DNA of 64,000 bases from Diacronema lutheri (Eukaryota > Haptophyta > Pavlovophyceae > Pavlovales > Pavlovaceae), in the NCBI GenBank assembly GCA_019448385.1, contig JAGTXO010000048.1, positions 217,742-281,741 on the forward strand, given 5' to 3'. The notes beneath the pieces were generated by a model, which saw nothing but the letters and a program-made list of their open reading frames with translations, was not told the DNA's origin and searched no databases. Position numbers and translations under genes: made by a program. Below are positions 1 through 64,000 of this stretch, in pieces. Each line of letters starts with the position of its first letter. Positions within the stretch are counted from its first letter, which is position 1.

Positions 1-1
1 G

Positions 2-316
2 ATCAAGGCGCTCTCGCGCATCGGCCCGTCCGTCTTCAACGCGGTCGCGTCGACGCTCGTTGCGGTGCTCGCGCTCTCGACGTCCGCCTCGTACGTCTTC
101 CGCGTCTTCTTTCAGGCCCTGTGCCTCACGGTCGTGCTCGGCGGCGCGCACGGCCTCGTGCTGCTGCCCGTTTTGCTCTCGCTCGTCGGCGGCAAGCTCG
201 ACGCGCCCGGCGTGCCTGCGCCGATCGGCAAGGTGAAGGTTGCCGAGGCGGACGCGGAGTCGGCCACCGAGTCGGCCGTCAAGCTGCCGCCGGCGAAGGC
301 CGTCGGCGCGGCGTGA
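2..316 (+). CDS. C-terminal end of an RND / Patched-NPC1-type transporter (partial)
   Basis: Frame 2 is open from the window edge to a TGA at 314-316, so only the last ~104 residues are visible and the start lies outside. The peptide reads as a membrane helix containing YVFRVFFQ, a second helix, then HGLVLLPVLLSLVGG and a polar tail. The pairing of F-x-x-F-F with H-G-L-x-x-L-P-V-L-L-S is the typical end of NPC1, Patched and Dispatched proteins, just after the last transmembrane helix of the second RND half. Such proteins move sterols or other lipids across or within membranes. Which subfamily this belongs to cannot be told from the tail. It is the only recognisable host gene to the left of the accessory block and points toward the 3' end of the minus-strand giant gene. 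Confidence 0.6.
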   Translation: MKALSRIGPSVFNAVASTLVAVLALSTSASYVFRVFFQALCLTVVLGGAHGLVLLPVLLSLVGGKLDAPGVPAPIGKVKVAEADAESATESAVKLPPAKAVGAA

Positions 317-778
317 AGTCTGGGGCCGTGATCGTCGTGATCGTCGTGATCGGTCGGCGCGGCGCGAAGTGAAGTATAGATGGTCAAGCCAAATCCGATC
401 AGGGGCACGATCGCGCCCCGAGTGCAGCGCGGGCCGTTCGGAAGGACGTCCTTGTGAGGGAGCTCTTCGCGTTTGGCGAGCGGGGGAGCACGACGCGCAG
501 CGTTGCTGCGGCGGCGTGCGGGCGGCGAGCAGCGGTCGGGCTGCTCGCGACGAGGCCGGAGCAGACGGCGCCGTGGCCGCCGGCGCAGGTGACGCGCGCC
601 GACGAGCCGTAGCGAGCGTCCGTGATCCGCACGGCGGTTGGAGCGGGCCGGCTGGTGCGGCGCGCTCGGCCACGGGTGGCGGCGTGCACGGTCGTGCCGC
701 GCGCGGCACGCGTCGCCAGCCGCGCGCGACCTGGGCAGAGCCCGCAAAGCGTCGACCGCTGCGCGGCTCGGCCGTGCG
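317..778. other. Region between the transporter and the Fanzor stop codon; possible guide-RNA site
   Basis: No convincing gene is seen. The left part has a GATCGTCGT tandem (about 329-348) and a near-exact 18-bp repeat of the transporter's last codons: GTCGGCGCGGCG-T/C-GAAGT at about 301-318 and again at 354-371. A GGGGC...GCCCC hairpin lies around 401-420. In known Fanzor and TnpB loci the guide (omega/f) RNA starts near the 3' end of the nuclease gene and extends past it. On the minus strand this region is therefore where such an RNA would be encoded. No RNA feature can be proven from sequence alone. Confidence 0.3.
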
Positions 779-3511
779 TCAACGCCGGCCGCGCTTCGGC
801 CCGCGCGCGCTGCCGCCGCCGGCACTGGCGCTGGCAGCTCCGCGGGCGGGGGTGCGGGCGCGAGAGCCGCCGCCGCCACCGCCGCCGCGCCCGCCGCCGT
901 CGTCGCCACCGCCGTCGCCGCCGCCGCCTCCCCCGCCGTCATCGTCGTCGTCGCCGCCGCCGCCTCCGTCGCCGTCGCCGTCGCCGTCGCCCTCGCCGCC
1001 GCCGCCGTCGCCGCTGCCATCGTCGTCGTCGTCGTCGTCGCCCTCGTCGTCGCCCTCGTCGTCGCCGTCGCACTCGTCGTCGCAGTCGTCGCCCTCGCCG
1101 TGCACCATGCGCTCCTCACGCTCCCACACCTCGCCGCGCGCCCACCAGGCGAGCACGAGGGCAAAGCGCTCAGGCGTCGACGTGGTGTCGCGCCCGGCCG
1201 CGTGCGCCGCCATGTCGTGCACGTCGTAGAAGATGTTGCGCGCGGCGTTGTAGTCGCGGTGCACGGGCTTCTTGCCGCCGTTGCACGCCGGGCAGATGAC
1301 GAGCGCGTGCACCGTGCGCGTGCCGCCCTTTGCCACGGGCAGGCGCGGGTTCTGCGCGAGCTCCGCGCCGCAGCGCTGCAGCCTGCCGCCCTTGGCGAGC
1401 CGCGGCATCGAGCAGTGCATCGACGTGTACGGCTCGGGCACGAAGACGGCCGCGACGCCGCGCCGCCGCAGCTCGCGCAGCAGCCCCACCTGGAAGGCGG
1501 GCGGCGCGCCCTTGGGCTGCGCGCCCTTGTGGTCGCGCAGCCACTTGCCCACGCACACGAGCAGCCGGTCGCGCGTCACGCCGTCGACACAGTGCGCCGC
1601 GATGAGCGCCTCGGCGACGCGCGCCGCGTTGGACCGCCCGCCGCTGTCGCGCCGCCAGCGCTCCTTCCGGCGCGCCGGCGCGTCGTACACGTGCTCGGCG
1701 GCGCGCTCGCGCACCCGCGCGCTCTCGCGGTGGAAGGCGATGTATTTGCCCGCGTCGAGCACCTTGGCGCTGTGCGCCTCGCCAAGCCGCGCCTCGTCCG
1801 CCTCCACGCTGAACTCCTCGCCGCGCCCGTCCTTGCGCACGCGCCGCCGCGCCGCGTTGGTCTTGGCCGTCTCGCGCGCAAAGCCCGCGGCGCGCGCGCG
1901 CGCGCGCTGCGTGAACTGCCGCCAGACGGCCGCCCGCCCGACGTGCGCAGAGTAGGTGGTGATGTTGCCCATGTTCGGGTCGGCCGCGACGACGACCGCC
2001 GCCTCGACGTCGATCGCCCGCCGCAGCTCGGAGCCGAGCGCGACGGCGATGCGCCCGTCCGGCCGGCGCCAGCGGTGCAGGACGCCCGAGCCGCCGGCCG
2101 GCGCCTGCGCCTTCGGCACGAGGACGGTCCCGACGGCGTGCACGGCGACGCCATCTGTCACCACCGACTTGACGGGCTGCCGGCCCGGGAGCGGCACGCG
2201 CGGCAGCGGCGCGAGGCCAACCCACGAGCGCCGCGCGTGCCACGGCAGATCGGCCGGCGGCCGCTCGCGCCCGGCGTAGTCGAAGACGCGGTTGGAGATG
2301 TCGAAGCGCGTCGCAAAGACCGCGTACCTGACGCGCACGTCCGACATCGGCGGGGTGTTGCCGTTTGTGCCTGTCCACTTGATCGGCTCGCCATCGTGGT
2401 CGCGCAGGTCCAGCGCCTTGAGCCGCGCGCGCAGCTCCTTGCGCTCGTCATCCGAAAGCGTCACCCAGATGGCGCTCGCGGCGAGGCGCACGTTGCGCGG
2501 CACCTGCGCGCAGCGCGCGGCGCGCGAGCGCGCGGGCGCGTGACCAACCTGGCCGCGGGGCGGCGCGCACGGCGGCGGCGCGCGCGCTTGGGCGCTCGGC
2601 GGCGGCAGCGGCAGCCACGCCTCGCGCGCACATTGTGCGTGCGCAGCGGCGCCACATTGTACCGCGGCGGCCGTCCGGTCAGCTGCGTGTGGATGTGCGC
2701 GAGCCGGCAGAGCAGCGCCTGCCCCTCGGCCACGTGCTGCAGGGTGCGGATCTGCACGAGGAAGTAGCGCGTCGTGTGCCGGTCGTAGTTCCACCTTTTC
2801 GTGGGCGTGCACTTGTAGTCGATCTTGTGGAGGACCATGTCGGGCAGGTGGCGGTCGAGCGCGGCGGGGCAGCCGACGCGCGCGCCCTCCACGTCGCCGC
2901 GCAGCAGCCGCTCGCACAGCTCGCGCACGCGCGCGTTTCGCTGCATCTCGGGCAGCGCGACGAGCGCCTCGTCGCGCTCGACTGCCGCGCGGACGACGTC
3001 GCGGAGCAGCCCGTTCACGACGCGCGATGGATGCATCAGGCACGCGGTGGACACCTGCGTCGCCTCCGCCTCGAGGATCTCCGTGAGGCCCACCGCGCAG
3101 ACGGGCTGGACGCCCTCGGCCATCTCGCCGACGGCGCGCGCCGTCGCCGCCTTGGTCTGCGCGGCGGCTTGCTCGGCGGGCTTGCCTCGGGGCGCTGCAC
3201 CGTACGTGCTCTCGTCCTTGTGCCAGCCGATGGCCGAGAAGATCGCACGGACGGTTCCCTTGTCCATCGTGGTCGACGTGTGCACGCTGGTCGACGGGCC
3301 GCCCGACGCCGCGCCGACGGCCTGCGCGCTCGCCACCGCATCCTCGTCGCGCACCACCTTGTTGATGACGCGGTACGCCTGTGTCGTGAGCCTGTGCACG
3401 GCCGCCGCGATGCGCCGCAGCTCCTTCCGCGCACCGGGCTGCGCCGTCACCGCCTGCGGCCCCGCGTTGAGCGTCGAGCGCTTGACCACGAAGCCCGGGA
3501 GCACGCTGACG
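779..3511 (-). CDS. Fanzor (TnpB-like) RNA-guided nuclease module at the C terminus of the giant gene
   Basis: Read through the 128-nt intron, this ~870-residue part has Fanzor order. An N-terminal helical/WED-like part (FVVKRSTLN, then PTKRWNYDRHTTRYF) is followed by Y-N-V-A-P-L...V-P-R-N-V-x-L. The RuvC-I Asp is in AADPNMGN (codon 1979-1981). The catalytic Glu is in VPEPYTSMHC (codon 1433-1435), the Fanzor-type E-x-x-T-S position. A Cys4 zinc ribbon comprises MHC, QRC and CPAC (1283-1294). The RuvC-III Asp is in HRDYNAARNIF (codon 1253-1255). All three carboxylates and four Cys are present, so the nuclease looks intact. The family is known to use a guide RNA to cut DNA in the nucleus. The tail (about 1,110-780) is Asp/Gly-rich and ends in a basic PKRGRR resembling a nuclear localisation signal. 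The first Met inside the module is at 3267, downstream of the conserved start, so an independent gene is less likely than a fusion. Confidence 0.85.
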   Translation of the reverse strand, partial: RQRAPGLRGQALDAQRGAAGGDGAARCAEGAAAHRGGRAQAHDTGVPRHQQGGARRGCGGERAGRRRGVGRPVDQRAHVDHDGQGNRPCDLLGHRLAQGREHVRCSAPRQARRASRRADQGGDGARRRRDGRGRPARLRGGPHGDPRGGGDAGVHRVPDASIARRERAAPRRRPRGSRARRGARRAARDAAKRARARAVRAAAARRRGGRARRLPRRARPPPARHGPPQDRLQVHAHEKVELRPAHDALLPRADPHPAARGRGAGAALPARAHPHAADRTAAAVQCGAAAHAQCAREAWLPLPPPSAQARAPPPCAPPRGQVGHAPARSRAARCAQVPRNVRLAASAIWVTLSDDERKELRARLKALDLRDHDGEPIKWTGTNGNTPPMSDVRVRYAVFATRFDISNRVFDYAGRERPPADLPWHARRSWVGLAPLPRVPLPGRQPVKSVVTDGVAVHAVGTVLVPKAQAPAGGSGVLHRWRRPDGRIAVALGSELRRAIDVEAAVVVAADPNMGNITTYSAHVGRAAVWRQFTQRARARAAGFARETAKTNAARRRVRKDGRGEEFSVEADEARLGEAHSAKVLDAGKYIAFHRESARVRERAAEHVYDAPARRKERWRRDSGGRSNAARVAEALIAAHCVDGVTRDRLLVCVGKWLRDHKGAQPKGAPPAFQVGLLRELRRRGVAAVFVPEPYTSMHCSMPRLAKGGRLQRCGAELAQNPRLPVAKGGTRTVHALVICPACNGGKKPVHRDYNAARNIFYDVHDMAAHAAGRDTTSTPERFALVLAWWARGEVWEREERMVHGEGDDCDDECDGDDEGDDEGDDDDDDDGSGDGGGGEGDGDGDGDGGGGGDDDDDGGGGGGGDGGGDDGGGRGGGGGGGSRARTPARGAASASAGGGSARGPKRGRR

Positions 3512-6500
3512 CGCGTGCGCGCCGTCGCGCCGCCGGCGGCGCGCGCGCTCGGCGCAGCGGGCTCGTCCACGCGCGCGCGCTCGACGCCGCGCGCGCGGGG
3601 AACGCTCGGCGCGCGCGCGCCCGCGGCGTCGCGCGCGCTCGCGGCGGCACCCGCCGCGGCGCGCTTGCCCGCGGCGCCCGACTCGCCGTGCGCGCGAAGC
3701 GGCGCCGACGCCAATGCCGACGCCGCGCCCGCGCCGCCGCTGCCGCTGCCCGATACGCCCGCGCGCCGCTTCTGCTCGTCGCGCGTCTTGCGGAACTGGG
3801 CGACGAGGTCGCTGCTCACGTTGGCCTCAGGCTCCCACGTGTCGGCGCTCTCGTCGTAGCCCCGCCACCTGATCCGGAACTGGAACGTCACCTTCTTGCC
3901 CGCCTTGCGGCGCTCGTCGACGACCGCCTCGACCTCGTACGTGCGCGCCTCCTCGTCGACGCTCGCGCCCGCCGCGCTCGCGCCCGTGTCCGGCCACCCA
4001 GCGACCGTGCCGCCCAGCCTCTCGGCGGCCGCGCGCAGCTGCCGCTCGCGCTGGGCGGCCGCGGCGCCTCGCGCGACCAGCGCGGGCAGCATGCCCGCGC
4101 CGCCCGCGAGGCCGTGCGCGCCGACGCTGGCGGTCATCAGCGCGTCGAGGCACGCGAACGTTGCGAGCGCACGCGCGCCATCGTCGCCGCCGCGCGGCTG
4201 CGAGCGCACGACGGGCGATGGCCGCGGCTCCCCCTCGGCCGCGAGCAGCGGCCAGATCGCACTGGCCAGCGCGACGGCATGCGCGCCGACCGCGACGGCC
4301 ACGTCCGCGTCGAGCGGCGCAAAGTCGTAGCGCACGAGCGCGGCCGGGCGCGAGTCGTCCGTCGGCCGGTCGGCGACGAGCAGCCCGACCGGGCGCGGCG
4401 GCTCGCCGGACGGCGCGGCGACGGGCACGCAGAGGAGCACGACGAGCAGGCGCGGCGTGCCGCCGAGCAGCGCGCGCGCGGCATCCGCCCCGTCGGCTCC
4501 GCCGCGCGCGGCCGCGGCGAGCAGCTCGGCCGCGCGCGTCGGGCCCAGCGCCGTGCGCGCGTCCTTGCGCGCGCGTGCGCGGGCCGTGTACGCGGCGCAG
4601 GCGTCGTCGAGCACCGCCGCGCTGGGCGCGGTGCCAGTCGTCGCCCACGCGCGCAGCGCGTCGCGCACCCGCGTGACGATCGCCTGGTCGACCGCCGCCT
4701 CGCCGGCAGCGTGCGCCGGCGCGCACGCCGGCGGTGCGGCGGCAGGCGCGAGCGCGGGCGCGCCGTCGGCGCCGTCAACGCCGACGGCGCCGTCGGCGCG
4801 CCGCCACGCGAGCTTCGCCTCGATCTGCTGCCGGACGGCGTGGCAGTGCCGGTCGATGCCGCGCGCGTCGTCGAGCGCGGCCAGCGCGTCCTCAGCGGCG
4901 GGACGGCCGCTCGCGTCCGCGACGGCCTGCAGGCAGAGCAGCGCGGCCGCACGCGCGTTGCACGCGCTCTGCGGCTCGGGCGCGAGCGCGAGCTCGAGCT
5001 CGAGCGGCGACGCGCCTCGCGCCGCGGCGATCGCGTCCATCAGCACGTCCAACCGCTGCACCAGCGCCCTGTGCGCGTCGCGCGGCGCGCCCGTCGACGG
5101 CGCGCGCGAGCGCGTCGCCAGGAGCCCGAGCGCGCGCGCCGGCGCGCCCGCCGGCGTGTGCAGCACGAGCAGCGCCGCGCCCGCCAAGCTCGCGTTGCGC
5201 GTGACGAGCGCGAAGATGCGCGTCGCCTCGTGCGCGCCCACCGACGCCCAGATCGCAGCGCGATCGGCGTCCGTCTGCGCGTCGCACAGGTCGCGCACGT
5301 CGTCCGGCGCGAGCAGCGCGCCGCCGCCGGCGGAGCGCGCGACGATCGCCCGCGCCTCCGCCACGAAGACGGCCTGCGGCAGGTCGGCGTGGCGCGCGTC
5401 GACGATGGCGCGCGTCGCGTGCACGCCGAGCTCCACGCCGCGGTAGAAGGCGCGCGCGTTGGCCGCGCGCGCGTGCGCCGGCCGTCCGTCCGCGTTGCGC
5501 CTCGCGCGCGCCTGCTTGCTCGTGCGCGCGAGGCCGTCGCGTGGCGGTGGCGGCAGCGTGGCGAGGAAGCGCGCGGCGGGCGGCGGCGCGCGCACGCCGC
5601 GCTGCCGCCGTGCGATGGCCGCGAGCCGCCGGCCCGCCGCGCTGCCGCCCGCGCCGACGTGCTGCCGGCGGCCGAGCGCCGCCGGTGGCGGCGGCGGCGG
5701 CGGCGCGGCGGCGGGCGGCGGCGCGACGGCGGGCGGCGGCGCGGCGGCGGGCGGCGGCGCGGCGGTGGGCGGCGGCGCGGCGGCGGGCGGCAGCGGCGGC
5801 GGCGCGGCGGCGACGGCAGCACCAGTCGGCTTGTCCGCCCACGCACCCGAGACGCTGTCCCAGGCCTTGCCCGGTGGCGCGCGCCCACGCGGCCGCGGGT
5901 GGCGGGCTCGAGCGGCGGGGGGCGGGCGGCCGGCGCGCCAGTCGAAGACAGGTGCAACCGTGGCGGCAGGCGCCGAGTGCAGCGCGTCGGTCACAGAGCG
6001 CGTGGTGCGCGCGGCGACCGTGGCGCGCATGGCGGGCGGGCGGTGAGCAGCGCCCGCCGGCGCGCCGGCGGGCGCGGCAGCCGGCGCGCCGGCGGGCGCG
6101 GCCGCCTCGAGCCCGGCGGAGGCGCCGCGCTTGCGCTTGCGCGTGCCGCCGCGCGTGCGCCTGCGCGCGCGCCCGCCGCGCGCCCGTGCGGCCTGCGCGT
6201 CGCCAGCCGCGTCGCCGGCCGCGTCGCCGCGCCGCACGTAGACGATCGCGAACGCCTCCTCGCCGGTCCCGTCGACGCCGCCGCGCGCGCGGCGTAGGAC
6301 CGACCGCCACTGCAGCCGCCGCGCGCGGCCGGGCTCGCACGCAAACCAGCGCCCACCGCGCCTGACGACGGCCACAAAGTCGTCGTCGCGCCGCCCGCGC
6401 CGGCGCGTGCGCAGCAGCACGCACTGCACGTCGAGCCAGCCCTCGTGCCAGTCGGCCGTGCTGGGGGCGACGCGAATCGACTGCGGGAGCTCGACGCCAA

Positions 6501-9500
6501 AGCCGGCGAGGCGCACGATGTGCGCGACGATGACGCTCGAAATGGCGGGGGCGCTCGACGGGTCGTCCGCTGCAGCGAGCACCGCCTCGCCCCAGTGCTC
6601 ACGCGTGACGCAATCCGCGTCCTCGACGTGCACGTGCGCCACGCTCGCGCCGAGCTGGTGCAGCAACGCGCAGATGTCGGCGTCGACCGTCCTCTCCTCC
6701 TCGGCCGCCTCGGCCGTGCCGCGGGCGGCGGCGTCGCCCGCCGGCTGCCCGAGGTACGCGATCGCCCGCTCGACGGCCGCGCCCTCCGCACGCGCTGCGC
6801 TGTCGATCGCCGCATTGCCGACGGGCGCGCGCAGCGCCGCGATCGCGTCTTGCAACGCCGTCGCGTCGCCCGTCGCCGCCGCCGCCGTCACCGCCGCCGC
6901 GCTCGCGGTGCCGTGCGCGACGGCGTGCAGCGCGGCGGCGCGCGCGGCGGGGATGCGCCCGTCCAGCGCGAGCACGAGCGGCGGCCCGGCCGGCGTCTGC
7001 TGCCGCCGGTGCCGCCGGCTCGCAGCCGGGTGGTCGGCGCGCGCGCGCTCGAGCCGCGCGCGCCGCTCGACGACGCGCGCCCAGAAGGCCTGCACCCTCG
7101 GCTGCGCGAATGCAAGCCAGCCGGCGCCGCGCGTCACGACGTGCACGACGATCCGGTCCTCGTGCCTGAGGTACTGCACGTAGAGCGCTTTGCTCACGCC
7201 GAGGACGTGCATGCCGAGCTGCAGCTGATCGCGGTGCGGCTGCGGCGGCCCGTCCTCGTGCGCCGTGGCGCCCGCCTTGGTGAGCGTCTTCACCTCGACG
7301 AGGACCTGCTCGTTGTTTTCGGGGAGGATGGCGAGCCCGTCCGGCGAGAAGGCGAACGGCGCGCTCTTGTCGTGCGGGTCCGCACGCACCATCGGCAGGT
7401 TGCACACGACGGTGATGCCGTACGCGGCCGCCAGCTTGCGCAGCGCGACGGCCTCGCCGAGGATGCCCGCGGTCGTCGCCTTGGTCCGCACCTCGCGCCG
7501 CCGCCGGTGCACGTACTCGTCGGTGAGCGTCTCGTGCGCGACGCCGGCGTTGTCGTTCACGACGTCGCCAACCTTGCTGCCCGTGACCTCCTCCCATCGC
7601 TCGTCGTGCCAGCGCGGGCTGCGCTGCGCGGGCGCGCCCGCGCCGACGGCGTCGAGCACGCGGCGCAGCGCTGTGCCGTCGGGCGCAGCAGGCACGCGCG
7701 CGCGGTCCTGGGCCTCGCGAGCGTCGAGGACGCAGCCCGTAGTGGAATGTTGGGGTAGGTCGAGCTTGCTCGCCTCGCCGTAGCGGCTCTCCAGCTGGCG
7801 CGGTGCGTCGGCAGGGCCGCCGTCCGTGCGCGCACCCGACGCGCCCGCCAGTGCACGGGGCGCAGCGTCCGAGGCGCCCGCCGCGCCCGCGCCGCCGCCA
7901 ATCGCGCCAGCGCACGCGCGCGCCGCGACCTGCGGACGGCCAGCCGCAGGGACCTCGTCCGCTCGGCCGGCCGCTGCGTCGGCCGTCCGCTTGGCCACCT
8001 CGCGCACGTCTCCGAGCGCGAGCGTGGCTGGCGCCGTCCAGCTCCCGTTGCGTTTGTCCCAAAATTTGAGCAGCCCGCCAAGGAAGGGCGTGCCCGTCGG
8101 GCGGTCCTCGGGCACCTCCGCCAGGATCGCGTCGACGCGCAGCGCGGCCGCCACATCGCAGAACGCGCGCGCGGCGCGCGCCATCCGCTCGGCGCGCGCG
8201 CCGCCGTCGTCCGCCGCGCGGCGGATGGCGTGGCTCACGTGCGCGACGCGGAGCGAGACGACGGCGTGCGCCGGCGCGTCGGCGCCCGTGCCGAGCGTGT
8301 GCCGCCGGATGGCCAGCTGCCCATCGCCCATGCGCGGCGGCAGCGACGCGCACGCCGCGACGGTCGTCGTGCCGGCCGCGCTGTCGCACAGCCAGCTCGC
8401 CTCGCCGCCGCCCGCAAACTCAAAGGTCGCGAAGCCCTCGCGGCCGAAAAGCGCGACGAAGTGGTCGAGCACCGCCTTGTTGATCGCGCGCGCCGCCGGC
8501 CGCGTCGATGCGCCGCGGGCAGCGCCACCCGCCGCGCCGCGCGCATCGCTGCACGTCGCAGGGCAGGTGCAGCCGGACGCGCGCACGCCGTCCGACCGCG
8601 TCCGCGGCAGCTCGAGCTCGCGCACCTTGGGGCAGAACCAGAGCGGGTTGGACGCCTCGAGGCACAGCACGACGAGCCGCCCGTCCGTGCCGGCCAGCGC
8701 GCGCGCGTCGCGCAGCAGCTCGACGGCGAGCTCGGACGTCGCCGCGTGCACCGCCGGCTCGCCCGTCGCGCGGTCGGGCGGGAAGAGGCCGCCGCCGACG
8801 AGCGGGCTGGGGCAGCGGCCGAGCATTACGAGCAGCGGCGGCGGCGGCGTCTGCGGCGCCTGCTGCCCGACCGCAGCCGCCGTCAGCCCGGCCAGGTCGG
8901 AGCTCGTGCGGAGGGCCTTGAGCGCGACGCGCGAGCCGGTGCCCGCCTGCTCGGAAAACGTGGCGAGCATGGCGCACGTGCTCGCCCTCGCGCCGCACTG
9001 CCAGCTGACGCGCGCGAGGAGGCCTTCCAGCGTGTCGTTTTCGCGCGGCCGCGTGACCGCGTCGAGCGCCGCCGGGCCGAGCTGGAGGCTGCCGGGCGTG
9101 ACGCACAGCACCGCCTCGTGGTAGGCGCGCAGCAGCTCCCTCGGCAGCTGCTCGGCGGGCGTCGCCGCCTGCTCGCCCACCCACCGTACACCGTGGCCGC
9201 CGTCGCCCGCGCCCGCGAGCCGGACCGCCGGCCCGCCCGTGATCGCCGAGGTCGGTGGCGTGCCGAGCGCGTCGACGAGCGCGCGCACGGGCGCGACACG
9301 CCTGCGCGCAGCGTCCGCGCCGACGGCGAGCGCGGCGATCTGAGCGCCCTCCCATGCGCGCTCCCTCGCGTCGTCCCGCGCGGCCGCCGGCGCGGCGCCC
9401 GGCCGCGCGCCGGGCGGCACCGCGCACGCCGCCGCGACGACCTCCGCGCGCGCGCCGGCGGCGTCGGGCGCGTGCAGCTGCGCGAGCGCGCCAAAGAGCG

Positions 9501-11320
9501 CGGCGGCCGAGCGGTAGCGGCCGTGCGCCGCGACGAGCGCGTAGAGCACGCGCAGCGCGGCCACGCCCGCCTGGTCGGGCGCGTCGCCAGCGATGCGCCC
9601 GACCTCCCACGTGCGCGTGGGCGGCGGGCTGCCGTCGGCCGGGTCCGGACGCAGCGCCCACGCGCGCTCGACGATCGCGTTGAACACGTCGCGCGCGGCG
9701 CCCTCGTCAAACTCGGCGGCGCCCGCCGCGTGCGCGCACCACCCGTGCACGCGCGACGTGGGCGCATCCACGGCGCGCTGCACGACGAGCACCGCCGGCC
9801 GGTCGACGCAGCCGAGGCTCACCGCCGCGTGCTTGCCCTCGAGCAGCGCCGCCGCCGCAGCCTCGACCAAGGCGTCACCAGGCGCGTCGCCGACGACGAC
9901 GGCACAGCCGTCGCCGTACTCGGCCTGCATCGCGGCGACGCACGACGCGACAAAGTCGCCGCCCGCGGCCGCCGCGTGTCGCGCCGCCAGCATCCGGCGC
10001 GCGATGGCAAGCCAGACGTACTCGGCCGGCGCGCGCGCGGCGCGCGCGCGAGGCGCGCCGGCCGCGCCGCGTGCGCCAGCGCGTGCGCCTCCAGCGGCCG
10101 CAACGGCCGAGGCGGCTGGAGCGGCGGTGAGCGTGCGCCGCGCGCGCTTCGCCGGCCGCGCGATGGGCGATGCACCCGCCGTCGCACCGCCCGCAGCAGC
10201 CGGTGCGGCCGCCACAGCGCCCGCCGCGACGCCACTCGTCACGACGCCCGTGGCGGGCGGCGCGGCGTCGGACGCGGCCGCCTCGACGGGCGTCGCGCAA
10301 CTACCGCCAGCGGTCGCGGACGCGCCCGGCGACGCGTCGGCGAGGAGGTGGCGCAGCACGCCGCGCGCGAGCGCGACTCGCACGGCGAGCGTCAGCGCGC
10401 GCAGGCGGTCGGAAGGCGAGGCGTCGCGCTCGGCGTCGGCGGACGTGGCGGCAGCAGGCGGGGCGGCGGGCGGCGCGGCGGCGGACTGGGCGGCCGCCGG
10501 CGCAACCTCGTCGGCCTTGGCCAGCCAGACGAGCCCGGCGACTGCGAGCACGACGCTGTACGCGCCGACATCGTCACCCGCAACGCGCGCCAGCCGGGCG
10601 TGGGCGTCGGCCTCGGACACGGCGACGCGGAAGAGCACGTCGTCGCGGGCAGCTTGCTCGGCAAACTGACGCAGCTGCTTGGCCATCGTCACGCCGGCGA
10701 CGCACGCCTCGCCCGCCTCTGCCTCGACCTGCTCGTCCTGGCCGATGGCGGACGCGCCGGCCTCGGCGCCACCGTCGAGTGTCCGGCGGCGCTCGAGGGC
10801 AAAGCCACGCACACAGACGCTCTGGAGGCCGCCGAGCGCGCCCGCCTTCTCGTGCAGCGCGCACGACAGCTCGACCACCGAGTCCACGCGCGTCGCGGCG
10901 GCGCCCCCCCGCTCGCCGCGCGTGGGCGCGCGCACGACGAACACCGTGAATTGCGCGCGCTTCGCCGCGCGCGCCGACGCGCACGCGTGCTTCAGGAGCC
11001 GGCAAAGCGCGGGCCTTTGCGCCGCTGCGCCCCGCGTGCACAGCAGCAGTTGGCCGCGCTCGTCGCCCAGCTCCTGCTCGATGGCGGCCTCGAGCGCGTC
11101 GTCCGTCAAATCGCCGTGCTCCGTCGAGGCGAGCGCGCGCGCAGCCGCGAGCGCCAGCTCGCCTGCGCCCGCGCGCCGCCGGCGGCGCGCACCGGCGGGC
11201 GCGTGCGGCGCCGACGCGTGTGACGACGCCGCCGCGTCCGCGCGCGCACACGCGGCGCGCAACGCCTCACGCGCCGAGGCGGCCGCGCGCGCCCTGGGCG
11301 CGAGCCTCAAGAACGTGCGC

Positions 11321-11410
<90 letters not shown>

Positions 11411-14400
11411 TCGCCCGCGTCGCCGGCCGGCGGCGGCGGTGGCGGCGGTGACGGCGCGGCCACGGCGGCGGCAGCAGCGGCGGCGGCGGCGGTGGCGGCG
11501 GCGGCGGCGCCCAGCGCGGGCGGCGGCGGCGTGGCGGCGGCGGTGGCGGCGGCGGTGACGCCAGCGGCGGCCTTGGCGACGCGCGTCTGCGGCGGCGCTT
11601 CGGCGCGATCGGGGCTGCCCCCGCCACGCACCGCGCTCGTGCCCGCGCAGACGCCGCCCGGCGCACGATCGCTGGCCGCGCCGGTCAGCGCGACGCGGAG
11701 GCGCTCGCCGACAGCGTACATGTCCGCCACGCTGAACGTGCGCGGCGCGGACGAGCAGCCCGCCGCGGCGAGCGCGTCGTTGAGCGCGCCCACTATCGCG
11801 AGGCCGCACGTCGCGCCACGCTGCGCCGCCTCGTCGAGCAGCCGCGCGCGGCGCACGCGCGAAATGTCGAGACCCGCCGCGTGCAGCGTGGCAGTTATCG
11901 CCGTGGCGAGCACGAGCGCCCGCCTGCAGGGCGACGCGAGCGTGTCGACGAGCACCGCGTCGTAGCGACGCTCGCCCGCGCGCGCGACGCGCACAAGGCG
12001 CAACGCGGTGAAATGGCCGGAGGCGAGCTGCGCGCCGTCGTCACCGCCCGCGCCGCCGCGCTCGTCCGACGGGCTCCACACGCCGATGACAGCCTGCGTC
12101 GTCGCCTCGCTGCGCAGGCGGTGCAGCAGCGCGGCGCGCTCGGCGCCGTCCTGGAACACCGCGGGTTGCGCGGCGAGCGGCACGTGGCAGACATGCCCGC
12201 CGCCGGCCTGCCCGTGCACGCGTAGCACGACCTCGCAGCACGCGTCGACGGTTGAGGCGAGCATGTCGCCGCTGGCGATGCGCTCCACCTCTGCCTGCGG
12301 GAGGCCGGCGCTCGCGGCGGCGGAGGCCAGCCGGCGCGCAGCCGCGTCGCCCGCCCACGCAAGCAGCGCCGAGTTGGCGGGTTGGAGGGGAAGCTCAAGG
12401 GCGGCTGGTTCGGTGGCGGTAGCCTCGTTGGCAACGGGCACGTTGGCGGTGCGCACGTTGGCGGCGGGCGCGGCGGCGATGGCTGGTGGGGCGGAGGACA
12501 CGCCCGCGGCGGCAGGCGCGGACGCGACAGCGGCAGCGGCTAGCGGGGCGGGGAAAACGCCGTCGGTGGCTGGCGCGGAGGCGAGTGCAGGAGCAACTAG
12601 TGGGGCGGGAAAATCGGCGGCAGGCGCGAAGGCGGATGCAGCAGCGGCTAGTGCGGCGGGGAAAACACCGTCGGCGGCAGGCGCGAAGGCGGATGCAGGA
12701 GCGCCCAGCGGGGCGCAGAAAACACCGTCGGCGGCAGGCGCGAAGGCGACAGCAGCAGTGGCCAGTGGAGCGGAGGCGCAGGGCCACGCGCGCGCCAGCC
12801 GTGCAAGCCCAAGCCGCGCGCGAGCGACGCACGCGCCGATGGCCGAGGCGGCGGCGCAGGCCACGACGTGGCCTGGCACCGGTGTGGCCAGCCGCTCGCG
12901 GGTGTGCACGTCGAGCCGCGCCCCACGCCAAGAGCGGCGGCGCGCTGAACGGAGGCGCGCGACCCCGATCGATCCGCCCGCGCACGCGCGCGCCGGCTCA
13001 GTGTGGCCAACGCGCGCCGCTATGCAAGGCGCGCGCGCGATAACGGCGGCTGTCGGCCGTGGCGTGCGCGTGGCGGCGCCGCGGCGACGGGCGCGGCACA
13101 CGAGCCGCTCGGGCGCGCCGCCGCCGCGCGGCACGATGTCGAGCAGCACGGTCACGCCGCGCGCGCGCGCGACCGCCGTGCACGCGAGCCGCACGGGCAG
13201 CGGCGGCCCGTCCGGGCGCGCGAGCGCCGCCACCTCGGCGTCGGTGAGGCTGTGCAGCTCGCGGCGCGCGCGCGCGAACGCGGCGATGTCCGCGCGCAGC
13301 TCCGCGTCCGTGCCGAGCGCGGCACGCGCGTGCACGGGGAGCGACGCGCGCAGCGCGTGGAGCACGCCGCCGCGCGCGCCGCGCGGCGCCGGCGCGCGCT
13401 CGCGCTCAGCGCGCGCGGCGCGCGTGAGCTCGCGCACCGCGCGCGCGAGATTGCGCCGCGCGGCCGCGACGGGAGGGCTAGGTGCGCGCGCGCGCCGGTT
13501 GTAGCGCGGCCGCGCCGAGTCGAGGGGCGGCGGACGCGGTGCGTACGCCGCGGCGCGGCCCGCGCGCCAAAAGGCCGGCGGCGGGCGCAGCTCCGTCGCG
13601 TCGACCGCGGCCGCGAGCGCGCCGAGCGCGGCGTCGCTGTCGCCCGCCGCGTCGGCCGCGTCGACGAGCACGAAGAGCGCGCCGAGCGCGCGCGACGCGG
13701 CCGCCTGCGCGGCGGTGGGGCGGGCGCAGGCAGCGACGCATGCGGCCGCCATGCCGCGCGCCGCGGCGAACGCCGGTGACGTGACGGCCGCGCCGATGGC
13801 AACGGCGGCGGCGGCGACGGTCGAGGCGGCAGCGCCGGCGATGGAGGTGGCAGCGGCGGCGGCGCTTGCCATCGCGCGGCGCGCGAGACGCGAGGCGCCA
13901 CCGACCGCCGCCGCCGCAGCGCGCGCTGCGCGCGCGCCGGTGGCGCGCATCGTCGCCGCGCCAGGCGCCGCCGCGCCGACGCCGCCGGCGCCCGCGCCGT
14001 CGCCGCTCTCGGCCGTGCAGGGCTCCGATGGCGAACCCGGCGTGCGCTGGCGCGTGATGCGCGCGCCGAGGCGCGCGCTCCGCGCCGCGCGGCCGGCGAC
14101 GTCGAGGAAGCGCCGTGCGCGCGCCGCGCGCAGGCCACGCGCGCGCGGCGGCGCACCGACAGGCGCCGAGCGCCGCGGCGCGCACGCCGGCGCGTCGCTG
14201 TCGGGTTGCGCAGCGCGCGCGCGGGAACTCGGCGCGGCGTGTGCGGGCGGCGGGCGCGCGCCCGCGCGGCGCAGAGGCGCGAGGCGCCGGCCGCAGACGA
14301 GGCGTGTGCGCAACCAGGACGGCGAGGGCCGCAGGGCGCCGTCGACGTCGCGCATCGGCGGGCCGCGAGCCCGCCGCGCAGCCGTGCGGCGCGCGCGAGG

Positions 14401-17400
14401 CGCTCGGCGGCGCGCGCGCCGCACGGCGCGCGCGGCGGCGCGCACGCCAGCGACGGCTGCGGCCACGCCGCGCGCCAACACGGCCGCGGCGTGCGCCATC
14501 GCACCGAGCACGGCGCGTGGCGCGCCGAGCAAGCGCAGCAAGCGCGACGCCGTCGCGCGCGCCGGCGCACCGTGTGCAGGGGCCTCGCCAGCGCCAGCAC
14601 CGACGCCGCCATCGCCGCAGCCGCAGGTGGCGTCGCCGCCGCCGCAGGCGTCGCGACGGACGCCGCCGCCGCCGAAACAATCGCCGCACACGTCGCCGCC
14701 GACGTTGCCACCCCAGCCGCCGTTGCGTGCGCAGGTGGCTGCGGCGCGTGCGTGCGGGAGGCGTGCCGTGCGGCGCGCATCACACGGGCTGCGCGACGCG
14801 AGCGACGCCGCCGGGGTCCCCGCTGCGCCAGGCGCGCCGTGCGCGCCAGCCTCGCCGGCCTCGCCGGCGCGCGGTCGCGCGCTCGCCTCGACGTGGCCGC
14901 CTCCGCCGCCATCGCCGCCGTCGAACCGGGCGGCGGAGGGCTGCCGCTCGAACCGCTCGTCGGCGTCGGCCGCCACCGCCGCCTCGCGCTCCGCCGCCGC
15001 GGCGGCCGCACGGCGCGCGTGGCGGAGCGCGCGGCCGCCGTCCGCTGCGCGGCGTGGCGGCGCGGGCGCCGCCTTCGGCGCGCGCGGCCCCTCGGCGCGC
15101 TCGCGGAGCACGGCGAGCGGCGTGCCCGTGGCGACGCTCGTGCAGACGCGCCGCAAGGCGGCGCTTACGCACGCGTGGACGACGCGCGCCGTCCGCTTGT
15201 CGGCGGCGCGCGCGGCGCGGCGCGCGGCCTTGGCGGCGGCCTTTTTGGCGCGCCTCCGCTCCGCCTGCTCCGACAGCGCGCGCGCCTGGCGCTCGGCTGC
15301 GAGCGCGTCCTCGGGCGAAACGGTCGGCCTCGGCGGCCGCGCGCGCGCGCTGCGACGCTGCGCGCTGCGGCGGTCGGACGGCGGCTGCCGCGGCGGCGAG
15401 GACGGCGGGCGCGAGCTCGGCGTGGGCGACCAATCGCCGCTGACGGTTGCGAGCGGCGCAAACGGGTTGTCGTCCCCGCGCCCCGCGGCGTGCGACAGTG
15501 CACGCGGCGTCGGGCGCCGGCCGACCGCTGGCGGGCCCCACTCGGACGGCGGCTCCGAGGGCGAGCGCGCCGTCGGCGCCGCGCGTTGCGCGGCCGGCGG
15601 CGCCTCCCGGTCCAGCGCCGCCTGCTCTCTCGCCGCGGCCTGCTCGTCACCCTCCGGCACGCCACGCGGCGCGAGCACCGCGGTGGCGCAGCGCGTCGCG
15701 TTGAGCAACGCCGCCTCCATCTGCCGCACGCTGGCCTTGGCGCACGCCACACCCTGTCTCGCCCGGCGCAGCGCCTCGTGCGCGCGGCGCACTTCCGCGT
15801 CGGCATCTTCGCGCATGCCAAAGTGCGCCTGTTGCAGCCGCAGGTCCGCAGGGCGCCCCTGCGCGCGAGGGGCACGGGCGCGGCGGCGCGCAGGTGACGG
15901 AGCTGGCGCGCCGTTCTGCGCTGCGCGCACGCCAATCGACGGGCGCGCGCGCGGCGGGGCGCGCGCGCGCGCGCGCGCGCGCGCTGCCTACCCAGCCGCC
16001 GGCCGGCTCGCGCGAGCGCGCCAGCTGCTCCGCCGCCTCGGCGTCGAGCACGCGCTGCTGCGCCTCCTCCTCGCCCAGTGCAGCGAGGTGCAGCCGGCGG
16101 GCTGCCTTGCGGCAGTTGCCCTCCGCCTTGCCCACGGCCTTGCGCGCCGCGTCGACGGGGTCGTCGTTGGCTCTGGCGCGCCTGCGCTTGCCCTTGTCGG
16201 CGGGCGGCGGCTCGGCGCGCTGCAGCGTGCCGAGCGCGTCGTCGGCTCCGCGCGCGGCCGCCCGCGGGCGGCGGGCCCCAAAAAGCGCACCGGTCGCCGT
16301 GCGCGCCGCGCAAGCAACGACCAGCGCTGACATGCCGGCGAAGACCGCACCGCCCAGCGCCACGGTTGCCACGATGCGCAGCGTCCCGTGCGCAAGCTGC
16401 GCTGCCTCCGCCGCTTTGGCGGCCTCGCGCGCGCGCGCATCGGCGGCTCTCATCTCGTGCAGCAGCCCGGCCGCGCCGCTCGCGCCGTCGCGGCCGCGCG
16501 CGAGCTCGCACAGCACCGCCGCCGCGCGCCGCGTGGGCTCGCGCGCGAGCAGCTGCGCGCCGCCGTCGGGGCGCAGCTTCTCAACGAACTCGACAAACGT
16601 CGCGTCGCGCCAGAGGGACATGCGGAAGGCCCTGTGCACCGCCCCCTCCTGCTCGCGCATCCGCCGTGCCGCCCGCCTGCCGTCGCGCGCGTGCGCGTGC
16701 GCGGCCGCGTCGACTCCCGCGACGCCGCGCTGCGCGTCGCGCGCGGCCGACGACGGCGCCGCCGCGCTGCCCGCCAAGGGCGCCGCAGCGGCGACGCGCG
16801 CGTGCGGAGCGACGGGATCGCCGGCGGCCGGCGGCTCGGCGCGCTGCGGCGTGCCGTTTGCTCCGCGCGCGGCCGTCCCGGGGGAGGTGGCCGCGATGGC
16901 GCCGCCAGCCGCGCCGCGCGCCAGCCACGCGCATAGGCTGCCGACGAGCTCGCCGAGACCCCCGACGGTCGCCGCGGCGGCGAGTGCGCCGGGCTTGCCG
17001 GCCGACAGCGGCTCGCGAGCGTCGTCGTCGCAGCCGCCGGCACCCGTCTTGGCGAGTGCGTCGCGCTCGCCCTCGACGCCCGCCACGACCGCCGCCCCTC
17101 CGTCGTCCGCCGCGCCGGCCGCGCGCGCGGCCGGGCGCAGAGGAGGCGTGCCGGTGCAGCCGTCGCCGCTCGTCTTCGCCGTTTCCTCCACTTTGGTCAC
17201 TTCGTCGCCACCTGCGCCATCTCCGACGCCGGGGCCCTTGGTCACGCTTGCCGCCATGCGCGCCGTGCCCGCCGGCCAGCCCGCCGACTGCTCGAGCGCG
17301 GCGGCGAGCGGCGCGACGCGCGTCGACTCGGGCGCGCTCTCGTCATCGGGCTCGAGCGCGTTGTGCAGGCGCGCGAGCGCGCGCTCGACGGCCGCGGCGC

Positions 17401-19666
17401 CACTGCCGGGGGCGCGGCTCGCCGCGCGCACCGCGCGCCGCCAGGCCGGCGCGAACATGAGCGCCGGCTCGAGCGCCGCGAGCGCGCGCGCCTCGCGCGC
17501 GTCGCTCGCGCCGAGGCGCGGCGGCACGCGCGCGGCTCCGCGCGGCGCGGTGCCTCGGAAGCGTGGGCTCAGCGTGTAGGCGAGGTGCTGCGGCACGCCG
17601 CGCGCCTCCGCGCGCGCGCGTCCGTCCTCGACCTCGCGCCGCGCCTTCGCGATCGCCGGCGTGGCGCGCGCGAGCCAGTCGGGGTCGGCGGGCAGGTGGA
17701 TCACGACGAGAATCGGCGCCCAGTCCAGCCGCGGGTTCTTGTGACGGTCGGGCACGACCCACACGAGCAGCACCGTGCCCTCCGCGCCGCACGCCGCCTC
17801 GTAGATCCTGGGCTGCGAGCGCCAATCGGGCCTGACGCGCAGCGCCCGCGCGTGGTCGATGGCGGCGGCGCGGTCGCCATTGAAGTGAACCGTCGTCACC
17901 TCGCCGATGACGGACCGGCCGGACCGCCAGCAGAACACCGCGTCCGCCGACCCGCCGGCGATGGCCGCGAGCGATTCGGGCGCGGCGAGCCGCGGCAAGC
18001 CCTCGAAGGCGGCAAAGTCCTCGTGCGCATTGTACACGCCGCCCCAGCCGTCGTGCGCGTACGCGCGCGCGGCCGCTCGTACCGCGCGCGGCTGGTTCTC
18101 CACGCCCGACGTCATGTGCCATGTCGTCCCCGCGAAGCCGGGCTCGCCCAGCTCGGCCCGCACGACGGTACCGTACCCCGCGCCCTGCGTCGGGGCGGCG
18201 AGGTGGTGCATGCCCGCGCCGGTCACGCCCTCCGTGCGCTGCCGCGTGACGATCGTGCCCGTCGCGTGCGCGAAAAGCGTGTCGACCACGGCGGGCGCGC
18301 GCCCGCTGTTCGCCCGTGGCCGCGCCCTGCCCGCTTTTAGCTGCTCGGGGTCCTTGGCGTCGTACACGCGCGCGTCCGCGTCGCCCTCATCAGGCGCAGT
18401 GTAGACGCAGCGGCGTTCGAGCGGCGCCGAGCCACCGCCGTCCGCCGCCGCCGGCGAGGTTGGCGCCGCGCCCGCCGCCACCGCGCTCGTCGCCGCCGTG
18501 CCCGTCGCCACCGCCGCAGCCGCCGCGCCCGCGGGGTCGTCGTCCCCGTCCTCCGCGCCCTCCCCGTCGTCAGCGGTGGTGGCGTCGCCATCGTCCCCGT
18601 CGCCCTCGCCCCCGCCGAGGCTGCTGAATGGTCGGGGCCCCCACGCCGAGGCGGCGCGCCGCTGCGGCGCACGCGGCGGTGGCGCTCGCGACGGCGGCCT
18701 TGGCGCCGCCGCGCCGCGCGGCCTGGCCGCCGTCGACAGCGCGCGGCCTGCAGCGCCCGTGAGCGCGTCGAGCGCGGCCGTGCGTGCGATGCGGTCGTCG
18801 GGCGCGCGCAGCGCCGCCTCGACGGCCTGCAGCAGCCCGTCGGGCGCGGATCCGCCGACACTGGCATCGCACGCCTCGGCGAGCCGCGCGGCCTCGGCGA
18901 GCCGCGCGGCCTCGCGGGTGAACGGGCCGAAGCGCCTGGCGCGGTCGCCGAGCAGAGCGCCGATGGCGGCGCGGAGCGTGCGCGCGCGGGTCTCCTCGTA
19001 CGCGGCCGTCGTGAGGCGCGCGAGGCGCGCGTCCAAAGCCTTCTTGATGTCGACAAGGACACTCGCGCGGCGGCCGTAGAGCGTCGATGCGCTCGCCACG
19101 ACCTCGGCCGCGACTGTTGCCGCGGCGAAGCAACACGCGGCCCCACTCTGCGGGGGCGCCTTGAAGGCATCGATGGGCGGCGCTGTTCTGCCGATGCGCT
19201 GCGCAAGCTTCTTGATGAGCACGCCGGCCGCCGTGGCGTACGCCGATTCGCCGTTGCCCAAGGTGCGCGAATCGGCGAGCAGGGCGAGCGCGGCGCCGGG
19301 CGGCGCGCCGCGCTGCGCGGGCGGCGCGAGGAGCAGGTACGCCGCCGTCCAGTGCACGAGGCCGCTGGACGCGCGGAGGCAGAGCGGTAGCACGACCACG
19401 AGCACCTGCCCAAACCGGTCCGCATCCGCGCATGCTTTGCGCAGGTTGCGCAGCGCCACCTTGAGCGCATGCTGCGAGCACCCCGTGTCGCCCACCCTAA
19501 CCCTGCTCGTGCCGAAATCCGCGTAACGCAGCAGGGCGATGAGGCAAGTGGATGGGACCACGTGGGGGTGGGTATCTCCCGGCGACAGAATGGTGCTGAG
19601 GGCCAGCGAGAAACTGTCCGAGCCGCCCCGCCCGCCGGGCAAAGCGTCCTTCACGGAGTCCTCCAT
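779..19666 (-). CDS. Giant multidomain protein: Ulp1-like proteases, YqaJ nuclease, chromodomain and Fanzor
   Basis: The proposed model is three exons on the minus strand, 19666-15992, 15858-2632 and 2503-779. They total 18,627 nt, exactly divisible by three, giving about 6,208 residues. Domains in order: a Ulp1-like protease with H105-D132-Q173-C179; a hydrophobic segment (RIVATVALGGAVFAG) and a charged coiled coil near the first splice junction; Ala-rich linkers; a second Ulp1-like protease at ~2390-2580; a YqaJ-type exonuclease at ~3970-4140; a chromodomain at ~5197-5249; and a Fanzor module from ~5340 to the end. Two further stretches (near 9.4-10.1 and 4.1-4.5 kb) look like protease relics without the Cys. 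The start ATG is the first in the frame, and upstream exons are possible. Long open frames are cheap at this GC content, so only the recognised domains are certain. The locus could be several genes, or a polyprotein cut by its own proteases. The 13-kb central exon has no frame break, unlike the neighbouring helicase. Confidence 0.55.
2504..2631 (-). other. Predicted 128-nt intron inside the Fanzor module
   Basis: On the minus strand the sequence reads AAT|GTGCGCGCGAGG ... GCGCGCAG|GTGCCGCGC. Both sides are phase 0. Removing it joins ...NVAPLRTHN to VPRNVRLAAS, which restores the conserved Fanzor segment where P-L/R residues are followed by V-P-R and a hydrophobic-Asp/Ala strand. Without it the N- and C-terminal halves lie in different frames. 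A one-base frameshift near 2630 is the alternative but would leave about 40 unconserved residues. Confidence 0.65.
3786..3945 (-). other. Chromodomain directly N-terminal to the Fanzor module
   Basis: About 53 residues match the chromodomain pattern: TYEVEAVVDERR, then VTFQFRIRWRGYDESADTWEPEANV and a C-terminal helix ending LVAQFRK. The aromatic cage positions (Y of YEVE, W of RWRGY, W of TWEP) are present. Chromodomains bind methylated histone tails, and in chromoviral integrases they steer insertion to heterochromatin. Here the domain is joined to the Fanzor through a ~90-residue Ala/Ser/Arg linker in the same uninterrupted frame. Methyl-histone binding is inferred from the family. Confidence 0.8.
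7110..7625 (-). other. YqaJ / lambda-exonuclease-type PD-(D/E)xK nuclease domain
   Basis: The segment starts SPRWHDERWEEVTGSKVGDVVN and carries GILGEAVALR, then FAFSPDGLAILPE, LVEVKTLTK and HRDQLQLGMHVLG, ending VQYLRHEDRIVVHVV. This is the YqaJ order: an R/W-rich start, G-x-E, S-P-D-G with the catalytic Asp, E-x-K, and Q-x-Q-x-G/x-M. These nucleases resect double-stranded DNA for single-strand annealing in phages, giant viruses and several eukaryotic mobile elements. All catalytic residues are present. Confidence 0.8.
11320..11409. repeat. (GGC)n tract coding an Ala run in the giant protein
   Basis: About 30 uninterrupted GGC units encode a polyalanine stretch on the minus strand within the giant reading frame. 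Tracts of this kind are prone to length change, and the length here being a multiple of three keeps the frame. Confidence 0.9.
11790..12370 (-). other. Second Ulp1-like (C48) cysteine protease domain
   Basis: The protein starts LLAWAGDAAARRLASAAA, continues CHVPLAAQPAVF, then GHFTALRL (His), YDAVLVDTLAS (Asp) and QRGATCGLAIVGAL (Gln and Cys). The order H-D-Q-x4-C-G with these flanking hydrophobic strands is that of Ulp1/SENP-type proteases, common in large eukaryotic DNA transposons. Substrate is unknown. It could process the giant protein or remove ubiquitin-like modifiers. Confidence 0.6.
12480..12770 (-). repeat. Degenerate in-frame protein repeat (APAADGVFPAPL-type) in the giant gene
   Basis: Five or six imperfect units of about 20-25 residues are visible, each containing a version of A-P-A-A-D-G-V-F-x-A-P-L followed by Ala-rich spacer. 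The DNA shows matching GGGGCGGGGAAAACNCCGTCGGC blocks. It sits just before the second protease and probably forms a flexible linker. Confidence 0.7.
15859..15991 (-). other. Predicted 133-nt intron joining the first two exons of the giant gene
   Basis: The donor is TGG|GTAGGCAGCG and the acceptor GCGCGCAG|GGGCGCCCT, both phase 0. Joining them continues a charged coiled coil (…VLDAEAAEQLARSREPAGGW + GRPADLRLQQAHFGMREDADAEV…) that would otherwise stop. The intron contains a (GC)n run. The support is continuity of coiled-coil character plus splice consensus only. Confidence 0.5.
19130..19360 (-). other. First Ulp1-like cysteine protease domain, near the N terminus of the giant protein
   Basis: Residues SGLVHWTAAYLLLAPP supply the His (H105), LALLADSRTLG the Asp (D132) and PPQSGAACCFAAATV the Gln and Cys (Q173, C179). 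The Q-x5-C spacing is the same as in SENP/Ulp1 proteases. The N-terminal ~90 residues (starting MEDSVKDALPGG) fit the helical front part of that fold. Sequence conservation outside the catalytic residues is low. Confidence 0.5.
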
Positions 19667-20185
19667 CTGCAGACTGTGGGCACGTCAGTGTCCGGATGGC
19701 GGCCCGGATGATACTCGGGAGAATTTACATGATGCCCTGGAGAATGCCCCGCTCTCCCACAACCAGGACCCGCCAGCGCGCCGAGCCTACTCGTTTGCCC
19801 GCGCCGCCTCTCTTTGCGCGCCCGAGCGCGGCCTCCGAGCGCGGCCAACGTCCTCCGGGGGCGTGCATCGTGGCTGCTCGGAGGGGCTGCGACGCGGCGA
19901 AAGCTCGCTGCGCGGCCGCAACGTGAGCGCGCGCGCGCGGCCGCGCGCCGGCCTGCGCTGCTCTGCACGGCCGCGCGCCGGCCTGCGCAGCCTCGTCGCG
20001 CAGCGTGAGCGCGAGCGCGCGCGAGGTGAGCTCGGCGGATGGGTGCGCGGCGGCGTTGGCGGCGGGTGCGGCGGCAGGCTGGGCGGCGGGTTTGGACGGA
20101 GAGTGTCGGGGAAGAACGGGGCGCATCCTGGCTGGGAGTTGGACGGCGCCCACCACGCGCTGGCGGATCCTGGTTGCCACCACCA

Positions 20186-20202
20186 CCCCCCCCCCCCCCC
20201 CC
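20186..20202. repeat. Poly-C tract (17)
   Basis: A C homopolymer preceded by CCACCA and followed by GGAGACGAGGAC, a 12-mer that also follows the poly-G tract near 22,630. Confidence 0.9.
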
Positions 20203-21570
20203 GGAGACGAGGACCAGGGGCATGGCCGACTCGCTGCGCCGCACAGCGCGCGGCGCGCGGCATGCTGCGCGACCTCAAGCACATCCAGCCGCGCTCCGCC
20301 CACGCAACGCGCGCAATGCCGCGTTGCACTGCAGGTGTGCACGTGCGGCTCTCACGCGCACTGTGTTGCACGAACGGCATCACGCCACCGAGCTGCGTCC
20401 GGACCACGCGCCGCGCGCAGGCGACCACACAGGGGCGCGCCGCGCCGCGCGTGCGCGCCCTCGCAACCGTTGCAGCACGCTCTGCCTTGCACTGCGCCGA
20501 GCCGCCGCGCGCTGTGCGCGTGCATGCAGGGCGCACGCGTGCGACGAAGCGCGCGCGCGGCGAGGCGCGCGGGCGGCTCGCTGCGCGGGCGGCAACGCGC
20601 CCAGCTGCGCCCAGGCCAGGCGCGCGCCCGCGAGTGCCACCGGGACGCACTGCCCCCGCCGGGGTCGCCGCGCGCTCTGTGTGTGCGCTCGCGCGCTGCG
20701 AGCGCGGCGGAACGTTCGTGCATGGCGCGAAGAGCGCGGCACCCGAAGACGGCTGCCCCGAGCCCGCGCCGGGTGGCAGCGAGCGGCGGCACCTCCTCGG
20801 CGAGCCCGCCCCGCGCCTTCCCCTCCACGTGGCGTTTTGAGGCAGACGGACACGCGCCCACACTGCGACTGGGCACGCTGCTCGAGGCAGACACGCACCC
20901 AACGCGCGCGCACCACGCGCCCGCGTCGGCGGGCCGGTGTGAACGAGCGAGAGCTCGGTGTCGCCAACGGGGGCACGGGCGCGACTTCGGTCCGCCTCTC
21001 GACGGACGCAGGCGACGCTGCCGGGAACTTCCCCGACGCCTGCACATCCAGGGCTTCGAGGTACAGAGCTGGGCAACAGTGCCGCTCGTCACCGATGAGG
21101 CGGCCAAGCTCGCTATCCTTGCTGCCCTCGGCTCCACCAAACAGCCGGGCGACCCAACGGTTCGTGATCGCCTGGCCGCCAGGTGCGAACCGCGCCCGTG
21201 CAAGCGCTTCACCCGCATTCTCCGCCCCGCTGCGGACGTCCGCCTGCCGGCCGCGAACACGGCCGGTGCGCGTTGCCGCCTGGCCCAACACGAAAACCCG
21301 CCCGCCCCCGAGGCCGCAGGTCCTACCTGCCCAAGCGCAGCCCAACGGCACGCAGACAGCCCGCCTTGGCAACCGACTCGTGCGCGAGCGCTCCGCCCTC
21401 CACAAGAGCCTGCCCCACGCCACCGCCGACGCGGAGCCAGCGCAGCCGACGCCCCTCCGCGACGCTCGCGCCGCAAGGCGCAAGGGCCCCGGCGAGACGG
21501 CGTCAACCAAGCCCGCCGCTGGCACAGCGCCGGCACCCGGAGCCCACCCCAAGCCCCCGCGCACGCCTCG

Positions 21571-21605
<35 letters not shown>
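21571..21605. repeat. Poly-C tract (35)
   Basis: The longest homopolymer of the window. Its exact length is likely unreliable in any sequencing read. Confidence 0.9.
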
Positions 21606-21606
<1 letters not shown>

Positions 21607-22008
21607 ATCGGCGGACCGATTGCGTTTTGGTGCGCCAGGCTCAATGCGCCATCGCAGTGGCGGGCCCGCAGACGCAGACGCTGACATGCCCAACGCTGGG
21701 CACTGAGGCCGCAGGCCGGCCCTCCTGGACCTGGCGGGCGAGCTGCCCGCGCAGCGGCCACGCGAGCCTCGCACTGACCGTGGCGGTCGCTGCCACCGTG
21801 ATAGCTGCGGGTGCGGCGGCCTTGGCCCCAACCCCATCATCCGTCTTCATCCCCGCCCTGCTCGCGCTCGCGGCCTACGTCGGCAATCCCTGCACCGGGA
21901 TCCGCCCCGCGAAGTCCACACAAGACTTATCCGTGCTGCACGCCAGCCGCGCGCGCCGACGCGCGCCGCTCCCACACGCTCACCTCCGTTTCCGCGGGCG
22001 GCCCAACG

Positions 22009-22045
22009 CCCCCCCCCCCCCCCCCCTCCCCCCCCCCCCCCCCCC
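22009..22045. repeat. Poly-C tract interrupted by one T (18+18)
   Basis: Two C runs of 18 are separated by a single T. Confidence 0.9.
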
Positions 22046-22412
22046 GGCAGGCGGCCATCGAGCCGCATTAGCACACCCGCCCGGGGCCTCCCGCCGCACC
22101 CGCAGCGGCTCGGCGCCTTGAATCCTCCCGTCCCCCGGGGTGAGGCCTTCAACCCGGGCCCAGCGCGCTCCGACTGCCTCACGCGCGCCAGCGCCAACCT
22201 CGGCGGCATGGTAGACCCCGAGCGAAAAGCCGCACTTCTCGCCGTCCTCGTCAGGCGCAAGTACGTTATCCTGCTCCTACTGCCGACGCGGCTCCCGCGC
22301 GCGCGGACTACTACGCCGGGCAGATCGCCGCAGACGCACGTGAGTGCACACGTGCGGACAAGGCGCACACGCTCGACGTCCAGTTAGCGCACGTGCACGT
22401 GCGCGCCACTGG

Positions 22413-22592
22413 TCACATTTGAGCGTCCGTGCTCGCCCACAGCGTCGCCATCCACAAGATGCGCGCTGGAGCCATCCAAGCAGGGCTCTGCCTGCTCGGC
22501 TTCCGCAAGGCAATTTGGGCCGCGGACAGCGGACAGCGGACGGCGTGCGCGTGCGAGGTGCGAAAGGAGGAAGAAGGTAGGGAGAGTTGTGT

Positions 22593-22623
<31 letters not shown>

Positions 22624-24057
22624 GGGGGCACAGCGGCCGCCGGAGACGAGGACGCACTCACCGCTGTTGGCAATGCGCGCGTCACGGAGACAACTTGGCG
22701 GGCCTCGCACGCAGCTGGGCCGATCGCCGCCGTAGAGATGTCTGCAGCCGTCTCCGCGATGCCGATCGTCGCATCTGTTGGCACCGCTGCCATCTGCCGC
22801 ACCCGCGGCCAGGCTGCCGGCAAGGTCGGCGCGTCGGGCTCCGAGCTCGGCCACGCAGGCGATGCGGCCGACGGCGGTGACGCTGAGCCCAGCGCCGGGT
22901 CCAACGGCTCCACGTCGAGCCGGCTGTGAACGAGCATGCTCGCACCACTTGCCCACGCCAGCGCGTCGGACTCAGGCACGTTGTAGATCTGCGCGGGCAA
23001 CGCGCGTGCGTGCGGCAGGCGCGCGCGCGAGCTTTCAGGCCACGCGCGCGTGCCGCGCGGGAGGACGGGGCGGTCGCGGCTGCGCTCGACCGCCGGTCGC
23101 GGCACCGAGCGACCGTGCGCGCCGCCGCACGTTGTAGTCGTCGCACGGAAACCAAGCCTCGTTGCGGAGCACGATGGCGACAAGGTGCCCGCTCATCGGC
23201 CCCTCGCCCACGTGCACCACGCCGGCGACGGGGAGGTGGTCGCGCCCGCCGAGCAGCAGCCGCGGCGCGCACACGAGCGCGCGGTTGTTCTTGCACTGCG
23301 AGCCATTGCCGCGCGTCGTGCGCGGCGCCTCGACAGCAATGCTGGCTGGCGTGAGCACGCCCGAGTGGCCCGCGTTCGTGTGGCGATCCCGCGGCGGCCC
23401 AGCGGCGCCCCCCAGAGCGTGTGCAAGCGCGCGCGCCGCATCGCCGCCGACGCTGACGAGTACGGCGATGCCCTCGCCGGCCTCTGAAGGCACGGCGATC
23501 TGCTCGAGCACTGGCCCGACGCGTGTGTCGGCTTCAAAGGCCGCAGCGAGCCCGGGCACTCGGCCGAGCAGCAACCGGAAGAACTCAGCGGCATCCTGCG
23601 GCGTCCTTCGCGCGCCACGGCCCGAGATGACGTCGATGACGGACACAAGACACAGCCGTGTCGGCGCCCTGGTGTCCTCGATCAGCGTGCCAAAGTCCCG
23701 AAAACGCGCCCTCTCGACGCTGTTGGCACGGCGCGAAGCGGAGCGAAGCATCGCACGGAGCATGTTCAGGGCGAAGAGCGATTGCATAAGGACGGTCGTG
23801 TAGCACGCGCTGCCCTCGTTTTTCGCGCCTGCGCCGCGCCGCGCAGCGCCGGGTGTGCGGGGTGCGCACGCACGGTTTGCGGCGGGATGGAGAGAGGCTG
23901 GCTGGGCGCGCGCCGAGCCCGGCAAGCCGTGCAGGCGCTCACCACGCGGCACGCCGGGCACTCTCACCGGCCACATCGGGCCGTCAAACGCGTCTTCCAC
24001 AGGCTGCCGACCGACGACGTAAAACTTGCTCAAGGCGCCGCGCCGTGCACGCGCCAT
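22413..24057 (-). CDS. Ubiquitin-specific protease (USP, peptidase C19)-like deubiquitinase
   Basis: The model is exons 24057-23943, 23828-23131 and 22988-22413 (1,389 nt, 462 aa). Splicing the first intron (GTGAGC...GCGCAG) gives GVPRGAKNEGSACYTTVLMQSL, the USP Cys box (N-x-G-x-x-C-Y). RRTPQDAAEFFRLLL is the Q-D-A-x-E-F motif. The His box is HVGEGPMSGHLVAIVLRNE, followed by WFPCDDYN. The second intron (GTGCGG...GCGCAG) joins this to IYNVPESDAL...SGASMLVHSRLD, matching the end of the USP fold. Cys, His and Asp are all present. The family removes ubiquitin from proteins. The start ATG opens MARARRGALSKFYVVG. The last ~110 residues run into the GT/G tract and may not be real. It shares strand and neighbourhood with the giant gene and helicase, so it may be cargo of the same element. 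Confidence 0.7.
22588..22628. repeat. (GT)n followed by poly-G
   Basis: About nine GT dinucleotides run directly into 22 G residues. The tract falls within or just beyond the C-terminal tail of the minus-strand USP gene and would encode His-Thr and Pro runs if translated. Confidence 0.85.
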
Positions 24058-25589
24058 GCGCGCGCTGTTGCGGGCTGCGCAGCAGGGACGACGGGGGAAT
24101 TGGCGAGCGAGGGTTGGGCGCAGATCAGCGTGGTGGCGCGGCAAGACGAGCGCGCGCCGGGCGCCTGGCGCGGAGGCGCCCCGCGCGAGGACGCGAGCCG
24201 CTTCTCGCACCGGACGGGCGCCCACGCGCAAGCCGGCTTTCGAGGGCTGGTGGATGGTGGCAGATGCCGAAACGGACACATGGAATGATGCGTCGGCGGC
24301 GCGAGCGCGGGACGATCTTGCCCGGGCAATTTTGCGCACGCTGCCAGCGCGCGTATGCGTGCGCATGCAGCGGGCGGCGCGCACGTTGCGCGTGACGGGG
24401 CGCCGAGCGGCACACCGGCGGGGACGCGCTCGCCGCTGCCGTGGCATCGTACGCTGCCTGCGTGCTGGCCCGCACGCACGTTGCCGGCGCGAGGGGACGG
24501 CGAGTGCGCCTCGGCCGAACAGGCGCGAACGTTACGCCCGAGCGCGTGGCCGGGCCCCGCCGACTGCAAGCAGCGCCGGCCCAGGCGCGCATCCGCCCGA
24601 CGCGGATTTGGACGACGCATCGACCGGCACGCCGAGCGTCTGCGCCCGCCTCGCGGCCGGTCGCGCCGGCCCCTCTTCGGCCCGAGGCCGCACGTCCGCC
24701 GCGCGCCGCTTTGGCGCGCGGCGCGGCGCTCCCGGAACGCGCATGGCACACGCGCGGTGCGCGGGCACGCCCGCAACGCGCCATTCCAGCGCGAGCAGTT
24801 CGGCAAGCTTGCAGCGCGCGAGCAGCCGGGCATGTGCCGCGGAAACACAGTTCGCTGTGTGCGCCGGCCGCGACGACACGGCGTAGCGGCGCGAGGCTGG
24901 CCGCCGGGGCCACGGGCGTACTGCCGTGGCGCGACGCCATGGTATGAGCAATAATTTCATCGGGGGGTGGGGTGGGGGGGGGGGGGGGGCGCGTTGTGCG
25001 CACTTGGCGCGCGAGTAGTGCGAGTGGCGGGCGAGCCTCGTCGCCCACGGAGCCCGCCCCCGGCTCGGCGGCGCGCCGCCTGCTCGCCGGGTCGCGCACC
25101 GCCGTCGCCGCCGCTGCGCACTTGCCCAGCTTGCCGGCAGGCGGCAGGCGGCGGCGACGGCGGCGGCGGCGGCTGCGGCTGCGGCGCGAGCGCGACGCCG
25201 GGCGGCGGCAGCGCCGACGGCACGCGCGCAGCGGCGACCCACGCGGCGGCGGGCAGCGCGCCAGCGTGAGGCCCCTGCGCGCCGGCCGCATTGGCGCCGC
25301 CCTGCGCGCCCTAGAAGGGCGCGCAGGTACGCGGGCCGGTCGCGCGGCGCGCGGTGCTGGCGAGCACCCGACGGCTGCGCGTCGGCGCGAGCGGCGCGGC
25401 GGGCGTCGCGCCGGCGGGTGCTGGCCAGCACCGCGCGCCGGCGGCGCGCCCGCCGCCAGCGCGCCGCCCGCCGCCGGCGCCGCGCGCGCCGTCCGCGCCC
25501 GCCGCCACCGCGCGCCGCCGCCGCGCATTCGCGCGCGGCGGCGACGGCGGCCGCGGCGAGCGCCGCCGCCGCCGCCTCGCCACCGCTGA
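24058..25589. other. Stretch between the USP start and the helicase core
   Basis: No independent gene is recognised. From about 25,000 to 25,590 the minus strand is Ala/Arg/Gly low-complexity sequence that could be a tail of the helicase frame, which has no stop until 24,532. CGCCGGCGGGTGCTGGCCAGCACC and similar short palindromic blocks recur at 25,356-25,450. The part from 24,058 to 24,960 shows nothing. Confidence 0.4.
24974..24989. repeat. Poly-G tract (16)
   Basis: A G homopolymer in a G-rich context (CGGGGGGTGGGGT before it), located downstream of the helicase. Confidence 0.85.
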
Positions 25590-27958
25590 CCGCGCGGAGC
25601 ACCTCTTTGAAGACGACGCTGCGCGTCACGAGGTCCGCGCCGAGCGCAAAGCGGACGCGCGACGTGTGCCCGACGCGCGAAGCGGCCACGTGGAGCTGGC
25701 CGTGCGTGAAGCACGGCTCGGCGAGCCACACGCCCGCGCACCCGAGCGCTTGCCCCTGCGCCTCGTTACGCCGGCCGCACCGGGGAACTGGCGGCGCATC
25801 CGCACAAGCGCGAACGTGCCGTCGTCGGGCGAGTGGTGGTCGACACGCGCGACGAGCACGGTGCTGTCGCGCCCGGCGGCCGCGCCGGGGCGTGCGCACT
25901 CGAGCAGCCGGCCGCCGGCGCGCACGCCGCGCACGATCAGCCGCGTGCCGCCGCACAGCCCCTCGCCGGGCGAGAGGTTGCGCGGCAGCATCACCACCAT
26001 CCCGGGCTTCAGGTCGAGGACGCGGTGCGGCATCTGCGCGTGCTCGAGCGAGTCGAGGAATTCGACCGACGCCCGCGCAATCTGCTTGCCCGCCCCGTCG
26101 TCGCGCCAGCTCGTCCGCCGACGCGCACCTCGCCGCCGCGCCCGGGAAGCGGCCGATCGCCAGCCAGTTGATCCGCGCCACGTCCGTCTGCTTGGCGCAG
26201 AGCACCGCGCGGTCGCACAGCGAGCCGTCGTCGGTCCAACACGTCGCGCCGTGGACAAAGTCGTCACGAGCTCCGTCGGGTAGGCCGAGCCCACGCGGAT
26301 GGGGACGCCGCCGACGGCCTCGGGCAGCTGCACGGGATCGAGCGGGAATGCGCCGGGCATGGCCCCGGCCGCCGGCACCGCCGCGGGAACGGCGCCGTCG
26401 CCGGGGCTGCGCAGCAGCTCCGCCCACTCGCCCGCGCCGAGCGCGTCGCCCGTGTCGCGCGCCGCGCTCGAGGCGCGAACGTTCTCGACCAAGGCGTGCT
26501 GCCGATCGTGCTGCCACGGCGCCGAGTACTTGAGGCAGGAGCGCACGATCTGCGCGCGCGAGCCGCGCCGCACCACCGGCAAGCACTGGCGAAAGTCGCC
26601 GGCGAGCAGCAGCGTCTCGCCGCCGAAGCGCTCGTCGACGCCCGTCACGTCGCGCAAACACCGATCAGGCGAGTCGAGGTGGCACCGCGTCTGCATCGGC
26701 GCCTCGTCCCACACGACCAGCCGCCGCGGCGGCCAGGGAGCGCCCGCGCTCGGAGCGCGGCACGCCATTGAACGGCTTGCCCGTCGGAGTCGGCACCGCC
26801 GGGCACCTTGAAGGTCGAGTGGAAGGTGCGGCCGTCGGGCAGCAGCGTGGCGGCGACGCCCGAGGACGCGCCCACGACGACCGCGTGCCCATCCGCGCGC
26901 ACGGCGGCGATAATGGCGCGCTCGACGAACGTCTTGCCCGTTCCGCCCGGCGCGTCGCAAAGATGCAGCCGGTTGCCCACGCCGCGCAGCGCCGATTTGA
27001 CGACCGCGCCGTGGAGCGCGCACTGCTGGCCGCCCTCGGCCATCGCCGCGCGCGCCGCCGCCGCGCTCGCAGCCCGCTCGGCGCGATGGTAGCCCTGCGC
27101 GCGCGCGAGCTCGCGCCCGCCCGGCCCGGCCGGCGCGCGCGCCGTGCGCAGACCGGCCACCGCCGCGAGCGCCGCCGCGCGCTCGCGCTCGTCGGGCACG
27201 TACAGCCCCGTGGAGTCGAACGTGTCGGCCCAGGCGGGCACGCCGTACGAGGCGAAGGCGTCCGAGCCGGGCTGCGGCCGCTGCTCGGCGCGCTTCAGGA
27301 GCATGACCCCGCACACGTTCCACTTGGTGCCAAACATCGAGCCCGTGAGCCCCGTGTAGACGCGGTCGAGCTGCGTGGCGATGGCGCAGACGTCCTCGTG
27401 CCGGATCTCGTCGACCGGTTCGCGCCGCGCGTCGACGAGCGGCACGACGCGCTCGGAGCCCGCCCACGTGAACGTGCGCGTCGACATGTTCAGCCGCGTG
27501 TGCGCGAGCGTGTCGTCCTCGTACTTGGGCTTGACGGCGGGCGAGAGCTTGCCGCGCACCTCCTCCTTCGAGAGGCCGCGCGTGTTGAGCAGCTCCTTCT
27601 GGCGCGCGTGCACCGTCTCGACGCGCTGATCGTCGATGGCGCGCAGGGCGCCAAAGTAGGCGTCCATCTGCGCGAGCGGCGCGCCTTCAATCGGCAGCTC
27701 CTTGTCGGTCACGCCGGCCGTGTACGCCGCCTTGTCGACGTCCGTCGGCCCGTACATGGTGCCAAAGTTGCCGTCGCCCGTGAGCTCGGGCCAGTCGACG
27801 ACGCAGGGCGGCGAGACGAAGGCGAGCGCGCGGCGCGACGGCCCGTAGCTCAGCTTGTCGACCGTGCGCGCCTGCTCGCTCGGCTTGACCGGCCGCGTGC
27901 TCACGATCTCGCAGTTGACGAGCGCCGCGTCGAAGGCGCGCAGGTCGATGGCGGCCAT
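25590..27958 (-). pseudogene. PIF1-type helicase with an unusual N-terminal domain, frame-broken
   Basis: The start ATG gives MAAIDLRAFDAALVNCEI. Residues 1-~250 form a domain with YGPTDVDKAAY, LSPAVKPKYEDD and GSMFGTKWNVCGVMLLKRAE. Its layout recalls the single-strand-DNA-binding-like proteins of large DNA viruses (weak inference). Next come PIF1 motifs: DAPGGTGKT (Walker A), GRTFHSTFKVP, LVVWDEAPMQ (Walker B), LLAGDFRQCLPVVRRG, RAVLCAKQTDVARIN, LKPGMVVMLPRNLSPGEGLCGGTRL, and finally EAQGQAL plus THGQLHVAASRVG and SVVFKEVL. These fall in different frames: changes occur near 26,740, 26,275, 26,105 and 25,780. The last also seems to lack the few residues normally between QFPVR and the S/A-Q-G-Q motif. 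No HUH replication-initiator motif is seen, so it is not a standard Helitron Rep-Hel. Real decay is likelier than sequencing error, because neighbouring genes keep frame. Confidence 0.75.
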
Positions 27959-28170
27959 GGTCGTTGTGCGCGGGAGATCACGCTGCAGGCGGGCTCCACA
28001 GTAGGTTCGAGAAAAAAAAAAGCTGGGCCAACGGTCAGTCGAGCGCCACAAGCAATCCTCGGGAGCCGGTGGCCCAACCCAACCCAACGATCTTCGTCGC
28101 CACCCTTCGCGCGTTTTCCGTTCGCGCCCAAGCAGACAATGAGACCACAATCTCGGTGCTGCTCGGCGCG

Positions 28171-28434
28171 ATGATGGGCCTCAGCGGCTCGGTGGCGATC
28201 GTGCTCTACGTGCGCGCGCGACGTCGCGAGGTGCAGCACGGGCGCGTGGCGACGCCGCGCATCATCCAGCGCCAGCTCGAGCTGCAGCTGCCGTGGGGCC
28301 GGCCGGACGAGGCATCCGTCGCCTCGCGTGCCGAAACGCCGGGCGTCGAGGCCGCGTCGCGCTCGGTGCGCGACGCGGCGCCCGAGCCGGACCCGGACGA
28401 GGGCTACGTGCGCGTGGCGAGCGCGGCGTTCTGA
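28171..28434 (+). CDS. Small single-pass membrane protein, unknown
   Basis: 87 codons open with MMGLSGSVAIVLYVRARRRE, giving one hydrophobic segment followed by a basic anchor. A soluble acidic tail follows (EPDPDEGYVRVASAAF). The frame is open upstream to 27,964, and a CCCAAGCAG acceptor-like site precedes it, so it may be the last exon of a larger gene. It lies head-to-head with the helicase and next to the first MITE-like repeat. No family is recognised. Confidence 0.35.
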   Translation: MMGLSGSVAIVLYVRARRREVQHGRVATPRIIQRQLELQLPWGRPDEASVASRAETPGVEAASRSVRDAAPEPDPDEGYVRVASAAF

Positions 28435-28522
28435 GGCGCGCACGACGTCGCCCAGCCAGAGCAGCCCGGGGCGGGGCGAGTCCGGCTGCGCGGAGGTCCG
28501 GCTCGAGCGGGCGGGCGCCATG

Positions 28523-28858
28523 CTCTGAGGCGCCGCCGCTTTCTAAAAGGGTGTAGGGTGTAGGGTGTAGGATGCAAAACAAGCCCTCCCCACATTTGGG
28601 CCCGACGTCATTCCTTCTTCGAAGCCGTGACGTTACTCACATACGAGTACTTTTACTTAGTGTAGGATGTATCTATTCTCTAAGTATTTGCATAGTGTAG
28701 GGTGTAGGATACGTACGGTTACGAAAGTCCTACAGGGAGTGAAGGAATGACGCTGTGACGAAAGAAGGAATGACGTCGGGCCCAGATGTGGGGAGGGCTT
28801 GTTTTGCATCCTACACCCTACACCCTACACCCTTTTGAAAAGCGGCGGCGCCTCAGAG
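28523..28858. mobile_element. MITE-like palindromic repeat, copy 1
   Basis: A ~95-bp terminal inverted repeat begins CTCTGAGGCGCCGCCGCTTT, continues through three GGTGTAGG units and GCAAAACAAGCCCTCCCCAC, and ends GACGTCATTCCTTC. It returns inverted at about 28,763-28,858. The ~145-bp middle contains GTACGTATC-type and TAGTGTAGG short repeats, is AT-richer than its surroundings and has no coding capacity. Long TIRs, small size and lack of genes fit a non-autonomous DNA element. Target duplications cannot be assigned. Confidence 0.7.
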
Positions 28859-29073
28859 CATGGCGGCTCGACAGCATGGCGCCTATACAGCATGGCGTCG
28901 TCCAGCGTCACGCCGCGTCGTGGTCCTGCCGCTCCTCCGTGGCGCACGGATGGCGCTCCTCCGTGACGCAGCCGAACGACGTCGCGGCGTCACGGCCCGG
29001 GCGCAGTCGCCATCCTGGACGCCACGCTGGACGACGCCATGCTGTCGAGGCGCCATGCTGTCGAGCCGCCATG
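28859..29073. other. 215-bp spacer between the two MITE-like copies
   Basis: A GC-rich spacer with repeated CATGGCGGC / GACAGCATGGCGCC / CGCCATGCTGTCGA words in both orientations, itself weakly palindromic. No gene is seen. Confidence 0.6.
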
Positions 29074-29400
29074 CTCCGAGGCGCCGCCGCTTTCTAAAAG
29101 GGTGTAGGGTGTAGGGTGTAGGATGCAAAACAAGCCCTCCCCACATTTGGGCCCGACGTCATTCCTTCTTTCGTCACAGCGTCATTCCTTCTCCCCCCTA
29201 TGGGACTTTCATAACCGTACGTATCCTACACCCTACACTACGCAAATACCTAGAGAATAGATACACCCTACACTAAGTAAAGGTACTCGTATGTGAGTAA
29301 CGTCACGGCTTCGAAGAAGGAATGACGTCGGGCCCAAATGTGGGGAGGGCTTGTTTTGCATCCTACACCCTACACCCTACACCCTTTTAGAAAGCGGCGC
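29074..29400. mobile_element. MITE-like palindromic repeat, copy 2 (inverted relative to copy 1)
   Basis: The same TIRs as copy 1 (CTCCGAGGCGCCGCCGCTTT ... AAAGCGGCGC), but the interior is the reverse complement of copy 1: TTTCGTCACAGCGTCATTCC at the left end and CGTCACGGCTTCGAAG at the right. The two copies therefore face each other across the spacer and make an ~880-bp imperfect palindrome. Confidence 0.7.
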
Positions 29401-29818
29401 CGAAGGTGGGAGGATGCCACCCGTATGCGCGCGTTTGAACGTGCGCGGACGGCCGTTGGCTTCGCGCCCTTTCGCCCACGGTTTGCGCGCCAACGGACCA
29501 GTCCTCCGCGGGCGCCGCGCATCGTCTCAGGGGCGGTCGGTGTGGTACGCCGCGCGCATCGTCAGCGCCGCGGCGTCGAGCTCGGCGAGCGAGGGCGCGT
29601 ACGTGACGCCGCTCAGCACCTCGTCCGCGCCCGCCCTCGTCGCGCTCGCCGCCTCCGCAGTGCGCGCAGGCGGCTTCGTGACGGCACGCGAGGCCACGCC
29701 GCGCGCCGCAGGTGCCTTCGCGCGCTGCATCGTCTGTCTGCCGGTCCGACGCGCTCTGCTCTGAACGAACGGACGGCACGCCCGACGAGATCTCGTCGCG
29801 TGCACGCTCGCACAGCAT

Positions 29819-30648
29819 GTACCCCCAGAACGTCTCCGAGCTGCTGCCCGACGAGATCTTCGGCGACGAGCTGCTCGTCGACCGGCACTACCGCGTGCGC
29901 ATCCTTCAGCGCGTCGCCCGCCGCCGCGATGCGGCCGAGGCCAACTTTTGGCTCGACGGCGGGCCCGCCGACTCGGTCGTCGGCGCGTGCATGTGCGGCC
30001 GAATCTACGCGCTCAAGTGCATGGGCCGGCTCGTCCGCGGCGCCCGGATCCTCGCGCTGCTGCGCAAAATGTGGCGCTCGCCACGTGCCGCGCACACCTC
30101 ATGGGCCACATGCTCCAGCGCATCGTCGGCGACAGCGGCGTCGCGCGGCTGCTGCAGCTGGTTGCAGCTCGTTCGCGAGGATCACGACACGCTCAACGCC
30201 GAGCACCAGGCCTTGGAAGCACAGCATGACACCGGCCAAGTCATGCGACGGCATGTGCGCGCGCGCCGACGCGCTCTCCAAGGACCTCGCACGGGCGCAC
30301 GAGCACGCTCACAAGCTCGATGGCTATCTGGTGTGGTGCAGCGAGCGCCTCGGTGAGAGTGACTCTTTCAACGGAGCGCTCGAGAACCTGAACACGCGGT
30401 GCAGCATGAGATGTGCTGGCTCCACGCCGAGATGTCGTCGCTCGTTGCGAGTTCGCCCGAGGCTTACGCGAACGACAGCGAGGCCACCGACTTCAAGGAC
30501 CACGGCGTGTGCGTCGAGTTCGATGTCTTCAACCGCGACGGGGTCGAGGGCGCGCCCGTGCCCGCGACCGCGCCCACGAAGGCAGAGCCGGGCATCGAGT
30601 CCGAGTGCATCGCGCCCGCACAGGCAGAGCCGGGCAGCGAGTCCGAAG

Positions 30649-30681
<33 letters not shown>

Positions 30682-30716
30682 GGCAGAGCCGCGCACCGAG
30701 CCCAAGTGAGCCAACG
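29819..30716 (+). pseudogene. Frame-broken coding remnant with coiled-coil character
   Basis: Protein-like sequence is spread over three frames. One frame gives MYPQNVSELLPDEIFGDELL and HYRVRILQRVARRRDAAEAN. Another gives AHLMGHMLQRIVGDSGVARLLQLV, then LVREDHDTLNAEHQALEAQHDT. A third gives ADALSKDLARAHEHAHKLDGYL. The first recurs as MCWLHAEMSSLVASSPEAYA and FDVFNRDGVEGAPVP. Heptad-like Leu spacing suggests a coiled coil. At least three frame changes are needed, and no family is recognised. A short Pro-Arg/Glu repeat region (30,600-30,710) follows. It may be a gene copy damaged by the adjacent repeats. Confidence 0.4.
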
Positions 30717-31669
30717 TGCCGCCGAACTCGCCCAAGCTCTCGTCGGTCGACAGTCAGGCCACCGAGTACAAGACCTCCTACGCGAACTCACGTGCTCGCC
30801 ACCTGCAACGCCTCGAGTTTACGCACGCGTTCGAGTCTGTGCAGGCCGAGGTCGCTTAGCCAAAGCGCGCCAAGGTTCCGGCCACCGGCGCATCCAGCCG
30901 CTGGCTGCGCAACACGGCGGTGCGCAACACCCGCAGCTCGGCCAACGGCAAGTAGCGCGCCGGCGCAGCGCACGGTATGCCGCGGCGAGCTCAGTCGCGA
31001 AGAGTGTCCGACTGGCCGCGCCCTCCACGGGGTGCACGCGCACTCGGCGCGGTCCGGTCAGTCAGGGGGCCTCAGCTTGCGCGATGCCAGTTGCGAGCCC
31101 CCCCGGAATCCGCCATTCTATTCTACTAGGCGTAAATCACCCAAGCCCTTCCGGTCGCCCGCATTCCGGGGTCGGACCCGCCGTCGGCCCGGCTCGGGCC
31201 CTCCGTCCGCCGCGCCCGCTCGACCCCGAATTCTACTCCAAATCGGCCGGTCAGGAGGGTGTCTCGGTCCTAGGCTCGTCATAAGCCTCGCCCCGACCCC
31301 TCGAGCGCTCATTGGCTGGCTTTTAACCCTTGATTGTACGACCCGGGTCGTACTCTCAGCCTTACACTGGCCGGACCAGCCCGGACCGCGCCGTATATAG
31401 TGCGGCGTGAAGTCATGGGACGTGAGTCCTGCCCTGCACAGGTCGTCGCCCTGACTTTGGGCCGACGCTGCGTGCACTCTGTCGCTCGCTCCGTTCGTCA
31501 TGCCTCGTCACGCCTCGGCCCCGTGCACGCCCCCCCCTGCTTCAATATTCAAAGTCAGGGCGACCCTAAGCGTCGTCACTATAAAATAAGTAAGAGAAAA
31601 TTCTGAATATTGAATATAATTGTTTTGCAGCCCCGTTTTTCCTCGGACGCGCCCTCGTCCACGCGCGGG
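30717..31669. other. Intergenic region upstream of the NTE-like gene
   Basis: From 30,717 to ~31,430 nothing is recognised apart from decaying coding-like sequence. 31,438-31,580 is a copy of the dispersed intergenic repeat. TATAAAATA lies at 31,580-31,588, about 82 bp before the NTE ATG, and is a TATA-box candidate in otherwise very GC-rich DNA. GTAAGAG (31,590) to TTTTGCAG (31,630) also has the form of a 41-nt AT-rich intron, so the transcript start is uncertain. Confidence 0.45.
31438..31580 (+). repeat. Dispersed intergenic repeat, copy A (diverged)
   Basis: Shares CCTGACTTTGGGCCGACGCTGCGTGC, TCGCTCGCTCC, CCTCGGCCCCGTGC and TAAGCGTCGT words in the same order as the better-matched copies at 50,921 and 52,776. 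Confidence 0.6.
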
Positions 31670-33482
31670 ATGTGGAGGGTGGCCGGCGTGGTGCTCGTCA
31701 TCGCGGCACTCGCGGCGACACCGCGCCTCGGGTTGCCCGCGCATTGGTTCGGCTCGGAATCGTCGCCAACCTCGCCGGCGCATGCCGGCGCGCCGCCGAT
31801 CGGTGGCGCGCACACGCCTCGGGCTGCGCCGTCGCCCTTCGCGCCGCGCGGCGTCGCGACGGTGATCGGCTGGCTGCGCGCGCGCACTCCGTGGCCGTCT
31901 GCGCCGTCCGCGTCGATGACACCGTCCGCGCGACCGCAGCCGCGCGGCTGGGCTGCGCGGCTCCTCGCGCGCCACGCGCCTGCCGTCGCCACGTGGCTCG
32001 CTCCGCGCGCGGACGCGCACGCGAATGGCGGCCCCGGCGACGCGGCGGGCGACGAGACGCGCGTGTGGGGAACCACCGCATTCGCTGCGCTGCTGCTCGC
32101 GTCGGCATGGACGGCAGGCGCAGCGCTCTCGCTGCTCCTCCTGCTGCTGGCGGTGGTGCGCGCGGCGCGCGGCGCGCGCCGTCCGGCGGCGGGCGCGACG
32201 CCAGCGTGGGCGCAGCCGCTGCGCGAGCGGAGCGACAAGGCGCAGCTGCAGCTCGAGAGGGAGCTCGACGACTCGGATGGCGAGGAGGGTGATGAGCTCA
32301 ACGACGGCACGTTTGACGGGCGCGGCTTTGGCGTCGCGCTCGGCGCGCCCGGCTCGGCGACGCCTGCCGACGCGGCCGGCGCGCCGCGCGCGCGGCCGCA
32401 GCCGCTCGGCGCCGAGCAGCAGCCGCCGCGCGCGGCGCTCGCCGGCCTCGCGCCCGACGACCCGCTGCGCGACGCGCTGCTGCAGCTGCGCTGGCTCGAG
32501 TCCGCCATGCTGCTGCGCACGCTGCACCCGCTGTCCACCGCTGTCACGTGCGTGCGCGGCGAGCGCCTCTTCGAGCAAGGCGCGGCGCTCGACGAGTTGT
32601 GGGTCGTGCTGCGCGGCAGGGTGAGCCTGCTCTGCGCGGACGCGCAGTCGGCGGGCGGCGTCGGCTGTGCGCGCGACGGCAGCGCACGCGAGCTCTTTGT
32701 CGTTGCGCAGCGCCAGCCGGGCGATGCGCTCAACTCGCTCCTCTCGCTGCTCTGCGGCGCGGCCGCGGCTGCGAGCGCCGTCGTCGAGTCGGAGAGCGCG
32801 CTCGTGCTCAGGATGCCGCTGCGCGCGTGGCGGCGCGCGCTGCGCGCGGACCCGGCCGCGCTCGTCGAGCTGGTGCGCAGCGAGGCGCTCCGCTTCGAGC
32901 GGCTGACGCTGCACGTCGCGCTGCGGTACATCGGGCTGGGCAAGTTTGTGTACACGGCCGGCGCCGCGCGGCGCGCGCACTGTCAGCCGCAGCCGCACCA
33001 GCCGCAGCGCGTCGCGCCGGGCCACGACGCGCCGGCTGCCGGCGGCGAGGCCGCGCGCGTCGAGGGCGTACGCACGGACGGGCGCTCGGCGCCCGTGCCC
33101 GCGCCGTCGGGCTCGGCGCAGCAGCGCGCCGTGCAGCAGGCGGACGCGGTGCGCACGATGGCGGCCGCGCTCGGCCTGGACGACGCGGAGGATGCGGAGG
33201 ATGCGGAGGATGCGGAGGATGCGGATGATGCGGGCGTCGCCAGCGATGGCGGCGATGGCAGCGATGGCGGCGATGGCAGCGATGGCGGCGACGGTGGCGA
33301 TGGCGAGCAGCTCGGCCACCGCCCGCCCGCCGCAGACGCGCCCGCCGTGGCGCGCGCGGCACGCTCGGGGCGCGCGGCCGCGCTCTGCGCGCTGCGCGAG
33401 CACACGACCATCCTCGAGCTGCCGCACGGCTGCGAGTTGGCCGATGCGCTGCGCGCGGCGGATTCGCGCCGCGCGCGCGGCA

Positions 33483-33515
<33 letters not shown>

Positions 33516-36500
33516 CCGCCGGTGCGAGCGGGTGCGGCGTGGTCGTCGTGTTGCGCGGCCAGCTGCACTGCCACGTCGGCGCGCCGCCCGCGCGCGAGCC
33601 GGGCCGGCAGGCGGCCGGCCTCAACGCGGGCCAGCCGCCGGCGTGCGCGGGCTCGCCCGTTGGCATCACGCCGGCCGGGTCGCCCGGCGTGAGCCGGCCG
33701 CTCAGCGGCGATGCGGCGGCGCACGCCGCGCACGCCGCCGCCGGCGGCGGCAGCGGCGGCGGCAACGGCGGCGACGGCGCGGCCGCGGCCGCCGCGCGCG
33801 CGCTGCTCACGCTGCGCGCTGGCGAGAGCTTTGGGCTGCTGCCCGCGCTTGCGGGCGCAGCGGGCAGCGCGCTCTTCCGCGCGGTCGCTGCGTCGGAGCC
33901 CGACGCCGAGCCGAGCGCCGCGCCCGCGTGCGTGGTCGCCTACCTGCACCAGGAGGCGCTCGGGGGTGCGCTGAGCGACCATCCCCCATTGCTGCTCGGC
34001 GCGCTCAGGGCGGTGGGGCGCGCGCAATTCTTGCCGCCGCTCCTCTGGCAGCTCGACGCGGCGCTCGAGTGGCGGCACGCGCCCGCGCGCCGCACAATCG
34101 TCCGCGCAGGCGAGCGCCTCGACCGCGCGCTGCTCGTGCTGAACGGGCGCCTCGCAGTGTACGACGCGCGGCAGGGCGCGGGCGCGGGCGCGCAGGCGGA
34201 GAGCGGCGGCGCGGACGGCGCGCACGACGGCCCTGCGAGCGCCTCGTCGTATCTCGTCAAGCGCGAGGTGGGCAAGGGCGAGGCGATCGGCGAGTTGTGC
34301 ATCCTCGGCGCGGTGCAGCTGCCGGGCGTCGTGCGCGCGTTGCGCGACTCGGTGATTGCCGTCGTGCCGCCGCAGCTGCTACACGTGCTCGCATTCACCG
34401 CGCCGCGCGCGATCCTCGCCGTGTCGCGCGCGATCGCGATCCGGCAGGACGAGCAGCGCCTCGCCGCGACGGCGGCGAGCGCGGCGGGCGGCGCGCGCGC
34501 GCCTTCCTTTGCGACCGTCGCCGTGCTGCCCGTGTCGGAGGGCGTGCCCGTGCACGCCTTCACGTCGCAGCTCGCGCGCGCGCTGCGCGTGCGCGGGCCG
34601 GCGCTGCACCTGTGCGCGGGCACGTTGCCCCCCTTCCTCCGCCAGCAGATGGAGCTCGGCGGCGGTGGCGACGGCGGCGGCGCCGCGCCGCTCGAGCGCG
34701 AGGGGCGCCTTGCGCTCTGGGCGGGCGAGCAGGAGCGCACGCACGCGGCGGTGCTCTTTGAGGCGGAGCCGGCCGCGTCGGCGTGGACGCGCTTCTGCGT
34801 GCGCCACGCCGACGTGGTGCTCCTTGTCGCGAGACCGTCCGACGAGCCCTCCCTCTCGCGTGCCGAGCGCGCGCTGTGGCCTCTGATCCGCACAAGCCAA
34901 CGGCGGGACGTTGTGCTCCTCCACGCGCCCGATGCGCCGGGCAGACCGCCGCGCGCGGTCATCTCACGCGTGCTGCGCTCGCGGCCGGGCGGAGGCAGCG
35001 CCGCCGCCGCCGACGCGGCGCGCGCGCGCGCGCCCGCCGCGGCGGCGGGCGCGGCGGGCGCGGCGGCGGCGGCGGCCGCGGCGGCGGCGGCGGCGGCGGA
35101 CGACGACGACGACGACGACGCGACGGTAGAGGCGGTCGCGGCGGCGTTCGGCGACTGGTCGGCAGTGCGCCGGCTGCTGCGCTCGCGCCGGCGCAAGCTT
35201 GAGGCGCTGCTTACGCGTATCGACGCGACGCGGCGCGAGCTCATCTCGCGCGGCGTGCGCGCGCGGCAGCAGGGCGTGCAGCAGGGCGTGCAGCTCGGCG
35301 TGCAGATCGGCCGCGAGTGCGCGCGCTCGGGCTCGCGCGTGCTGCGCACTGTGCTGCCGCGCGCGGCGGTGCGCTCGCTCGAGGACACGGCGGGGCGCGT
35401 CGCCGCCTCCGCCGAGCGCGCGGGCGAGGCCGCGTCGGGGCTCGTCGCCGAGACGGCCGAGCGGCTGGGCGGGCGTGCGGCGCACGGCGCGGAGGCGCTC
35501 TTCGAGGCGCGCGCGTCGACGGGCTGGCTGCTGCACGTGAGCGCGACCAAGATCCAGGCGCTCTTCGTCCAGCGATCGCTCCACCGATCGGCGCGCCTCG
35601 CCGCGCGCTGCCAGACGCCGATGAGCGAGTGGCTCGAGCAGCGCCAGCCCACGTGCTGCCACAACGTGCGCATCGGCGACGCGGCGGACATCGCGAGGCT
35701 CGCGCGCCTCCTCTCGGGCTCGGCGACGGCACTCGTGCTCGGCGGCGGCGGCGCGCGCGGCTTTGCGCACGTCGGCGTGCTGCGCGCCCTCGCCGAGGCG
35801 GGCGTGCCGATCGACATGGTGGGCGGCACGTCGCAGGGCGCCTTTGTGGGTGCGCTCTGGGCGATGAGCCTCGACGCGTGCGAGGTCGCGCGGCGCACGC
35901 GCGCGTGGGCGTGCGAGATGAGCAAGAAATGGAAGCTCGCCGCCGACCTTACCTTCCCCTTCACCTCGTGGCTCTCCGGCGCGGGCTTCAACTTTGAGCT
36001 GGGCAAGGTGCTCGGCGGCTTCTCGCTCACCCACGCGCCCGCGCGCGCGGACGTGCGCATCGAGGACTTGTGGTGCCCCTACTTTTGCGTCTCGGCCAAC
36101 CTGTGCCGCAATCGTGTCGAGGTGCACACGCGCGGCGTGCTCTGGCGGTATGTGCGCGCGTCGATGACCCTCGCCTCCTTCTTGCCGCCCATCTACGACC
36201 CGCAGTCGGGCGACCTCCTCGTCGACGGCGGCTACGTGAACAACCTGCCCGCGGACGTGATGCGCGCGATGGGCGCGCACATCGTTGTGACGGTCGACGT
36301 CGCCTCGACGGACAACAACGAGTGGAGCGCGTACGGCGACAGCCTCTCGGGCTGGTGGCAGCTGTGGGCTCTCATTTGGCCGTTTGGCGCGCGTGTGCGG
36401 CTGCCGTCCGCGTCGGAGGTGCAGAGCCGTCTCGCGTACATCTCGTGCTACACCCGCCTTGAGGACGCGCGGTGCGTCGCGCACGCACACGCGTTGCACC

Positions 36501-37210
36501 GCCTCACGCGCAGCCGCCTGGCGCGATCTCTCTCACCCCCGCCCCCCTCCCATCCCCCACCCCGACCCTTTCCGCCTCCTCCCCACCCCGCCGTCGGCTG
36601 CGCGGCGCGCGAGAGCAGGACGTTGCACTCGGACCTGCACATTGCACCACCGCTCAAGGCGATCGGCTTGCTCGACTTCCACCAGTTCGAGCTCGCCGAG
36701 CGGATCGGGTACGAGAGCGCGCGCTCGGCGTTGCACGAGTGGCTGCCGCGCTCGCGCGTCCTCGTGCCCGTCGATACGGCGGGCGGCACGGAGGCGCCCG
36801 CGTTGACGGCCGTGTACATCCCAAAGGCGAGCCAGCTGCCGCGCCAGCAGCCGAGCGCGGCGCAGAGCGAGCGCAAGGCGCAGCTGCTCTCGGGCATGCG
36901 CCGCTCGAGCGGCGTGCACCAGCACCACGCGCACGGCGCGTCGCCACCGCCTGTCGGCGAGGCCGCGGCCGAGCGGCTTGGGTCAGTCGGCGGGCTGGGC
37001 GGGCTGGGCGGGCTGGGCGGGCTGGGCGGGCTGGGCGCGATCGCAGGCTCCGAGTCGCACTCGCTGCTCGCAACGCTCGACGATGCGGAGGAGGACGGCG
37101 AGGGCGGAGACCGACCGCGTCCGCTGCCGCACTCGCGAACGCTCGACAAGCTGCGCACCGCGCGCACGCTGCCGCGGCGCGAGACGGCGTCCGGCGGCGA
37201 GTCACACTGA
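31670..37210 (+). CDS. Neuropathy-target-esterase-like patatin lysophospholipase with cyclic-nucleotide-binding domains
   Basis: Exons 31670-36471 and 36619-37210 give 1,797 residues (human PNPLA6 has ~1,370). MWRVAGVVLVIAALAAT is an N-terminal hydrophobic anchor, and a second membrane helix (LSLLLLLLAVV) follows at ~150. Three cyclic-nucleotide-binding-like folds lie near residues 280-400, 575-630 and 805-910. The NTE signature VAVLPVSEGVPVHAF follows. The patatin domain has LVLGGGGARGFAHVG (oxyanion loop, ~1357), GGTSQG (nucleophile Ser, ~1388) and DGGYVNN (Asp, ~1519), then the NTE tail LEDAR-TLHSDLHIAPPLKAIGLLDF. NTE enzymes deacylate phosphatidylcholine and lysophosphatidylcholine at the ER. 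Oddities: a ~250-residue Ala/Asp-rich insertion and an IQ-like KIQALFVQRSLHRSAR just before the catalytic domain, and a (GLG)5 repeat at the C terminus. The frame also opens upstream of this ATG, so the start is not certain. Confidence 0.85.
36472..36618 (+). other. Predicted 147-nt intron in the NTE-like gene
   Basis: GTGCGTCGCG ... polypyrimidine tract (CCCGCCCCCCTCCCATCCCCCACCCC region) ... GAGAGCAG. Phase 2. Removing it joins RLEDAR to TLHSDLHIAPPLKAI, matching NTE family spacing. The length is a multiple of three, so the unspliced frame stays open and hides it. Confidence 0.8.
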
Positions 37211-37273
37211 ACACTGAATACTGAACTGAAGTGTCAAGTGCGCGGGACAGTAACGACGCATGTGGGGGGCTTA

Positions 37274-38116
37274 ATGGCGCCGGTCGGAGAGGCCCCGGGA
37301 CATGGCGCGGCGGTGGCGGGCGTGCTCGCGGGCGTGGCGCAAGTTGTCGCCGAGCATCCGCTCGACACGCTCAAGGCGCGAATGCAGACGCTCGCGCGTC
37401 CAGACTTGCGCGCGCATGACGGCTCGTTGTCCGTTCTGCGCGCGACGGTCGCGCGAGAGGGCGGCTCGGCGCTCTTCCGCGGGATCGTGCCGAGGCTCCT
37501 CACGTACGGCGCGGTGAAGGGCTCGCTCTTCAACATATATGAGGCGCTGCGGCGTACTCCGGTCGGCGAGCGCAGCCCGGCGCTCGCCGGCGCGCTCGCC
37601 GGCCTGCTGAACTGCCCTCTCTCGTGCGCGCCCGAGGTCGTGAAGAGCCAATGCCAGGTCGGCTCGCACGACGGCGTCGGTTCCGGCGTGGCGTTCGCGC
37701 GCGCGACGATGCGGATCGTCTCGCTGCGCGGGCCGCGCGGTCTGTTCGCCGGCCTGCTGCCGCTCTGCGTGCGCGACTGCGTGGGCTACTGCGCGCTCTT
37801 CTGCGTGTACGAGCAGAGGCGCGCTCTGCCGCACGTCCCGATGCCCGTGCTCGGCGGGCTTGCCGGCTGCGCTTTTTACGTCGTCGCGCTGCCCGCCGAT
37901 CGCGTGCGCACGGTACTCATGACGCAGTCGCTCGCTGAGCCCCGCTTCCGCACCGCGATGGACGCGGCGCGCGCGGTCCTCGCGCAGGCGGGGCTCCTCG
38001 GCTTTTACCGCGGGCTTGCACCCACGCTCGCGCGCACCTTTATGGGGCAGGCCGTCGCACTGACGGTCTACGCGAGGGCGAGCGCAGTGCTGCAGCGTCG
38101 CGTGCCAGCGGTCTAG
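37274..38116 (+). CDS. Mitochondrial carrier family (SLC25-type) protein
   Basis: 280 residues, the usual carrier length, with three ~90-residue repeats. Signature motifs are PLDTLKARMQ in repeat 1, APEVVKSQCQ in repeat 2 and PADRVRTVLM in repeat 3, each followed by a G-x-x-x-L-F/Y-R/A-G loop (LFRGIVPRLLTYG, LFAGLLPLCVRD, FYRGLAPTLAR). Six hydrophobic segments are visible. Carriers exchange metabolites across the inner mitochondrial membrane. The middle motif with Glu and the third with Asp-Arg resemble acyl-carnitine/ornithine-type carriers, but the substrate is not assigned. The start is the ATG giving MAPVGEAPGHGAA. It follows the NTE gene on the same strand by 63 bp. Confidence 0.85.
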   Translation: MAPVGEAPGHGAAVAGVLAGVAQVVAEHPLDTLKARMQTLARPDLRAHDGSLSVLRATVAREGGSALFRGIVPRLLTYGAVKGSLFNIYEALRRTPVGERSPALAGALAGLLNCPLSCAPEVVKSQCQVGSHDGVGSGVAFARATMRIVSLRGPRGLFAGLLPLCVRDCVGYCALFCVYEQRRALPHVPMPVLGGLAGCAFYVVALPADRVRTVLMTQSLAEPRFRTAMDAARAVLAQAGLLGFYRGLAPTLARTFMGQAVALTVYARASAVLQRRVPAV

Positions 38117-38209
38117 CCCATGACTGAAATGGCCGCTTCATTCGGCCCCCGAGTCGGCTCGAACGAGTGAGCGTCGGCTCGAACGAGCGAGCGTGGCGCG
38201 CGACAGCAC

Positions 38210-38734
38210 CTAGGCGGCCGGCGCTGTCGCCTGCGCCGGCGCGCTGAACGACGCTTTCCGCGCGCCAATCGGCGGCAAGAAGGTCTTGAGGGCGTGCGCC
38301 CACACCTTGGCCTCCGCGTCGGTGGCCGCGCTAAACTTGTAGACGGACGTGGCCTTGGCCTGGTTGCGCATTGAGATGGTCACGACCGCGCCGGACACCT
38401 CCGGCGGCTCCATCTGCGCGAAGGGCAGCGACTTCTCGACCTCCTGCGCGCCGGGCTTGGCATACACGAGCGACCTCTCGTCCTCCGACAGGTAAACGAC
38501 GCGCGCCGAATAGACACCGTACCCGCGGCGGCTCGCCTTCTTGAGCGTGCGCTTGACGTCGAGCCGCGCCGTCGCCTTCTCCGCGGCCTCCTTACGCAGC
38601 GCCTCGGCCTCCTTGCGCGCGAGCATGCCGCGTGCGTGCTTCGAGATCGTCGTCTCAGCCTTGCTCTCGAACGGCCCGTAGCCCATGCGCGCGTATGAGT
38701 CGCCGAGGCCGAAGCACTGGAGCAAGCGCTGCAT
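38210..38734 (-). CDS. Small PH-like domain protein
   Basis: 174 residues. After MQRLLQCFGLGDSYARMGYGPFE comes a basic helix containing ISKHARGMLARKEAEALRKEAAEK, resembling an IQ-like or membrane-proximal helix. Then follows a likely PH-fold strand series, YGVYSARVVYLSEDERSLVY, SLPFAQMEPPE, VVTISMRN, SVYKFSAATDAEAKVWAHAL, ending with the C-terminal PH helix carrying a central Trp. PH domains bind phosphoinositides or proteins. The Met start is the first in frame after a stop-rich upstream stretch. Its 3' end faces the carrier gene (93 bp). Confidence 0.55.
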   Translation of the reverse strand: MQRLLQCFGLGDSYARMGYGPFESKAETTISKHARGMLARKEAEALRKEAAEKATARLDVKRTLKKASRRGYGVYSARVVYLSEDERSLVYAKPGAQEVEKSLPFAQMEPPEVSGAVVTISMRNQAKATSVYKFSAATDAEAKVWAHALKTFLPPIGARKASFSAPAQATAPAA

Positions 38735-38896
38735 CGTCGTAGGAAAAGGGCGCGGACGCGAATTGCGGCGTCCTTTTCCAGTCGAGGTTCGGAGCCTTAT
38801 TTCAAAAAGTCGGGCCAAGTTACCTAGGGGCCAGGGCCGAGTGAGATTCAGAGCCAGCACTGAGTCACGCTCGCTCAGAAGGAGGCCGCGCCAATC

Positions 38897-41141
38897 CTAG
38901 TCGTCGTCGTCGTCGTCATCATCCCAGTTGGCGGACGCAAAGTTTGCGTCGGCCGCGATGCCGTCGCCAATGTGCCGCGCGCCCGGTGCAGGCGGCGCGC
39001 CCGCTTGGTGCGGCTGCAGAGCAACCTCGCCGCTGCCCATCGTCACTGGTGCATCGGCCTCGGTGCCACCATGCGCACCCTCGGCACGATGCGGCTCCTC
39101 CTCCATCCCCGAATCGACGCCATCGTCGCCCTCCTCGTCAGACGCGTCCCAGTCATCCGACGCAAAGTGGGCGTCCATCGCTCGAGCCGCGCCAGCTTCG
39201 GCGGGGGCGAGCGGCGCGAGAGGCGCGCCGCGCCGCGCCGCCTCCACGGCGCGCTCCGTCGGCGGCGACGGCGTCGGCGACTCGTGCGGCGGCGGCGGCT
39301 GCGCGCGCGCGCCGCTCGCCTCCGGCGCGCGCGGCGGTTGGACGCGTGCGAGTGGCGAAGCAGCCCGTGCGCTCGGGCGTGGCGAGGCGTCGTGCGACGA
39401 GGGCGGCGAGTCCTCGAGGGCGGCCGCGAGCCTGCCGCTCATCTGCGCGCCGATCAGCGCAGCCGAGGGCGCGGCGGAGCTGAAGGGAAGGCGCTGCGCT
39501 CCCGCAGCCGATGCCGACAGCTCGGACGCGGGCTCGAGGCGCAACTCAGCAGGCGCGCCATCGTCGTGCTCCTCCGCGCGTGCACGCGCACGCGCCGAGT
39601 GCGGCGCCGGCAGGTCGACGCAGCCGAGCGTCAGGGCGGCGTTGCGCGGCAGCTCGCGCTCGCCGCAGTCGGCGCCGCCCGCGCCCGCCTGCGCGCGCCG
39701 CGCGGAATGGAGGGGTCAGCAGATGGGCGCGCGACGGTGGGTGAGCGGAGCGACCGGCACGCGCGCGAGAGAGCGTGCACGCGCGAGACCGGGGCCTGGG
39801 CTGCGCAAGCTTGGGGCGTGTGGCCAGCGTGTGCGGCGCCGGCGCCCATGCGCTCCGCTCGCGGCTGCGCACCGGCGAATGGCCGGGGGCCGAGGCGGCG
39901 GCGCGGCTGGCGAGCGCGCCGGCCGTCGCTGCGCGCGCGCCACCGCTGCCGTGCGAGCCGAGCGGCGAGGCGGCTGCCGGTTGGGCGATGGCTGTCGGTT
40001 GGGCGATCCGCGCGCCGGTGGGCGACGGGGCCTCGCGCTGTCGAATGATCCACGGAGCGGCGGACGCGTCGGCTGCGGCCTCGGCGACCACCGCTTCCGC
40101 GTCCGAATCGCGCGTGCCGGGCTGCATGTGCGCGCTGCCCTGCCCCGCGCGCCGCCTCGCGACGAACGCGTCGACCAGGTCGGGGCCGCCCGGCTGCTCA
40201 GCGGCACGGCCCACCGGACGGCCCGCGCGGCCCTCCGGACCGCCCGCGAGCCGCGTGGGCACTGCGCTCGGCATGGCGTGCGGCTCGTCCCAGCTGAGCT
40301 CTTCAACGTCGAGCAGCGCGCCATCGTCGGTGAGCTCGCTCAACGCCATCGCCACGCCGACGAAGCGGCCCGGCGAGGCAGCCGCAGCGACATCGCCGCT
40401 CGATGGGCCGGGCGACGGCGCAGTGGCCGGCGGCGGCGTGCAGCTCGCCGCACCGCGCGTGCCGGCAACGGGCGCCACATGGGCGGCCGGCCCGGCAACT
40501 TGTACGGTCGTCACGCTGGCCGCCTGCGGCGCGGCCGCCGTCGCCGCGTGCGCACCGTCGGCGTCGGTGCCGTCGCTGTCGAGCAGGGGCCCCGCGCGGC
40601 CGGAGGGCGATGGCGGCTCGGCCGGCGCGAGCGAGCGATCGGACCGGCCGCCGGAGGAGGCGCCAGCAATGCGCGCGACGCGCAGCGCCAGCCCGTTCAC
40701 CCACTCGTCGCGCTTGGTTGCGCTCGGCGCCTTGAGCACAAGCGTCCGCCGGCCACTTGCGTGGACGCTCAAGCACAGGCCGCCCTCGCCGTCCGACGGC
40801 TGCACCGACTCAATGTCCTCGAGGGGCAGCGCGAAGGAGCCGGGAGACGCTCGCTCGGAGGAGGCGGCCTGCGAGCGGTAGTAGCACAACAGCCCGCGAA
40901 AGTCGTCCACCTCCACCCACCGCTTGCCCCATTGGCGCACTCTCGACGAGTGATGCTTCTTGAGCAGGTAGCCCTCAAGCGCGGGCGGCGCGGGCGCCGC
41001 GCAGACCGACGGGCCCGCGTCTGACTTGGGCGCGCCCGCACCGACGGGCTGCGCACGCGACGCCGCATTCTCCTTGTCCTTGCTCAGCGAGCCCCGCCGG
41101 TTGCGCCCGAACGAGGCCGCGCGCACGAGCGTCTTGAGCAT
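38897..41141 (-). CDS. PH-domain protein with acidic C-terminal tail
   Basis: Two exons: 41141-39873 and 39688-38897 (687 codons). The start gives MLKTLVRAASFGRNRRGSLS, a basic N terminus. The PH domain runs from ~55 to ~155: LEGYLLKKHHSSRVRQWGKRW, FRGLLCYYRSQ, SFALPLEDIESVQ, GLCLSVHASGRRTLVLKA and KRDEWVNGLALRV with the conserved Trp in the last helix. The rest is disordered, Ala/Pro/Ser-rich. The tail carries two DAHFASDDWDASDEE / DANFASANWDDDDDDD repeats. The intron is placed from GTGCGCAGCC to GCGCGCAG (phase 0), joining two frames that each look coding (…PGHSP + AGAGGADCGERELPRNAALTLG…). Probably a membrane-recruited adaptor; partner unknown. Confidence 0.65.
39689..39872 (-). other. Predicted 184-nt intron in the PH-domain gene
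   Basis: Donor GTGCGCAGCC, acceptor CGCGCGCAG, phase 0 on both sides, with a pyrimidine-rich stretch (CGCTCCGCTCACCCACC) and a CTGAC branch-like site before the acceptor. The exact donor is uncertain. Confidence 0.5.
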
Positions 41142-41286
41142 GGCGCGCCAGCCTCACCGTTTTCGCGGGATTTTCAATTTTGACCAACGGCCGCGTGAGT
41201 ACAAGTCATGATTGTCACCAGTGATTGTCACCACACGACCCTCACGACTCACGACACACGACTCACGGAGTCACGTGTCGGGGGGC

Positions 41287-42477
41287 TCACACGACGAGGA
41301 GCGCGCACGTGGCCGCGGCCGCGCACAGCCGGCCGAGCGTCTGCATGCACCGGCGGAGCGCGCGCCCGCGCCGGCGCACGCCGCGCTGCGCGGCGTGCCA
41401 CGTGCCGCACACCGCCTGCTGCCCGACCGCGAGCCCGTGCCCGCCCAGGTGCGCGCAGAGCAGCAGCGGGCGCAGCGCACACCGCGCGAGCGAGCGCGCG
41501 CGCGCCAGCAGGCACTCGGCCGACACGGCGAGCGCCGCGCGCGAGCGCGTCGAGCGCGCGGCGCCGTCGGGCGCGCCGCGCGCTCGCGAGTCGGCCACCG
41601 CGGCGACGGCGCGCCGTGCGACGGCGCGCAGCTGGAGCAGCCACGGCGCGCGCAGCCAGGCGCCGCTGCCCGGCAGCCGCTCGCCGACGAGCGCGAGCGC
41701 GCCCGCCGCGCACGCTGCCGGGTCAGCGCACGCTGCCGTGTCATCCATGGCGGCGGCGAGCGCGAGCAGATCCGCAGCCGCGTGCGACAGAGCGCACAGG
41801 CCGCCCAGGCTCCCGCCTAGCCCGAGTGCGGGTTGCGCGGCGTGGTGCGAGCAGCGCCGCTGCCGCAGCAGCCCGGCGGAAGGATCGGGCAGAGGCGCCG
41901 CCGGCAGCGCGTCCATCGCGCGCGCCCGCGCGCCGGCGCAGTCGAGCCGTGCGGCAGGGGCCGGCGGGCGGGCGCGTGGCGCGAGCACAGCGGTGAGCGG
42001 CGCCTGATTGTGCGCCAAGTCCGCGTTGCGTGGCGCCTGGCCGCCGAGCGCGCCGAGCGCTGGCAGCGGGGAGCGCTCTCGCGCGGCGAGCGCAACCGCA
42101 CGAGCTACCGCTCGCGTAGCCGCGCGCGAGACGCGCTGCGCGGGCGCGGATTCAGCGAGCGTGCACGCGCCGAGCAGCGCCGCACGCACTGCCCCATCCC
42201 ATACCCACAGCAACGCGCCGAGGCGCAGGCGCACCACTGCGCGCGCGCGCGCGCGCGCCGCCGCGAGCGTGGCCTTCGGCTCGCGCAGCGCTCCTCGCAA
42301 AGCAGCTGGCAGCTGCGCGCTCGTGCGAGATGCCCTCATCGTCGCGACCTCGAGCAGCATGGCGGCTACGTCGGCGGCGCCTCGGCGCGGCGCGGTGCGC
42401 GCACGCGCCACACGCGCAGCGAACGCGCGCAAGAGGGAAAGCAGCCGGCGGACAGCGCCCGGCGGCTTGACGCGCAT
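41287..42477 (-). CDS. Hypothetical Ala/Arg-rich protein with C-terminal hydrophobic segment
   Basis: 396 residues from the ATG giving MRVKPPGAVRRLLSLLRAFA to a stop at 41,287. The whole sequence is helical and Ala/Leu/Arg-rich, with patches such as LGALLWVWDGAVRAALLGAC and SLGGLCALSHAAADLLALAAAM. It ends RLCAAAATCALLVV, a possible tail anchor. An N-terminal amphipathic Arg/Leu helix could be an organelle-targeting signal. No family is recognised. A peroxisomal PEX11-like membrane protein is conceivable from the overall character, but there is no motif to prove it. The reverse frames are also open, as expected at this GC content. Confidence 0.4.
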   Translation of the reverse strand: MRVKPPGAVRRLLSLLRAFAARVARARTAPRRGAADVAAMLLEVATMRASRTSAQLPAALRGALREPKATLAAARARARAVVRLRLGALLWVWDGAVRAALLGACTLAESAPAQRVSRAATRAVARAVALAARERSPLPALGALGGQAPRNADLAHNQAPLTAVLAPRARPPAPAARLDCAGARARAMDALPAAPLPDPSAGLLRQRRCSHHAAQPALGLGGSLGGLCALSHAAADLLALAAAMDDTAACADPAACAAGALALVGERLPGSGAWLRAPWLLQLRAVARRAVAAVADSRARGAPDGAARSTRSRAALAVSAECLLARARSLARCALRPLLLCAHLGGHGLAVGQQAVCGTWHAAQRGVRRRGRALRRCMQTLGRLCAAAATCALLVV

Positions 42478-42689
42478 CGCTCGCTTCCCTGTTTCGTTTT
42501 TCAAGACCCGACCGGCTTCGAGCGGGATTTATTCGTCACTCGTCAGTCACTCACTCAGAGGTGCGTTGACCAGCCGCGCACGTCAACGCTGCGCGCGTCG
42601 CGGCGGTGGTAGCGCGTGCCACGCGCGTGCGCACTCAGCGCTCGCGCCGCTCATGCCAGCCCAGCCGCGTGCCATGCGGGGCTCACCAT

Positions 42690-45318
42690 TCACCAGCCCG
42701 GCGGCGCGCTCAGCAGATGCTCGCCCGTGCCGAGAGTGAGCGCCTCGGGCCTCGCAGGCGCGCCCGGCACGAGCCCTGCCATGCACGCCGAGTTGCGCGC
42801 GCGCAGCCTGCGGCTGTGCGCGGGGTAGACGAGCGCGAGGGAGAGCGCGAGTTGCAGCTCGCTGCTGCCGTTCAGGCGCAGCGAGCGGAGCACAGCCGGC
42901 GGCAGGCCGAGCTGTTCGCCGACTGGCGGCGCAACGGGCCGTGCTGCTGCCGGTCTGGCGCGCGAGGCACGGGCGTCCACGGAGCCGTCGGCGGCGGGCG
43001 CTCGCTGCGCGCCGGGTGCGCACGCCGCCGCGGCCGCGGCGGCGGTCACCAACGCGGCCGTCGTCGCCGGCAGCTTCGGCCGCGGCGCAGCATGTGGCGG
43101 TGGCGGCGCAGAGGCGGCGCAAACGACCGCCCGCTGCGCGCCCGCCAGACGCTGGCCGGACGGGAGGAAGCGCCATTGCTTGACCGGCTTGCTGCCCGCG
43201 CCACCCCTGCCGAGCTGCGCGGCCTCTCCGTCCGTGGACGGGCCGGCGCCGCCACCACCCGGCGGCAGCCCGCCGTCCGCCGGCATCGTGCCGTGCACCA
43301 CGTGCGCTGCTCGCGGCTGGGCGGAGGGCGCGCACGGCGGCGGCGGCATGGCCGCGCGCGCGCCGGCCGGTGCGTGCTGGGGCGAAGGCGGAGACTTGAC
43401 GACGCGCGGCGCCGGGGGCGCGCACGTGCCGTCGAGCTCTGCGCGCGTCGTGGCATGCGCAGGCGCGTCGGTTGGTGCGCAGGGCTGAGCCGGTCGAGCC
43501 GCCGCGCTGGCGGCGAGCTGCGCTGCCCCCACCTTCTGCCGTGCGGGCGCTGGCCGCGCCGCAGCGGACTGCGCGCCAGCAGCCCACGCGCCGAACGTTT
43601 CAGCCCACGCGCCGAGGGGCTCAGCCGGCGTGACGAGCGGCCCGCCCTGCGCTGCCTTCTGCGCGGCTGTTGCACACCGCGGCTCGACCGGTTGAGCGTG
43701 CGTGCGTGCATCGATGGCTGCGTCCTCAGTGGCTGCGTCCCCTGCTGCCGCTGTCTCGCCCCCGGTCTCCGCTGCTGCCGCCGCAGCCTCCCCCCGCAGC
43801 TCGAGCGCCCCGTCGGGTGCCCGCCAGTCGGACAGCTGCTGCGGCCTGATTGGTGAGAGCGGCGGGTAGAAACGGTCGCCCGGTCTGTGACCCGTCGTCT
43901 TTCGCCCCGCGGCCCGTTTGGCCGGAGCCGCGCAGTGAGTCTGCGTGCACGGGCGCGCGCGGCGTGGGGTGAGCGGCCGTGGGGTGAGCGGCCGTGGCGC
44001 GCCGTCGGCGCGGCGAGCTGAGGGGCGCGCAACGGGATGGCGACTTAAGAGCCAGCACACCGGATTGGCACCGGCTGGCCCGGAGCACTGGCGCACGGCG
44101 ACACGCGCGCGCGCGGATCGCGCGCACGTCTGGGGCGGTGTCGTCTGCGGGGGTCTCGTCTGGAGGGGTCTCAGCCAGCCGCTTGCGTGCAGCAGGCGCA
44201 TGGCCGATGGCCGTTGAGCTCTTGGCCGTCGACCGCTGAGCGACCAGCGCACCAAATTTGGCCTGCGCGTGGTCGGGCGGGTCCAAGCCGCCACAGCTGC
44301 GCGCGTCGCCGCTGCACGGCCGGCTGCCGCTGCCGACGCTGTTGCCGCTGCCGCTGCCCCCTGGCCGCTTGCCCCGGCCGCGCGCGCCGCCGCCCGCTGA
44401 GCGCGCGCCGGCGGCGCGCGCGTACACAAGCGGCGCGGGGCGCGGTACCGTGGCCCTGAGGCCAAACTGCAGGCGCTGCCGAACGGCATCGCTGTCCTCG
44501 GCGAGCTCGAGATGCCGCTGCATGGCTGCTCGGTCGGGTCCCCAATGCCTGCCGAGATCGTCGGTCCGCAGGCCGCGATCCGTCATCAGCCGGTGGTCTT
44601 CGGCGTCGCCGGCGACGCGCCCGCACACGCTCGCAGGGCGCGCTCGCCCGGTGCGCGCGCTCGCCGTGCCCGCGGACTGCGCGGCCGGCGCTGCTGCCTG
44701 TGGCTGCGGCCATGGCCGCTCATGCGCCTGGTCGGCGGCCATCGCCACCTTGAGCAGCGCGAAAACCTGCGCGGGCGTCGGATGCACGCGCGCGCTGGCG
44801 TGTACGGCAGGCGCGGCCACCGCGGAGGCAGCTGCGGCTGGATCGGCCACCGCGAGGGCAGCTGCGGCTGGCGCGGCCACCGCGAGGGCAGATGCGGCTG
44901 GCGCGGCCACCACGAGGGCAGCTGCGGCTGCGCGCCCCGTGCACGACGCGTCGGACGTGGCGACGCGCGCGCCACGATGCGCATCGGCGCTGCCGTCGGC
45001 CGCGCGCTCGCCGTTCGCGCTGTTGTCGGGCGCCAACTGCGCGAGGGCGTGCAGCGCGCGGAGGCAGGCGCCTACCCACTCCGTGCGCTGCGCGGCGGGC
45101 ACCACGTCCGCCGCCAGCTGCGGCGGCGGCTCGTCGTTGTCGAGGCGCGCGCCGTAACCGTGCGCGCCCACCATGCTCGCGAGGAGAGCGCCGCCGTCGT
45201 CGCCGTCGCCGTCGTCGTCATCCTCGTCGTTCGAGTAGACCTCAGGGGACGACTCCTCGTGCTGCGCACCGGGCGCCACGCCGGTCGTCCAGCACCCGGC
45301 GCCCTCGCCCTCTCGCAT
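42690..45318 (-). CDS. Hypothetical disordered protein, frame change near 43.9 kb
   Basis: Starts at the ATG giving MREGEGAGCWTTG. The N-terminal part has an acidic patch (NDEDDDDGDGDDGG), HALAQLAPDNSANG and a tandem Ala-Val-Ala-Pro repeat at about 44,810-44,930 (four ~10-residue units). A more conserved-looking segment, DSDAVRQRLQFGLRATVPRPAPLVYA, lies at 44,420-44,490. Near 43,900 coding character moves to another frame (DRFYPPLSPIRPQQLSDWRAPDG), continuing to LPPAVLRSLRLNGSSELQLALSLAL and a stop at 42,690. Either a short intron or a frameshift separates them, and I could not place good splice sites. No domain is recognised. Confidence 0.35.
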
Positions 45319-45567
45319 CCCCTGGTCCGATTTCCGCGCCTCTCGTGGACGAGTCGAAGGCCGAATCGCCACCGCCCCACTCAGAACGCTTCCGGCAATA
45401 CCATCGACGCGTACAGGCGGGTCAGCGGAAGGGGCGTGGCCCGCGTGCACGGGGCCGAGGCGTGCCGAACGGAATGGGATGAGCGGCTCAAAGCGTTGTA
45501 TTCACAGCGCGCGTGCGATCGCGGGCCGAACGGAGAAGGCGTCGCGCGCGCGCGCGCGCGCCCGCGC
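45319..45567. other. Intergenic region with a fragment of the dispersed repeat
   Basis: About 45,436-45,480 carries CACGGGGCCGAGGCGTG followed by a diverged tail, matching the end of the dispersed intergenic repeat in minus orientation. (CG)n runs precede the 3' end of the next gene. Confidence 0.4.
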
Positions 45568-46941
45568 TCAATCGTCGCCGGCGAGAGCGGCAAATGCGCC
45601 GCCCTTGCCGCCGCCCGGCTTGGTCGCGGTTTTCTTGGCGGCGCCGAGCGACCTCGCGGTCGAGCCCGACGTCGTCCAGCCCGCGCTCTGGCTGGTGCGC
45701 GCCGCCTGCCGATCGGCCGCCTTCTTGTGTGCGCCCGCGCCCGCGCCCTTGGCGAGCGCGACGCGTGCGCCAAGCTCCTCGTCGCTCTCAAACCAGCCGC
45801 GCGCGCCCTCGGCGATGGCGTCGATGCGCGCGAGCAGCTCGGGCAGCTGGCCGACCTGCCTCGCCTGCTCGAGCGAGAGGAGTTGGTTGGCCTGCTTGGC
45901 GGAGGCCTCGATCGCGCGCACAGCGAGCACCTGTGCCCACAGTTTGGCCACCTCGGCCGCAGCAGGCGGCGGGAGCGCGCGGTTGGGCGGTCTCGAGCCC
46001 TCCGCGCTCGTGCGCGCGGCGATGAGCGCATCGCGCTGCTGCGCGAGCTTCTCCACGCGCTTCTCCTTGCCCTCCGAGCGCGCGGCCGCGAGCTCGATCT
46101 CAAGCGCCTCGAGCTTGGGCGCGGTGGTGCGCAGCAGCTGCGCCTTCTCGGCAGCGCTCAGCTCGCCGCGCTCGACCAACCCCTTCATGCCCATCTGCAC
46201 GTGCGCCGCCTTGGCGGCGAGGCTGTCGGTGGTGGTGATCGCCGCCCACGCCTCCTCCGCGGGCGAGAGCGGCTGCCCGCCCATCATCTTCTCGTCGACC
46301 CGCTTGAGGAGCGCGATGTACGGCGCCAAATTCTTGAGCAGCCGCGAGAGCTGCGCGTACGTGCGTACGCCGCCCTCCTCGCACAGCACGCCGAAGGTCT
46401 CGACGTTCTCCGCCTCGATGAGCCGGTAGAGCGGCGAGTCTGCGGCGAGCGGCACCGCCGCACCCTCGCCCGCCGCGTCGCCGTGCTGGCCGTCGGGCGC
46501 GTGCGCGAGCGGCGGGAAGACGTGCACGACCTTCACGTTGCGGCCCGTGTCGTGCTGTGACTTGAACGCGGCGCTCGAGCCGAGCGACGCACCGCTGTCC
46601 TCGTCGAAGCCGATCGCCTTCAGCGCCGCGGCGATCCCGCGGTACAGGTTTGGGTCGTACCGCCCCCTGATCGACTTGCCGCCGCCGATCACAAACGAGC
46701 AGCGCAGCGGCGCGCCCGCCGGGTGCGGCTGCGCGAAGCACGCGGTCATCAGCTCGCCCGCCGCCTCCTCCGAGTAGTTGTCGAGGTCGTACTCCTCCGC
46801 CTTGTCCGTCTGCTCGCGCACCGCCTTAGCGAGCCCCGCCACCTTCTGCTCGGACATGCGCGCAACGAGCTGCCGCAGCCTGGGCGTCGAGGTCCGGGCG
46901 GTTTGGGCTTCCTCGAGACGCGCGAGGCTTTTGCGCGCCAT
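45568..46941 (-). CDS. Conserved-looking coiled-coil protein of unknown function
   Basis: 457 residues from ATG (MARKSLARLEEAQTARTSTP). The N-terminal ~160 residues look like a folded domain: CSFVIGGGKSIRGRYDPNLY, ALKAIGFDEDSGASLG and SQHDTGRNVKVVHVFPPL, with a G-G-G-K and a H-D-T-G-x-N segment. Then YAQLSRLLKNLAPYIALLKR and a long charged coiled coil (IELAAARSEGKEKRVEKLAQQRDALIA). The C terminus is basic and Gly/Ala-rich. The first domain resembles a family I have seen in plants and algae with no known role, but I cannot name it. Its ATG is 51 bp from the divergent PMS2 ATG. Confidence 0.65.
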   Translation of the reverse strand: MARKSLARLEEAQTARTSTPRLRQLVARMSEQKVAGLAKAVREQTDKAEEYDLDNYSEEAAGELMTACFAQPHPAGAPLRCSFVIGGGKSIRGRYDPNLYRGIAAALKAIGFDEDSGASLGSSAAFKSQHDTGRNVKVVHVFPPLAHAPDGQHGDAAGEGAAVPLAADSPLYRLIEAENVETFGVLCEEGGVRTYAQLSRLLKNLAPYIALLKRVDEKMMGGQPLSPAEEAWAAITTTDSLAAKAAHVQMGMKGLVERGELSAAEKAQLLRTTAPKLEALEIELAAARSEGKEKRVEKLAQQRDALIAARTSAEGSRPPNRALPPPAAAEVAKLWAQVLAVRAIEASAKQANQLLSLEQARQVGQLPELLARIDAIAEGARGWFESDEELGARVALAKGAGAGAHKKAADRQAARTSQSAGWTTSGSTARSLGAAKKTATKPGGGKGGAFAALAGDD

Positions 46942-46992
46942 TTCGGCCGGCGCGGGACGCGCGATCTGGCCTCGCGCGCGCGCGAGCAGGTC
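46942..46992. promoter_or_regulatory. 51-bp divergent intergenic region (unknown gene / PMS2)
   Basis: Only 51 bp separate the two start codons. It contains GGCCGGCGCGGGACGCGCG and no TATA-like sequence. Both transcripts must start inside or upstream of this short stretch. Confidence 0.5.
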
Positions 46993-49165
46993 ATGGCGGA
47001 CCCGCTGCCGGCGGCGACGATGCGCCGGATGGGCGCGGAGACGGCGCTGCGCATCTGCGCCGACCAGGTGATCACCGGGCTCCCCTCGGCGCTCAAGGAG
47101 CTCGTCGAGAACGCGCTCGACGCGGGCGCGACGCGCATCGACGTGAGCCTCGAGGCGCACGGCTCGGCGGCGCTCGCCGTCGCCGACAACGGGCGCGGCG
47201 TGTCCGTCGCGGACCACGCGATGCTCGCACGCCGGCACACGACGAGCAAGCTCGGATCCTTCGCCGACCTCGAGACCGTCCGCTCGTACGGCTTCCGCGG
47301 CGAAGCGCTCTCGTCGCTCGCCGCGCTCTCGCGCCTCGAGGTCGTCACGCGCACGCGCGCTGAGCCGGCAGCGCGCCGGCTCGCCTTCGCGCACGACGGC
47401 TCGCTCGTCTCCAGCCAGCTCGTCGCGCGCGAGCCGGGCACGTGCGTGACGGTGCGCGAGCTCTTCTGCACCTTCCCCGTGCGCGCGACCGAGCTGCGCC
47501 GGCGCGCCAAGCTGGAGCTGCGCCGGCTGCTCCTCCTCGCGCAGGCGTACGCGCTTGCGCGGCCGCACGTGCGGATCACCGTGGCACACGTGGGCGCGAG
47601 CGGCGAGCGCCTCGGCGCGCCGCTGCTCCAGTCGGACGGCGGCCCGAGCGCGGACGTGCGGTGCGCGATCTGCGCCCTCTACGGCGCCGCGCAGCTGCGC
47701 GGACTGCTCGCGATCTGCGCCGAGCAGCCGCTGCCCGTCAGCGAGCAGGCGCAGGCGCAGGCGCAGGCGCAGGCGCAGGCGCACACGGAGCAGCCCGCGG
47801 CGGGCGGCACCGCCGACGGCGAGGCGGCCGCTCAGTCGCCCGACGGCGAGGCCGCGACCGCCGCCGTCGACGAGGCGGCGGTCGACGCGCCGCCGCGCGG
47901 GAGGCCGCGACCGCCGCCGTCCGCGTCGCTCGCCGACGGGCTCGACGCGCTCGCGCACGGCGCGCCGCGCGCCGACGCGGGTTCGCCGGTGCGGCGGCGA
48001 GACGAGGCGATCGTCCGCAGGCCGAGGGCCCGGGCGGACGCCGCGCCGCCGGCCGTGCCCGGCGGCGTCGAGCGCGCGCCGCCGCCATCGTTGCCGCTGT
48101 TGCGCGTGCGCGGCTTTTTCTCGGCGCCACGCGCGGACGCGGGCCGCCCGTCGGGCGAGCGCATCTGGCTGAGCATCAACGGGCGGCCAGTCGAGTGTGC
48201 AAAGCTGACGCGCGCTCTCACCGACGCCTTCCGCTCTGCCACGTCGCGCTCTGACCTGTTCCCCGCAGCCTTCCTCGAGTTGAGCCTTCCGCCGTGCTCC
48301 TACGACATCAACGTGACGCCCGACAAGCGCACAATCCTCCTGGCGCACGAGGCGGAGACCGCGGCGGCGCTCGGCGCGATCGTCTCGATGGTGTACGAGG
48401 GCGCGCGCGGCGAGATGCGCGCGGCGGCAATGCCCGCTGCGCCTGTGCGCCCCGAGCGCAGCGCCGCCGACCTGTTCGCGCTCGCGCTGCACGGAGCGCG
48501 CGAGGGCGAGGGTGATGGCGATGGCGAGGGTGATGGCGAGGGCGATGACGCTACGCTCGGGGCGCCGCTTCTCGCACCCGCCGCGACGGCTGGCGGAGGA
48601 GGAAGGGCACCCGCCGCGACGGCGCTGTCCCCGGCCGTGCCGCAGCCCCTCCCACCGCCGCTGCCCTTCCTCCTCCGCCAGCCGCAGCCGCAGCCGCAGC
48701 CGCAGCCGCGCCACCCGACGCAGCCGACGCACGCCCCGCCCTCGCCGCCGCACGACCGCACGCACGAGGCCGCGGGCGAGGCGTGCATGCGGGGCGGGCG
48801 GGTGCGAATGGAGTACATGGACGGGATGACGCTCAGCGAGACGGCGGAGGCGCTGGGCGAGGCCGTCGCCCAGCTGCGCGCGCTGTGGCCGCAGCGCACG
48901 GCCGACGCGGCGCGCGCGCGCGCGCGCGCGCGCTCTGCGCCGGGCTGCAGGCGCAGGCGGACGGTGGCGGCGCGTTTGTGGGCGCGGACGGCGCCGGCCG
49001 TTTCGGCCTCGCGCTCGCCGCGCTCGCGGACGCCTGCGCGCTGCCAGCGCTGAATGGCGCGCCGCATTTTGCGGCCGCGCGCGGCCTGCCCACCGTCGAT
49101 GTGGCTGCAGTCGCCCTCCGCCATGGCTGGGCGCGCGCATCGCGCGCGCCGGAGCACGACGGTGA

Positions 49166-49196
<31 letters not shown>

Positions 49197-49576
49197 GACC
49201 CCGGTGGTGACGGCGGTGACGGCGGCGCGTCGCCGCCGTTCGCGCGCATCGCGCCCCGGCCCAATGCGACGGCGAGCGGCGCGCAAGGTGGGCTGTGCGC
49301 GCTGCTGCGCGATCTCGCTCGCGCGTGCGATGAGGGCATGGCCCTGCCGCCGCCGCCGCTGCCGCCGCCGGGCGCACCCGCCCGAGCTGACGACGGCGGC
49401 GCACCGTCTGCGGACGGCGCACAGCGCGCGCGCGCGCTGTGCGTCGGCTTCGACCTGACCGCGCACGGTTTCGGCGGCACGCCACCGTTCGCCGCGCCCG
49501 GCGCCGCGCGCGCGCGGCGCGCGCGTGGCGCTGCGGCGGGCGCGTCGCTGCCCGTCGGCGCGGAGCGCGCAGACGG

Positions 49577-49612
<36 letters not shown>

Positions 49613-50738
49613 ATCGCCGTCGACCGAGCGCACGGCTGATTGCGCCGCGCACGGCAGCGACGGCCCGCTGCGCAAGCGGGCGCGCGGCGGCGCCCGGCCT
49701 GCCCCTTTGCAAGACGGCCTGATTGTTTCGTTTGGGCTTGAGCAGATCGAGGCGCAGCTCGAGGCGCAGCGTGCAGCCGACGGCGCGCGCACGGGCGGCA
49801 GCGGCGCGGCGTATGGGGCGCGCGGTAACGGCTGCGATCGCATCCGTGTGGAGGGCGCGCTCGAGGAGGCGGCCGCAGCGCCCGAGGAGGAGGTGGTGCG
49901 TGCGCTGAGCGTGCGATTGAGCAAGGCGTCGTTTGCACGGATGCGCGTCGTCGGGCAGTTCAACAACGGCTTCATACTGACGCAGCTTACGACCCGCACG
50001 GGCGAAGGCAAGTTGCAAGCAGACGAGCTCTTCATCGTCGACCAGCACGCCGCGGACGAGAAGGCCAACTTTGAAAGGCTGCGCGGCTCGACGGCGATCG
50101 GCTGCCAGCGGCTGCTCGCGCCAATTGGCCTCGAGCTCGCACCCGCAGAGCTTGAGGCGGTGCGCGCGCACGCGCGCTCGTTCGAGGAGCACGGCTTCCT
50201 CATCGGCTTTGACGAAGCAGCTCCCGCCAGCACGCGCGCACGGCTGCTCGCCGTCCCCTTCTGCAGGCGCGCGTCATTCGGCCCGGCGGATGTGCATGGT
50301 TCGCGCGCGCGCGCGCCCGCGAGCGCGAGCGAGCTCCCACTGTATGTCCACGCAGTGCTCCCACTGTATGTCCACGCAGTGCTCCCACTGTATGTCCACG
50401 CAGTGCTCCCACTGTATGTCCACGCAGTCTTGCCGCGCCGCTCACCCTCGCGCCATGTGCGCGCCTCTCCGCTCTCCCCTCGACGGGTCGACGCGCGCGC
50501 AGAGCTGCTCGCCCTGCTGCTCGACGCGCCCAAGGGGGCGGCCGTGCAGCTGCCCAAGCTGCGCGCCGTCCTCGCGTCGCGCGCCTGCCACTCGGCCGTC
50601 GTGATCGGCGATGCGCTCCAGCCGTGCAAGATGGCGTCCATCGTGCGCACGCTCGGCACGCTCGAGCAGCCGTGGAACTGCCCGCATGGCCGGCCGACCA
50701 TCCGGCACGTTGCGGACCTCGCTCGCCTCGCCGCGTAG
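46993..50738 (+). CDS. PMS2: MutL-type mismatch-repair endonuclease, PMS2-like
   Basis: The start gives MADPLPAATMRRMGAETALR. The GHKL ATPase motifs are ALKELVENALDAGATRIDV, VADNGRGV, ARRHTTSKL and GFRGEALSSLAALS, then NVTPDKRTI. The C-terminal endonuclease part has FNNGFILTQL, IVDQHAADEKANFERL (metal-binding DQHA-x2-E-x4-E), SRACHSAVVIGDALQ and PWNCPHGRPTIRH. The product is expected to pair with MLH1 and nick the error-containing strand. The N-terminal frame runs to ~48,930; the C-terminal frame starts inside a (CG)n run at 48,911-48,933, one dinucleotide out of phase. A 204-nt intron at 50,299-50,502 joins FGPADVHE to LLALLLDAPKG, matching family spacing. Asp/Glu-Gly and QA repeats lie in the linker. 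Frame repair at the CG run is inferred. Confidence 0.85.
48911..48933. repeat. (CG)n run where the PMS2 frame changes
   Basis: About 11 CG dinucleotides. The frame before it (…WPQRTADAARARA) and the frame after it (ALCAGLQAQADGGGAFVGAD) both look coding and differ by the equivalent of one repeat unit. Confidence 0.75.
50299..50502 (+). other. Predicted 204-nt intron in PMS2
   Basis: GTTCGCGCGC ... CGCGCGCAG, phase 1. Removing it takes out about 68 residues absent from the family and joins FGPADVH-E-LLALLLDAPKG, aligned with the F-G-P-x-D-V-x-E-L segment of other PMS2 proteins. Its length is divisible by three, so the frame stays open if it is retained. Confidence 0.75.
50334..50429 (+). repeat. 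24-bp minisatellite (4 units) inside the PMS2 intron
   Basis: Four units of CTCCCACTGTATGTCCACGC AGTG (24 bp), nearly identical. Each unit contains GTATGT, a strong 5' splice-site word, and CGCAG, a 3' splice-site word like those used in this window. Confidence 0.9.
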
Positions 50739-51046
50739 CGCTCGCATGTTTCAAATTCTCATAAAAGCCCCTTAGCCGCTTAGCGTCATGTGGACGGCCT
50801 CTGCTTCCGGCGCGGCGACGGCGGCGGCGGCCGGCGGGGGCCGGCGAGGGGTGGCTAGGCGTGTGTGGGTGTCCGCCCATGACGCGTCCTGCCATGTCCT
50901 TGCCGTCCCGGCCGTTCCCGCTGCCGGCGTGCACAAGGTCGACGCCCTGATTTCGGCCTGATGTTGCGTGCGCCCTTTCGCTCGCTCCATTTGTCCAGCC
51001 TCGGCCCCGTGCCGCCTGTAAGCGTCGTTAGTATCTGAACGGCCGC
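50739..51046. other. Intergenic region between convergent PMS2 and the TMX-like gene
   Basis: Contains ATAAAAGCC about 20 bp after the PMS2 stop and copy B of the dispersed repeat. Nothing else is recognised. Confidence 0.5.
50921..51035 (+). repeat. Dispersed intergenic repeat, copy B
   Basis: GCCGGCGTGCACAAGGTCGA, then CGCCCTGATTTCGGCCTGAT, GTTGCGTGCGCCCTTTCGCT, CGCTCC, CCTCGGCCCCGTGC and GTAAGCGTCGTTAGTAT. It is almost identical, in inverted orientation, to copy C on the other side of the TMX-like gene. Confidence 0.85.
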
Positions 51047-52608
51047 CTAGTTGAGCTTCTTGTCGGCGGCGCCCGCAGGCGCGCCCGTAGACGCCGCCGC
51101 CGCCGCCAAGAGTTTCCCGGGGGGGCTGACTTGGCGATCGAGGTATACGGAGGCGCCGAGCAGCGCGACGAAGACGCCGACCGTCGCCGCCACCGCTTCG
51201 AACGTGTTGTCCGCGACGAGGACGAAGAGCCACTCGAGCCAGTGCCCGATGCGCTCGAGCACGCTCGTGCCGCCTGCAAACTTGCCCGCTTTGAACGCGG
51301 CGACGTGCTCGATGGCCGCGCGCACGTCGAATGGCTGATCCTGGCGGGGGGCGCCGGGCACGTGCGCGCGAGCCGAGCGCAGCACGCCCGCTCAGTCACG
51401 CCGCGCTGCCCGCTCAGTCACGCCGCGCAGGCCGCGCGCACGCGCCGCGCGCACGCGCCGCGCGCACGAGCCTGTGCCCGGCGGGCTTGCGCGCGCGCTT
51501 GGTGAAGTCGAGGAGGAGGAGGGTGGGAACCGTCGCGTCGATTCGGTAGTCGCCGACGAGCTGCTGGCCGATGCGGCCGGCGGAGTGGCAGACGGTGAGA
51601 AAGACGGGCGGGCCGGCAAGCGGCGTGACCGCCTGCGCGACGGCGTGCAGCTGCTGCGCGTAGTAGTCCTTCTGCGCGCGCAGCCGGCTCGCCACGGGGC
51701 TGGGCAGCAGCAGCACTGCGACGGCCGTGTCGCGCATGCCGACGTACGCGCGCGCAGTCTCCTCGTTCAGCTCGCCGACGGCCGGGCGGGAATGGAGCGC
51801 CAGCCAGCGCAAAATGCCCGCCGCGTCGCCTTCGCCCTCGAAGTGCACGGTTGGCGGCAGCGCGTCGCCTTCGCTCGCGGCGAACGCGCGCGGGAACGCC
51901 CGCGCAAACGACACACGCACGCGCGTGGCGGGCGCGAGCGGCGTGCCGGCGGGCGTGGCACAGCGGACTTGCAGCCGCATGCCCTCGGCTGCGCGCTCGA
52001 GCTGCTCGAGCTCGACGCTGCCGTGCGAATCGGCGCCACTGCCGCCGTCGTGCGGCAGCGCGAGCACGCGCAGCACGAATGGCGATCGGTCGGTTGGTGG
52101 CGCGCTCACACGCAGCCACTCTTCGACGGTGGCCTCGGTGAGCGGCACGCACGCCGGCCCGAGGCGCGCGCGCATGTGGGCGACGATGCCCTGCGCCTGG
52201 CGCGGGCCGGCATACTTGACGAATGTGCCAAGGTCGGCGCGATGCACGAGCAGCTCAGGGAACGCGCGCACGTCAAAGCGGTGAGCGAGCTTGCGCTCGG
52301 CAGTCGCGTCGACCTCAATGACGGACACGCCATCTGCGAGCAGCTCGGCAGCCGCCGCCGCGAGCTCGGGCTTGAGCTTCTGACAGTGGCCTGCCCAGGC
52401 AGCCGTGCGGCGCGCGAGGCGCGCGCAATCGGGCGCCGCATGCGCGCGCGCGCGCACGCGCGCGCAGCGGGCACGCACCACACCATGGCGCCGTGAAAGC
52501 CACGAGCGCGATCGGCGTCGCGCCGATTGTGGCGTTGAAGCTGCCAGTCGTCATGCGCTGCAGCGCGCCCGAGACGAGCGCCGCGCCAAGTATCGCCGCA
52601 AGCCCCAT
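51047..52608 (-). CDS. ER thioredoxin-related transmembrane protein (TMX/PDI-like)
   Basis: Three exons, 52608-52479, 52390-51468 and 51340-51047, total 1,347 nt (448 aa). MGLAAILGAALVSGAL is a likely signal peptide. Splicing the first intron (GTGCGT...GGGCAG) creates VAFTAPWCGHCQKLKPEL, the classical PDI C-G-H-C site. AFPELLVHRADLGTFVKYAG is the following thioredoxin strand/cis-Pro region. A second, non-catalytic thioredoxin-like part follows (YRIDATVPTLLLLDF). The second intron (GTGCGC...CGCCAG) leads to WLEWLFVLVADNTFEAVAATVGVFVALLGA, with one transmembrane segment, and a short cytosolic tail ending DKKLN, a KKxx ER-retrieval signal. This is the TMX layout: luminal oxidoreductase, one TM helix, dilysine tail. 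It probably forms or isomerises disulfides of secretory proteins. Inverted repeats flank the gene. Confidence 0.8.
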
Positions 52609-52932
52609 CCGGTGGTCGGCCGTCCCGTTCAGTCAGTCGTGAGTGTCTACCTTCAAGTAATCGCTTCGGTCAGCAGGAGGGGCGCGCACGGGGCCGAGGC
52701 GTGACGGAGGGAGCGAGCGAAAGGGCGCACGCAACATCAGGCCGAAATCAGGGCGTCGACCCTGTGCACGCCGGCAGTCGGCCCGCAGGTATTAGAAGTC
52801 AAGGACCGCAGGTGTCAGGACTCAGGACTCAGGCAGTGCTGGACGTGGTGAGAGCCCTGCACGCCAAGCGATGGACCATCGCCGATGGTGCAACACAGGC
52901 CCACAGCCGTGCTCATGTTTGCTTCTTCAACC
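52609..52932. other. Intergenic region upstream of the TMX-like gene
   Basis: Holds copy C of the dispersed repeat and, at 52,805-52,835, a small GTCAGGACTCAGGACTCAGG tandem. No gene is seen. Confidence 0.5.
52682..52776 (-). repeat. Dispersed intergenic repeat, copy C (inverted relative to B)
   Basis: Reverse complement reads GCCGGCGTGCACAGGGTCGA, CGCCCTGATTTCGGCCTGAT, GTTGCGTGCGCCCTTTCGCT, CGCTCC, then ACGCCTCGGCCCCGTGCGCG. It differs from copy B at only a few positions over ~65 bp. Confidence 0.85.
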
Positions 52933-54372
<1,440 letters not shown>

Positions 54373-54460
54373 TTAGTATTAAAACACGGTGTCAAGCGCG
54401 CCTTTTCAATTAAATTTGACTCAAGACACTCGGAGACTCGGAGTCACGATGCGAGTCGAT

Positions 54461-55705
54461 TCAGGCCCGCCGCGCCGCTTTGCAGGCGCTCGGCGGTGTC
54501 GGCGTCACGGTCGAAATTGGGTCGTCCGAGCCTGTGGCGGCGGCGCGCGGCGATTCCGACGAGCTCGCGAGCGCGTTTGGGCCCTGCGGCCGGCATTCGG
54601 CGGTCGCGTGGTCGCCTGCGCCGACAGCCCGGCTGCGCTTGCGCGCGTCGTCGTCACCGCCGCCGCCGCACTCGGCCGCCGCGGCACGGGCAGGCGGCAA
54701 AGCGCCGTCATGCTCCGCCTGCTCGCGCGCGGGCGCACCCAGCGCTCCATCCGCCTCGCCCGGCGGCCGCGCGGCGGCCGCCGCAAGGGCCGCTGCCGCA
54801 CCTGGCGCGAGCCGCCGGCTCGACGGTTGCGCGCCAGCGAACGGGGCGACCGCGGCGAGGGCACCGCCGTGCGCATCCCAGCCAACGCCGTGCGCATACA
54901 CCGCCGCCGCGCGCCGCTCGAGCGGCGCGCGCGCAATCCTCGCCGCCATCTCGCGGAGCGAATCGGCACTCGCACACGGCGAGCGCGGCTGCGCGCTGCC
55001 ACGTGCGGCGGCGTTGGCCGCGTTTGGGCTGCGCGGTGGCGGTGGCGGCCGCGCGATCACCTGAGCCCAAGCGCACCCACGCGTAGCCTCGCCCTCGCGC
55101 GCCGCGCCGACGGTACGCTCACCCGCGAGGAGCTCGGCTGCTGCGTCAAGCACGCGCGCGAGCGCGTCGGCGGCCGGCACGGCGCGCGCGCTCTGCAGGG
55201 CGCGCACGCCGGCGAGGGCGAGCTCCGCCGCGTCGAGCGCGCGCGCAGCGAGCACTGCCTCGAGCGTCGCCGCGCGCGCCGCAGCTGCCGCGTGCGAGCC
55301 GAGGCCGCTGTCGGCAAGCTGCTGCGCGTGCGCGCCGTTCAGTTCAGCTGACGTCTCCGCCGAGCTCGCACCGCGGCAGACGCGCTCGGCGGACGCGCCG
55401 AGCTGCGCGCAAACGGCATCGGTGCGACGGAATCCACCGTCTAAAGCGTGGAGTAGCAGCGCCTCCACTGCCGTCGCCGAGGGGCACGAGCGCGACGCGG
55501 CGCGCGCGTGCGCGAGAGCTCGCGACACGGCGGCGAGGCGGCGCGCGCTGTCGGCGAGCGCGTCGGCGGCGGCCACCATGCGAATGCCGTCAAACGCGAT
55601 GCCGAGCACAACCATGGCCTCTCGCTCCGACCGCATCGCGCTCGCCGCCAGCTCGACCGGCACGGCCAGCGCCGCCGCGCGTGTGGGCCGCGCGATCGCG
55701 TCCAT
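54461..55705 (-). CDS. Hypothetical Ala-rich protein
   Basis: 414 residues from ATG (MDAIARPTRAAALAVPVELA) to a stop at 54,461. The N-terminal ~240 residues are helical (VVLGIAFDGIRMVAAADALADSARRL, ATLEAVLAARALDAAELALAGVRAL), and the rest is disordered with SDDPISTVTPTPPSACK near the end. It is head-to-head with the SDR gene (144 bp between starts). TTTAGACGGTGGATTC at 55,430-55,445 encodes an ALDGGFRRTD segment. No domain is recognised. Confidence 0.5.
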   Translation of the reverse strand: MDAIARPTRAAALAVPVELAASAMRSEREAMVVLGIAFDGIRMVAAADALADSARRLAAVSRALAHARAASRSCPSATAVEALLLHALDGGFRRTDAVCAQLGASAERVCRGASSAETSAELNGAHAQQLADSGLGSHAAAAARAATLEAVLAARALDAAELALAGVRALQSARAVPAADALARVLDAAAELLAGERTVGAAREGEATRGCAWAQVIARPPPPPRSPNAANAAARGSAQPRSPCASADSLREMAARIARAPLERRAAAVYAHGVGWDAHGGALAAVAPFAGAQPSSRRLAPGAAAALAAAAARPPGEADGALGAPAREQAEHDGALPPARAAAAECGGGGDDDARKRSRAVGAGDHATAECRPQGPNALASSSESPRAAATGSDDPISTVTPTPPSACKAARRA

Positions 55706-55849
55706 CCGTGTGTGGGTAAGAAGATTTGCATGACGCAACGGGCGCGAGTCTGTCGCAAGTCTTGCCCATCGGAGTCCGCGAGGCCCGCGCACGCAGCCGA
55801 GCGCGCCGTGCCTGCTCGGGCCGGCGCCGCGCCATACGCAGCGACCGAG

Positions 55850-56869
55850 ATGCGACTTGCGCTCGGCGCGGCGTGCGCGGCGGCGGCAGCGGCGACGGCG
55901 GCGATCGCGCTCGCAACGCGCGCGCGCAGCGCGCTCACGTACCGCCTCGCGCCGGGCAGCATGCGCGGTCTGCGCGCGGTCGTGACGGGCGCGACGTCGG
56001 GCATCGGCCTGGCGACAGCGAGTGCGCTTGCCGCGGCGGGAGCTGAGCTCGTCGTTCTCGCCGCGCGCGACGCGCGCGCGGGCGAGGCCGCGTGCGCGGC
56101 CGTGCGCGCGCGCGCGGCACGCGGCTGCGTCGTGCTGTGCGCGCCGCTCGAGCTCACGTCGGCGGCGTCGGTGCGCGATTTCGCCGACGCGTACGTTGCA
56201 CGGCACGGCCAGCTCGACGTGCTCGTGTGCAACGCGGGCGCGATGTTGCGCGCGCGCGAGGTGGCGGCGGAATTTGGCGGCGCCGAGCGCACGTACGCCA
56301 TCTTCCTCGGCCACGCGCTGCTGCTGCGCCGCCTCGAGCCCGCGCTCGCCGCCTCGCGACGCGAGCGGCCGGATGCGCGTCCGCGCGTCGTGCACGTCGT
56401 GTCGAGCCTCGAGCGGCGCGCGCCCGCGCTGCTCGACGCCGCAGGCCAACTGCGCGTGGACGATGCGCTCGCGCCGCGCGCATTCAGCACGACCGGTGCG
56501 TACGCCACAGCAAAGTGCGCGCAGCTCGCGTACGTGCAGGAGCTCCAGCGCCGGCGCGGCGCTGAGCTGGTGAGCGTCGCCGTCTCGCCCGGCGTCGTCA
56601 ACACGCGGCTCGACCGCTTCCTCCCCTCGCCGCAGCGCGCGATCGCACATGTGCTCAAACCGCTGCTGCTGCGCACGGCGGCCAAGGGCGCGGAAACGGT
56701 GCTGTACGCGATGAGCGCGCCGGCAAGCGTCGTGGCGGGCGCCTACCTGCGCGACTGCGCGCCATTGCGGCCGTCCGCGCAGGCGAGCAGCGCGCTCTTC
56801 GCTGACCGCGTCTGGCGGCACGCCGAGCAAGTGTGCGACGCCGCCCTCGCCGGCGCGCCGCGGGCGTGA
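55850..56869 (+). CDS. Short-chain dehydrogenase/reductase (SDR), membrane-anchored
   Basis: 339 residues. MRLALGAACAAAAAATAAIALA is an N-terminal hydrophobic anchor. The Rossmann motif is VVTGATSGIGLATASALA (T-G-x3-G-I-G, ~46). LDVLVCNAGAML carries N-A-G, VVHVVSSLERRAP the catalytic Ser, and TGAYATAKCAQLAYVQEL the Y-x3-K pair (~218). SPGVVNTRL is the usual loop after the active site. The layout resembles retinol-dehydrogenase/WWOX-like SDRs acting with NADP(H) at the ER. Substrate unknown. The start was chosen as the ATG just before the hydrophobic anchor; the frame is open further upstream. Confidence 0.85.
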   Translation: MRLALGAACAAAAAATAAIALATRARSALTYRLAPGSMRGLRAVVTGATSGIGLATASALAAAGAELVVLAARDARAGEAACAAVRARAARGCVVLCAPLELTSAASVRDFADAYVARHGQLDVLVCNAGAMLRAREVAAEFGGAERTYAIFLGHALLLRRLEPALAASRRERPDARPRVVHVVSSLERRAPALLDAAGQLRVDDALAPRAFSTTGAYATAKCAQLAYVQELQRRRGAELVSVAVSPGVVNTRLDRFLPSPQRAIAHVLKPLLLRTAAKGAETVLYAMSAPASVVAGAYLRDCAPLRPSAQASSALFADRVWRHAEQVCDAALAGAPRA

Positions 56870-57047
56870 GACCCCGTCCGAACGTCCAGCTTAGCTCCCA
56901 TGACCGTCTGCAGCTGGGCGAGCTGAGCTCCGCCCACGCCGCGTCGTCAGAACTCAGATGGGCAAGTGAGCCGGTGTCAGTGTCGTCAATGTCGGCCGCG
57001 GAAGTTTGGTCCAGACTGAGAGGGTCGCCCGCCAGAACACGTGCTGC

Positions 57048-57704
57048 ATGCTGCTCGTGCCCCTCTTGCTGCCGCTCGCGGCCGTCCACGACGACGTCGC
57101 CAGCGTGGCGGTGTGCGGCGCGCAGCCACGCTCGTTGCGCTCGCGCTCGACGCCGCCCGCGCTCGCTTCCATCTTCATCAGATCCAACGCCGTCGACAAG
57201 CTGCCCGAGGACAGCGGGCGCAAGCGCGTGTTTGGCAGCGCGTACGGGCGGACGAGGCGAGAGCCGCCGACGGACCTGCTGTGCTTCTACGGCAACGATT
57301 GCGAGATGTGTGATTATATGGCCAAGTACATCGCGCGGCTCGAGCGTGAGTGCCCGGGCGTCAAGGTGAAGCGCTTCGAGACGTGGTCGCACCCCGAGCA
57401 CGAGAAGCTGCGCGCGCTGTGCGACAAGCCTTCGGGCTGCGGGGGCGTGCCCTTCTTCTACAACAAGAAGACCAAGTCGTGGATCTGCGGCGCGACGACG
57501 TACGACAACCTTAAGCGCTGGGCGCGCAACAAGTCGTGCGCGTCGTTCCTCCCGCCGCCCACCACGTTCAAATCGCAGCAGCCACCCAAGGAGGGCACAG
57601 GCGCGATGAAGGTCCTCTCGAGCCTGCGCGAGCGAACGCTCGAGACGCTTGAGGAGAAGCGCAAGCTGACCGAGGAGGCGCGCGAGCTGAAGGCCAAAAA
57701 GTAG
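57048..57704 (+). CDS. Thioredoxin-fold protein with C-x-x-C, secretory or plastid-targeted
   Basis: 218 residues. MLLVPLLLPLAAV is a signal peptide, followed by an Arg/Ser-rich stretch like a plastid transit region of secondary algae. The core reads LLCFYGNDCEMCDYMAKYIA (C-E-M-C at the N end of a helix), VKVKRFETWSHPEHEKLRALC, GGVPFFYNKKTKSWICG (cis-Pro before FF) and TYDNLKRWA. That is a thioredoxin-like fold with an unusual active site. The C terminus is a charged helix (TLETLEEKRKLTEEARELKAKK). Reductant and partner are unknown. I have seen similar short proteins in algae but cannot name the family. Confidence 0.65.
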   Translation: MLLVPLLLPLAAVHDDVASVAVCGAQPRSLRSRSTPPALASIFIRSNAVDKLPEDSGRKRVFGSAYGRTRREPPTDLLCFYGNDCEMCDYMAKYIARLERECPGVKVKRFETWSHPEHEKLRALCDKPSGCGGVPFFYNKKTKSWICGATTYDNLKRWARNKSCASFLPPPTTFKSQQPPKEGTGAMKVLSSLRERTLETLEEKRKLTEEARELKAKK

Positions 57705-57731
57705 CCAGCTTTCTAGGGGGACGGGCCCGTC

Positions 57732-59084
57732 TCAGATGACACCGAGCGTGCGCAGGCCGGCAGAAAGGTCGGCAAGCAGCCGCACGTCCGACGCGCGGTA
57801 CGCGGCGGTCGCGCTGCCCGAGAGCACGGGCGCGAAGGCGCGTCGCACGTCGGCGGGGGTGCCGCGTGCGACGGCGAGGTGCGCGGGCACGATCGTGTCG
57901 AAGCGGCCAAGCCGACCCGACGCGATCTGCTCGACCCACTCGGCGAGCGCGCCGCGCACCTTGTCGGACGAGTAGATCAACGTCGCGCACACCGGCCCGA
58001 CGAGCCACCGGCCGGCAAGCGCGTCGAAGGCACGCTCGGGCGCGGCGATGGCGTCGGCCGACGGTCCAAAGTAGAGCGAGAGCACCGCGTTGCGCTTCCA
58101 ACCGCGCGCGACTGCCTGCGCGTCCGTCGGTGGCCGGCGCGCGTCGGCCTCGTCGGCCTCGCGGATCGCAGCGCCCTGCCCGCGCCAGTTGGTGAGTGCG
58201 GCGCCAACGCTGACGGCGTTGCCTGGCATGCCGAGCGCGCGCAAGTTGGCCCGGTCAAGCACCGCCGGCGGCTCGCGCGGCACGTGCACGAGCCCGTCCG
58301 TGAGGAGGAGGGTGCGCGTGGGCGCGTGCACGAACGCCGCCTCGACCGCGGCGTACCCGAGACCGAGCCGGCCGCGCGGCCGGAGGAGGGCGAAACGGAG
58401 CTCGCGCGCCCATGGCGGCTGGCGCGCGGCGGGCGCATCCTCGCGCAGCGCGCGCGCGCCGAAGAGGCCGAGCATCTCGAGCGGCAGGTCGAGCGGGAAG
58501 GCCTACTGTTCGGGCACCACCCACAGACTCGGCGCGTCAGCGGCGACGGCGCGCATGAAGGGCGGCACGAACACCTTGTGCTCGTACTGCGTGCTGCCGA
58601 GCACCACGTGCGCGACGCGGCCGCCGATCGCGCGCAGCGCCTCGACGAGCTCAGCCGTCGGCGCGAGCGGGTTGAGCACCCAAAGCGACCCCGACGCGAG
58701 CCGCACGACGACCATCCGCGAGTTGGTCGCGATCGTCGCGCCCGCGCCCACGCCGAGCGACTGCTCCTGCTCGAAGAGCCAGACGCGACCGCGGTGAAGC
58801 TCGCGCACGCACGTCGCGCGCGAGAAGAGCGGGCCGAGCGGGAACGGGAAGCCCGTCAGGTTGATGTACCACCGCTTGCGGCGGAGCGCCGCGCCGGCCG
58901 CCGCGCCCGCGGCGGCGGCGGCGGCGGCGGGCGCGCGCGCCGCTGCGCGCCGGCCGCCTGGCAGCGTGACAACCGGCGCGGCCCGTGCGCGCGCGGCCGG
59001 CGCGCGCGCGAGGCCGCTCGGCCGCAGCGCCGCGGCCGCGGCCACGCCCGCGCCCAGCAGCACCGCGAGGGCCGCCGCGCGCAT
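57732..59084 (-). pseudogene. DUF4336-family protein interrupted by one in-frame TAG
   Basis: The frame from ATG 59,084 starts MRAAALAVLLGAGVAAAAAL (signal-like) plus an Arg/Ala transit-like stretch. It continues KRWYINLTGFPFPLGPLFSR, GRVWLFEQEQSLG, MVVVRLASGSLWVLNPLAPT and STQYEHKVFVPPF. At 58,503-58,505 a TAG follows LWVVPEQ. The same frame then goes on with AFPLDLPLEMLGLFG, TLLLTDGLVHVP and a long C-terminal part (FGPSADAIAAPERAFDAL, DTIVPAHLAVARG) to a stop at 57,732. In this family, which is typical of photosynthetic organisms and has a metallo-hydrolase-like fold, the position after P-R/E-Q is an aromatic residue (usually Trp). A TGG-to-TAG change would explain the stop. Sequence error, recent pseudogene or readthrough remain open. 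Total ~450 codons. Confidence 0.75.
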
Positions 59085-59112
59085 CTTTCTCGCGCCTTCG
59101 ACACTGGGAAAA
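59085..59112. promoter_or_regulatory. 28-bp divergent intergenic region (DUF4336 / CMD genes)
   Basis: Only 28 bp separate the ATG of the minus-strand DUF4336 gene from the ATG of the plus-strand CMD gene. The sequence is CTTTCTCGCGCCTTCGACAC plus a short A-rich end. Confidence 0.5.
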
Positions 59113-59766
59113 ATGCCAGCACGAGTGCGTGCAGTGGGTGCCGCAGGTGCGCATCTGCGACGCGCGGTGAGCCGCCGGCTCGTGCCCTACCGCGAGCTGA
59201 CGACCGGCTTGATGGGCGAGCGATACTCCGGGCCGCCGCGTGAGCAGATGGACGCGTCGCAGGCCGCCATCTACGACGAGATTGCGCGCACGCGCCCGCG
59301 CACCGGCGTGCGCGGCCCGTTCCGGCCTTGGCTCGTCAACCCGGCGCTCGCCGACGGCGCGCAGCGGCTCGGCCGGGTCGTGCGCTTCGAGACGAGCTTG
59401 GGCGCGCGGTTGACCGAGGTGGCCATCCTTACCGTCGCGACGCACCACGCCTCCGCCGTCGAGCGCCGCATTCACGAGGAGGAGGCGCGCACCGTCGGCG
59501 TGCCCGACGCGATCGTCGCCGCGCTGCGCGCGGGCGACGCGGCGCCGCCCTTCGACGTGGCCGGCGACACGGAGGAGGCGGTGCGGCTCGCGGCTGCGCA
59601 CGCGTTCGTGCGCGAGCTCCTCGCCACCTCGCACGCCACCGACGCGACCTACACTGCTGCGGTCGGCGCGCTCGGCGAGCGCGGTGTCGTCGAGCTGATT
59701 GGCCTCGTCGGGTACTACTCGCTCGTCGCGTACACGCTGAATGCGCTGCGTCTGACCGACGGGTAG
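59113..59766 (+). CDS. Carboxymuconolactone-decarboxylase-like (AhpD fold) protein
   Basis: 217 residues starting MPARVRAVGAAGAHLRRAVS, an Arg-rich amphipathic start that could target mitochondria or plastid. The core has FRPWLVNPALADGAQRLGRV, then TEVAILTVATHHASAVERRI, HEEEARTVGVPDAIVAALRAG, AAAHAFVRELLAT and VVELIGLVGYYSLVAYTLNA, the CMD helical pattern. The AhpD C-x-x-C pair is absent; H-H-A-S sits at that place. Members include decarboxylases and peroxidase-related proteins, and the activity here is unknown. The start codon lies 28 bp from that of the DUF4336 gene. Confidence 0.8.
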   Translation: MPARVRAVGAAGAHLRRAVSRRLVPYRELTTGLMGERYSGPPREQMDASQAAIYDEIARTRPRTGVRGPFRPWLVNPALADGAQRLGRVVRFETSLGARLTEVAILTVATHHASAVERRIHEEEARTVGVPDAIVAALRAGDAAPPFDVAGDTEEAVRLAAAHAFVRELLATSHATDATYTAAVGALGERGVVELIGLVGYYSLVAYTLNALRLTDG

Positions 59767-60101
59767 GCGTGCGCGCGCGCGCGCGGCGCGGCCGGCCGGC
59801 GCCCCGCGCGCTTGCCTTGACGCCCGTGCGTCGCCGGCCGCATACGTGCGCGCGCCTTGCGGCCGACACGCGGAGCTGTGCGCGGGCGGAGAAGGGGGAG
59901 CACGACGGCGGTGAGAGGGGAAAGGACAGTCCCCGACTGCCCGATAGTCGTAGATCGACAGATCAACGTCCCTGAGCCTGGATTTCATCAGCATGCGCAC
60001 TGCTGGCTCGCCAACCGTGCCCCAGCACCCCTCGCTTGCGTCCTGCCTTCCATCCTGCGACGCGCGCTCCGAGCCGCCAGCACGGCCGCGGCGCCGCCGC
60101 G
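59767..60101. other. Intergenic region between convergent CMD and HINT genes
   Basis: 335 bp. It holds a (CG)n run at 59,770 and a less GC-rich part (59,930-60,000). No gene or repeat is recognised. Confidence 0.4.
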
Positions 60102-61071
<970 letters not shown>

Positions 61072-61072
61072 C

Positions 61073-61132
61073 GCGCGCCCCGGTGAGCCTTGCGCTCGTC
61101 ACCAGTGAGCCGGGGCGCGCGCGTCACCACAT
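61073..61132. repeat. Inverted GCGCGCCCCGG / CCGGGGCGCGC pair after the small membrane protein gene
   Basis: CATGTGGTGACGCGCGCCCC at 61,062-61,081 returns inverted as GGGGCGCGCGTCACCACATG at 61,113-61,132, forming a 20-bp perfect stem with a ~31-nt loop. It lies just past the stop codon and could form a 3'-end hairpin. Confidence 0.8.
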
Positions 61133-61169
61133 GGTCGGCATGAACATTTTGAACGCACAGTCCGGATCG

Positions 61170-62453
61170 CTAGTCGTGCGCCATGAGTCTCACCCTTTTT
61201 TTTTTCCCCTCCCCGTCGGGTCGGCGCGGCGTAGCGGCGGCCGCGGGCGAGGGCGCACACGCACGTGACACCTCTGCTTCATCCGGCACCGATTCGTCCT
61301 CGTCGACGAGCACACGCACCGTCGCGTTAGGCAGCCGGCTGCGCAACTGCTCGCGCGCGACGGCGCTGCACGATGCACAGAGCGGCTTCTTCGACCAGAG
61401 CGTGATTGAGCCGGCGTAGGCGCGCGCGGCCGCCGCCTCCGCCGCGCCACCACTGCCGCGCACGCCGAGCGCGCGCACGCACAGCGCGGTGAGCAGCTTG
61501 TACTCGGCGTCGGCGGTTCGCTCGTAGACTTCGCCCAGGCCGTCGGCGCACGCGATCGCGCGGAAGGGGCGCGGCTCGTCGTCGCGCAGGTTCAGGCCGG
61601 GCGCGCGCTCGCCGCTGACCGCGTACGCCTCGAAGACGCCCGCCACGCCACCGATGCATCCGTCAGCGCGCACGATCGCAACGTTGCGCCGCACGTCGGT
61701 GAAATGCTGCGCGCCGCTCAGCGCGCGCCCAAAACTGAAGCGCGCGGCGTCGGTCAGGCGGTAGAAATCGAGGACGCGCTCGTAGCCCGAGCGATCAGGC
61801 GCGACCGCGCACAGCGCCGCCGCGTCGGCGTCGCTCAGCGGCCGGACGGCACAGCGCGCGCGGTACGCGTCGAGCCGGCGTGACGCGAGCGTCAAGCGGC
61901 CTCGCACGGGTGCGTCGAGCTCAGCGGCTTCGCGCGCGAGCGCGACGAGTGCGTTGAGCGCGCTGCCCAGCGCACGCGTGCCGCGCGTGTCGCCCACCGC
62001 CTTGCGTGCGTGCAACGCCGGCACAAGCGCGGTGCGCAACGCCGACGCGCGCGCGCACAGCCGCTCGCCCTCTGCGGCAAACCGCAACTCGTCGGCGGTG
62101 CGCGTGGAGAGGCGGACGAGCGCACCGATCGACGGCGGCTCGGGCCGATACTGCGTCGCCGCTGCAACACCGTACCGGCCCGCCGCGAGCGCGGCGCTCT
62201 CCGCCGCGAGCTGCGCGTCGTCGCGCGCCGCCGCGGCGCGCGCGAGCGAAAGCTCGGCCGCCCACGCGGGCGCGCGAGCGTCGCGCGCGCCGCGCAGCGC
62301 GACGAGCGCAGCGCGCAGCGCGGGCCCCTCGCATTCAATGCGCGCAAGTGCGCCGTCATCGTCGTCGGCGATGCCGGCGGTCGCGACGGCGGGCGCGCAC
62401 GCGGCGTGCGCCGGCGCATCGTCGCGCTGCGCGTCGACCGGCGCGTCGCCCAT
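61170..62453 (-). CDS. Putative nucleic-acid/nucleotide deaminase-fold protein
   Basis: 427 residues from MGDAPVDAQRDDAPAHAACA. The N-terminal ~300 residues are helical and unknown. The C-terminal part has YERTADAEYKLLTALCVRAL, then SITLWSKKPLCASCSAVARE and LPNATVRVLVDED. The order (x)-A-E followed by P-x-C-x-x-C before a helix and a V-x-V strand is the zinc site of the cytidine-deaminase-like superfamily. The S/T-E/K-K-P-x-C-x-S-C form resembles the branch with a D-x-E instead of H-A-E (XOO_2897-like), some of whose bacterial members are toxins. Substrate and role here are unknown. It is the last gene before the telomere. Confidence 0.5.
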   Translation of the reverse strand: MGDAPVDAQRDDAPAHAACAPAVATAGIADDDDGALARIECEGPALRAALVALRGARDARAPAWAAELSLARAAAARDDAQLAAESAALAAGRYGVAAATQYRPEPPSIGALVRLSTRTADELRFAAEGERLCARASALRTALVPALHARKAVGDTRGTRALGSALNALVALAREAAELDAPVRGRLTLASRRLDAYRARCAVRPLSDADAAALCAVAPDRSGYERVLDFYRLTDAARFSFGRALSGAQHFTDVRRNVAIVRADGCIGGVAGVFEAYAVSGERAPGLNLRDDEPRPFRAIACADGLGEVYERTADAEYKLLTALCVRALGVRGSGGAAEAAAARAYAGSITLWSKKPLCASCSAVAREQLRSRLPNATVRVLVDEDESVPDEAEVSRACAPSPAAAATPRRPDGEGKKKRVRLMAHD

Positions 62454-62504
62454 CGTGCAGGGTGCATGCAGGGTGCAGGATCAGGGGTAGGGTAAGGGGG
62501 GTTA

Positions 62505-62746
<242 letters not shown>

Positions 62747-62747
62747 T

Positions 62748-63178
62748 TTGGGCGAACGCGAAGGGAGCGTTTCGCGGCAAACCTGGCCAGGCCGATCGAT
62801 AAAGTAGATCTTGGGGACACCTGGCTCAAATTTTGAGCGACTTTGGCCTGGTGGGTCTTGCGCGAACCCCAACCATAACTGGTTAAAAGTTAGGATTCGG
62901 GTTAGGATTCGGGTTCGGGTTAAGATTCGGGTTAGGATTCGGGTTCGGATTTGGGCTAGGATTCGGGAAAGGATTCGGATAAGTAGTCTGAGCGAACGCG
63001 AAGGGAGCGTCTCGCGGCAAACCTGGCCAGGCCGATCGATGAAGTAGACCTTGGGGACACCTGGCTCAAATTTTGAGCGACTTTGGCCTGGTGGGTTAGT
63101 AGTCTGGGCGAACGCGAAGGGAGCGTCTCGCGGCAAACCTGGCCAGGCTGATCGATGAAGGAGTAGTCTGGGCGAAGG
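62748..63178 (+). repeat. Three copies of a ~110-bp subtelomeric unit around a degenerate telomere-like array
   Basis: Units begin GCGAACGCGAAGGGAGCGT at about 62,750, 62,992 and 63,108. The first two extend through GGGGACACCTGGCTCAAATT to GGCCTGGTGGGT. The third is truncated after GATCGATGAAG. A degenerate GGATTCGGGTTA-type array lies between units 1 and 2 (62,885-62,980). TAGTCTGGGCGAA joins precede copies 2 and 3. Confidence 0.9.
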
Positions 63179-63180
63179 TT

Positions 63181-63217
63181 AGGGTAAGGGTTAGGGTTGG
63201 GTAAGGGTGAGGGTTGG

Positions 63218-63249
<32 letters not shown>

Positions 63250-63840
63250 AAGGGTGAGGGTAAGGGTGAGGGTGAGGGTGAGGGTGAGGGTAAGGGTAAG
63301 GGTGAGGGTAAGGGTAAGGGTAAGGGTAAGGGTAAGGGTAAGGGTAAGGGTAAGGGTAAGGGTAAGGGTAAGGGTAAGGGTAAGGGTAAGGGTAAGGGTA
63401 AGGGTAAGGGTAAGGGTAAGGGTAAGGGTAAGGGTAAGGGTAAGGGTAAGGGTAAGGGTAAGGGTAAGGGTAAGGGTAAGGGTAAGGGTAAGGGTAAGGG
63501 TAAGGGTAAGGGTAAGGGTAAGGGTAAGGGTAAGGGTAAGGGTAAGGGTAAGGGTAAGGGTAAGGGTAAGGGTAAGGGTAAGGGTAAGGGTAAGGGTAAG
63601 GGTAAGGGTAAGGGTAAGGGTAAGGGTAAGGGTAGGGTAAGGGTAAGGGTAAGGGTAAGGGTAAGGGTAAGGGTAAGGGTAAGGGTAAGGGTAAGGGTAA
63701 GGGTAAGGGTAAGGGTAAGGGTAAGGGTAAGGGTAAGGGTAAGGGTAAGGGTAAGGGTAAGGGTAAGGGTAAGGGTAAGGGTAAGGGTAAGGGTAAGGGT
63801 AAGGGTAAGGGTAAGGGTAAGGGTAAGGGTAAGGGTAAGG
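63181..63840 (+). repeat. Subtelomeric (GGGTAA)n array
   Basis: About 100 GGGTAA units, with a mixed GGGTGA/GGGTAA start at 63,205-63,305 and a single 5-bp-unit slip (GGGTAGGGTAA) near 63,632. Confidence 0.95.
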
Positions 63841-64000
63841 GTTAGGGTTAGGGTTAGGGTTAGGGTTAGGGTTAGGGTTAGGGTTAGGGTTAGGGTTAGG
63901 GTTAGGGTTAGGGTTAGGGTTAGGGTTAGGGTTAGGGTTAGGGTTAGGGTTAGGGTTAGGGTTAGGGTTAGGGTTAGGGTTAGGGTTAGGGGTGTTAGGG
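63841..64000 (+). repeat. Telomere (GGGTTA)n
   Basis: About 25 perfect GGGTTA units (TTAGGG type), G-rich strand 5' to 3' toward the window end. This is the orientation of a right chromosome end. Confidence 0.97.

Follow-up and report, generated by a model that had tools for sequence, protein, structure and literature searches.

Does the haptophyte Diacronema lutheri encode a Fanzor nuclease joined to a chromodomain, and to what kind of element would such a gene belong? The question was raised by a 64,000-nt stretch of its DNA (the window), in which a first-pass annotation had proposed that one minus-strand frame runs from a chromodomain into a Fanzor. Pfam recovered both domains, the chromodomain PF00385 (E = 6.6e-12) at 3787-3939 on the minus strand and the TnpB/Fanzor C-terminus PF07282 (E = 3.1e-6; 27.7 bits versus a curated cut-off of 26.3) at about 1232-1471, and the codons of the RuvC carboxylates lie where they had been placed (D at 1981-1979, E at 1435-1433 and D at 1255-1253). 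The single continuous frame had to be rejected, since the RuvC/zinc half is in a different minus-strand frame (ORF 779..3043) from that shared by chromodomain, linker and Fanzor N-terminal half (ORF 2461..15930) and the codon-usage segmentation switches between them. Both domains do belong to one gene, joined through a predicted splice at 2631-2504. The features of this gene are as follows.

2461..15930, minus strand: long open frame of 4489 codons, with its first in-frame ATG at 15816, terminating in the chromodomain and the Fanzor N-terminus
7201..7611, minus strand: YqaJ/RecE-like exonuclease domain, sharing the chromodomain's open frame (PHROG 434, RecE-like, 1e-10)
3787..3939, minus strand: chromodomain with an intact Y-W-Y aromatic cage
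3496..3786, minus strand: Ala/Gly/Arg-rich linker of about 97 aa, with neither an in-frame ATG nor a stop
2632..3495, minus strand: Fanzor N-terminal half, to the end of exon 1; aligns with a second D. lutheri Fanzor, weakly in this half, and has unbroken coding potential to 2629
2504..2631, minus strand: predicted phase-0 GT-AG intron of 128 nt, based on segmentation, collinearity and a gene-model junction
779..2503, minus strand: Fanzor C-terminal half with the RuvC carboxylates, PF07282 and an acidic Gly/Asp tail
374..778, minus strand: 3' untranslated element end following the Fanzor stop, candidate omega/reRNA region, which reaches the insertion site with ...CTTGACCATCTATAC

When the same stretch was shuffled 200 times (first-order Markov), no open run exceeded 1279 codons, and the frame of 4489 codons is therefore not due to chance. 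Codon-usage segmentation placed the frame switch between 2629 and 2509, with a score that was trained on the long frame plus 1100-2503 and hence is not independent of the switch. Eleven GT-AG pairs yield an open join; 2631/2504 was chosen because it is collinear with the second Fanzor (L081, C9:378600-382100) and because the public gene model KFE25_006464, at another copy, has the same junction (PLRTHN|VPRNVRL). An alternative join at 2655/2504, eight residues shorter, also fits the sequence alone. In-frame ATGs at 4137 and 4092 could initiate a free chromodomain-Fanzor protein and no other occurs between 4092 and 3267. As no ATG separates the chromodomain from the Fanzor N-terminus, any full-length Fanzor started at an ATG would carry the chromodomain.

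The chromodomain matched chromodomains of the PDB with a best E-value of 4.3e-10, and HP1 at 2.1e-9 with Y, W and Y aligned; the cage was assigned from the HP1 cage positions. With its Pfam match and its Y-W-Y cage the domain has the features of a methyl-lysine reader, and two Pre-SET domains were found in the host genome. It resembles the chromodomains of HP1, CDY and MPP8 in sequence (to 4.3e-10) and aromatic cage, whereas its partner is a nuclease and no chromoshadow domain was reported by the Pfam scans.

By sequence, the nuclease is a divergent member of the Fanzor-family RuvC nucleases, with all three carboxylates, placed at the C-terminal end of the long open frame in which the RecE/YqaJ-like domain lies. 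Its D, E and D aligned with those of the second Fanzor (tblastn), and its RuvC2-3 region aligned with Cas12f1 by profile; a single-sequence search of the PDB with the Fanzor gave no match. The relocated glutamate typical of Fanzors (Ealt), defined in the accessible text of PMC10711439, is present six residues before the zinc motif in the window (E-PYTSMH-C) as in L081 (E-SYTSQD-C). At RuvC1 the window's Fanzor has DPN and L081 has DPG, a motif that the available portion of its source describes as near exclusive in Fanzors and hence is not absolute. A Cys4 zinc ribbon had also been proposed; four cysteines are indeed there and the second CxxC is intact, but the first is broken, reading C-S-M-P with a further cysteine 13 residues later. 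The NCBIfam model guided_TnpB (NF040570) gave 12.4 bits versus a cut-off of 100, for which reason the protein was not filed as TnpB proper; the L081 Fanzor (25 bits) also remained below. Both Fanzors share 25% identity over about 330 aa, the three aligned carboxylates and E-x6-C, whereas L081 has DPG, a full zinc CxxC and, in 1153 aa of its frame, no Pfam domain but PF07282, and this copy of the second family is devoid of a chromodomain.

The chromodomain-Fanzor gene is the terminal gene of a 31-kb repeat, which the first-pass annotation had missed and which comprises the following further features.

374..31400, strand not assigned: whole mobile element of 31,027 bp, with copy identity ceasing at both points; left end GTATAGATGGTC..., right end ...CGCC[G/C]TATATAG
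15647..19666, minus strand: upstream element ORF of 1339 aa without a Pfam domain
23035..24447, minus strand: ORF with a UCH (ubiquitin hydrolase) domain (PF00443, 3.6e-8)
25626..28150, minus strand: PIF1 helicase with an interrupted frame (PF05970, 1.5e-24 and 1.9e-15; PF21530, 5.4e-13)
28534..29402, strand not assigned: inverted nested repeat within the element, from blastn against copies in both orientations

Genome-wide, 225 left and 223 right ends were found with at most two mismatches, and reversed-pattern controls gave none. Among 24 end pairs, none had a target-site duplication beyond the conserved TATAG: 21 shared no bases and three shared 2 bp, compared with 1.7 such pairs per shuffled set. 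Insertion sites are local AT-rich dips without obvious heterochromatin character, and within about 200 bp the mean GC of the flanks (18 left and 4 right) has come near the value for host DNA in the window. Host genes neighbour the element in the window and, judging from coordinates, probably at KFE25_006464 too; neither flank GC nor neighbouring host genes suggested that the element is restricted to gene-poor DNA. Ten contig ends that coincide with the left end or fall no more than about ten bases from it were considered as telomere-anchored copies and, as they lack a telomere repeat, were taken as assembly breaks. When a repeated flank (L060/L083) was compared as a possible empty site, its right flank found no match. 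Within the candidate guide-RNA region, 374-620 folds with z = -1.96 (7 of 200 shuffles fold equally well), and no Rfam match was obtained in 1-32000.

No recognisable transposase family was detected in 27 further element ORFs or in the other element ORFs scanned. Among these ORFs there was likewise no IS607/IS200-type TnpA recombinase or HUH transposase, none of the Pfam families for the protein-primed polymerase, integrase and capsid of Polintons/Mavericks, and no HUH/Rep protein, although a very divergent Rep could escape such a scan. The only match to Helitron_like_N (PF14214) in the whole genome, on C63, is outside the element. Fanzor cargo is known in Helitron2, according to the part of PMC3627910 available, and Helitrons with PIF1 resemble the element in that helicase and in the absence of a visible target duplication; assignment to the Helitrons was nevertheless rejected for want of an HUH protein. 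The exonuclease domain remained just below threshold in Pfam (PF09588; 6.7e-4, 20.4 bits versus a cut-off of 22), and RecE-like was the sole PHROGs match among six pieces. Motif reading suggests that the N-terminus of the ORF at 15647..19666 may be cysteine-protease-like. For the PIF1 gene, none of five copies compared had an indel that mends the frame, and of two GT-AG options for an intron neither was sensible.

The fusion is open across the stretch in 21 of 21 copies read, all of which keep the three RuvC carboxylates. The window and 19 others have neither stop nor frameshift from the chromodomain through PF07282, with no SNP in the chromodomain, and L082, which belongs to a subfamily and has 97.5% DNA identity, is open and keeps the cage. 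All 93 scored Fanzor halves are 99-100% identical and free of internal stops over 453 aa. Among the matches listed, at least 105 of 150 chromodomain matches are accompanied by a Fanzor at a near-constant offset, and 24 of the 93 Fanzor matches (the window's included) have no listed chromodomain partner.

Relatives outside D. lutheri were not found in collections poor in algal transposons, among up to 8000 scored candidates of at most 1.75 times the query length; longer proteins were skipped and an annotated giant protein would escape. The protein searches (8000 or 1733 candidates scored) returned only P0004 (98%; ENA, 2435-nt contig) and P0005, and viral contigs searched with PIF1 and with the Fanzor alignment held no relative. 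No chromodomain-Fanzor fusion was encountered in the literature covered, to which few subscription papers belong, and where papers name both chromodomain and Fanzor, their accessible text has the words in separate contexts. Chromoviruses possess integrases bearing a chromodomain. Their accessory chromodomain is named in the accessible text of PMC6338049, and chromodomain-bearing integrases of adintoviruses in that of PMC11071296; as far as these sources go, both cases resemble the present one as DNA-acting enzymes of mobile elements with a chromodomain, but they are rve-type integrases with a C-terminal chromodomain, whereas in D. lutheri the enzyme is a nuclease of the RNA-guided type whose chromodomain lies N-terminally. 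Fanzors, the eukaryotic relatives of TnpB, occur in DNA transposons such as Chlamydomonas CRe-1/2/3 (PMC3627910, in part), and some have been characterised (PMC10432273, in part). As presented there, known Fanzors share with ours the RuvC D-E-D, PF07282, a glutamate relocated to six residues ahead of the zinc motif and a location at a transposon end; the chromodomain in a very long frame, DPN for DPG, the broken first CxxC and a 31-kb element with a RecE-like exonuclease set ours apart. An uncharacterised Fanzor-encoding element is the most abundant repeat of the Auxenochlorella genome, according to the available portion of PMC12633428, in which the word chromodomain does not occur; it is likewise algal and set alongside ours by description only.

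How, then, should the gene be read? The frame change at 2631-2504 might be a disabling frameshift, so that no complete Fanzor is made, as could be suspected from the element's own PIF1 gene, whose frame changes have no good GT-AG solution. We regard this as very improbable, however, because excision of 2631-2504 drops a stretch missing from the second Fanzor and restores collinearity with a phase-0 join, and the public gene model carries the same junction. Moreover, in subfamily B the second frame contains a stop shortly before the intron, and in L009 the intron contains a 2-nt insertion, while the exon after the intron in the former and both exons in the latter are intact. It is also possible, though we doubt it, that the fusion exists in the open frame only and that proteases cut the long product, separating the Fanzor from a chromodomain that perhaps serves the upstream part. 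The chromodomain shares its frame with the RecE/YqaJ-like domain, the linker would be easily cleaved, and several upstream stretches may be cysteine-protease-like by motif reading; yet no protease was detected by Pfam in the frame, which yields only chromodomain and YqaJ as a whole (E 0.1) and YqaJ plus one chance match in six upstream pieces (E 10). Moreover, no other recognised domain lies nearer to the Fanzor than the chromodomain, and a compact chromodomain-Fanzor protein could begin at the ATG at 4137 or 4092.

A further reading, which we hold to be rather unlikely, takes the Fanzor as a passenger, either passive or in decay, while another enzyme moves the element and chromodomain and nuclease are now idle. 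Compatible with it are a dN/dS of 0.81 between the window and subfamily B (22 synonymous and 51 nonsynonymous changes; 1 and 5 in chromodomain plus linker), the interrupted PIF1 frame, and DPN with the broken first CxxC. Together with 11 synonymous and 25 nonsynonymous SNPs among 20 close copies, this ratio does not demonstrate purifying selection on the fusion. Against decay stand the carboxylates kept in every copy read, the 93 uninterrupted Fanzor halves and, as a weak argument since chance predicts only about one or two, the lack of any nonsense change in the 36 coding SNPs from 19 copies.

We therefore favour, with a probability of roughly 0.55, the reading that a giant DNA transposon of 31 kb, amplified recently, encodes in its terminal gene a spliced chromodomain-Fanzor, which would act by RNA-guided cutting, with copying by recombination, while tethered to chromatin. 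RNA from the 3' end of the element would guide the Fanzor, with adjoining host sequence as the guide; the nuclease would cut alleles or sites without the element, and the break would be repaired from an element-bearing copy, with the exonuclease and a PIF1 helicase (encoded by the element or supplied in trans) assisting. Through its chromodomain the nuclease would be tethered to methylated histone H3, which would bias the site of action or hold the complex on chromatin. The guide RNA, the cutting and the binding to histones are here predicted from sequence, and the earlier proposal of a nuclease or element that is directed to, or retained on, particular chromatin appears plausible. A more specific version, tentative and on balance unlikely, is RNA-guided homing without a classical transposase, in which full copies would make flank guides, the tethered nuclease would cut the empty allele, and RecE-like exonuclease plus PIF1-type replication would copy the element.

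If the favoured reading is true, chromatin may serve a genomic parasite as the means of directing a programmable nuclease, and the system would parallel, in nature, the chromatin-targeted nucleases built by engineering. The role that Fanzors play in their elements is called unknown in the accessible part of PMC10432273, and the chromodomain-Fanzor element offers a test case for it. With near-identical elements, intact active sites and a culturable alga, direct tests of transcripts, of guide RNAs, of DNA cleavage and of binding to histones are feasible, and the chromodomain-free Fanzor family of the same genome provides a control.

At the level of sequence, a chromodomain and a Fanzor are fused at the left end of the 31,027-bp mobile element (374-31400), and both the RuvC carboxylates (D, E, D) and the Y-W-Y residues of the aromatic methyl-lysine cage are intact. 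The window (G000:C98:217742-281741) belongs to a D. lutheri assembly of 43.49 Mb in 103 contigs; the published genome of this species was assembled from PacBio data, and its genes were annotated using BRAKER2 with RNA-seq (PMC8379373). The following features are considered.

C-terminal end of ORF 2461..15930, minus strand: chromodomain (PF00385, 6.6e-12)
Within ORF 779..3043, minus strand: PF07282 (3.1e-6)
2631-2504: predicted intron, 128 nt, phase 0, GTGCGC...GCGCAG, joining ...PLRTHN to VPRNVRL...
63300-64000, right edge at the contig end: telomere, with TAAGGG-type subtelomeric repeats, then TTAGGG repeats

A polyubiquitin gene with five ubiquitin stretches (52933-54270), adjoining a thioredoxin-domain gene, is also found in the window.

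The N-terminal half of the Fanzor shares the frame of the chromodomain and the RuvC half lies in a different one, and a score of codon usage, for which the long frame and 1100-2503 served as training data, places the frame switch between 2629 and 2509. The predicted intron is supported by collinearity of the product with the second Fanzor family after excision, by an identical join in the public gene model KFE25_006464, by subfamily B (a copy with 97.5% DNA identity to the window), where a stop closes the second frame shortly upstream of the intron, and by a 2-nt insertion within the intron at locus L009. KFE25_006464 (C69:1672449-1675608) appears to run from an element copy's Fanzor exons into the adjacent host SAM-domain gene, and possibly represents a host-transposon chimeric transcript. 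Its first part lies within the copy on C69 and, judging from coordinates, its SAM part lies about 100 bp past the end of that copy.

Since no in-frame ATG occurs between the end of the chromodomain (3786) and the N-terminus of the Fanzor (3495), any full-length Fanzor that starts at an ATG includes the chromodomain; the nearest in-frame ATGs are at 4092 upstream and at 3267 inside the Fanzor. The fused product would either make up the C-terminal part of a very long protein, whose first ATG is at 15816, or be a free protein starting from 4137 or 4092. A Fanzor devoid of the chromodomain may be obtained by other routes, namely a non-ATG start, an unseen upstream exon or proteolysis.

Judged from its sequence, the window protein is a divergent Fanzor-family nuclease, to which we assign no subtype. 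Its C-terminal half is 25% identical to that of L081, a copy of the second Fanzor family, with the three carboxylates matched (tblastn, E 2e-7 with a single 3.5-kb stretch as target). A PDB search with the single Fanzor sequence gave no match. A two-sequence profile of the window and L081 Fanzors matched Cas12f1 at 1.3e-4, and TnpB chains and Guillardia theta Fanzor1 only at 0.2-0.65; when the relative P0004 (98% protein identity, from a 2435-nt ENA contig) was added to a profile of the C-terminal half, Cas12f1 was matched at 3.5e-5. The NCBIfam guided_TnpB score of 12.4 bits is below the cut-off of 100. A glutamate lies six residues ahead of the first zinc cysteine, which according to PMC10711439 is the Fanzor arrangement. 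Whereas Fanzors almost always have DPG at RuvC1, the window protein has DPN, and its first zinc CxxC is broken. At least one further Fanzor family exists in the genome, represented by L081 (C9:378600-382100); this copy has DPG, a full zinc motif and no chromodomain, PF07282 being the sole Pfam family in 1153 aa of its open frame. Fourteen PF07282 matches have similar scores, several in open frames of >1000 codons. None of the 31 best-scoring matches to this domain has a chromodomain among the 150 of 260 candidates listed, and they are presumed to be other Fanzor families.

Copies of the element cease to be identical at window positions 374 and 31400. With up to 2 mismatches, the genome contains 225 left ends and 223 right ends, against 0 for reversed-pattern controls; these are counts of ends and not of full copies. 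For the Fanzor half (453 aa), 93 of 418 candidates were scored, and all 93 were 99-100% identical and without internal stop. A chromodomain was among the matches listed for 69 of these 93 and, with a second Fanzor match list, for 90 of 119; the 24 lacking one include the copy in the window, because the list comprises 150 of 260 chromodomain candidates. Conversely, 105 of the 150 chromodomain matches had a listed Fanzor at near-constant offset, 41 had none among the matches listed and 4 were themselves of other sequence. Internal rearrangement was found in several of seven copies examined over 20-30 kb, and the element includes an inverted nested repeat (28534-29402) matched by copies in both orientations. 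Of 24 end pairs, 23 had TATAG at each end, and a target duplication extending beyond TATAG was found in none. Of 18 left flanks (20 loci sampled, two without flank), 10 had a GC content below 60% over their initial 50 bp, compared to 3.6% of 50-bp windows across host sequence in the window, and therefore the element inserts into short AT-rich patches. The repeat (AC)TAACGRCGCTT recurs at or close to several insertion points, in the flanks at loci L034, L052, L060 and L099. Contigs break at the left end of the element, or at most about 10 bases from it (starts of C1, C5, C6, C10, C12, C26, C29, C80 and C83; end of C71), and thus the element limits this assembly.

The element copies are young. 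Among 20 copies (the window and 19 others) there were 11 synonymous and 25 nonsynonymous SNPs, with zero SNPs in the chromodomain and zero nonsense SNPs; the acidic tail has a 1-nt deletion in L014 and an in-frame 6-nt deletion in L004 and L006. For subfamily B versus the window, dN/dS was 0.81 over 970 codons (Fanzor exon 1, 1.07; exon 2, 0.62), with 1 synonymous and 5 nonsynonymous changes in chromodomain and linker. These values do not demonstrate that selection maintains the fusion.

Also encoded by the element are a RecE/YqaJ-like exonuclease, a UCH domain and PIF1; no transposase was recognised among the ORFs scanned. The PIF1 frame changes (25626-28150) are neither clean introns nor private mutations: none of five compared copies (one covered in part, one at 92-96% identity) has a mending indel, and a search for an intron at the first change gave no sensible candidate. 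The helicase may therefore have been lost, or be provided in trans.

No report of a chromodomain joined to Fanzor or TnpB was found in the literature covered, which includes few subscription papers. A high copy number is not in itself new for Fanzor elements, as in another alga the most abundant repeat is an uncharacterised one (PMC12633428).

The chromodomain matches chains of CDY, HP1 and MPP8 (best 4.3e-10). Its Y, W and Y align with the Y, W and Y of HP1, which we take to be the aromatic cage residues. The genome encodes two Pre-SET domains, so an H3K9-type mark is plausible as the one read by the chromodomain. The element is present in many copies, with left and right ends about equally frequent. 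A guide RNA would derive from its 3' end, where a candidate region has a fold z of -1.96; empty sites would be cut and the element then copied by recombination, with processing by the RecE-like exonuclease during copying. The Discussion of PMC10432273 gives such cutting and copying as proposed for TnpB and also considers it for Fanzor. In D. lutheri, the chromodomain would tether the nuclease to chromatin.
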